Source of the DNA: Candidatus Peregrinibacteria bacterium
GTDB taxonomy: Bacteria > Patescibacteriota > Gracilibacteria > UM-FILTER-43-11
Length of the DNA stretch: 35,544 bases
Direction of reading: 5' to 3'
Assembly (NCBI GenBank): GCA_003154375.1
Contig: PMDG01000063.1
Location: 1-35,544 of the forward strand
Every line of letters begins with the position of its first letter. Positions within the stretch are counted from its first letter, which is position 1. This document shows positions 1 to 35,544 of the stretch, in pieces. The notes beneath the pieces were generated by a model that was not told the DNA's origin, searched no databases, and saw only the letters and a list, made by a program, of their open reading frames with translations. The translations under genes and the position numbers were made by a program.

Positions 1-687
1 ATGGTCCAAAACCGAACCTATTTTTTGGGTCAGGGATACTACGATCGTCTGTCAGATAGTTTGAATGAAATGATTCTCAGATTCGTTGTGGGATCAACCG
101 ATCGAAATCGGACATCGAATATTCTGGATTTGGGCTGTGGCGAAGGTTATTACGCAGAGAGGTTACAGAGTTTTCTCGAAAAATCGAACATCAAAAAAAG
201 TTTCCAAATCTGGGGTGTCGATGTCTCCAAATCCGCCATCCAAAAGGCAGCCAAAAGGAGCCGAAAGATCGAATTCTGCGTTGGCAACAATTTTCGATTG
301 CCCTATCTTGATCAGTCAATCGATGTCGCCTTTTCCGTGTTTTCGCCTTTGGATTCAAAAGAGGTCTTGAGGGTGTTGAGGCCTGGAGGAAAAATCATCG
401 TGGTCCGCCCTGGGGCCAGTCACCTCAAGGATTTGGCATCCCTGCTGTACGAGAAATTTGAGATCCAGGGAGATTCGTCGAATTTGCCCGAGACTTTTGG
501 TCGCAAGCCTATCAATGAGGGCCATGTGAGTTACCAGATTCATCTGAAATCCAAAAAAGACATCGAAAGTCTGGTGGGCATGACTCCCTATTATTGGAGT
601 CTTGGCCAGGAGAAGCGGGCGCTTTTGGCTGAAAAATCCGAACTTGAAACCACCGTGGATTTCCAGTGGTCGGTTTTCCAGAAATGA
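1..687 (+). CDS. RlmA-like 23S rRNA guanine-N1 methyltransferase, 5'-truncated by window edge
   Basis: SAM-dependent methyltransferase of the RlmA/RrmA type, which methylates a guanine in helix 35 of 23S rRNA. The SAM-binding motif I (DLGCGEG) is at residues 43-49, the acidic motif II region (WGVDVS) at 71-76, and the family-typical MTPYYW near the C-terminus at 194-199. The visible first residues (MVQNRTYFLGQGYYDRLSD) match the internal segment of RlmA that follows its N-terminal zinc-binding module, so the methionine at base 1 is probably internal and the four-cysteine zinc module lies outside the window. The gene ends in TGA and converges on the MFS gene with an 11-base gap. The family call is by motif recognition; the substrate is inferred. 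Confidence 0.75.
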   Translation: MVQNRTYFLGQGYYDRLSDSLNEMILRFVVGSTDRNRTSNILDLGCGEGYYAERLQSFLEKSNIKKSFQIWGVDVSKSAIQKAAKRSRKIEFCVGNNFRLPYLDQSIDVAFSVFSPLDSKEVLRVLRPGGKIIVVRPGASHLKDLASLLYEKFEIQGDSSNLPETFGRKPINEGHVSYQIHLKSKKDIESLVGMTPYYWSLGQEKRALLAEKSELETTVDFQWSVFQK

Positions 688-698
688 TCAAGGCACCA

Positions 699-1919
699 TC
701 ATTCGCTCACGGGCGGAACAATGGATAGGGGGTGCTCGGCGATGGGGGCGAGGGCTGTGGTTTGCAGTCCGCCATCCACGAAAACGAGCATGATGCTGGC
801 GATGGCTGTGAGGGTCAGGGAAAAATGAAATGGGGCGAAGATGCCCATTGAATCCCACAAGAGTCCGGCAATCAATGAGGCGGGCAGGGCCGAAAGCCCG
901 ACCACCAGTTTGAAGGTGCCGAGCGCGCTGGCCACATGGCTTTGGGGCGCCAGCTCGGTCACAAAAGTCCTTTGGACGGTCTCGATTGCCCCTTTGGAGA
1001 ATCCGAAAAGCAGAAAGGCGAGAACAATGGCGATCGTTCCCTGCGAGAGGATGAGGATGCTGAGGGTCGCCGCCCAGAAAAGGAATCCCATCAGAATCAC
1101 AATCCGCCTGCCCAAAATGTCCGCGAGGTGGCCCAAGGGGTACGAGGCGACCATGGCCCCTGCCATGTAGATCAGGTACAGCATGGGGATCTCGACAAGG
1201 GTGAAACCGAATTTCTGCGCGAAGATCAGCAGAAACGAGTAGCTGAAGGAGGCGATAGAAAAAAGGGCGCTCAGAGCCAAGAACCACTTGAAGCTTTTGT
1301 TCAGGTTTTTCCAGTGGAGACCTTCGTAAATGGTGTAGCCGTTGTGTTGCTCGCGGATGAAAACAAGAACCAGGATCGCCCCGATGATCGAGGGGATAGT
1401 CGCATAGACGAAAATGGTGCGCAGGGGCAGAAATTTGACGAGCCAGATGCTGACGAGGACGCCGCACACGGCTCCGAAATCGTCCATGGTTCTCAGAATC
1501 CCGAAATTTCCTCCCCGATCGTGGCCATCGGAAATTTCGGCGGCAATGGCATCCCGAGGGGTGTCTCGCATTTTTCCCGAGCGCTCGACCAGTTTCGAGA
1601 AAAGGGCCATGGGCCAACCCTTGGCAATGGCGAAACCGAAACGTGAAACCGCGCTCAGTAGATAGCCAGTCCAGATGAACACTTTCCTGCGCCTGATCCG
1701 ATCCGACAAGTAACCTGAGAACGCCTGCGAAATGGAGATCGTGGCATCGCCCATTCCGTCGATCAGTCCGAGGACGGCCATATCGAGTCCCAAGACCTGG
1801 GTAAGGAACATGGGCCACAGCGAATGCACCATGTCCGCGCCGAAATCGTTCAAAAAAGATACCAGCGCGAACGTCCAGATCGTTTTCTTGGCCTTGGTTT
1901 TGAAAAAGGGAAGCTGCAC
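699..1919 (-). CDS. Major facilitator superfamily (MFS) transporter
   Basis: A 406-residue integral membrane protein with about twelve hydrophobic segments, the usual MFS length. The loop between segments 2 and 3 carries an MFS motif-A-like stretch (GYLSDRIRRRK, about residues 69-79), and the second half repeats it in GHLADILGRR, as expected from the duplicated six-helix architecture. The protein would be an inner-membrane secondary transporter; the substrate cannot be told. The start is GTG at 1919 with a weak purine stretch upstream; no closer ATG preserves the first helix. It is convergent with the methyltransferase and divergent from the Bax-inhibitor gene across a repeat-rich spacer. Confidence 0.85.
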   Translation of the reverse strand: MQLPFFKTKAKKTIWTFALVSFLNDFGADMVHSLWPMFLTQVLGLDMAVLGLIDGMGDATISISQAFSGYLSDRIRRRKVFIWTGYLLSAVSRFGFAIAKGWPMALFSKLVERSGKMRDTPRDAIAAEISDGHDRGGNFGILRTMDDFGAVCGVLVSIWLVKFLPLRTIFVYATIPSIIGAILVLVFIREQHNGYTIYEGLHWKNLNKSFKWFLALSALFSIASFSYSFLLIFAQKFGFTLVEIPMLYLIYMAGAMVASYPLGHLADILGRRIVILMGFLFWAATLSILILSQGTIAIVLAFLLFGFSKGAIETVQRTFVTELAPQSHVASALGTFKLVVGLSALPASLIAGLLWDSMGIFAPFHFSLTLTAIASIMLVFVDGGLQTTALAPIAEHPLSIVPPVSE

Positions 1920-2002
1920 CTCGTTATTTTAGACGGAATAGGAGAATTGCCAAGACTTTATGATGACGTTTTTTCTCCAATGATTCTCCTCCTAGGCTAG
2001 GA

Positions 2003-2029
2003 GGAGTGGCCGTAGGCCGAGGTGGTACG
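2003..2029 (+). repeat. 27-bp direct repeat, copy 1
   Basis: Identical to 2119-2145, 116 bases away. The last 11 bases (2019-2029) are complementary, with one T-G wobble, to 2180-2190, which is also the partner of copy 2. It follows directly on the palindrome at 1986-2006. Confidence 0.85.
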
Positions 2030-2118
2030 TCGACGGGCAGAGATTTCACCCCGTGCCGACCAGCCTATTGCCTCCGATGTGCCTTCCCGGAATTTGGAAA
2101 GGGGGAGTCCCCATAGGG

Positions 2119-2145
2119 GGAGTGGCCGTAGGCCGAGGTGGTACG
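2119..2145 (+). repeat. 27-bp direct repeat, copy 2
   Basis: Second identical copy of 2003-2029. Its last 11 bases (2135-2145) can pair with 2180-2190, with one T-G wobble on the plus strand, giving a stem with a 34-base loop. Confidence 0.85.
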
Positions 2146-2281
2146 CTGAGTAGGGCGGAAACGTCACAATCCCACACAACGTACCGCCTCCGACTCGCTA
2201 AGGCTCGCTGGACTAACGCCTGCGCCCCGCCTAACCTAGGCGGGGAACGGCTACATCACACCATTTCCACACAATTTGGTA

Positions 2282-2287
2282 TATAAT
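2282..2287 (+). promoter_or_regulatory. -10 element of the Bax-inhibitor gene
   Basis: A consensus TATAAT 30 bases before the ATG at 2317. No good -35 hexamer is visible at 16-18 bases upstream. The implied leader is about 20-25 bases, C/A-rich, and has no Shine-Dalgarno sequence. Confidence 0.5.
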
Positions 2288-2316
2288 TACGAAGCAAAAT
2301 CCCTAACCCAATCCCT

Positions 2317-3009
2317 ATGTTCGGAGAATCCACAATCTTTAATCCAGCAAGCCAATCAAAAGTCAGCACCTTTTTCACGCAGGTGTACGGCTGGATGGCC
2401 GTGGCCTTGGGCATTTCGGGCGCGACGGCCTGGTACACCGTGAGCAGCGGTTTGCTGGAAAAGATCGTCACCACCAACCCGTCACTGCTGAGCATCGCCA
2501 TGATCGGCGAGCTTGTGCTGGTCATCTCGTTATCTTTTCTGATTAGGCGAATATCGCTCCCAATTGCGGCGCTGATGTTTCTGGTCTATTCGGTTTTCAC
2601 TGGATTCACCCTCTCCATGGTTTTCATGGTTTATACCTCTGCCTCGGTCGTTTCCACATTTATGCTGACGGCCGGAATCTTTGCCGCCCTGGCCCTGTAT
2701 GGCTTTTTCACAAATCGGAACCTGGCCCCTTTGGGCGGTTTCCTCATCATGTCCCTGTTCGGAATGATTTTGGCTTCGATTGTTAACATTTTCCTGAAAA
2801 GCCCCATGGTCGATTGGATCATGACCTACGGTGGAATTATCGTCTTTTCAGGCCTTATCGCCTATGACAACCAGAAGCTCAAGGCCATGTGCCTGATGTC
2901 CGACGACAGTTCGTTGGGAAAACTGGCAATTTTTGGCGCCTTGAGCCTTTATCTCGATTTCATCAACCTTTTCTTGCGGTTGCTCAATGTGTTCGGAAAA
3001 AGGAAATAA
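2317..3009 (+). CDS. Bax inhibitor-1/YccA family membrane protein
   Basis: A 230-residue protein with seven hydrophobic helices, typical of the BI-1/TMBIM family (bacterial YccA/YetJ), which form membrane proteins linked to proton-dependent calcium leak (YetJ) and to control of the FtsH protease (YccA). The C-terminal helix region AIFGALSLYLDFINLFLRLL is the conserved family signature, and the GGIIVFSGLIAYDNQK segment carries the conserved acidic residue near the pore. The start at 2317 is preceded by a TATAAT at 2282. The lipoprotein gene follows after 8 bases and is probably cotranscribed. The family assignment is firm; the cellular role is inferred. Confidence 0.92.
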   Translation: MFGESTIFNPASQSKVSTFFTQVYGWMAVALGISGATAWYTVSSGLLEKIVTTNPSLLSIAMIGELVLVISLSFLIRRISLPIAALMFLVYSVFTGFTLSMVFMVYTSASVVSTFMLTAGIFAALALYGFFTNRNLAPLGGFLIMSLFGMILASIVNIFLKSPMVDWIMTYGGIIVFSGLIAYDNQKLKAMCLMSDDSSLGKLAIFGALSLYLDFINLFLRLLNVFGKRK

Positions 3010-3017
3010 TTTGTTTT

Positions 3018-3884
3018 ATGAGAAAAGCCTGGTTGATCATCGGCCTGTTTCTTCTGGTCTCATGCACCCCCAACGAGGCGGATTTCAAAAGCAAGGTACC
3101 AGTGACGGAAGTCGGGATAACGCAAACGTCCAATCCACAACCAGAACCAGTCCCTGCCCCAATCGTTCCATCGGCTCCCCAGCCAGAGAAGGAGCAGGCT
3201 CCTAAAGTAGTCCCACCGTCGATTCCGCAACCGGTTCCGCCATCAGTCCCTGAGCAGGTTCCCCAGCCAGCTTCGCAACCGATCACCCAGCCGGTTTCTC
3301 CTCCGGAGATTCCGTCCCAAATCAATTTGAATGTCCCCTTCTTCCCGCAAGCGCCCGATGGCGATTGGGGATTGCCATGGCAGGAGGCGTGCGAAGAGGC
3401 TTCAAGCACACTTGCGGTTTACTACGCCACTGGGAAGCCTATCACCAAGGATCAGTTCAAGACCGAGATACTCGGCTTGGTCGATTGGGAAAATAAAACC
3501 TTTAGCGACTACAAGCACACCTCTGTGAACCAGACCGCCCAAATGATCCAGGCGTATTTCGGTTTCTCGGATTTCGAGATTGTGGATAATCCGACCGTGA
3601 ACCAGATGAAGGCGGCCCTAGCCAAAGGTTCCGTGATTGTGGCGCCATTTTCCGGCAAAGACCTAAAAAACCCGTTCTATTCCAACGGCGGTCCCATGTA
3701 CCACATGATGGTTATTCGCGGGTATGACAGCCAAAACTTCATCACGAACGATGTGGGCACCAAGCGGGGCGAAAACTTCATCTATTCCTATGGCCGTATC
3801 ATGGAAACGATTCACGACTGGAACGCCACGGATATTCACTTAGGCGCGAAAAAGATAATTGTCGTCAATCGGGTCTCAAAGTAA
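3018..3884 (+). CDS. Lipoprotein with C39-like cysteine peptidase domain
   Basis: A 288-residue exported protein. The ATG at 3018 gives a lipoprotein signal peptide ending in the lipobox LLVSC with the modified Cys16; a longer open frame upstream overlaps the preceding gene and would bury this signal. Residues 30-100 are a Pro/Gln/Val-rich linker, suited to spanning the cell wall or periplasm. Residues 105-288 form a peptidase C39-like domain (C39_2 type): catalytic Cys125 in WQEACEEAS, His229 in YHMMVIRGYD, and Asp245 in ITNDVG. It probably cleaves peptides at the cell surface; the substrate is unknown. It lies 8 bases after the Bax-inhibitor gene and its stop codon sits inside the terminator stem. 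Confidence 0.85.
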   Translation: MRKAWLIIGLFLLVSCTPNEADFKSKVPVTEVGITQTSNPQPEPVPAPIVPSAPQPEKEQAPKVVPPSIPQPVPPSVPEQVPQPASQPITQPVSPPEIPSQINLNVPFFPQAPDGDWGLPWQEACEEASSTLAVYYATGKPITKDQFKTEILGLVDWENKTFSDYKHTSVNQTAQMIQAYFGFSDFEIVDNPTVNQMKAALAKGSVIVAPFSGKDLKNPFYSNGGPMYHMMVIRGYDSQNFITNDVGTKRGENFIYSYGRIMETIHDWNATDIHLGAKKIIVVNRVSK

Positions 3885-3903
3885 GGGTTGGAACCCTTAC
3901 TTT
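3878..3903. terminator. Bidirectional intrinsic terminator
   Basis: A perfect 12-bp stem (3878-3889 with 3892-3903) with a 2-base loop is followed on the plus strand by a long T-rich run. It overlaps the stop of the lipoprotein gene and the last codons of the converging gene at 3897, whose C-terminal poly-lysine is encoded by the T-rich tract read from the other strand. On the minus strand the flank is less T-rich, so its strength there is uncertain. Confidence 0.85.
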
Positions 3904-6218
3904 TTCTTTTTTTTCACCAGATGCCGAAGCAAGGCTTTTTGGTAAAGCCCCTTCGAGATCAAGACCTGCCCCAGGATGGCGGAAAGGTATTTTTCTATAC
4001 TATGGCCTCGGCTGTTCAGGAATATGTCGATCCTTTTACCTTCGATGGAGAGTTTGGCCTTGGTGTCGGCCTTGGCCTGCATTACCAGGAAGATGTTCAT
4101 CTTGCGGGCCGCCTCTTTCGGATTTTCTTTGGCGAGTTTCAGGATAGCCTTGGCCGTTTCGCAATCCGCTTTGTCTGCAGATCCGTCCAGAATAAAACCC
4201 TGTATCGCTTTTTCGACCAAGCCGAAATCCTTTTGGGCATCGCCCAGTTCGATATTTTTTTCAGCATTTTCTTCATTTTGTGCTTCTTGTAGCTCCCCTT
4301 GTGGGTTCCTCAAAGATTGCAAATAGACTTTGAGCTTGCCTGGGGCATCGGGATTAGTCGATTTGAGCGTTTTTTCCGAAGCCTCGAGCTGGCCGATCTT
4401 GGCCACATTCAGCCTCTCGACCGGAAACGATTCGAATTCCGACGTTCCAGTGTTTGAGTATTGGGCGGCATAAATATTTTCAGGCCTTAGGCCCATGCTT
4501 TTGGCCCAGTCGCGAATGAAGGCGATGGCTGAATCGACCATTTTTTGTTCCTTTTCTTCATCTTTGGGCGCTTCGTTCATCCCCGCCTTGCCTTTCTGTG
4601 AATTTCCAAGCTCCATCGAGTCGATCGTCAGGATCGGTTCCCCCTCTTTGGTCTCTTCCCACACCACTCCGAATTTATGGGCTAGGTCTCCGTTCTCGTC
4701 GTATTGGAGCACGAAGTTGAATCCCGGGTCCGTGAGCCAAACGGGCACGGTCCAGAAGTTCATGCCGCTGATGTTGGCGCTCGTGCAATCGCTGCATTCG
4801 TCGCCCAAGGTCAGCTCGCTTGTGTTTCGGGATGCGAGTTTGCAGCCCCATTCCCTAGGTTTCAGGAAATGAAATTTTGAGATTTTTTCCTGAAGGTTCG
4901 AGATTTTTTGAAGTTGGTCCTCTGTATTTGAGGTTTCTGCTCGAGTGTCTTGTCCTAAAAGCTCGCTTAGCTGTTTGCGGAAGCGATTTTTCACTCTCTC
5001 GGGCAGGGCTGGATCGTTAATTTTTTCCTCCATGAATGTTTTGCGATCCGCAGTTATGCCTTTGGATTTTTTCTTAAGGTTCTTGGCCAAATCCGATTGG
5101 ATGCGCAAGAGTTGGTCGGCCAAGGTCTGAATCACCTCGTCTTTGTGGGTTTCGATGAATTCAGTCTGTTCCGAAAACTCGGTCAGGGTTTTACTTCTGA
5201 ACGAATCCTTGAATTCAACCATGGTGGATTCGCCGAACAAGGCAAAAGCTTCCTCCAAAATTGGTCGGAGGTCGGTTTTGGCGTTCAGATTCTGGAAAAC
5301 CTTGGGGTGGTCGATTCCCTTTTGGCGCAAATACGAGGCCAGATCCGCGGAAGAATCCAAAACCGTTTTTTTGAAATTCGGGTTTTTCTCGAAAAAGGGG
5401 ATCCAGGGTTGGATTTGCCCAAGGGCTTCGGCAGGCAATGTGGGAAGGCCTGGACTCTCGACTTTCACTCTCTTTATTTTATCGTTTGATTCGTAGCTGT
5501 CAAAATAGGAATCCAGGATGTCGTTGTCGATAAGGATCCCCTTGTTATGCGCCAGGATTTCGGCTGCCGCCATGGTGATTTTTTTTGGATTGGTGAGGAT
5601 GATGGTTCTTCGTATGTTGCGGAGACCAGTCGCCAATTTTTCGTCGATTTCTTCAAGTCCAATGTAGGTTTCAGCACAGGGTAGATTCCTCAAGGGTTCT
5701 ATGGCGTCGTCATCAATGGTTTTGGCATGGTCAAGCTCCAAGATTCCTTGAATGCCTGCGATATTCAGGAGGAACTCGCGATCTAGGTTTTTAATTCCAA
5801 GAAGTCTCAGGCAGAAGGTATTGGATAGAGCCCGCACCACTTCGGCAGACATCTGCTTGAGTTGTCCGAACTCAAGCATGGACCAGGGTTTAGCCAGTGC
5901 GGCGGCCAATTCTGGGGTGAGGTCGGTCAATCCATTGAGCTGGATCAGCGCATAGACAATTTCCCCAAGTTCCCTGGCCGCTTCCAACGAGATGGATTTG
6001 ACGCGCTTGAGGTTGATTTCCAAGCGGTCGCAGCCCTTGGATTTTAGAAATTTTCCGATGGGGCGGAGTTCCTTGATGATTTGGATCGCCTCATCTCCAA
6101 GCTGGTCGAATTCTTGGAGTTTCGAAATGTAGCACTCAGCCTGTTTTTTCGCTGAATCGATGTCGGTTTCAGAGGCAAGATCCAAATGGTGGCTATCGGG
6201 TTGGTCGGGATTTTGCAT
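3897..6218 (-). CDS. Unknown 773-residue protein: LRR-like region plus Cys/His domain
   Basis: Not recognised as a named family. Residues 60-235 show a loose leucine-rich periodicity of about 22-24 residues (L.L.G...L..E....L), like the irregular LRR regions of large CPR and planctomycete proteins. Residues 275-450 are charged, helical and coiled-coil-like. Residues 455-590 form a compact domain with Cys459, the motif DECSDCTS (Cys475, Cys478), FWTVPVWLTDPGFNFVLQYD and His514 in LAHKFGVVW; the spacing could suit a metal site or a transglutaminase/acyltransferase-like active site, but this is only inference. The C-terminus is a run of lysines. There is no signal peptide, so it is probably cytoplasmic. 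A promoter-like pair lies at 6244-6271. Confidence 0.7.
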   Translation of the reverse strand: MQNPDQPDSHHLDLASETDIDSAKKQAECYISKLQEFDQLGDEAIQIIKELRPIGKFLKSKGCDRLEINLKRVKSISLEAARELGEIVYALIQLNGLTDLTPELAAALAKPWSMLEFGQLKQMSAEVVRALSNTFCLRLLGIKNLDREFLLNIAGIQGILELDHAKTIDDDAIEPLRNLPCAETYIGLEEIDEKLATGLRNIRRTIILTNPKKITMAAAEILAHNKGILIDNDILDSYFDSYESNDKIKRVKVESPGLPTLPAEALGQIQPWIPFFEKNPNFKKTVLDSSADLASYLRQKGIDHPKVFQNLNAKTDLRPILEEAFALFGESTMVEFKDSFRSKTLTEFSEQTEFIETHKDEVIQTLADQLLRIQSDLAKNLKKKSKGITADRKTFMEEKINDPALPERVKNRFRKQLSELLGQDTRAETSNTEDQLQKISNLQEKISKFHFLKPREWGCKLASRNTSELTLGDECSDCTSANISGMNFWTVPVWLTDPGFNFVLQYDENGDLAHKFGVVWEETKEGEPILTIDSMELGNSQKGKAGMNEAPKDEEKEQKMVDSAIAFIRDWAKSMGLRPENIYAAQYSNTGTSEFESFPVERLNVAKIGQLEASEKTLKSTNPDAPGKLKVYLQSLRNPQGELQEAQNEENAEKNIELGDAQKDFGLVEKAIQGFILDGSADKADCETAKAILKLAKENPKEAARKMNIFLVMQAKADTKAKLSIEGKRIDIFLNSRGHSIEKYLSAILGQVLISKGLYQKALLRHLVKKKKK

Positions 6219-6243
6219 GATATACGAATTATATAAGGTATTT

Positions 6244-6271
6244 ATTTTACAATAAATTTAAAATTAGTCAA
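6244..6271 (-). promoter_or_regulatory. Promoter for the 773-residue protein gene
   Basis: Reading the minus strand, TTGACT (6266-6271) and TAAAAT (6244-6249) are separated by 16 bases. A second TATAAT (6228-6233) lies only 10 bases before the ATG and would give an almost leaderless transcript. Either could serve. Confidence 0.55.
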
Positions 6272-6336
6272 TAAAATCGGTACAATGAGAAAAGGAGACA
6301 AGTCATAAAGGCAGAATCGTTAAAGTCGATGGAGCT

Positions 6337-7701
6337 TTAAGCCGAGACTTGGAATTCCTTTTCTCTTTTTTGGATTAGAATCGGCAAAAGAATAGTTAGC
6401 ACTGACACCTCGACCCCCAGCCCCGTCGAGAAACCTGCCGGAATGGCATAGAGCCCCCAAAGTGGCGCCAATAATTTTGCGGTGATAATGGAAATCCCGA
6501 TCCCGCCCACGCCCGCAGCCGAGGGAATCCACGTGTTCTTAAGCGCGTAAAAAGCCTGCTGGTAGGCATTCATCAGGCTTTCCAGAGGTACAGAAATGCA
6601 GTACACGGCCACAACCGAGGCCAACAAGTCCACATGGCTACCCGTGAATTTCCCTCCTCCCAAAAGGATCGAAATGGCCGGTTTGGCCACGAGAGCCAGT
6701 CCGATGGCCGCCAAGGTGGTGTAAATCAAAGATCTCATCCGATTCCGTTTGAAATCCTGTTTGAATTTGGCGAAGTTCCCTTTGCCCGCATCGTGAGCCA
6801 AGGCTGGTGCCATGGCCAGCGCGATGGCAATGCCAAGGAGGCTCACGGGAACCCCTTGGAAATTGCGGGCGTAAAGGTAGGCGGTCACACTGCCTTCAGG
6901 CAGGCCCGAGGCGATGGCCGTGAAGCCCAAGAGCATCAGGTGCCACAGAGCCTGTTGGGCCATACGCGGTGGGGTCAGCACCATCGTCTCTTTGATTTCA
7001 GGCGAAAGAGTCAGGTCAGGCTTGGGTTTGAATTGTTTATCCTTGGTTCGCACGCGGATGTACCGGATGCCGAAATGCATGAGGATGCCGATCAGGTCAC
7101 CAGCAATCAGCCCCGTGATCCCGAAATAAGGGGCAAGCCACAAGGCGCCAATCACCAAACCCAGATTGTAAAAGGCGGGCGAAAGCCCATACCAGAAGAA
7201 TTCCTTTTGGCTGATGAGCATTCGGCCATAAGTGTTGCTCAGGGTGAAGAGGACAGGGCCTGTGAGCAGGATTCGGGTCAGGAGAATGTATTGACGTGTT
7301 TCCTCGGCATTGAATCCTGGCACCAAATGGGGAGCCAGCCATGGAAGGGCAAGGCCTAGGATCACCGCGACCGCGCCCATGAACATAATCCCCCAGCTCA
7401 GCATTTGTCTGGCATAGGCGTAGGCCCTTTCCTTTTCCAAGTCATACAGTTTGGCGAAAATGGGAATGAAAGCCGCCGCCAGGGCCGCGTCCAAAACCAC
7501 CGCGAAAGCCATGTCGGGAATCACGAACGATGCGTTGTAAATGTCCAAAATCCTCGAAAGACCGAACGCATGGGCAAAGATGCGATCGCGTAGAAGCCCC
7601 ATCACATAACTCAGGCCCGCCGTGAGCGTGAAAGCCCAAGAGGAATGGAAGATCAAAATCTTGAGCTGGCCGAGGGTGGGGCGGGGAATGCGAAAAATCA
7701 T
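6337..7701 (-). CDS. murJ: MurJ lipid II flippase (MviN family)
   Basis: A 454-residue polytopic membrane protein of the MOP superfamily that flips lipid II across the cytoplasmic membrane for peptidoglycan synthesis. The N-terminal region with GLLRDRIFAHAFG and the DIYNASFVIPDMAF helix is the family signature (compare RDxxxAxxFGxxxxxDAFxxAFxxPN), and about thirteen hydrophobic segments follow. It is somewhat shorter than the usual ~510 residues. The frame opens with GTG at 7704 directly followed by ATG at 7701; the ATG is preferred. It lies 55 bases after the OPR/RAP gene on the same strand and may share its transcript. Confidence 0.9.
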   Translation of the reverse strand: MIFRIPRPTLGQLKILIFHSSWAFTLTAGLSYVMGLLRDRIFAHAFGLSRILDIYNASFVIPDMAFAVVLDAALAAAFIPIFAKLYDLEKERAYAYARQMLSWGIMFMGAVAVILGLALPWLAPHLVPGFNAEETRQYILLTRILLTGPVLFTLSNTYGRMLISQKEFFWYGLSPAFYNLGLVIGALWLAPYFGITGLIAGDLIGILMHFGIRYIRVRTKDKQFKPKPDLTLSPEIKETMVLTPPRMAQQALWHLMLLGFTAIASGLPEGSVTAYLYARNFQGVPVSLLGIAIALAMAPALAHDAGKGNFAKFKQDFKRNRMRSLIYTTLAAIGLALVAKPAISILLGGGKFTGSHVDLLASVVAVYCISVPLESLMNAYQQAFYALKNTWIPSAAGVGGIGISIITAKLLAPLWGLYAIPAGFSTGLGVEVSVLTILLPILIQKREKEFQVSA

Positions 7702-7758
7702 CACCCCAATACTATCTTTTATTGGCCAAGCTGGCTAATTTTGATGGGCCGATCCACT

Positions 7759-9768
7759 TTAAATCTCCAGCGACTTCAATCGCTCGACCCAACCCTCTTG
7801 GGTCACGTCGAAACGAAGCGTGGTGATGCCTTTGGCGGCCTTCAGATAAGCGTCGCGCCGGCGGTTTCGCCCCTTTTTCAAGAGGTGGTGTCGGCCATCA
7901 AATTCAATATTCAGCTTTTTGGAAGGCAGATAGATATCCAATTCAAAGCCATCGATGAGGTGGTTGACGTGGATGGCGTGACCGTTGAGGTGTTTTTTCA
8001 GGATGTCGAAGCCTTTTTGCTCGGCTGGGTTCGGAAGCCTTGTTTGGGTGGAAATCAGGGCTTCATATTGTTCTCGAAGCATCGCAGGGGACGATTTGTG
8101 GTAGAGATGATAAATTTGGGTCAGGGTCATGATGTCGACCTCGGGCATGCCAGAGAAATCTCGGGTCTCGATCGTTTGGAAAAGGTATTGCTTCAGGCGT
8201 TTGCTATCGGTTCCGAAAATTCCCCAGAGCCCGTAAAGCGAATTGCTGATGTCCTGATTGGTCAGTTCAACGAAAATCGAGGTGGCCTGTTCCCCTATGG
8301 CGTCGATGAGGTCCATGGGGACCACACGGTTATCCAGGCTTTGAAGGCCATAGAGGCTGTTGCCGACATCCCGACCGATCATTCGGAATTTCATGGATCG
8401 GATTTTTTCGGCGAACGCCTCCATGAGGGTTCGGGGGACCACACGGCTGTCCAGGCCTTGCAGACCGTATAGGCCGTTGCTGATGGATTGACCGCTGAAA
8501 TCAACTTTCGATTCCCGGATTTTTTCAGCGATGGTTTCCAGAAGCTGGCGAGGCACCGCACTCGAGTCCAAGCCTTGGAGTCCAAACAGCATCATCCCAA
8601 CGGATTGGCCGTCGAATTCCACTTTGGATTGCCAGATTTTTTCAGCGAAGGCTTCCAAAAGGGGGCGGGGGGCCACCGTGGAGTCGAGGCTATGGAGCCC
8701 ATACAAGGCATAGCCCAATTGGCGAGGCTGGAATTCCTCGGTCAATTGCTCGATTTTTTCCGTGAGCGCTTGCAAAAGCTCAGGGGTCACTACGCCCGAA
8801 TTCAATTCGCGGAGTCCATTGAGCGCGCGGCTGATATCCTCAGGATCCATCGATTCAAGGGTCCTGATTTTGTCGGTGATCGCCAAGAGCAAATTTTCCG
8901 GCACCAAAGAGGAGTCAAGGCGTCCAAGGCAATGCAAGGCGTTGCTAATGGCCAGGCTGCTAAGCACGCAGTGTGGGGAACTGATTTTTTTGGCGAGCAC
9001 CTCCAGAAACTCCTTGGGGACCACGTCTTTGTGCAGCCGTTCAAGGGCATGGAAAAAAATAAGCGCGTTCTGCTCATCGAGCCCTTCTAGCGAAGAACGT
9101 ATTTTTTTGGAGAAGGCGGTCATGAACTCTGCCATTTCGGTCCGATAGAGCCTGAAGATCCCTTTTTTCCCACGGGTGAATTCGGAGAAATAGAAAAAAA
9201 GGGTGGAGTAGTTTTCCGTATGCAAGGGGACTTCCCCTTGGCTGATCAGTTTGGTCAATTTTCGGATCAGGCCTCCATATTTCACCTTGTTTTTCATGAG
9301 GTCGAACACCTCTTGGTTGAGCTCTTTCTGTTTGTTGAGGATCGGCGGGGGAAGGAAGGGGCGAGGGGGTCTGTCTGGCTTTCCAGTGGGAGGATTTGGC
9401 AGGTTCGCTTCCTCTGAAGTGGGTGGCTCCTGGGTTCCGATGAGGTCTTTTTCCAGTTCCCTCAGGATATTCATGGAAAAAAAGCGCAATGCGGACGTAT
9501 GGAAGGCATTATTGCCACGGAGGAGTTTGACAATGGCTTCACGGGCCTTTTTGACGCCTTCGATCGGATTGTTGTGTCTCAGCAGAAAATCCTTGCTCAT
9601 GACCGAGTCGATCGTTTGCACCAGAATCTTAAAGTCTGCCTCATTGAACTTGGAGGAGTCTTGCATTCTCGCATGGCACAACAGTGGATCTTGGAGTCTC
9701 GCCACCACAAGTTGCACAGGATCTAAACCAAGGGGTTGTCCCGCCTCTGATTTCTTGTCTGGGGGCAT
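7759..9768 (-). CDS. OPR-like repeat protein with C-terminal RAP domain
   Basis: A 669-residue protein built like eukaryotic organellar RNA-binding factors. Residues ~245-520 contain successive ~38-residue helical repeats of the form YGLQ.LDS.VVPR.LLEA.AEKI, matching the octotricopeptide/FAST-kinase-like repeat class. Residues ~603-669 form a RAP domain: DIYLPSKKLNIEFDGRHH is the endonuclease-fold-like core, with the arginine-rich KKGRNRRRDAYLKA and RFDVTQEGW after it. The N-terminal 230 residues are helical, with a Pro-rich stretch around 115-145 (TGKPDRPPRPFLPPP). No signal peptide. Known relatives bind and stabilise or cleave specific RNAs in chloroplasts and mitochondria; an RNA-binding role here is inferred. 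It sits upstream of murJ and is divergent from the small gene at 9932. Confidence 0.8.
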   Translation of the reverse strand: MPPDKKSEAGQPLGLDPVQLVVARLQDPLLCHARMQDSSKFNEADFKILVQTIDSVMSKDFLLRHNNPIEGVKKAREAIVKLLRGNNAFHTSALRFFSMNILRELEKDLIGTQEPPTSEEANLPNPPTGKPDRPPRPFLPPPILNKQKELNQEVFDLMKNKVKYGGLIRKLTKLISQGEVPLHTENYSTLFFYFSEFTRGKKGIFRLYRTEMAEFMTAFSKKIRSSLEGLDEQNALIFFHALERLHKDVVPKEFLEVLAKKISSPHCVLSSLAISNALHCLGRLDSSLVPENLLLAITDKIRTLESMDPEDISRALNGLRELNSGVVTPELLQALTEKIEQLTEEFQPRQLGYALYGLHSLDSTVAPRPLLEAFAEKIWQSKVEFDGQSVGMMLFGLQGLDSSAVPRQLLETIAEKIRESKVDFSGQSISNGLYGLQGLDSRVVPRTLMEAFAEKIRSMKFRMIGRDVGNSLYGLQSLDNRVVPMDLIDAIGEQATSIFVELTNQDISNSLYGLWGIFGTDSKRLKQYLFQTIETRDFSGMPEVDIMTLTQIYHLYHKSSPAMLREQYEALISTQTRLPNPAEQKGFDILKKHLNGHAIHVNHLIDGFELDIYLPSKKLNIEFDGRHHLLKKGRNRRRDAYLKAAKGITTLRFDVTQEGWVERLKSLEI

Positions 9769-9806
9769 GGTTTTACGCTAAAGGTCTGAAAGAGACTTTA
9801 CAATAT

Positions 9807-9832
9807 AATTAGATATTTGTAAATATCTAATT
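9807..9832. promoter_or_regulatory. 26-bp palindrome between divergent genes
   Basis: Twelve bases (9807-9818) are perfectly complementary to 9821-9832 around a 2-base centre. It lies 39 bases before the OPR/RAP start on the minus strand and overlaps plausible A/T-rich -10 and -35 elements for that gene. The size and position fit a dimeric repressor operator. There is no T-run that would make it a terminator. Confidence 0.5.
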
Positions 9833-9901
9833 TCGCGGGATGGGTAAGAGGATGAATGGAAGGGGGGATCGCGCAAGGAGCACGGATTCCCTGAAAAAGG
9901 T

Positions 9902-9907
9902 TATAAT
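9902..9907 (+). promoter_or_regulatory. -10 element of the 79-residue protein gene
   Basis: TATAAT lies 25 bases before the ATG at 9932, with no clear -35 and no Shine-Dalgarno sequence in the short leader. Confidence 0.5.
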
Positions 9908-9931
9908 GGGTGCGTTCTTAGCCTGAAAACT

Positions 9932-10171
9932 ATGGGAAACCCTCCTGAAAAATCGGCTTTGGTCATTGAATCGAATTCAAGCCCAAACAATGCCCTCGCA
10001 ATCGCCACCATGGTCGCGAACGTCCACGGCAAAATTGCCTACACGGTTCAGAAAATGGAATCTCGAAAGTGGAAAATCATCCTGACCAAAGGGGTCATCG
10101 AGGATTTGCGAAAAATGGTCGAGGTGGCCATGGGTATGAACAAAGGCATGAGAATGGTGGAGGGAGAATAG
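9932..10171 (+). CDS. Small unknown protein (79 aa)
   Basis: Not recognised. The first 20 residues are polar and probably disordered; residues 22-79 look helical with an amphipathic pattern and several methionines near the end (MGMNKGMRMVEGE). No membrane segment or cysteine pair. It is supported by a TATAAT at a suitable distance, a codon pattern like its neighbours, and a position just upstream of the DUF6624-like gene on the same strand (46-base gap). It is probably a real gene, but the evidence is only contextual. Confidence 0.55.
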   Translation: MGNPPEKSALVIESNSSPNNALAIATMVANVHGKIAYTVQKMESRKWKIILTKGVIEDLRKMVEVAMGMNKGMRMVEGE

Positions 10172-10217
10172 TGTGGAAGACGCAAGGTAGGCGTGGGTTG
10201 ATGTTTTTTATTCAAAT

Positions 10218-10748
10218 ATGGAAAAACAGGCGGAAAAGTTTCGAATGATAACGGAGGAATTGAAAAGGATGGTTCGGGAGGACCAGTCCGCGCGTGAGCG
10301 TTATTTGAGCGATACGAAACATCAAACATGGGATCCTGGCGTTGACCGTCGGAACACTGACCAGCTCAAACAAATCATCGAGGAGATTGGCTGGCCCACC
10401 ATCTCAAGGGTCGGCAAAGAAGGTTCCTCGAATGCTTGGCTTTTGGCTCAACACGCGGACCACGATCCCCAATTCCAGAAAAGATGCCTCAAGCTCATGA
10501 AACTTGAACCAGAAGGCGAAGTGGATAAGGCGAACATCGCATTTCTTGAGGATCGGTTGGCGGTGAGCGAGGAAAGACCGCAGCTTTACGGGACGCAGTT
10601 TTTCAAAAGTCCCGAGGGCCAGTGGCAACCATTCCAGATTTTAGACGAAAAAGACATCGAGCAACGGCGTAAGGCCATGGGTCTTGAGACTTTTGTGGAA
10701 AATCAAAAGCGCATCCAGCGCGAACACGACAAACGTGACGCAAGGTAG
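10218..10748 (+). CDS. DUF6624-like protein
   Basis: A 176-residue soluble protein matching the pattern of the uncharacterised DUF6624 family: DRRNTDQLKQIIEEIGWP (residues ~43-60), the AWLLAQHADHDPQFQKRCL block with its invariant His pair (~72-90), and PQLYGTQFFKSPEGQWQPF (~120-138). The conserved His/Asp/Tyr residues suggest an enzyme, but no activity is established for the family as far as I know. No export signal. It follows the small 79-residue gene on the same strand and converges on the PP2C-like gene. Confidence 0.75.
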   Translation: MEKQAEKFRMITEELKRMVREDQSARERYLSDTKHQTWDPGVDRRNTDQLKQIIEEIGWPTISRVGKEGSSNAWLLAQHADHDPQFQKRCLKLMKLEPEGEVDKANIAFLEDRLAVSEERPQLYGTQFFKSPEGQWQPFQILDEKDIEQRRKAMGLETFVENQKRIQREHDKRDAR

Positions 10749-10779
10749 GCTAAAGCACTTACTCCTTAAGCACTTATAG

Positions 10780-12630
10780 TTAGATATCCGTCCTATAGAT
10801 TTCTTGGCTCGTCATCAGATAGAGCTTTTTCTCCCCTTTCTCCACATAGAAATCCTGGACATCGCTTAGCTTGTCGAACACCACTTGGCCGTAGTACTTG
10901 GAAGTGCCGTAGCTGTCGGGCTTCGTGATCATCACGACCCGTTTGTTCTTGGGATCAAGCAGATAGATATTGCTGAGCTCGGGCGAGGTGAAGATCCGGG
11001 TGGCATCGGTGAGTTCCACCGCCAAATCCTCGATCTTGAACGGTTGGGTCTTGGATTTGTAGATGCGGGTGATCGATCCGCCCTTCTTCAGCACATAAAT
11101 ATCCCCTTCGACCGAGAGCGAAATGGCATCTTTCAAAGTGGCGTCGCTGTTATATTCCGTGGCGGCAGAATACTTGGAGCCAAGCCGGGAATACTTGTAA
11201 ATCTGGTTGTTGTCGGGGCTTAAAATGTAGATGTTCTTGCCATAGGCGGCGATATCGACTCCCCCTTTCCATTTGGTGTCCTCGGTGTTGGCGAAGTGGA
11301 ATTGGCTTTTCTCGTCATATTCCATCACCCGGCCAGATTGGGTCAGGAAGGCGATGACTTTCTGGTCTTCCATGGCCGCGGCATGGATCACGATTTCGGT
11401 GTCATCGATAGTCCGGGGATCCATGACCTGATCCAAGATGACCTCGAACAGGGTGTTGTAGCCGAAAGCATAAAGGTTATCCGAAAGGCTCACCAGTCCA
11501 ATGGCTTTGGCGTCCGGTTTTTTGGTCTTCAGGTCCACATAGGGGGCCAAGTCTTTAAGGCGGTCGGTGTGGTTGATGCCGTCGCGCACTTCTTGGACCT
11601 TGTCCAAGAGGGCGAGGGCCTCGGGGCGGAAGTAATTGGCGTCCAAAATGGCGCGCGTCTCCGTGTCGATTTTCACGAGGATCGCGTTGGCCCCAACTTT
11701 GTCATTGGCATAACCCTTGGTGTTGGCCATTTGCACATCCTGGTAGAGGCTGTCGATCTTGGCCCTGTATTCATCGCGGATGGTCTTGTCTCGCTGGTAT
11801 TTCATGAGGAATGAGACGCTGCCGATCAGCACGACAACGATCAGCGCCAAGGCGATCAGGATGTTTCGTTTGCTGAACTGATTGAGCCGGCTTCCGGTTT
11901 TTTCCATGACAAAGCTCATCGCGGTTTCGAGGACCTCCTTGGCTTTTTTCAAAAAAGGATTTTCGGATTTTTCCAGAGTGGCGACCTCGGCTTTCTGTTG
12001 CATTTTGGCATGGATGCAAACCGTCCCCAAGTTCATCTCCTCGTTTCCCATGGTCAATTCCCTCAGGGATTCAACAGCCTCGGTTACCCCATCGCCAAAC
12101 GACTGGATCAGCTGGGAGTTGGTTGCGATCCTGAGAAGCCGGCCTGTGGCGAAGATCAGTTTGTCGTCCGAGCGCAATTCACCACTCGCGATATTTACGA
12201 AAATATCGGCGGATCGGCTGGAAAGCCCTTCGCTCAAAGTGACAATTTTCCCGCTCCGGATCATATAGGCTTCGGCATCGCCGGATTGGGTTAGATGCAA
12301 TTCTTGCCCTGTGAAAACGGCGAGGATGGCGTTGATCTTTCCAAAGGCCTTTCCTCGTTTTTCCCTCAAATTGTTTATGATGAGATTCGTCTCTTTGAGC
12401 GCAGCCTCGAAGCGCTCATAGGCCCCGAGTTCCAGATGGTCGAAAAAAACCGCATCAAGGGTTTCCAAAATGCTTTGGGCGGTGCCACGCGCGAATTTTC
12501 CGTCTCCCACAATTTCGAGCGCAACCCAAATTTGATCCTCGGTCTTGGGCTTCTTCAGGGCTTTGAGCTGGATGAAATGCTCTGAGTCGCGTGAGACCGA
12601 AAAGGTGTCGGCAATCAATTTGAAAAACAT
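10780..12630 (-). CDS. PPM/PP2C-like domain, one TM helix, propeller-like exterior domain
   Basis: A 616-residue single-pass membrane protein. Residues 1-210 resemble a PPM-type serine/threonine phosphatase fold: VGDGKFARGTAQSI (41-54) stands where PP2C has its DGMGGH motif, HLTQSGDAEAYMIRSG (112-127) matches the GDSRAYLIR motif, and SDDKLIFATG (154-163) matches the GD.lLL.SDG motif. Several canonical metal-binding aspartates look altered, so catalysis is doubtful. A transmembrane helix (257-276) is followed by a helical stretch and from ~365 by repeating beta-strand segments (IYILSPDNNQIYKYS, DIYVLKKGGSITRIYK, IYLLDPKNKRVVMI), like a beta-propeller outside the membrane. A sensor or scaffold role linking an external propeller to a cytoplasmic phosphatase-like domain is inferred. 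Confidence 0.7.
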   Translation of the reverse strand: MFFKLIADTFSVSRDSEHFIQLKALKKPKTEDQIWVALEIVGDGKFARGTAQSILETLDAVFFDHLELGAYERFEAALKETNLIINNLREKRGKAFGKINAILAVFTGQELHLTQSGDAEAYMIRSGKIVTLSEGLSSRSADIFVNIASGELRSDDKLIFATGRLLRIATNSQLIQSFGDGVTEAVESLRELTMGNEEMNLGTVCIHAKMQQKAEVATLEKSENPFLKKAKEVLETAMSFVMEKTGSRLNQFSKRNILIALALIVVVLIGSVSFLMKYQRDKTIRDEYRAKIDSLYQDVQMANTKGYANDKVGANAILVKIDTETRAILDANYFRPEALALLDKVQEVRDGINHTDRLKDLAPYVDLKTKKPDAKAIGLVSLSDNLYAFGYNTLFEVILDQVMDPRTIDDTEIVIHAAAMEDQKVIAFLTQSGRVMEYDEKSQFHFANTEDTKWKGGVDIAAYGKNIYILSPDNNQIYKYSRLGSKYSAATEYNSDATLKDAISLSVEGDIYVLKKGGSITRIYKSKTQPFKIEDLAVELTDATRIFTSPELSNIYLLDPKNKRVVMITKPDSYGTSKYYGQVVFDKLSDVQDFYVEKGEKKLYLMTSQEIYRTDI

Positions 12631-12839
12631 GGATTTTGATTATTGGTTTGATCTTTGGCCCAAGCCTAACACTTTTCTATGCTCTGTTCAAGGTGGCATT
12701 TTGGTTGTTGGTTTTTTTTTGTTTATGTTTGTTTCCCTCTCGCCTTTAAGATGCGGATCTTGATTCAGCTTATTCCCAATTATCCCCAAGTTTGTCGCCA
12801 CTCTCCCTACACTTCGCGCGATTCAACATTGTCTCCCGA

Positions 12840-13226
12840 CGCCGTTCGCCACGGCGGGCACCCCTTTCTTGTGTGCCAATAAAGGGGTGAAAGAATCACC
12901 GGGTGGTTTACGACTCACCGCCCGTCGTTTCGCCTTGCCCCGGCAACGCAGTTCGCGTAAACGCCCCCGGACCCCCCGTGCCGAGAAATCATGGGTTATC
13001 GGCGAAGCCCTACTAAAAACCATCTTAAGAGAGTCGGACTCGTGACGGACAGGCACAAGGTTCTTGGATGTACAACGCAGTATTAAGGCTAATAGGGGTC
13101 TGGGGAACGCGACTAGTGCGGTGTCGGCCCTCGGCATTACGCCGGTTTTGGTTTCGCGTTCCCCAGCGGGTTTTCCCGGGCATCTTTTGACCGGACAAAA
13201 GGTGCCCGCCCCCCGCGGCAAGCGGG
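12840..13226 (+). ncRNA. Large structured RNA upstream of hpf (raiA-motif-like by position)
   Basis: A 732-base gene-free interval (12631-13362) contains a block of strong stems. Seen: 12840-12845/12851-12856; 12859-12867/12881-12889 (9 bp); 12900-12907/12917-12924 (8 bp, one wobble); 13101-13112/13154-13165 (perfect 12 bp) enclosing a further 6-bp stem with one wobble; 13178-13189/13196-13207 (12 positions, one wobble); 13212-13216/13222-13226. In three stems the single imperfect pair is G-U on the plus strand but A-C on the minus strand, which points to a plus-strand RNA. A T-rich run before and an A-rich run after could pair as a closing helix. The raiA-motif RNA is known to lie upstream of raiA/hpf; identity is inferred from position, not sequence. 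Ends are approximate. Confidence 0.6.
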
Positions 13227-13302
13227 AAACAAAAAGAAAAACAAAAACAAACAAAAAATAAATCCAGCACTCTAATTTAACTGATTATGATTCGAGCCAA
13301 TC

Positions 13303-13331
13303 TTGCTTTTAACCTTAGGCTTGGGGATAAT
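13303..13331 (+). promoter_or_regulatory. Promoter of hpf
   Basis: TTGCTT (13303-13308) and GATAAT (13326-13331) are spaced by 17 bases, 31 bases before the hpf ATG. It lies downstream of the structured RNA region, so hpf need not be cotranscribed with it. Confidence 0.55.
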
Positions 13332-13362
13332 GGTGCCAGCCTTAAAACTTTAAACATACTCT

Positions 13363-13926
13363 ATGGAAATCAAGATCAAATCGCAAAATTTGAAATTGAG
13401 CGATGCCCAAAAGGAGATGATCCAGTCCAAAGTGGGAAAGCTGGAACATTTGGCCGATCGCTTAGGAGACGAGTCTTGCGAGTTCCGCGTGGAAATCCGT
13501 TACGAGAAATCGCGCAAGCCCGCCGACGCTTATGTTTGTGAGCTCACCATTTACGCCCCGCATGCCGTGATCCGCTCCGAGAGCAGGGATGAGTCGGTGG
13601 AAAACGCCGTGGACGCCTGCTTGAGCAAGATCAAGACCCAGATCGACCGCTACAAGGCAAAGATCCACCATCTGGATCACAAGATCGTCCGTTTGAAAGA
13701 GGTGGAAATGCCCAAAGAGGAAGGATTCGAGATCCCCAAGATCCTCAAGCGCAAACGCTTCTCCAAGTCCGAGCCCATGTCCGAGGAGGCCGCAATCGAG
13801 CGTATGGAGCTGGTCGGCCACGATTTCTTCCTGTTCAACAATGCCGACACCGGCCGCTTTGCCATCATCTATAAGCGCAAGGACGGTTTTTATGGAATCG
13901 TGGAGCCGAAGATGCCGACCGACTAA
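13363..13926 (+). CDS. hpf: Long-form ribosome hibernation promoting factor HPF/RaiA
   Basis: A 187-residue protein with the two domains of long HPF. Residues 1-105 are the S30AE domain that binds the decoding region of the 30S subunit (MEIKIKSQNLKLSDAQ, then the amphipathic YEKSRKPADAYVCELTIYAP strands and the VENAVDACLSKIKTQIDRYKAKI helix). Residues ~135-187 are the dimerisation domain (FFLFNNADTGRFAIIYKRKDG) that joins two 30S heads into 100S particles. A basic linker lies between. It should store ribosomes in a dormant state under starvation. Its own promoter-like element lies 31 bases upstream, and a long folded RNA region precedes it. Confidence 0.93.
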   Translation: MEIKIKSQNLKLSDAQKEMIQSKVGKLEHLADRLGDESCEFRVEIRYEKSRKPADAYVCELTIYAPHAVIRSESRDESVENAVDACLSKIKTQIDRYKAKIHHLDHKIVRLKEVEMPKEEGFEIPKILKRKRFSKSEPMSEEAAIERMELVGHDFFLFNNADTGRFAIIYKRKDGFYGIVEPKMPTD

Positions 13927-13950
13927 TTCCTAATGGGGGATCTGATGGGC

Positions 13951-14032
13951 GAACTAATGGGTGAACTAATTGGACGGAAAAAATTTCAACCCCAATTAGC
14001 TCCCCAATAAGACCTCCAATTAGCTCCCCAAT
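13951..14032. repeat. Short repeats and imperfect hairpins between hpf and the ligase gene
   Basis: A 17-bp unit occurs exactly twice (13992-14008 and 14016-14032), and its near reverse complement occurs at 13951-13973 in two shorter forms. The inverted arrangement can fold into alternative hairpins just before the next start codon, with only a short T tract after. It could be an attenuator or weak terminator of hpf. Confidence 0.55.
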
Positions 14033-14040
14033 TAGATTTT

Positions 14041-15282
14041 ATGGTTTCTCCTTTTCAGCGCATCGTCCGGAGTCTGGTGATGGTTTCGCCTTTTTTCTAT
14101 CCCGCCTACCTGCTCCATTTCAAGTTGGCAGGTATTCCGTTTACTGGGCTGGAGGTTTTCGTCTACCTGCTTTTCGGCCTGTGGCTTTTCGAAATCATCC
14201 GCGACCATCGCAATGTAGTATGGGACAGGGCGATCCGAAATTATTGGCTGGCAGCTTTTTTGCTGGTAGCAGGAGCCACGATAGGGGCGTTTTTGGCACC
14301 TGTCGGAATAATGCTTCCCGATGGCTCTGTTTTCGAGGGGCGCCAGGTCGCCTTGGGCATCTGGAAAGGCTGGGTAATCGCACCTGTGCTCTATTTCGCG
14401 GTTTTGACCCAAGTCCTTCGATCCTCAAATGAGGTTCATCGGATTCTTCGGGCTTACATTTATTCTGCAGCCTTGGTTGGTTTGGCATCGCACGCGGTGG
14501 CCCTGTTCGGCGATGGGTTGGCCATCGATTACCGATTGAAGGGCTTTTTCGAATCCGCGAACTATCTTGCGCTTTATATCATTCCTGCCCTGTTGATTGA
14601 TATCCGTTTCCTGTTCGATCGTCGTGATCCTCTCAAGATTTGGGATTATTTGGATCTTTCCTCCTTCGCGATTTTGGCCTACACGCTCCTTTTTACCCAG
14701 TCTTACGCTGGAATTTTGGCGGTGTTTGGAGCCTTTGGCATTTTCGTCCTCATCCAATTGTTCAAAAACCGCAAGCAACGAAAGACGATCGGCATCGCCT
14801 TCGCGATTCTGGTTTTCGCTTTCCTTTCGATCGTGGCCACGCAGATCCGCACACCCAAATTCAGGCAGTTTGTGGATTTCCAGAACCGCTCCAGCACCTC
14901 GGTCCGATTGGAGATTTATCAAGTCGCATTGGATTTGGTCCAAAAGCATCCTTTGGTGGGTGTAGGCCCCGGCCTATTCCAACCCAACTATCAAGTCGAT
15001 GCCCCGCTCGTGCTGGGCCATGCGCCCATGGAATGGAATATGCCGCACCCGCACAATATTTTCCTCGGCTTTTGGTTGAATGCGGGCCTGCTCGGACTGG
15101 CCGCCTTCCTAGTTCTCCTGGTCTTGGCCCACCGCCGCTTCACCTACCCCCTCATCGCCCTGTGGAGCATCGTGATCCATGGTCTGTTCGATATGCCCTT
15201 TTGGAAGAACGATTTGGCTATGATTTTTTGGCTGATTCTGGCGGTGATTGTGGTACTACAGAGGGAAGGTAAACAGGCATGA
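14041..15282 (+). CDS. O-antigen ligase/polymerase family membrane protein (Wzy_C)
   Basis: A 413-residue protein with about eleven transmembrane segments and the Wzy_C domain. The family signature PHPHNIFLGFWLNAGLLGL (about residues 336-354) includes the conserved PHN..L motif, preceded by the periplasmic loop (RSSTSVRLEIYQVALDLVQKHPLVGVGPGLF) with the conserved Arg and the GVGPG turn. Members polymerise or transfer lipid-linked polysaccharide, or attach glycans to proteins, at the outer face of the inner membrane. The ATG immediately follows the repeat block. Its 3' end (15223 onward) resembles the fragment at 17681-17784. Confidence 0.85.
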   Translation: MVSPFQRIVRSLVMVSPFFYPAYLLHFKLAGIPFTGLEVFVYLLFGLWLFEIIRDHRNVVWDRAIRNYWLAAFLLVAGATIGAFLAPVGIMLPDGSVFEGRQVALGIWKGWVIAPVLYFAVLTQVLRSSNEVHRILRAYIYSAALVGLASHAVALFGDGLAIDYRLKGFFESANYLALYIIPALLIDIRFLFDRRDPLKIWDYLDLSSFAILAYTLLFTQSYAGILAVFGAFGIFVLIQLFKNRKQRKTIGIAFAILVFAFLSIVATQIRTPKFRQFVDFQNRSSTSVRLEIYQVALDLVQKHPLVGVGPGLFQPNYQVDAPLVLGHAPMEWNMPHPHNIFLGFWLNAGLLGLAAFLVLLVLAHRRFTYPLIALWSIVIHGLFDMPFWKNDLAMIFWLILAVIVVLQREGKQA

Positions 15283-15330
15283 GGGGCGGGGAATTTCGTA
15301 TGGTAACCAGTTATATGATATATTTTTGAG
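15223..15330 (+). repeat. 3' end of ligase gene, duplicated copy 1
   Basis: This stretch (last ~20 codons of the ligase gene plus ~48 bases after it) resembles 17681-17784 on the same strand. The first 45 positions are about three quarters identical by eye; beyond that CGTATGG and the closing TATTTTTGAG are shared at matching spacing. The two copies bracket the AT-rich cassette segment. Confidence 0.6.
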
Positions 15331-15357
15331 GCCAATTAACAACTTAACAACGATTTT

Positions 15358-15657
15358 ATGCTTGATAAAGAGCCAATTTTATCCACCCCGCAATTAGACG
15401 AAATTCTATCTCGGCTTCCACCTCCAAGTTTAAAATTACATTTGAGCATCACCTTTAACCCAGTAATTGAGGCAGAAAAAAGATTAAAGAAAAAATTGAG
15501 TGATGGTGCATTAACTCAATCTGATATTGAGAATGAATTAGCTCAACTTGATGACAAAATTGGAGGTATGGTTGACCAAAAGGAAGGTTTGGTAGGTTAC
15601 CTGAGAATGGCATTGCCGTTTGAGCTTCACTACGATCTAAAAAAATTGCCACTCTAG
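15358..15657 (+). CDS. Unknown 99-residue protein, probable cassette gene
   Basis: Not recognised. It is soluble and mostly helical, with a charged amphipathic centre (VIEAEKRLKKKLSDGALT, SDIENELAQLDDKIGG). Base composition is clearly more AT-rich than the ligase gene before it, like the next two genes. It ends 20 bases before an attC-like site (15677), the usual compact arrangement of an integron gene cassette. No Shine-Dalgarno sequence precedes the ATG. Function unknown. Confidence 0.6.
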   Translation: MLDKEPILSTPQLDEILSRLPPPSLKLHLSITFNPVIEAEKRLKKKLSDGALTQSDIENELAQLDDKIGGMVDQKEGLVGYLRMALPFELHYDLKKLPL

Positions 15658-15676
15658 TAGCCTCAAAAATACATCA

Positions 15677-15847
15677 TATAACAGCGCCTGTAAGGTAACA
15701 ATAATAGCACCACTCGGGCTCGCTTCGCTTTAAATCAGGGTGTCGCTATTTTGTTACCCAAACCCAGCACCCGATTGGATTCACCTCCGTTTCGCTCCAG
15801 TGTATATTTTGGACGCGCGGGGCTTCTTACCAGGCGCAGACGTTATA
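15677..15847. mobile_element. attC-like integron recombination site 1
   Basis: Outer inverted boxes TATAAC (15677-15682) and GTTATA (15842-15847) flank a second inverted pair: GCGCCTGTAAG on the left and CTTACCAGGCGC on the right, which differ by one extra base in the right arm. The spacer is A on the left and AGAC on the right. This layout (R box, short unequal spacer, L box, extrahelical base) is that of an integron attC. A further inverted pair (GGTAACAATAATAGC / GCTATTTTGTTACC) extends the fold. At 171 bases it is long for an attC. Confidence 0.7.
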
Positions 15848-15873
15848 CGCAATTACAAATCTTTTTTATCAAC

Positions 15874-16371
15874 ATGGTATCTATAAGACAATTTAAGCCT
15901 GAAGACAAAGAAACGCTTTTGGAATTAATAGTGGAATTGCAAGATTATTTGATTAAAATTGATCCACTGAAAAAATTACGAAGGCTTCCAGGATATGAAG
16001 AAAAGTATATAGGAAATCTTCTCAAAAAAATTGAGGGTAAAAACGGGGCAATTTATATCGCAAATGTTGGGAATATTCCTTTTGGCTTTATCGCTGGGAT
16101 TATTGAAGAACAAACCAAGGATCATTTATTGGAGTACATGCCGACAAAATCAGGTCGTGTGTTGGAACTAATAGTGTCAGAAAAACAACGAGGAAAAAAT
16201 TTAGGGTCAATGCTAATGAGAAAAATCGAGGAATATTTTCTACAACAAAACTGTGATGTCGTTCGTGTTGAAATTTTTAAGACAAATAATCCTGCCCATA
16301 ATTTTTACAAAAAGCACGGGTATGATGACAGAAATATCGATATGATAAAAAAAATTCGTAACAGCGTATAA
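15874..16371 (+). CDS. GNAT family N-acetyltransferase, probable cassette gene
   Basis: A 165-residue acetyl-CoA-dependent acetyltransferase. Motif A with the CoA-phosphate-binding turn is seen in VLELIVSEKQRGKNLGSML (RGKNLG fits the R/Q-x-x-G-x-G/A pattern), and motif B in NPAHNFYKKHGYDD near the C-terminus. The ATG at 15874 starts the fold at once (MVSIRQFKPEDKETL); the open frame extends upstream only through the attC-like site. The gene is AT-rich and sits between two attC-like sites, so it is a complete cassette (about 15842-16441). The substrate is unknown; resistance- or toxin-type acetyltransferases are common cassette cargo. Confidence 0.88.
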   Translation: MVSIRQFKPEDKETLLELIVELQDYLIKIDPLKKLRRLPGYEEKYIGNLLKKIEGKNGAIYIANVGNIPFGFIAGIIEEQTKDHLLEYMPTKSGRVLELIVSEKQRGKNLGSMLMRKIEEYFLQQNCDVVRVEIFKTNNPAHNFYKKHGYDDRNIDMIKKIRNSV

Positions 16372-16446
16372 CAGCGCCTATGCGGTTCGGCTGCGGCCTC
16401 TCACAAATTGCCCGCGGGCAACTTCGCATCAGGCGCATACGTTAAG
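16367..16446. mobile_element. attC-like integron recombination site 2
   Basis: TATAAC (16367-16372) and GTTAAGT (16441-16447), the latter a perfect match to the GTTRRRY core. The inner arms are GCGCCTATGCG and CGCATCAGGCGC, again with one extra base on the right arm, and the spacers A and ATAC match site 1. Length is about 80 bases, in the normal attC range. The left end overlaps the stop of the acetyltransferase gene. Shared core sequences with site 1 argue strongly that both are recombination sites of one system. Confidence 0.8.
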
Positions 16447-16509
16447 TGAAATTCAGAATTCGGTCTTTAGACATATAAAGATATTAATAATGAAAAAAAT
16501 CTAAATTTT

Positions 16510-16971
16510 ATGAATTACAAACACACTCAAATTGGCTACCTGATGCTGGTTGTTACGCTGGCAGTGTTGGTGCTTTTCGCATGGGCTCATATTACGGCCT
16601 CCGACGAGCCCCCTTCGGCTGATTCAGGCATAAATCTCCTCGTTACTGCCACAATGGCATTGATTCTGTTTATTCTTGCTTCCTTTGGGTCACTTCAAGT
16701 CATTATTGATGGAAAATATTTACGGATCAAATTTGGATATGGTATTTATCATAAAAAGTTTTCCCTTAATGACATAGTCTCCGCTAAAACCGTAAGGAAT
16801 CGTTGGTATTATGGATGGGGAATAAGAGGATGCTTATGGTCCAAGATGTGGATTTACAATGTTTCAGGTTTTGATGCGGTTGAAATAAAGCTGAAAAATG
16901 GTAAAGCGTACAGGATAGGCACAGATGAACCTAAAAAATTAGAACAAGCGATTCTGCATTCAATTAAATAA
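16510..16971 (+). CDS. Two-TM protein with PH-like domain, probable cassette gene
   Basis: A 153-residue protein with two transmembrane helices (about residues 9-28 and 44-63) followed by a cytoplasmic beta-rich segment, LQVIIDGKYLRIKFGYGIY, then SLNDIVSAK and a C-terminal IKLKNGKAYRIGTDEPKKL. This strand pattern with a final helix fits bacterial PH-like domains found after two helices. The role is unknown. It follows the second attC-like site and shares the low GC content of the cassette genes, so it is probably a third cassette, but I see no attC after it. Confidence 0.7.
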   Translation: MNYKHTQIGYLMLVVTLAVLVLFAWAHITASDEPPSADSGINLLVTATMALILFILASFGSLQVIIDGKYLRIKFGYGIYHKKFSLNDIVSAKTVRNRWYYGWGIRGCLWSKMWIYNVSGFDAVEIKLKNGKAYRIGTDEPKKLEQAILHSIK

Positions 16972-17101
16972 TAAAGAACGACGGAACTCTGAACTCAAGC
17001 CACGCTGTGCCTTTCGTTTTTTTTGACGCTATCTTTTGACAAGTAAACAAAAGTTCACTAAACTAAATATCTATTTTTGAATCTTAGCTATTTTTTTGAA
17101 T

Positions 17102-17671
17102 ATGGGTAATTCTATTGTCTCCGTCGAGCAGATCGATAATTGCATCCACCTCATCCGCGGCCAGCGGGTGATGCTGGATTCAGATCTGGCGATTCTTTAC
17201 GGTGTTCCCACAAAGCGGCTGAATGAGCAGGTGCGGCGGAACATCGATCGGTTCCCTAGGGATTTTATGTTTCAGCTCTCAAAAGACGAGCTTGAAAATT
17301 GGAGGTCGCAAATTGTGACCTTCAAATCAAATTCTTTAAGGTCGCAAATTGCGACCTTAGACAAAAGACGTGGCAAGCACAGAAAATACCTGTCGTATGC
17401 ATTTGCTGAGCAGGGTGTCGCCATGCTCTCTAGCGTCCTTCGGTCTTCGCGGGCAGTGTCGGTGAATATCGAAATCATGCGGGCTTTTGTACGCATGCGG
17501 CATATCTTAGAATCGAGCAGGGAATTGGCCAAGTCGATGGGGGAATTGCGCTCTTTTGTTCTTAAGAAATCAAATAAAGTCGACCAGGAGTTTCGTCGCG
17601 TGTGGAAAGAGTTCGAAAAACGGCTAGCACCACCCTCCGAAACCCGAAAGATCGGTTTTCGACTTGAATAG
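17102..17671 (+). CDS. ORF6N-domain protein
   Basis: A 189-residue protein. Residues ~5-105 form an ORF6N domain, a DNA-binding module common in phage antirepressors and mobile elements: IRGQRVMLDSDLAILYGV, RLNEQVRRNIDRFPRDFMF, and YAFAEQGVAMLSSVLRS are its consensus blocks. The C-terminal part is helical (RHILESSRELAKSMGEL). The central loop is expanded, with RSQIVT and RSQIAT repeated; the DNA there contains a perfect 10-bp inverted repeat. ATG at 17102 is preferred to a TTG two codons earlier. It lies at the right end of the inserted segment, next to the ligase fragment, and supports its mobile origin. Confidence 0.85.
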   Translation: MGNSIVSVEQIDNCIHLIRGQRVMLDSDLAILYGVPTKRLNEQVRRNIDRFPRDFMFQLSKDELENWRSQIVTFKSNSLRSQIATLDKRRGKHRKYLSYAFAEQGVAMLSSVLRSSRAVSVNIEIMRAFVRMRHILESSRELAKSMGELRSFVLKKSNKVDQEFRRVWKEFEKRLAPPSETRKIGFRLE

Positions 17672-17680
17672 GGGTTTTCC

Positions 17681-17784
17681 ATTTTTTGGCTGATCCCTGC
17701 GGCGATTGTGGTGTTGCAAAAGGAGCCGAAAAGCAAAAAGGGATCCGTATGGGTCGGCGATAGTTTTTTTGTTGTATTTTTGAG
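17681..17784 (+). pseudogene. Remnant of an O-antigen ligase gene 3' end
   Basis: The plus-strand frame from 17681 reads IFWLIPAAIVVLQKEPK, matching the C-terminus of the intact ligase (IFWLILAVIVVLQREGK). No ligase sequence precedes it: upstream is the ORF6N gene. Similarity continues into the non-coding bases to TATTTTTGAG at 17784. It is a scar of either a second ligase gene or of an integration event at the ligase 3' end. Confidence 0.65.
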
Positions 17785-17797
17785 AGTGCGATATCCA

Positions 17798-17825
17798 TTG
17801 ACAATTTATCAATATATTGTAAAAT
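17798..17825 (+). promoter_or_regulatory. Promoter of the repeat-gene operon
   Basis: Consensus TTGACA (17798-17803) and TAAAAT (17820-17825) spaced by 16 bases, the only strong promoter seen before the five-gene repeat cluster. It overlaps the out-of-frame ATG at 17824, which would then not be transcribed from here. Confidence 0.55.
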
Positions 17826-17921
17826 GTTTTACTCTGACCCAAAAAAATTACGAAAGAGTCTAAGTTCTTCCCCATCGCCCCCGAGATCCTCGAAGCCCGC
17901 GACCGCGAGCTCCAATCAAAG
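17824..17921 (+). other. Out-of-frame N-terminal segment of repeat gene A (-1 shift at A7)
   Basis: The ATG at 17824 opens with MFYSDPKK, resembling the MSDPK start of paralogue D, but this frame is not that of gene A. A -1 shift at the seven-A run (17841-17847) would join it to the gene A frame, which upstream of its TTG reads FFPIAPEILEARDRELQSK, clearly the conserved N-terminus of the family. The run is in the A_AAA_AAA phase of canonical -1 slippery sites. Mutation, assembly error and programmed shift are all possible. Confidence 0.6.
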
Positions 17922-19763
17922 TTGTCCGAATTTTACCCGAACGAGGCTGATCGCCAGATCGCCGAGCAGATCCTTGTGCCCCAATTGCGCTCGGTGATTT
18001 CCGAGACCTTGTCTAATTTCAATTCTTCCCGAGGCGAATTGGCTACTGTTCCGCCATCCCCCGCCGAGATTCCGGATCTTTGTACCAAGGTCGACCTGGC
18101 CCTCGCCGCCAACCGCGACCTGCTCGATGCCGAGGGTTTGGGAAAGCCGCTGTTAGATTACGTTCGATTTGTGCGCGCGGCGGTGAATGCCGAGATAGGG
18201 GAGGCGTTCAAGGCGCATTGCCGAACCGTTCTTGCCAAACATGGCATCACCGATCGGGCCACTTTCATTGAGAAGGGGCCAGATTGGTTAATGAGAACTG
18301 AGCTTCCCCCTTACGGCAAAGGCAGGGCCTTCTCGGGGCTGATTTTTGGTGAGACCCTGGGAACAGTTACCCTTAATCATCTTATCGAGATCTCCGATAT
18401 TCTTGGCTTTCCCGATCTTTCTACTGACACCAAGCAGAAATGCCTCGATATCCTCGCCGCCCAAGGCATCACGGATCGCGCCACCCTCTTTGCGCAGGGG
18501 CCGACAGGGTTCATGAAAACCGATTTTCCCCCCTACGGGAAAGGCCAAGCCTTCGTAGGTCTCATCCTCGGCGAGACGCTCAGATCTGTGACGGTTGACC
18601 ACCTTCTCCACCTCGCCGACGCCCTTAGTCTCCCCGACCTTTCCGACAAAACCAGACTACGGTGCCTTGCCACTTTGGCCACCCATGGTATTGCCGATCG
18701 GGAAACGCTGATCGCTTTCACTGCCGATAAGTTTAAAAGGGCGAGTTTTCCACCCTTCGGCAAGGGGTTTCGTTTAGCCCGTTTCATTTTGACCGAGGCA
18801 GCAAAACCCCTCACGCCCGATCACCTTGGTCGCATCGCCGACAAGCTTGGCTGGCCCGAAAAATCGAAAGAGGAAAAGCTTCAGGCATACCGTGCCGTTT
18901 TGTCTAAGCATGGCATTGTGGATCGGCTCACTCTTCTGGCAAAAGGGGTGGTCTGGTTTATCAGGTCCGACTTTTTCCCCTATGGCAAAGGGGGTGCCTT
19001 CGCAAACTTAATCCTCGGCGAAGTGGTCAATAATTTTTCTTTTAGCCGTCTTACCCGCATTGCCGACAAACTCGGCTGGCCAGAGGCCGATCCGAAAGAA
19101 AAGCTCCAGGCATACCGTTCGGCCCTCGCCATCCACGGTGTGATTGACCGGAATTCTCTCTTGGCGAATGGATCACATTGGTTTGAGAAAGCCGACTATC
19201 CTCCCTATGGCAAGGGTTTGTCCTTCGCCGGCCTGATTCTGGGCGGATCCGTGGAAAAGGTCACCATCGACAACCTCCGCCACATCGCCGAAATCCTCGG
19301 CCTCCCCGATCTTGCTGACGAGACTAAGAGAAAAATCCGTGACGCGTTCACGGTCCACGGCATCACAAATCGCGCTGAACTTCTGTCGAAAGGGCCGAAA
19401 TGGTTCACCAGAACTGACTTTCTTTCCTACGGAAAGGGCAATGCCTTCGCGAGCCTGATACTCGGTGAGACGATCACGGGTTTAAATATCGCCTGTCTCC
19501 AGCGTATCGCCGGCATTCTCGGCTGGCCTGAGCCCAGCGAATCTGAAAGGCTCCAATCTTACAGCTCTTCCCTGGCCAATCAGGGTATGACCGATCGCAT
19601 TTCGCTGTTGTCATTCGGAGTAACCGAATTCAGGGAAGCTGATTTTCCCCCTTACGGCAAGGGTACGGCATTTGCCGGTGAAATCCTCGGTGATTCGGGC
19701 CTAAGAGTCACTCTTACCCATCTCCGCCTCATTGCCGACATCCTTTTTCCAGAATCGAAATGA
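17922..19763 (+). CDS. Repeat protein A of the PPYGKG-repeat family (7 repeats)
   Basis: Not a known family. In the open frame from TTG (17922) it has 613 residues: the remainder of the conserved N-terminal domain (NEADRQIAEQILVPQLRSVI, GLGKPLLDYVRFVR, AHCRTVLAK; residues 1-106), then seven repeats of 73-75 residues, the last one short and ending in RIADILFPE-like sequence (LIADILFPESK). Each repeat runs HGI.DR..LL.KG..WF....DFPPYGKG.AFA.LILGE, about eight variable residues, then HL.RIAD.LG and one of two endings, WPE.S.EEKLQ.YR.ALA or LPDLS.ET....ALA. No signal peptide or membrane helix; probably an all-helical solenoid in the cytoplasm. Its stop overlaps the start of gene B (ATGA). The true N-terminus is probably upstream, beyond a frameshift. 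Confidence 0.75.
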   Translation: MSEFYPNEADRQIAEQILVPQLRSVISETLSNFNSSRGELATVPPSPAEIPDLCTKVDLALAANRDLLDAEGLGKPLLDYVRFVRAAVNAEIGEAFKAHCRTVLAKHGITDRATFIEKGPDWLMRTELPPYGKGRAFSGLIFGETLGTVTLNHLIEISDILGFPDLSTDTKQKCLDILAAQGITDRATLFAQGPTGFMKTDFPPYGKGQAFVGLILGETLRSVTVDHLLHLADALSLPDLSDKTRLRCLATLATHGIADRETLIAFTADKFKRASFPPFGKGFRLARFILTEAAKPLTPDHLGRIADKLGWPEKSKEEKLQAYRAVLSKHGIVDRLTLLAKGVVWFIRSDFFPYGKGGAFANLILGEVVNNFSFSRLTRIADKLGWPEADPKEKLQAYRSALAIHGVIDRNSLLANGSHWFEKADYPPYGKGLSFAGLILGGSVEKVTIDNLRHIAEILGLPDLADETKRKIRDAFTVHGITNRAELLSKGPKWFTRTDFLSYGKGNAFASLILGETITGLNIACLQRIAGILGWPEPSESERLQSYSSSLANQGMTDRISLLSFGVTEFREADFPPYGKGTAFAGEILGDSGLRVTLTHLRLIADILFPESK

Positions 19764-22276
19764 TTAACCAAACCTACCCCATCGTCCCCGAACTCTTCGA
19801 AACCCGCGACCGCGAGCTCCAATCCAGGCTGCCCGGACTTTACCCGAACGAAGCCGATCGCCAGATCGCCGAGCAGATCCTTGTGCCCCAGCTTCGCTCG
19901 GTGATTTCCGAGGCCTTGTCCGATTTCAATTCAACTCGTGGCGGACTGGCCACTGTCCCGCCCGCGCCAATCGAACTCCCGAATCTTTGCGCCGAGGTCG
20001 ATAAGACCCTCTCCGCCAACCGCGACTTGCTCGATTCCGAGGGGTTGGGGAAACCGCTTTTCGATTACGTCCGATCCGTCCGCAAAGCGTTGAGGGCAGA
20101 GATGGAGGAGGCGTTCAGGGCGCATTGCCGGTCGATGCTCGCCGTCCACGGCGTTACCGACTGGCATTCGCTTGATGACAAGGGGGTTAGGTGGTTTATA
20201 AAAACCGATTTTCCTCCTTATGGGAAAGGCACCACTTTCATCGGTCATATTTTGGGGATTTCGTTTTTGCATATCCATAGCGACGATTTGCGAAAGCTCG
20301 TCGATGTATTGGGCCTTCCAGTCCTGTCAGGTGCCAGAAGGGGATTGTATGTTGCTGCTCTTGCCAGCCATGGAATCGTTGATCGCCAGGGCCTATTGAG
20401 AAAGAGCGGCCAATGGTTTGTAACGGCCGATTTCCCGCCCTTTGGCAAAGGCTATGGTTTGGCAACGAGAATATTGAGGGAGACCGTCCATTTTCCAAAA
20501 AACGATGATCTTAATCGTATCGCCGATATTCTCGGGTTTTCCAGGCCAACGCCCGAAGAGGAGCGTCGCGGCTACCTTGATGCCATTGTCGCCCAAGGGG
20601 TTTTGAATAGGGGCGATCTATTGGACAAGGGACCGAAATGGTTCAGAAAAACAGATTTTGCCCCGTACGGCAAAGGCAGCGTTTTAGCGGGGTTGATCCT
20701 TGGCGAGAGGGTTAGAAACATTACCCTCGAACACCTCCGCCGAATTGCCGGCATTATCGGCTGGATGGAGGCCGGCGAACAGGAAAGGCTTCAGGGTTAT
20801 CGCAACGCCCTTGCCAAACATGGCATCATTGATTGGAAGACATTGTTGGATGCGGGATCCAGTTGGTTTATCAAGTCCGATTTCCCGCCTTTTGGAAAAG
20901 GCACTTTCTTGATCAATGTCGTATTGGGTGAGAAAGGACATGTGAGCCTTGGCCGCCTTGGGCGTTTAGCCGATGCGCTTGGATTCGTGAGGCCAACGCC
21001 CGAAGAGGAGCGCCAAGGGTATCTCAATGCCTTCGCCCTTCATGGCGTCACGGATTACAAGTCGTTTATGGGAAAAGAGTTGATTTGGTTTGTGAGCACG
21101 GATTTCCCACCTTACGGAAAGGGGAATGCGATTGCTAGTAAAATACTGGGTCGGAAAATGGGAAGGCTGAAACTTCATCATCTGGAATTGCTCGCCGATG
21201 CGCTTGGATTCGTAGGGCCGACTCCCGAAGGGGAGCGCCGAAGCTATATCGATGCCCTCGCCATCCATGGCATCACCGACCGTTATTCGCTTTTGGAAAA
21301 GGGGGTGATGGGGTTTTGGAATGCCACATATCCACCTTACGGAAAAGGGTTCGCCCTAATGGCAAAAATTATCGGTGAGCAAATCAAGGGCAATCTGAGC
21401 GCGAACCATCTGCATCGAATGGCCGATGTGTTAGGTTGGCCCAAGGTGAATGCGGAGGGTTGGCTGGATCGATATCGTTCCGTCTTGATGTCTCATGGGA
21501 TCGCGGATCGTCGTATTCTATTGGAAAGGGGTCCTGGGTGGTTTGTGAAAACCGATTTTCCCCCCTATGGCAAAGGATCGGCCTTTGCGGCTCGGATTTT
21601 GGGTGTGCGGGTCAATTACCCAAGTGTCGATCACCTCGTGAAAATCGCCGAGACGCTCGGACTCCCCGGTCTTTCTGATGGCACAAGGAGAAAATTCCTC
21701 GCAGTCCTTGTAGCCCAAAACATCAACGATCGCCAAACCTTAATCGGAAAAGGGTCGAAATGTTTCAAAAATGCCGATTTTTCCCCCTATGGAAAAGGAT
21801 CGGCCTTCGCAAGCCTCATCCTTGGAGAGGTTGTTGGGAATGTCACCATTGTTCACCTGCGCCGCATCGCCGACATCCTCTTTCATCGAGATGAGATAAC
21901 CAATGCCACCCCATACCCCATAGTCCCAAAGATCTTCGAAAAATACGAGCGGGAACTAGTCGCCAAGTTGCCCAGGCTTTACCCGAATGAGGGCGAGCGC
22001 CAGATCGCCGAGCAGATCCTCGTGCCCCAGCTGCGTTTTGCGATAGTCAAGGCTCTTTCTGATTTTGCTTTCTTTAGAAAGTTTGTCGCCTCAGTTCCCC
22101 CTTCGGCTTCCGAGATCCCGAATCTCTGCGCCGAGGTGGACAAGGCCCTCGCCGTCAACCGCGACCTGCTCGATTCCGAGGGGCTTGGCAAGCCGCTGTT
22201 CGATTATGTCCGATCCGTCCGCGAGTCGGTGCGGACCGACCTCGAGAGCATCGCCACCGCCCTCGGCGGGGAATGA
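19760..22276 (+). CDS. Repeat protein B (8 repeats, extra N-type domain at C-terminus)
   Basis: 838 residues. The N-terminal domain (1-129) starts MINQTYPIVPELFETRDREL and is close to that of the paralogues. Eight ~74-residue repeats follow (about 130-715); repeats 2, 4 and 5 show a third style of ending (FSRPTPEEER, FVRPTPEEER, FVGPTPEGER). After the short last repeat the frame runs on into TNATPYPIVPKIFEKYEREL and a second complete N-type domain (~718-838), which ends without repeats in SIATALGGE. This looks like an in-frame fusion with the start of a further paralogue that lost its repeats. Start overlaps the stop of A (ATGA) and its own stop overlaps a possible ATG for C. Role unknown. 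Confidence 0.8.
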   Translation: MINQTYPIVPELFETRDRELQSRLPGLYPNEADRQIAEQILVPQLRSVISEALSDFNSTRGGLATVPPAPIELPNLCAEVDKTLSANRDLLDSEGLGKPLFDYVRSVRKALRAEMEEAFRAHCRSMLAVHGVTDWHSLDDKGVRWFIKTDFPPYGKGTTFIGHILGISFLHIHSDDLRKLVDVLGLPVLSGARRGLYVAALASHGIVDRQGLLRKSGQWFVTADFPPFGKGYGLATRILRETVHFPKNDDLNRIADILGFSRPTPEEERRGYLDAIVAQGVLNRGDLLDKGPKWFRKTDFAPYGKGSVLAGLILGERVRNITLEHLRRIAGIIGWMEAGEQERLQGYRNALAKHGIIDWKTLLDAGSSWFIKSDFPPFGKGTFLINVVLGEKGHVSLGRLGRLADALGFVRPTPEEERQGYLNAFALHGVTDYKSFMGKELIWFVSTDFPPYGKGNAIASKILGRKMGRLKLHHLELLADALGFVGPTPEGERRSYIDALAIHGITDRYSLLEKGVMGFWNATYPPYGKGFALMAKIIGEQIKGNLSANHLHRMADVLGWPKVNAEGWLDRYRSVLMSHGIADRRILLERGPGWFVKTDFPPYGKGSAFAARILGVRVNYPSVDHLVKIAETLGLPGLSDGTRRKFLAVLVAQNINDRQTLIGKGSKCFKNADFSPYGKGSAFASLILGEVVGNVTIVHLRRIADILFHRDEITNATPYPIVPKIFEKYERELVAKLPRLYPNEGERQIAEQILVPQLRFAIVKALSDFAFFRKFVASVPPSASEIPNLCAEVDKALAVNRDLLDSEGLGKPLFDYVRSVRESVRTDLESIATALGGE

Positions 22277-22308
22277 TTTATCAAAACGGCCGATCATTGC
22301 TCAACACC

Positions 22309-23781
22309 ATGTCCAACCCCGCCCCCTACCCCATCGCCTCCGAGATCCTCGAAACCCGCGACCGCGAGCTCCTATCAAGGCTGTCCGGATTTTATCCTAA
22401 CGAGGCCGATCTCCAGATCGCCGAGCAGATCCTTGTGCCCCAGTTGCGAACGGTGATTTCCGAGGCGCTGTCCAATTTTAATTCGACACGGGGCGAGCTT
22501 TCCTCGGTCCCGCCCGCGCCGGCCGAGCTTCCAGCTCTTTGCGCCGAGGTTGATAAATCCCTCGCCACCAACCGCGATTTGCTTGATTCCGAGGGGTTGG
22601 GGAAACCCCTGCTCGATTACGTCCGTTCCGTCCGCAAAGCGTTGAAGGCAGAGATGGATGAGGCGTTCAAGGCGCACTGCAGGTCGTTGCTCGCCGAACA
22701 CGGCATGGTCGATCGTCAAGCTTTGTTTGATAAGGGTGTCAAATGGTTCATGTCTTCACAGGCTCGATTCCCGCCCTTCGGAGGCGGTAGGGGGTTCCTG
22801 GGCCTCGTGTTAGGTGAAAAAAAGGTTGGCATCAGTAACATAAATCTTGGCCGCTTGGCTGACGCTCTTGGGTGGCCCGAAAAGTCCGAGACGGAAAAGC
22901 TCCAGGCTTACCGTTCCGCCCTCGCCTTCCATGGCATTTCTGACCGCGCCTCGCTTTTGAGTTTCGGTATTCCTCGGTTTGCCCATGCTGATTTCCCGCC
23001 CTACGGCAAGGGAAAGGCCTTTGTCAGTTTTGTCCTCGGCGAGTCGAAAAACGCTCTTGGCATTGGCCATTTTCGCCGCATCGTTGATGCCCTCAGTCTC
23101 CCCGATCTTTCCGAAGAGACTCAGCAGAAATATCGAAATGCACTCGCGGCCCATGGCGTTCATGACAAAAATTCCTTGCTCGCGAAGGGGAGGGATTGGT
23201 TTCTTAAGGCCGACTTTCCGCCTTACGGAAAGGGTCATGCTTTCGCCGGCTTGATCCTCGGTGAGGTTGTGTATGATCTGCTTTCCAGCCACTTCCCTCG
23301 CATTGCCAACGCCCTTGGGCTTCCGATCCTCTCGGCAGTGACCCTAGAGACCTGTCGATCAACTCTCGCCCACCATGGCGTCGCTGGCCGCAGTATGCTT
23401 TTTGCGAAGGGGTCGAGTTGGTTTAGGGAAACCGAATTTTCCCCCTACGGAAATGGAAGGGCCCTCGCCAGCCTACTGCTCGGGGAAGCGGTTCACCCTC
23501 TCACACATGTTCACCTCCGCCGCATCGCCGACCTCTTGGGTTGGCCAGAGCAAACTGAGAAAGAAAGGCTCCAAGATTGTCTTTGCGCCCTCGCCGCCCA
23601 CGGCATTGCGGACAGGACCACTCTCCTCGGTAGGGGGTCTTATTGGTTCATGAAAGCCGAGTTCCCTCCTTATGGCAAAGGCTCGGCCTTCGCCGGCCTT
23701 ATTATCGGCGAAACGGTTTACAATTTATCCCTCGACCACCTCCGTCGCATCGCCGACATCCTTTTCCCCGAACAAAAATGA
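22309..23781 (+). CDS. Repeat protein C (5 repeats)
   Basis: 490 residues from ATG 22309 (MSNPAPYPIASEILETRDREL), chosen because it matches the starts of the paralogues; an upstream ATG at 22273 overlaps the stop of gene B and would add twelve unrelated residues. N-terminal domain 1-121, then five repeats. The first repeat has the variant SSQARFPPFGGGRGF in place of the usual TDFPPYGKG, with two extra residues, as does the third repeat of protein E. The last repeat ends RIADILFPEQK. Same coupling pattern: its TGA overlaps the ATG of gene D. No signal peptide. Function unknown. Confidence 0.8.
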   Translation: MSNPAPYPIASEILETRDRELLSRLSGFYPNEADLQIAEQILVPQLRTVISEALSNFNSTRGELSSVPPAPAELPALCAEVDKSLATNRDLLDSEGLGKPLLDYVRSVRKALKAEMDEAFKAHCRSLLAEHGMVDRQALFDKGVKWFMSSQARFPPFGGGRGFLGLVLGEKKVGISNINLGRLADALGWPEKSETEKLQAYRSALAFHGISDRASLLSFGIPRFAHADFPPYGKGKAFVSFVLGESKNALGIGHFRRIVDALSLPDLSEETQQKYRNALAAHGVHDKNSLLAKGRDWFLKADFPPYGKGHAFAGLILGEVVYDLLSSHFPRIANALGLPILSAVTLETCRSTLAHHGVAGRSMLFAKGSSWFRETEFSPYGNGRALASLLLGEAVHPLTHVHLRRIADLLGWPEQTEKERLQDCLCALAAHGIADRTTLLGRGSYWFMKAEFPPYGKGSAFAGLIIGETVYNLSLDHLRRIADILFPEQK

Positions 23782-25253
23782 GCGACCCGAAACCTTACCC
23801 CATCGCCCCCGAGATCCTCGAAACCCGCGACCACGAGCTCCAGTCCAGGCTGCCCGGATTTTACCCGTACGAGTCCGATCTCCAGATCGCCGAGCAGATC
23901 CTTGTTCCCCAGTTGCGCTCGGTTATCTCCGAGGCGTTAGCCAATTTCAATTCAACTCGTGGCGAACTGGCCCTCACCCCACCCTCCCCCGCCGAACTTC
24001 CAAAGCTTTGCGCCGAGGTCGACAAGGCTTTGGATGCCAACCGGAACCTGCTCGATGCCGAGGGATTGGGCAAGCCGCTGTTCGACTACATCCAATCCGT
24101 CCGCGAGTCGATGAAGGCCGAGATGATTGAGACATTCAGGGCGCATTGCCGATCGATGTTCGCCGCCCATGGTGTCACGGATCGGGCAAGCCTCTTGGAA
24201 TTTGGTCCGACTAGATTTAAAAAGACAGATTTTTCTCCCTACAGTAAGGGCTTCGCCTTCGTCAATTTGATTCTTTGCGAGGCTGTTGGCGGTATTCTCA
24301 CGCTTGAACACCTCAGCCGCATCGCCGACATCCTCGGCTGGCCTGAGAAGCCTGAGGAGGAAAGGCTGCAGGGTTTCCGCTCAGCCCTCGCGGTCCACGG
24401 CATCAGAGACCGAAATTCCTTCATCGAGAAGGGGGCGGATTGGTTTAGGAATACCGACTTTCCCCCTTATGGCAAGGGTTGCGCTCTCGCAGGCCTGGTT
24501 TTGGGAGAGGGGGTGAGGTATCCGAGTGTCGAACACCTCAGCCGCATCGCCGACATCCTCGGCTGGCCTGAGAGGTCTGAGGAGGAAAGGTTCCAAGGTT
24601 ACCGCTCCACCCTTGGCGTCCACGGTATAGTTGACCGCAATTCACTCCTGACGAAAGGTTCGAATTGGTTTCGGAGAGCTGACTTTCCCCCCTACGGAAA
24701 GGGCAATGCCTTCGCCAGTCTGATCCTCGGCGAGAGGGCTTACTCATTGTCTCACCCCCACCTCCGCCGTATTGCCGATATCCTTGGTTGGCCTGAAGAG
24801 TCGCCAGAAGAAAAGGCCCAGGACTACCGTGCTGCGCTGGGCATCCACGGCATCGCCGACCGCTCTACGCTTCTCGCGAAGGGGCCGATATGGTTTATGA
24901 AAACTGACTTCCCTCCTTATGGCAAAGGAAAGGCCTTCGCAGGCATGATTCTTTGTGACACAGTGAATATTTTGACCCTTCCTCGCCTCCGCTGTATCGC
25001 CGATATCCTTGGTTGGCATGAGGAGTCTCCGGAAGAAAAGGCCCAGGACTACCGTGCTGCGCTGGTTATCCACGGCGTCGCCGATCGCGCCACCCTTCTT
25101 GCGAAGAGCGTCAACTGGTATGTGAAAACTGACTTTTGCCCCTACGGAAAGGGCACTGCCTTCGCCAGCCTGATCCTAGGTGATTCGGTTTGCCATCTTT
25201 CCCTAGCCCACCTCCGCCGAATCGCCGACATCCTTTTCCCAGAGAAAAAATAA
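23778..25253 (+). CDS. Repeat protein D (5 repeats)
   Basis: 491 residues from ATG 23778 (MSDPKPYPIAPEILETRDHEL); an upstream extension of the frame into gene C is rejected because it is unlike the paralogues. N-terminal domain 1-130, then five repeats that are the most uniform in the cluster, with repeats 3 and 4 sharing endings WPEESPEEKAQDYRAALGI and WHEESPEEKAQDYRAALVI, a sign of recent internal duplication. Some usually Gly positions are Cys here (ILCEAV, ILCDTV). Start and stop overlap the neighbours (ATGA before, TAATG after). No signal peptide or membrane helix. Function unknown. Confidence 0.8.
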   Translation: MSDPKPYPIAPEILETRDHELQSRLPGFYPYESDLQIAEQILVPQLRSVISEALANFNSTRGELALTPPSPAELPKLCAEVDKALDANRNLLDAEGLGKPLFDYIQSVRESMKAEMIETFRAHCRSMFAAHGVTDRASLLEFGPTRFKKTDFSPYSKGFAFVNLILCEAVGGILTLEHLSRIADILGWPEKPEEERLQGFRSALAVHGIRDRNSFIEKGADWFRNTDFPPYGKGCALAGLVLGEGVRYPSVEHLSRIADILGWPERSEEERFQGYRSTLGVHGIVDRNSLLTKGSNWFRRADFPPYGKGNAFASLILGERAYSLSHPHLRRIADILGWPEESPEEKAQDYRAALGIHGIADRSTLLAKGPIWFMKTDFPPYGKGKAFAGMILCDTVNILTLPRLRCIADILGWHEESPEEKAQDYRAALVIHGVADRATLLAKSVNWYVKTDFCPYGKGTAFASLILGDSVCHLSLAHLRRIADILFPEKK

Positions 25254-26491
25254 TGCCCAATCCAACCTACCCCATCGCCCCCAAGATCCTCGAAACCCGC
25301 GAACGCGAGCTCCAATCCAGGCTGCCCGGATTTTACCCTGACCCCGACTCGCTCCAGATCGCCGAGCAGATCCTTATGCCCCAGATACGCTCGGTCATTG
25401 CCGAGACCCTGTCCAATTTCAATTCAACTCGTGGCGAACTGGCCCTCACTCCACCCTCTCCCGCCGAGCTTCCGGCTCTTTGCGCCGAGGTCGACAAGTC
25501 CCTCGACGCCAACCGCGATTTGCTCGATTCCGATGGGCTGGGCAAGCCGTTGTTCGATTACGTCCGCTCCGTCCGCGAATCGGTGAAGGCCGAGATGATC
25601 GAGGCGTTCAAGGCCCATTGCCGATCGTTGCTGGCAACCCATGGCGTGACCGACCGCACAACCCTGCTCGCGAAGCGGACGAGATGGTTCATCCAAGCTG
25701 AGTTTCCGCCCTTTGGTAAGGGCATGGCTTTCATCGGTCTTATACTCGGTGAGACGATTTATAATCTTTCACTTGTCCATCTTAACCGTATCGCCGATTT
25801 CTTAATCATCCCCGAGCTTTCCGAGGAGACAAAATGTAAATTCCGCTCAGTCCTTGCCAACCATGGAGTGACGGATCGCAATTCTCTCCTCGCGAAAGGG
25901 ACGTTGTGGTTCCAGCAAACTGACTTCACGCCCTTCGGCACGGGACAGGTTTTCGCCGGTCTGATCCTTGGTGAGACTGTAGCTTATCCAACCGTCGCTT
26001 GCATTCACCGCGTTACCGATGCTCTCGGTCTCCCCGATCTATCGGAGGAGACGAAAGAAGGATTGTGTTCTGCCCTTGCAACTCACGGTATCGTCGACCG
26101 CGTCACCCTGTTCGATAGGGGGACCGCATGGCTCAAGTCTCCCAAGGCTCAGTTCCCACCCTTTGGAGGGGGTCACAGGCTTCTCAGTTTCACGTTGGGC
26201 GAAACGGTTCATGATATCAGCCTCGGTCACCTTGGGCGTCTTGCGGACATCCTAAGCCTCCCGCAATTTTCAGGGTCTACGAAAAAGGCGTTTTTATCCG
26301 CCCTGGCCGCACACGGCATTGTCGACCGCGCCACCCTCGTCGCGAAGGGGCCGACATGGTTAAAGAGGTCGGATTTCTTCCCTTACGGAAAGGGTATGGC
26401 TTTTGTAGGCAAGATACTCGGCGATACGGTTTACAATCTCTCCCTGGGCCACCTTCAGCGTGTCGCCGACATCCTATTCCCCGAAAAATAA
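25253..26491 (+). CDS. Repeat protein E (4 repeats)
   Basis: 412 residues from ATG 25253 (MPNPTYPIAPKILETRERELQ). N-terminal domain 1-127 is complete; four repeats follow, the third with the FPPFGGGHRL variant and the last ending RVADILFPEK. It is the shortest intact member. Its TAA shares a base with the ATG of the gene D junction pattern (TAATG) at both ends, the second one leading into the truncated copy F. Function unknown. Confidence 0.8.
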   Translation: MPNPTYPIAPKILETRERELQSRLPGFYPDPDSLQIAEQILMPQIRSVIAETLSNFNSTRGELALTPPSPAELPALCAEVDKSLDANRDLLDSDGLGKPLFDYVRSVRESVKAEMIEAFKAHCRSLLATHGVTDRTTLLAKRTRWFIQAEFPPFGKGMAFIGLILGETIYNLSLVHLNRIADFLIIPELSEETKCKFRSVLANHGVTDRNSLLAKGTLWFQQTDFTPFGTGQVFAGLILGETVAYPTVACIHRVTDALGLPDLSEETKEGLCSALATHGIVDRVTLFDRGTAWLKSPKAQFPPFGGGHRLLSFTLGETVHDISLGHLGRLADILSLPQFSGSTKKAFLSALAAHGIVDRATLVAKGPTWLKRSDFFPYGKGMAFVGKILGDTVYNLSLGHLQRVADILFPEK

Positions 26492-26574
26492 TGAGCGACC
26501 CGAAACCTTACCCCATCGTCCCCGAACTCTTCGAAACCCGCTTCAGGTTATTTGCTATAATGTCCCCGATCTAA
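26491..26574 (+). pseudogene. Truncated sixth repeat-gene copy (F)
   Basis: The ATG at 26491 overlaps the stop of gene E exactly as in the intact junctions and encodes MSDPKPYPIVPELFETR, the first 17 residues of the family, then changes abruptly to unrelated codons and stops. The break coincides with the start of the promoter region of the FecR gene, so the right edge of the tandem array was cut here. Confidence 0.8.
26556..26561 (+). promoter_or_regulatory. Extended -10 promoter of the FecR lipoprotein gene
   Basis: TATAAT preceded by TGC (extended -10), 23 bases before the ATG at 26584. No -35 match is needed for this class. The leader is short and lacks a Shine-Dalgarno sequence. Confidence 0.6.
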
Positions 26575-26583
26575 TTTTCCCAT

Positions 26584-28389
26584 ATGAAAAAATTCATCTC
26601 CTCCACGTTAATTGTCCTGATTTTCGCAACCCTCGTCGCGGGATGCACAGCAATCGATCCAAAAAGGGTTGGTGAAGTCGCCCCAGTCAAAGTCGCCGAC
26701 AACACCCAAAAAACAGAATCGGTCGACCAACTTTTGGCACCGCCCACAGGAAAAGATCTTTATGAAGACCAAACGATCCTGAAAATGGGCAAGGGCAAGG
26801 CCATAGTCCAGCATTCCAACGGGATCGAGGAATCGGTCGATTCCCAACTCGCTGTGGTTCCCGGGGACACGATCATCGTCCAGATGGGCGGGGCGGGCAC
26901 AGTAGAATGGTTCGACGATTCCATCAGCCGCTTGAAGGAAGGCACGACCCTCACGATCGACAAGGCGGATTTTGATACCTCAGATATCACCAAGACCGCC
27001 ATCAATTTCCATGTGGTCAAAGGCGAGATCTGGAACAAGGTCCGAGGTCTGGTGAATCCCGATTCGGAGTTCTTGAGCTATGCGGGTTCCGTGGTTTCGG
27101 GTGTGCGAGGGTCGGTTTACAACCTAACCGTGGAAGGGTCAAATGTTACAGTGGAATCAGTGGAACATTCCGCCTTTTTGGCGCCAGTGGACCTGAAAAC
27201 CAATACAATAGGGGCGGAAAAGCGGATCGTGCGTGGCCAGCTGGCCAAATTCATCGGCAAGGGTTCCATAAAATTGGCAGTCATCGCTCCAAAACGTTTG
27301 AATGCCGAGTGGTTCACGGGCAACGGGAGCGAGGACAAGACGGCTTCCACGCTATGGGCCCAGAAGAACAAAGAACGCCTCATCAATCGAATCGGCGCGC
27401 TTCCGGGCGATCCTGGTTACGTGGATAAAACGAATCGCCTTCAGGCCGCCTTGGACGCCATCAAAGATCCAACTGCCCATGCGGAGTTTCAGGCCCGCTT
27501 GGCTCAGCTCAAGGCCAATGAGGACGTGGCTTTGGCGCTCAAAAACCCCGACTCGCTCAATGCCGAATCCGCCACTTCCGCTTTCGATTCGGTCCAGTCG
27601 GCGATCCAGGCGACCGGCCTGTCCGATGAGGTCAGGAAACGTTTGAAGGCGGAGGCCCAGACCCAGTTGCAGGTGCTCGATCGTTCCCTTGAGAATGCGC
27701 TTCCCGAGACCGATTCGGCATTCAAGGTCAAAGACGCTCTTCGCAATACCGAGGTGAAACTGGCTCCCGATGAGAAGGCCCAAAAGGTGATCAAGGAAAA
27801 ACTGTTGGAGCGCACCTATTTCGAGCTGAACGATGCCAAGAGCAATCCCGATTTCGTGATGCCCAAGGATTTGAGCGCCAAGTTCACGGATGTGCAGGCT
27901 CAGCTCAAAACCGTTTCCGATTTCTGGCAGGACAACCAGGCTTTCCAGAACGATTACATGAATATCATAAAGGATATCCAAGCGAATCCGACCGATCCGG
28001 CTGCTATCCAAAAACTCCAGAATTATTTCCAGGATCCTGTTATCCAGCAAAAGCTGCAAGAGACGCAAAAGGTGATGGAACAGGCGCTCCCGGCCATCCA
28101 GGAGCAGCTCAAAAACCTCCCAGCGGGAACTTTGCCGACCACAGAGCTTCCCACCGCGAATCTTCCGACTGTGGATTCCAAGGTCAATTTGCTCGGGGCC
28201 CCGGCTGTGGATGTTCCTACCCTTCCTGGGAATCCAACGGTAGAGCCTGCGCCGAGCACCGACACTGCGCCTGTCGAGCCCAGTGCGATTGCTCCAACGA
28301 CCACTATTCCTCTCGATTCTGTCAAAATTCCGACCATTGCCCCCTCGACCCTCAATTTGCTGAATACGAAACTTCCGCTCATCCGATGA
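26584..28389 (+). CDS. FecR-domain lipoprotein
   Basis: 601 residues. A lipoprotein signal ends in the lipobox LVAGC with Cys21. Residues ~65-205 form a FecR domain (VVPGDTIIVQMGGAGTVEWFDDS, ISRLKEGTTLTI, VVSGVRGSVYNL), a periplasmic or surface module in signalling and anchoring. Residues ~235-470 are helical and charged, resembling the DUF5667-type segments often found after FecR domains. The C-terminal 90 residues are Pro/Thr-rich and unstructured (LPTTELPTANLPTV). It is followed after 31 bases by a CHASE2 adenylate cyclase gene, a pairing that suggests one envelope-sensing unit. Its own extended -10 promoter lies just upstream. Confidence 0.85.
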   Translation: MKKFISSTLIVLIFATLVAGCTAIDPKRVGEVAPVKVADNTQKTESVDQLLAPPTGKDLYEDQTILKMGKGKAIVQHSNGIEESVDSQLAVVPGDTIIVQMGGAGTVEWFDDSISRLKEGTTLTIDKADFDTSDITKTAINFHVVKGEIWNKVRGLVNPDSEFLSYAGSVVSGVRGSVYNLTVEGSNVTVESVEHSAFLAPVDLKTNTIGAEKRIVRGQLAKFIGKGSIKLAVIAPKRLNAEWFTGNGSEDKTASTLWAQKNKERLINRIGALPGDPGYVDKTNRLQAALDAIKDPTAHAEFQARLAQLKANEDVALALKNPDSLNAESATSAFDSVQSAIQATGLSDEVRKRLKAEAQTQLQVLDRSLENALPETDSAFKVKDALRNTEVKLAPDEKAQKVIKEKLLERTYFELNDAKSNPDFVMPKDLSAKFTDVQAQLKTVSDFWQDNQAFQNDYMNIIKDIQANPTDPAAIQKLQNYFQDPVIQQKLQETQKVMEQALPAIQEQLKNLPAGTLPTTELPTANLPTVDSKVNLLGAPAVDVPTLPGNPTVEPAPSTDTAPVEPSAIAPTTTIPLDSVKIPTIAPSTLNLLNTKLPLIR

Positions 28390-28420
28390 GTGAGAAATAG
28401 TTTTTCAGTTTAAAATTATT

Positions 28421-30496
28421 ATGAAAAAACGAACCAAGGTCAAACTCCTATTTTTCCTATTTGTATCTCTGGTCTTCGGCCTGCTGTTCGCCATGATGAT
28501 TCAGCGGCAATGGTTTCAGACGTGGCATCTTAAATTCAGCAATTTTCTCTATCATCAGTCGGCCAGCGAGGCCTCTTCGGACATCGTGCTTGTGGCCATC
28601 GATGACAAGTCGTTTGCCCGCAAGAACGCCAGCGAACTCAAAACGCTCCAATTCACAAAATCCGACTACGCCCAAGTAATTCAAAATCTTGAAAAGGCGG
28701 GGGCAAGAGCCATCGGCATCGACGTGATATTTTCCGAAAACTCGGATGCCAAAGATAAGGCGGCGCTTGTGGAGGTATTGAAACAGCACGACAACATTGT
28801 TTTGGCCGCAGAGCCCAAGACGCCAAAAACCACTGGTCTCAAACCTTTACCTGAGTTCATGCAGGCCCACCCCGAAAATATGGGCTCCATTTTGTTCGAG
28901 ACCGATCCGGATAATCTGATCCGCCGGCAGGGCATCGTGTACGACGACCCGGGTGCCCCCGTGGCCTTCGCCGTCCAATTGGCTCGGGTTGCGCTAAACT
29001 TGCTTCCATCCGATTCAAAACCCACGCCCCAAGGTTACGAGCTGATGCCGTTCGCGGTCCGTGTGGGGGCCGAAAAGGTGCCTCCGATCCGGATTCCGTT
29101 GGATGCCTCCGGCAAAATGATGATCAATTTCTTCGGCGGCCCCAACAGCTTCCACTCTGTGTCGTTCGTGGACGTTTTGGGAAATCAATTCGTCGATCGG
29201 AAGTCGGGCACTCCATTGGATATGAAAGGCAAAATAGTCCTGATTGGCGAGATGGGAACCGGCCTTCACGACGAGCAATATGTTCCCACCTCCATGAGCC
29301 GCCCCATGCCTGGGGTCGAGATCCATGCGAATGCGCTCCAAACCATTCTTTCCCGCCGTTTTTTGACCGAGCAGTCGACTTGGGGGGTCTGGCTCGTGAG
29401 TTTGGCTGCGATTGTGTTGGGCCTGGCCCTGTTCCTGAATCTCGGGATCCTCTTTTCATTGGTTTATCTGGCGTTGGCTTGGGCGTTTTACACCGTGGCC
29501 ATTTGGGGAAAATTCGAGTATGGCTTGATCCTGAACACGGTTTTCCCTTATCTGGCGTTGCTCATCACGTTTATGGTCGCCTATCTGTTCCGTTATTTCA
29601 CCGAGGTTCGCCATTCGCGCCACACGGAAAAGGCGTTTTCAAAATATGTGAGCCACCACGTGGTCAAAAAGATCCTCGAGCACCCGGAGCAGCTGAAGCT
29701 CGGGGGCGAGAAAAAGGAGATGACAGTTCTGTTTTCAGACATCGCCGGCTTCACCACAATTTCCGAGAAGTCTCAACCCGAGCAATTGGTCGAACAGCTC
29801 AACGAGTATCTCGACACCATGACTGGCATCATTCTGGATAGCGATGGGACGCTCGATAAGTATATCGGCGATGCGATCATGGCCTTTTGGGGCGCCCCCT
29901 TGCACATGGCCAACCACGCTACGCGGGCGTGCTTGGCCTCACTCGAATACCAAGCCAAACTCGCCGATCTTCGGAGGAAATGGGTCGCCGAGGGCCGCCT
30001 TCCGTTCAGCGCCCGCATCGGCCTTAACACGGGCCCCATGGTCGTGGGGAACATGGGTTCGCATCGCCACTTCAACTACACCGTGATCGGCGATGCCGTG
30101 AACCTGGCCTCGCGCCTTGAAAGCGTGAACAAAGTGTTCGGAACCGACATCCTGATCTCGGAATCCACGTACCACGGGGCCAAGGACCACATCGAGGTTC
30201 GAGAAATCGACCTAATCGTGGTGAAGGGCAAGTCCAAGCCGATCCGCATCTATGAGCTGATAGCAAAAAAAGACGGATTGACCGATCTTCAGAAAAAAAG
30301 AAACCATCAATTCCACGAAGGTCTCTTGGAATACCGCAAACAGGAATGGGACAAGGCCATCCATTCATTCAAAAAGACCTTGGACATCGCCCAAGACGAC
30401 GGTCCTTCGAAAACCTACATCGAACGATGTGAGCACCTTCGTCACGAAAAATTGCCCCATGATTGGGATGGGAGCTACACAATGAAGACGAAATAG
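28421..30496 (+). CDS. CHASE2-domain class III adenylate cyclase
   Basis: 691 residues. TM1 (8-27), an extracytoplasmic CHASE2 sensor domain (~35-318), three transmembrane helices (~322-392), then the class III cyclase domain (~430-610) and a short TPR-like tail. Catalytic residues are all visible: metal-binding Asp440 (FSDIAGFT) and Asp484 (KYIGDAIMAFWG), adenine-specifying Lys480 and Thr554 (YTVIGD), transition-state Asn561 and Arg565 (NLASRLE). The Lys/Thr pair predicts ATP as substrate, so cAMP is made in response to an external signal. It is cotranscribed with the FecR lipoprotein gene, whose product could deliver that signal (inference). Confidence 0.92.
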   Translation: MKKRTKVKLLFFLFVSLVFGLLFAMMIQRQWFQTWHLKFSNFLYHQSASEASSDIVLVAIDDKSFARKNASELKTLQFTKSDYAQVIQNLEKAGARAIGIDVIFSENSDAKDKAALVEVLKQHDNIVLAAEPKTPKTTGLKPLPEFMQAHPENMGSILFETDPDNLIRRQGIVYDDPGAPVAFAVQLARVALNLLPSDSKPTPQGYELMPFAVRVGAEKVPPIRIPLDASGKMMINFFGGPNSFHSVSFVDVLGNQFVDRKSGTPLDMKGKIVLIGEMGTGLHDEQYVPTSMSRPMPGVEIHANALQTILSRRFLTEQSTWGVWLVSLAAIVLGLALFLNLGILFSLVYLALAWAFYTVAIWGKFEYGLILNTVFPYLALLITFMVAYLFRYFTEVRHSRHTEKAFSKYVSHHVVKKILEHPEQLKLGGEKKEMTVLFSDIAGFTTISEKSQPEQLVEQLNEYLDTMTGIILDSDGTLDKYIGDAIMAFWGAPLHMANHATRACLASLEYQAKLADLRRKWVAEGRLPFSARIGLNTGPMVVGNMGSHRHFNYTVIGDAVNLASRLESVNKVFGTDILISESTYHGAKDHIEVREIDLIVVKGKSKPIRIYELIAKKDGLTDLQKKRNHQFHEGLLEYRKQEWDKAIHSFKKTLDIAQDDGPSKTYIERCEHLRHEKLPHDWDGSYTMKTK

Positions 30497-30627
30497 CCCT
30501 CACCCCGTCTTCTCGCTACGCATTCGCGGCGCTGAAATCGGCCCTCTCCCCACGGGAGAGGGACCTCTTGGGCGAGAATCCCTCCGAAGACTTAGCGAAG
30601 AAGGGTGAGCCCAAGAGTGGGTGAGGG
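30497..30627. repeat. REP-like three-stem repeat
   Basis: Outer arms CCCTCACCC (30497-30505) and GGGTGAGGG (30619-30627) enclose two perfect hairpin stems, 30542-30550/30554-30562 and 30565-30573/30609-30617 (9 bp each). This three-way fold with C-rich and G-rich ends is typical of dispersed REP/MITE-like elements. It starts right after the cyclase stop codon and could also end its transcript. Confidence 0.65.
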
Positions 30628-30637
30628 GCATTGAGAA

Positions 30638-30665
30638 GAGGCGCACCGATAAATTGGTGCGCCTC
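30638..30665 (-). terminator. Terminator of the 130-residue protein gene
   Basis: A perfect 10-bp GC-rich stem (30638-30647 with 30656-30665) with an 8-base loop, 30 bases after the minus-strand stop. The T content after the stem on the minus strand is modest. Confidence 0.6.
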
Positions 30666-30694
30666 AGAATGTTGTGAATCACGGATGAAGTGAA

Positions 30695-31087
30695 CTAGAT
30701 CGTGGCCTGCATCTGCGGGACCTCGACCGGGACCATGTGGTTCGGGAGGATCTGCTTCTGCGGCTTGATCTTGGGCTTCTGCTGCTCGTTCTTCTTGTCG
30801 AGCTCGTCGGAGGTGGTGATGAACGCGAGCGTGAGCTGCTCGGTCACCACGATCCTGTTCTCCGTGGGCCGCGGGTCGCGGGTGAAGAACGCATGGATCT
30901 TCGAGGACCAGCCGTTGCCGTGGGGCTTCAAGGTGATCTTGACCCTGATGCCCGGGTTGGGCGGGATGGTGGACATCTTGTCCTGGGCGCTGGAGACGAT
31001 CGCAGTCATGATCGTAGCCTTCAGTGCCTCGTCCTCAATCGTGTTGAGATCGCTCAAGCTCGTGATAACCTTCGAACGTCCCTTCAT
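30695..31087 (-). CDS. Unknown 130-residue protein with extreme codon bias
   Basis: Not recognised. It begins MKGRSKVITSLSDLNTIEDE, has a central stretch with alternating beta-like residues (IRVKITLKPHGNGW, RIVVTEQLTLAFITT), and a Lys/Gln/Pro-rich tail. No membrane helix or signal. Three frames overlap here; the minus frame is chosen because it has a good GGAGGT Shine-Dalgarno sequence 6 bases before its ATG, a near-consensus promoter (31223-31250) and a terminator. All 13 lysines are AAG and almost every codon ends in G or C, unlike neighbouring genes. That pattern fits very high expression or foreign origin. Function unknown. Confidence 0.75.
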   Translation of the reverse strand: MKGRSKVITSLSDLNTIEDEALKATIMTAIVSSAQDKMSTIPPNPGIRVKITLKPHGNGWSSKIHAFFTRDPRPTENRIVVTEQLTLAFITTSDELDKKNEQQKPKIKPQKQILPNHMVPVEVPQMQATI

Positions 31088-31222
31088 GTAACCTCCAACT
31101 GGCTGTTGTGGGTTTGTGTGAAGTGATTCGCAACATGTCCTGCGACTGATTGGCGTCCAACGCCGATAAAGGAGCGTGAGCCCCTCGTGCCGGGATGTAA
31201 ACGCACTAGGCAGAACGTGTGT

Positions 31223-31250
31223 ATTTTACCCAAGTTATATAGCTTGTCAA
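31223..31250 (-). promoter_or_regulatory. Strong promoter of the 130-residue protein gene
   Basis: On the minus strand TTGACA (31245-31250) and TAAAAT (31223-31228) are separated by 16 bases. The transcript would have a leader of about 125 bases, including a small hairpin (GGCGT TGG ACGCC) and a Shine-Dalgarno sequence. The 282-base gap to the PurN-like gene on the other side holds nothing else apart from that gene's -10. Confidence 0.7.
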
Positions 31251-31369
31251 ACCATTTTTTTGTTGTAGAAGTGATTTATCTTGGCGCCACTCGGAAATGG
31301 GGACCGTTGAAATAACCCTCTCGCCCTAATCACTGGGATGTTTTATAATGTCGGAAGTAATCCAAACCT

Positions 31370-31747
31370 ATGCCCAAAATCGCTTTCCTTTCCTCTGGCT
31401 CTGGCGACCATTTCCAGTCGCTGATTGATTCAAAAAAGTCGGGACAGCTCAAGGCCGAGATCGTCTGTCTGATCACGGACAAGGCCGATTGTGGCGCGGC
31501 CCAGAAAGCTCGTGCGTCTGGTGTCCGTGTCTATTATTTCGACGCGCGTGAGGTGGATCCAAAAATCTATGACGATGAGGTGATTGCCACCTTGGATTTT
31601 TTCAGGGTCGATTGGGTAGCCTTGGATGGCTACGATCGTGAAATGACTTCAGCGCTAAGGGGGAAAGTCGATGGACGCCTTGTCCATCTGGAGACGGAGG
31701 AGTCCGTTTCGCAATTTATTAAAAAAGTTGTCGACGAGGGGGAATAG
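31370..31747 (+). CDS. PurN-like formyltransferase N-terminal fragment or divergent domain
   Basis: 125 residues resembling the N-terminal half of phosphoribosylglycinamide formyltransferase: the nucleotide-binding start KIAFLSSGSGDHFQSLID (compare ISGxGSNLQAII), CLITDKADCGAAQKARASGV, and the YDDEVIATLDFFRVDWVALDGYDR helix-strand (compare VVLAGFMR). It stops where the enzyme has its catalytic NIHPSLLP block; only GRLVHLETEE follows, so the Asn, His and Asp of the active site are missing. It is either a degenerate or truncated gene, or a divergent non-catalytic protein. A TATAAT at 31344-31349 precedes it. Confidence 0.6.
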   Translation: MPKIAFLSSGSGDHFQSLIDSKKSGQLKAEIVCLITDKADCGAAQKARASGVRVYYFDAREVDPKIYDDEVIATLDFFRVDWVALDGYDREMTSALRGKVDGRLVHLETEESVSQFIKKVVDEGE

Positions 31748-31866
31748 TCACTACGTCGGCCTGGGCGTGGTGCAGGCCCAGCACTATTTGGGATTGCCTG
31801 AGATGATTTTCATCCTGTTTCAGAGGTCGATTGGGTTCTTGTGGTAGGATTTATCCATTATCTGAA

Positions 31867-32799
31867 ATGAGCGAAAACGAATTCCTGAAATTTTGGCAGA
31901 AGAACCCCCACCGCAATTTGTGGCAGCACCCGCTGTGGCAAACGTTCCAGCAGGCGTTGGGCCGAAAGACCTGGATGTTAATGACTGAGCATACGTCTGC
32001 CTTGGTTGTCCGCCACCCGCTTCCGTTTGGCAATTGCTGGCTCGAGATTCCGCATGGTCCGTTATTCGAGAAGGGCAAATCGGTCGATAAATTGATGGAA
32101 GAGGTTGTCTTAGTGGCCAAATCCGAGAAGGCGATCTTCGTCCGCATGTCTCCCCTTTGCGAGTTGGTCATTGGTCATTGGCCATTGGTCATTGCAAAGC
32201 ACGATCACCACCCCCAAACCACTCTTGTATTAGACTTGAGCTTGTCCGAGGAAGATTTGCTCAAGCAGATGAAACCCAAGGGCCGTTACAACATAAAAGT
32301 CGCTGAGAAAAGCGGTGTAACAATCCGAGAGAATCAAGGGGTCGATCCCTTTTACGATCTTCTCAAAAAAACAACAGGACGGGACGGGTTTTCGGCCAAT
32401 CCCAAGTCGTATTACGAGAAAATGTTACAGGTATTACATCCCAACGCCCAACTCCTGATGATGGGAAAGGAGGGCAAGGCCATTGCTGGCGGGATTTTTG
32501 TTTATCTGGACAACGTCGGAACCTACTATTATGGCGCCTCCGACCACGAATATCGGAATCTGATGGCTCCCTACCTGCTCCAGTGGGAGGCGATAAAAGA
32601 GGCGAAACGCCGTGGGTGCAAAACGTACGATTTTTTGGGTATCGCCCCAGAGGGCGCCGAAAATCACCCCTGGGCAGGCGTCACGGAGTTCAAAAAGAAG
32701 TTCGGTGGCACCGTGGTCGATTATCCCCAAGCCAAGGAGCTGGTCGTCCGTCCCATCTGGTACTGGATTTACAAAGTTTACAAACGGTTGAGAGGTTAA
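31867..32799 (+). CDS. FemAB-type peptidoglycan interpeptide transferase
   Basis: 310 residues with two GNAT-like halves, as in FemX/MurM enzymes that add amino acids from aminoacyl-tRNA to the peptidoglycan stem peptide. Typical blocks are WQHPLWQTFQQALG near the start, KPKGRYNIKVAEKSGV in the middle, and YYYGASDHEYRNLMAPYLLQWEAI with the family GAS and P-Y/H-LL-W motifs. ATG 31867 is preferred over an upstream TTG in the same frame. In the middle (32164-32194) the coding sequence contains four 7-bp tandem units. It acts at the membrane on lipid-linked precursor, upstream of MurJ in the same pathway. Confidence 0.87.
   Translation: MSENEFLKFWQKNPHRNLWQHPLWQTFQQALGRKTWMLMTEHTSALVVRHPLPFGNCWLEIPHGPLFEKGKSVDKLMEEVVLVAKSEKAIFVRMSPLCELVIGHWPLVIAKHDHHPQTTLVLDLSLSEEDLLKQMKPKGRYNIKVAEKSGVTIRENQGVDPFYDLLKKTTGRDGFSANPKSYYEKMLQVLHPNAQLLMMGKEGKAIAGGIFVYLDNVGTYYYGASDHEYRNLMAPYLLQWEAIKEAKRRGCKTYDFLGIAPEGAENHPWAGVTEFKKKFGGTVVDYPQAKELVVRPIWYWIYKVYKRLRG
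32164..32194 (+). repeat. Four 7-bp tandem units inside the FemAB gene
   Basis: TTGGTCA, TTGGTCA, TTGGCCA, TTGGTCA, then TTG. The unit length is not a multiple of three, so loss or gain of one unit shifts the frame. The encoded stretch LVIGHWPLVIA lies between the two domains. Confidence 0.85.
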
Positions 32800-32811
32800 T
32801 TTGTAATTTGA

Positions 32812-32830
32812 TCCTGAACTTGTTTCAGGA
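32812..32830. repeat. Small perfect hairpin before the GDPD gene
   Basis: TCCTGAA (32812-32818) pairs with TTCAGGA (32824-32830) around a 5-base loop. It sits 13 bases after the FemAB stop and has no T-run. It resembles short palindromic units that are dispersed in many genomes. Confidence 0.4.
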
Positions 32831-32859
32831 CGTAATTCATAATTTTTAATTCTTAATTA

Positions 32860-33531
32860 ATGTTGCTGGTTGGTCATCGTGGCGCATCGGCCTATGAACC
32901 CGAAAACACACTCCGTTCGTTCCGGAAGGCGGTGGAGCTTGGGGCGAACTCGGTCGAGCTCGATATCCATGGCACTAAGGATGGGGAAATTGTCGTGATC
33001 CATGACCCCAAGGTGAATCGGACGACCAACGGCAAAGGGAAGGTTTGCAATATGACATTGCCCGAAATTCGGAAGTTGGATGCAGGCCTTGGCGAACCGA
33101 TTCCAACCCTCAAGGAGGTGGTACGCTGGGCCGACGGAAAGACGACGCTGTTGGTGGAATTCAAAGAGGCGGGATTGGAGGCCAGGGCGGCCAGGATATT
33201 GGATGGAAGGCCGAAGATCCTGGCCATTTCGTTTTTCCCCACGGTGCTGGAGGAGCTGAAGCGGATCGATCCCAGGATCACCACCTGTCTTTTGTTCGAA
33301 TCGAAACCGAGTCATTTGGACGAGTTTTTGACATCATGCCTAGAGCTCAAGATCAGCTGGATTATGGGAAGGTCCAGACATGTGAATCGGAAATTGATCG
33401 AAAGGGCCCACGAGAAAGGGCTGAAAGTCCTCGCATGGACTCTGGATAGACCAAAATCCATCGCCAAAAAGCTCGCTTTGGGATTGGATGGGGTTACGTC
33501 CAACAAGCCTGATTTGTTCCAATCAATTTAA
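32860..33531 (+). CDS. Glycerophosphodiester phosphodiesterase
   Basis: 223 residues of the GDPD/UgpQ type, a TIM-barrel enzyme that hydrolyses glycerophosphodiesters to glycerol-3-phosphate and an alcohol. Catalytic and metal residues are in place: His6-Arg7 (GHRGASAYEPENT), Glu33 and Asp35 (SVELDIH), His48-Asp49 (VVIHDP). The end LAWTLDRPKS, GLDGVTSNKPDL is the usual C-terminal signature. No signal peptide, so it is cytoplasmic. It lies 60 bases after the FemAB gene and may be cotranscribed. The ATG directly starts the first barrel strand. Confidence 0.93.
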   Translation: MLLVGHRGASAYEPENTLRSFRKAVELGANSVELDIHGTKDGEIVVIHDPKVNRTTNGKGKVCNMTLPEIRKLDAGLGEPIPTLKEVVRWADGKTTLLVEFKEAGLEARAARILDGRPKILAISFFPTVLEELKRIDPRITTCLLFESKPSHLDEFLTSCLELKISWIMGRSRHVNRKLIERAHEKGLKVLAWTLDRPKSIAKKLALGLDGVTSNKPDLFQSI

Positions 33532-33594
33532 GGATTCTTCAGCCATGGTTTGGGCATATGCATTCAGGCAAAGCCCTTCTTCATAGTGTTGGGT

Positions 33595-33623
33595 TTGATT
33601 TTTGTTGGGAAAAATGTTATAAT
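33595..33623 (+). promoter_or_regulatory. Promoter of the 366-residue protein gene
   Basis: TTGATT (33595-33600) and TATAAT (33618-33623) with a 17-base spacer; the -10 is also extended (TGT before it). The ATG is 23 bases further on and no Shine-Dalgarno sequence precedes it. This is the best-matching plus-strand promoter in the window. Confidence 0.75.
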
Positions 33624-33646
33624 TTAAAGATTTAAAAATCACAAAT

Positions 33647-34747
33647 ATGAAAAACAGAACCTTACATAGCTCAGATAAATTTGGCGCAAGCCGATTTGTC
33701 CACCTGAATGAGGAGCCGAAGCCCACCTCATTTGAGGTTCCGAATCTGAAATTCGACACTTCCAAACTCGAAAAGACTCGGGACGATTTGTCGAAAAAGG
33801 TGGAGGGGATCGTCAGCAAAACCACAGAAAATCTTCAAAAGGCGAAATTGGAGCAGAGCCGCCAGGTCCATACGGTGCAAGGTTTAAAAAACGATATCTA
33901 TCGGGTCGATTTCAAGAATGACAAAAAGGCCGAGGCGAAAACACGCTTGAAAGACATGTTCGACGATGAATACATCCAGATGAGGATCGGCAAAGAAAAC
34001 CTAAGCCATCCTGAGTTGCGTGGCCAGATGGTTTTTGCCAAGAAAGGCCAGAGTGGAGATTATTATTTTGTCGGGACTGGTGAACGGGTGAAAACCCACA
34101 CGGGAGATTTGGTCGGCAGTCATTTGAATGAGCAGCAGCTTGCCTCTGCCCAAAGAATGGAGAAAGACGTTATTGCTTCCAAGGGGGATTTGAACAAAAT
34201 TCTCGCCAAGAACAAACCAGAGTTGGACAAATGGGCAAGCGAAAACAGGCAAGAGGACATGCTTGCGGCTTTGGAGCCGCAAAAGGATGCCGTAATCACT
34301 GATGAGGAACCGATTGTCCGATCTGCAACAGTGGCCGCCCGTGAACGGGCGGCCCGCGAGCAGGAGCAGGTGGCCACGATGTATCCGACCGTGGATCTTA
34401 GAGATGATGCAGTGATCCGTGCCGAGCAGGAGGCTGAGGAAATGGCAAGCCTTAATCCTGGCGAGCGTTACGCGGCTTTAAAGGGTGCGAAAAGAGATGA
34501 GCAGCTAGATTCTGTTTTGGCTGCGAGGGCCCAGACGGAAAAGTGGCAAGCGGACAAGGGGGCCAAAAAGGCTGAAGCCACAGAAGATAGCTATGCAAAT
34601 GCCATCGCTAGTCTTGAGGCTAGCGCCCTGGACAAGGTCAACAGACAAATGCAAAAGCCTACCGATGCCCCGCAACGCTTGGCGAAAGCGCCCGAAAAGG
34701 GCAAACAGCCCCCACGTAGGATGGCAGGCGGAAGGAGCCAAGAATAA
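33647..34747 (+). CDS. Unknown 366-residue hydrophilic coiled-coil protein
   Basis: Not recognised. It is strongly charged and without membrane segments or cysteines. Residues ~38-75 form a helical stretch (DTSKLEKTRDDLSKKVEGIV), 85-165 a mixed region (GQMVFAKKGQSGDYYFVGTG), 220-340 an Ala/Glu-rich coiled-coil-like region (RERAAREQEQVATM, EQEAEEMASLNPGERYAAL), and the tail is basic and Pro-rich. It has a clear promoter. The next gene encodes a protein of similar composition, and the two may belong together. A structural or scaffold role is possible but not supported by any motif. Confidence 0.7.
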   Translation: MKNRTLHSSDKFGASRFVHLNEEPKPTSFEVPNLKFDTSKLEKTRDDLSKKVEGIVSKTTENLQKAKLEQSRQVHTVQGLKNDIYRVDFKNDKKAEAKTRLKDMFDDEYIQMRIGKENLSHPELRGQMVFAKKGQSGDYYFVGTGERVKTHTGDLVGSHLNEQQLASAQRMEKDVIASKGDLNKILAKNKPELDKWASENRQEDMLAALEPQKDAVITDEEPIVRSATVAARERAAREQEQVATMYPTVDLRDDAVIRAEQEAEEMASLNPGERYAALKGAKRDEQLDSVLAARAQTEKWQADKGAKKAEATEDSYANAIASLEASALDKVNRQMQKPTDAPQRLAKAPEKGKQPPRRMAGGRSQE

Positions 34748-34790
34748 ATGATAACTTTTTAAACAATAATTAAATTTAACACCCATTGAT

Positions 34791-35453
34791 ATGAACCGAT
34801 TTACATGCATTTCTAACGCAAAGTTTTCTTTGAATGAAAGACGTTTGGTCTGGGGGGTTGATGCCCCGAGCGGTGATTATGCGAAAAAGACCGTTGCCAT
34901 CCCTGACAATGCGCCTGATACACCAAGCCCCGCTCGTCAAGACTTGGATAGAAAAAGGAGTGATGCGGAACATATGAATGACAAAAATGGGAAATCGATT
35001 GACAAGGGTGGGGCTGAGATGAGGACTACCCTAACAAAAGAGGAGAGAAGGTTTTTGGCAGATTCGAATAAGGAAGGAGCAAAAAATACAGCATGGGAAA
35101 GAACCCACCCCGACCCACTGAAGGAGCCAGGTGAAAAGATAGGACAGATGACGAAGGAAGAAGTGGGAGCAAAGATCGAGGGTTTATCTTTTAGAAATAG
35201 ATGGGAGCCAATGACGGAAAGGGCCGCAACTATTTTGTTCGCCAAAATGCTTAAGGCCGATATGGATCCGTCTGCATTTGATTTGATCGTAGACGGTTTA
35301 GAAGGGGCCGCCAGCGAAAGGAAATTGGATGCCAAGGCCTCTAAGGACGCAAACATGAAAAAAATGGCCGACATGGATGTGAAAAAAATTGGAACGTTCG
35401 TTGCAAAGCTGACTAAACGCTCCGAAGAAAGGTTGGCAAGTTCACAAGAATAA
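34791..35453 (+). CDS. Unknown 220-residue hydrophilic protein
   Basis: Not recognised. It begins MNRFTCISNAKFSLNERR, followed by a polar, low-complexity region (30-85, rich in Asp, Lys, Pro, Ser) and a helical C-terminal half (AATILFAKMLKADMDPSAFDLIVDGLEGA). No signal peptide or membrane helix. It follows the 366-residue gene by 43 AT-rich bases on the same strand without a Shine-Dalgarno sequence. Composition and style match the previous gene, so both may act in the same process. Confidence 0.68.
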   Translation: MNRFTCISNAKFSLNERRLVWGVDAPSGDYAKKTVAIPDNAPDTPSPARQDLDRKRSDAEHMNDKNGKSIDKGGAEMRTTLTKEERRFLADSNKEGAKNTAWERTHPDPLKEPGEKIGQMTKEEVGAKIEGLSFRNRWEPMTERAATILFAKMLKADMDPSAFDLIVDGLEGAASERKLDAKASKDANMKKMADMDVKKIGTFVAKLTKRSEERLASSQE

Positions 35454-35457
35454 TTTC

Positions 35458-35473
35458 AAGCCAAAGATGGCTT
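35458..35473 (+). terminator. Possible weak terminator
   Basis: A 5-bp stem (35458-35462 with 35469-35473) just after the stop of the 220-residue gene, followed by a T-rich but interrupted stretch. Weak. Confidence 0.3.
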
Positions 35474-35499
35474 TGTTTGGAGTTTAATTTTCATTTTTT

Positions 35500-35544
35500 A
35501 TGCGCAACTCAAGGTGTTATCAAAGTTCCTCGCTCAATTTGTCC
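35500..35544 (+). CDS. Start of a further gene, cut by the window edge
   Basis: An ATG after a T-rich stretch opens 15 codons (MRNSRCYQSSSLNLS) to the window end. The short polar beginning resembles those of the two preceding genes (MKNRTLHSSDKF, MNRFTCISNAKFS). Too short to be sure. Confidence 0.35.
   Translation, partial: MRNSRCYQSSSLNLS

Follow-up and report, generated by a model that had tools for sequence, protein, structure and literature searches.

Background

In type I restriction, HsdS combines a constant region with recognition modules that can be exchanged and that direct an SF2 motor, HsdR. Tandem helical units with a fixed framework, variable sites and differing array lengths also occur in TALE and TALE-like proteins and in pTERF, which likewise occur in bacteria and MAGs (PMC11417379). 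Their units are about 30-35 amino acids long, and in TALE repeats (33-35 amino acids) two helices are linked by a loop that carries the variable residues 12 and 13.

The window analysed here, the whole 35,544-nucleotide stretch of contig PMDG01000063.1 from a Candidatus Peregrinibacteria bacterium, encodes proteins that share this general layout but have a unit, named PPYGKG after one of its motifs, of 74-76 amino acids with a mini-hairpin. It has about five secondary-structure elements and ten or so variable positions, and a TAL-like code of one residue per base is not supported. Unlike TALE and pTERF, the PPYGKG arrays have a constant N-domain and an SF2/SNF2 partner, they have no sequence or fold match, and their binding is putative. 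Peregrinibacteria, Patescibacteria and helix-turn-helix repeats are all absent from the text of PMC11417379.

The resemblance to HsdS and HsdR is one of working principle only: no HsdS TRD, methyltransferase or nuclease domain was found in the PPYGKG systems, and they have tandem arrays where HsdS has two TRDs. Towards Cro/C1-type HTH domains (HTH_26), helices D and E are weakly similar over 19 columns; the N-terminal half, with helix A, helix B and the PPYGKG hairpin, does not align. The partner helicases match PbeA, ZorD, DpdE and other SNF2/ResIII-type defence proteins in PADLOC through the motor domain only, whereas the PPYGKG loci lack the context of those systems and the repeat protein has no PADLOC match. 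The repeat family is absent from every library searched, and its arrays look like part of an undescribed bacterial system.

Organisation of the repeat genes

The genome carrying the window is 1.58 Mb in size and 97% complete, and the window lies on its contig C57. Five adjacent genes on the forward strand each encode an N-domain followed by repeats. In g1 (17847-19763) the N-domain (17847-18212) precedes seven repeats (18213-19760), and in g2 (19760-22276) eight repeats (20120-21913) are followed by a second, truncated N-domain at the C-terminal end (21902-22273), which was found by searching with the N-domain. Five repeats each are encoded by g3 (22309-23781, repeats 22672-23778, the reading frame being open from an ATG at 22273) and g4 (23778-25253, repeats 24141-25250), the protein modelled with AlphaFold2, and four by g5 (25253-26491, repeats 25613-26488). 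A truncated sixth gene (26491-26574, forward strand), ending just before a FecR-like gene at 26584, encodes 17 residues of the N-domain (MSDPKPYPIVPELFETR) before it breaks off into unrelated sequence. The sequence-only reading of five adjacent genes with 29 copies (7, 8, 5, 5 and 4) and a truncated sixth was thus reproduced, and all five frames are still open, at 412-838 amino acids.

Each start overlaps or abuts the preceding stop (ATGA or TAATG), an arrangement that looks operon-like. Because of these overlaps the genes appear to be co-transcribed from a sigma-70-type promoter match (TTGACA-16-TAAAAT, 17798-17825, forward strand) ahead of them, which agrees with the consensus at 11 of 12 positions, is the best in the region and is a consensus match only. 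The start of g1 had been placed at 17824, but that ATG lies in a different frame from g1 and shares bases with the -10 hexamer of the promoter match. The conserved reading begins at an ATT at 17847, at precisely the position of the ATG in the paralogs, and this is the likely start. The run of seven A at 17841-17847 could also conceal a one-base error.

Structure and variation of the repeat unit

The repeats follow each other at a spacing of 74-76 amino acids in all 29 units, with the framework HGI.DR..LL.KG..WF, DFPPYGKG.AFA.LILGE and HL.RIAD.LG present as claimed and the G of GKG invariant (29 of 29). The positions of highest entropy are, in g4r3 numbering, 24, 38 (after GKG), 51, 16, 50, 55, 9, 27, 58 and 2, in agreement with the variable sites listed earlier. 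Identity between repeats within the stretch averages 45% for amino acids and 54% for DNA. The units are therefore old, the best pair being 70% identical in DNA, and the array is neither an assembly collapse nor a chance repetition.

Four recent repeat duplicates in an unrelated genome, G323, show pN of 0.32 at the top variable positions of the stretch and 0.15 elsewhere (permutation p 0.007), with pS of 0.40. In two lineages, then, these positions are at liberty to change, which bears out the idea of a fixed framework with recurrent variable sites. Positive selection at these sites is unsupported: pN (0.32) is below pS (0.40), and therefore the variation reflects relaxed constraint.

An AlphaFold2 model of a two-repeat stretch, built with 38 aligned dimers, reached a pLDDT of 96.1 and a pTM of 0.77. 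It predicts helix A (2-9), helix B (15-28), helix D (37-45) and helix E (54-63) and, around PPYGKG, a hairpin whose strands are two residues long. The model of full-length g4 (pLDDT 85.8, pTM 0.52) has a predicted four-helix N-domain. In the two-repeat model positions 16, 24 and 27 form one stripe of helix B, 38 lies near the N-terminal end of helix D, 50-51 fall in the D-E loop, and 55 and 58 are on helix E. As modelled, these variable sites do not obviously sit in the buried core and may share a common spatial face. The computed pI is 8.2-9.5 for the repeat parts and 4.8-5.2 for the N-domains.

The unit had been described as unrecognised, and this stands. For the five window proteins no Pfam model scored above its cut-off and nothing convincing was found in NCBIfam or PHROGs; g4 had no match in PADLOC. 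Searches with single repeats (29 and 66 sequences), and with the repeat unit against PDB sequence profiles, gave nothing significant, and the Pfam models for PPR, OPR, PUF and mTERF matched none of the five proteins, the 29 and 66 single repeats or the consensus. Sequence matches to endonuclease III, a carboxypeptidase and PsbU were discounted as chance (E 0.17-1.7). Searched with Foldseek, PDB and BFVD yielded nothing significant for the two-repeat model (pLDDT 96), and full-length g4 drew insignificant matches only; neither a known fold nor a DNA-binding domain was recognised in those two databases. A complete HTH fold was likewise sought in PDB with the pLDDT 96 model, with no match at E<=0.001.

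Weak similarities are present in both halves of the unit. Helices D and E weakly resemble HTH helices 3-4, LILGE....HL.RIADILG aligning with Pfam PF13443 (HTH_26, curated cut-off 22 bits). The window proteins score 12-20 bits, the consensus dimer 29 bits and a G010 protein 30.9 bits (3.2e-7) when summed over several repeats; no single repeat reaches the cut-off. The part comprising helices A and B and the hairpin weakly resembles the RNA polymerase alpha-CTD. Each similarity exceeds all 150 column shuffles, but by hhalign probability neither is significant, and they are short and on different halves of the unit.

Association with helicases and exchange of arrays

Among 14 clear homologous loci, eight have an SF2/SNF2 helicase fused to the repeats or immediately upstream. 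The repeats are fused C-terminally to an SF2 helicase in G130, G269, G337 (ResIII score 21.6 bits, just under the 22.5-bit cut-off) and G351, and in G010, G229, G323 and G332 they immediately follow an SNF2/SF2 gene. The upstream helicases of G323 and G332 carry Pfam PF00176 and PF00271, at gaps of 3 and 14 nucleotides to the array gene, and that of G229 is a ResIII protein overlapping the array gene by 4 nucleotides. In G010 the overlap is 1 nucleotide, and the motor has SNF2-like motifs called by eye and no Pfam match. Helicases make up a small percentage of genes, so linkage in eight of 14 loci appears, on an informal estimate, far beyond chance. It favours the nucleic-acid role guessed earlier, which is still a predicted one.

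The remaining six loci, G008, G012, G015, G248, a second locus in G332 and the window itself (G000), have no adjacent helicase. At the window locus no SF2/SNF2 helicase was found, fused or adjacent, and the window's genome as a whole yielded no close relative of the SNF2 protein of G332. The N-domains of the window proteins are homologous to those of helicase-operon proteins. A profile search with the N-domain gave E values of 1e-49 to 4e-48 on G323 and G332, whose N-domains are rows of the underlying alignment, and 2e-26 on G335, whose N-domains are not. In the N-domain tree the window copies group with the helicase-operon protein G332b (support 83/87, 37-41% identity) and not with G012 of the same family. 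A possible copy of the N-domain at the N-terminus of the SNF2 partner gave an hhalign P of 0.008, but a decoy lacking the N-domain reached 0.012.

The G335 locus, located by searching with the N-domain alone, has an SNF2 helicase, called orthologous, that shares 60% identity with its G332 counterpart and is followed by two proteins in which the N-domain precedes another tandem unit. This type B unit is about 95 amino acids long (consensus YF.N.ENVRADL.AF...LNTG...CANGE.V.W.TYLRRA..GLGLA), is present in 6 and 5 copies and has no Pfam identity. ResIII helicases of G253 and G034 carry it as a fusion; it also stands as a single unit beside five PPYGKG repeats in one G010 array protein and occurs at other places in the genome of the window (C36, C69). 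The anatomy is a motor, a constant N-domain and an interchangeable array. This exchange of modules is the strongest argument for regarding the N-domain as a constant coupling domain with exchangeable arrays.

The five complete N-domains in the window differ by pS of 0.27-0.48 and pN of 0.12-0.19 (pS up to 0.59 when the truncated copy in g2 is included), as against pS of 0.55-0.83 in the corresponding repeats, with a sharp switch near codon 121-136. The G323 paralogs show the same contrast (N-domain pS 0.42, repeats 0.59-0.84). Either the N-domains have been homogenised by gene conversion or older array cassettes have been set behind a younger N-domain.

Distribution and genomic context

The repeat family is patchy within one class of Patescibacteria, Gracilibacteria in GTDB terms. 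A profile of the 29 units found relatives in 12 of 353 genomes of this class and a broader profile in 16 of 353. A sample of 380 genomes from the phylum added a single out-of-class match, which was judged spurious. Spurious matches were recorded in G293 and G389. G303 and G304 were excluded from the locus tally; they have half a repeat within a methyltransferase-like protein. Five of the loci are in named records (four Ca. Peregrinibacteria and one 'Patescibacteria group'). No relatives were found in IMG/VR, in phages and plasmids by tblastn, or in genome contigs queried with one protein.

The locus had been taken for part of an accessory island. In support, the array is absent from the congener G001, where the FecR-like gene directly follows the ligase gene, and a low-GC islet lies upstream (15267-17680, forward strand) with a GNAT gene (15751-16371), an unknown gene (16510-16971) and an ORF6N gene (17096-17671). 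The islet was inserted separately, into the 3' end of an O-antigen-ligase-like gene, between 44-nucleotide copies (15223-15266 and 17681-17724) that are 80% alike, the second resembling the end of the ligase gene in G001. Against it, the corresponding interval holds repeat genes in G012 and G015 and a one-repeat remnant in G010, which weakens the notion of a recently acquired random island. In G011 a HigBA-like pair occupies the interval. A hotspot combined with transfer and inheritance followed by losses are equally likely, because the interval is shared yet the N-domains are nearest to another family. The ORF6N gene next to the array matches the PADLOC candidate PDC-S05; PADLOC found no complete known defence system at the window locus.

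Discussion

There is about an even chance that the five genes specify array proteins belonging to a modular recognition system that is coupled to helicases and found in Ca. Peregrinibacteria and relatives, with DNA as the putative ligand. The acidic helical N-terminal domain of about 120 amino acids would be the constant coupling or oligomerisation part, and the basic tandem array of compact alpha-helical domains (helices A and B, the mini beta-hairpin at PPYGKG, helices D and E) the exchangeable recognition part. Ancestrally, an SNF2/SF2 translocase, fused in cis or encoded by the gene upstream, would act together with the array, which would keep the complex on a substrate that is most probably double-stranded DNA. 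Duplication and turnover of repeats and the swapping of arrays might shift specificity, with the N-domain kept uniform among paralogs. The window would represent a form that has become detached and expanded and lacks a helicase at its locus, and its array may be partly decayed, as the ATT start and the truncated sixth gene suggest. That the arrays are DNA-recognition modules is a best guess, and sequence specificity, docking through the N-domain and a role in defence or mobile-DNA control or in chromosome maintenance are likewise inferred. The wider proposal, of a new kind of bacterial motor-recognition system in which an SNF2/SF2 translocase is aimed by swappable arrays of at least two unrelated, undescribed types of putative DNA-recognition repeat sharing one constant docking domain, is made tentatively.

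Tandem all-helical repeats often bind proteins, and the arrays could instead be a scaffold for the helicase or for phage or partner-cell proteins, the helicase link then reflecting complex assembly and not target recognition. This is unlikely. It agrees with the lack of a nucleic-acid fold match by Foldseek, with variable sites that are merely relaxed and with the six loci where arrays stand alone; it is harder to reconcile with two unrelated tandem units that were independently joined to SF2 helicases and have one N-domain in common, with basic arrays behind acidic N-domains, and with the weak HTH-like and alpha-CTD-like similarity. RNA as the ligand, with SF2 helicases and PPR/OPR-like recognition repeats working in RNA processing, would suit the modular layout and the frequent action of SF2 enzymes on RNA. 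It is improbable in that the linked helicases are of the ResIII/SNF2/SWI2 type, typically translocases on double-stranded DNA, and the PPR, OPR and PUF models found no match.

It is improbable that the array is what is left, orphaned and decaying, of a mobile helicase system and that it has no function in the present organism. Such decay could explain the missing helicase, the absence of the array in G001, the ATT start of g1, the truncated sixth gene and the truncated N-domain fused in g2, but five frames of 412-838 amino acids remain open behind a strong promoter match, and pN/pS has been well under 1 since duplication (0.12-0.19 against 0.27-0.48 in the N-domain).

Conclusions

The helicase link and the module swap make the family more interesting than first described. 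New families of modular DNA-binding repeats are seldom found and are of use, and if the wider proposal is true, the arrays would amount to a DNA-binding scaffold that is modular by nature, perhaps programmable, and built of 75-amino-acid units, larger than those of TALEs. The model predicts docking of the N-domain to the SNF2 partner and choice of substrate by the array. The loci provide a built-in evolutionary experiment, the same N-domain and helicase with different arrays, and the motor partners hint at what the arrays may act on. The family also offers a tangible way into the uncharacterised proteins of the candidate phyla radiation.

Genes in and around the variable interval

The minus strand at 7759-9768 encodes a 669-aa protein in which tandem helical repeats (ISNGLYGLQGLDS...) are followed by a C-terminal RAP/DUF559-like nuclease-fold domain, with a Pfam match to DUF559 (5.9e-5). 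It is a candidate bacterial OPR/RAP-like protein. A low-GC islet at 15267-17680 carries GNAT, unknown and ORF6N genes and lies between two copies of a 44-nt stretch from the ligase 3' end; no integrase was seen in it, and its ORF6N gene matches the PADLOC candidate PDC-S05.

The purN-like gene (31370-31747; L144:2047-2418 in the congener G001) has a product of about 125 aa in both genomes, compared with about 190-205 aa in relatives, and appears to have been shortened in this genus. In genome G011, the variable interval that holds the repeat genes in the window is occupied by a HigBA-like toxin-antitoxin pair (L152:5576-6382).

Repeat proteins at other loci

At two loci of genome G130 (L075 and L080), the reading frames are open only when TGA encodes a residue, as in code 25, and the repeats lack the PPYGKG insert. 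In three genomes (loci L071, L073 and L077), an additional domain type, with the consensus GFI.IDG..Y..W....I....I..RL...G......F.E.DVR..C.D, is found N- or C-terminally alongside the repeats. Its only match was HTH_8, in one of them (E 0.007), and by eye it is HTH-like.

The genome of the window encodes further type B tandem-unit proteins on contigs C36 (L255:8571-10886 and L256:8721-9128) and C69 (L257:1-1603), all on the minus strand and with no helicase adjoining. ResIII-type helicases carry C-terminal type B units in two other genomes, five in G253 (L258:320-3238, minus strand) and three in G034 (L262:3708-6257, plus strand). Type B is a second helicase-fused repeat, undescribed like the first.
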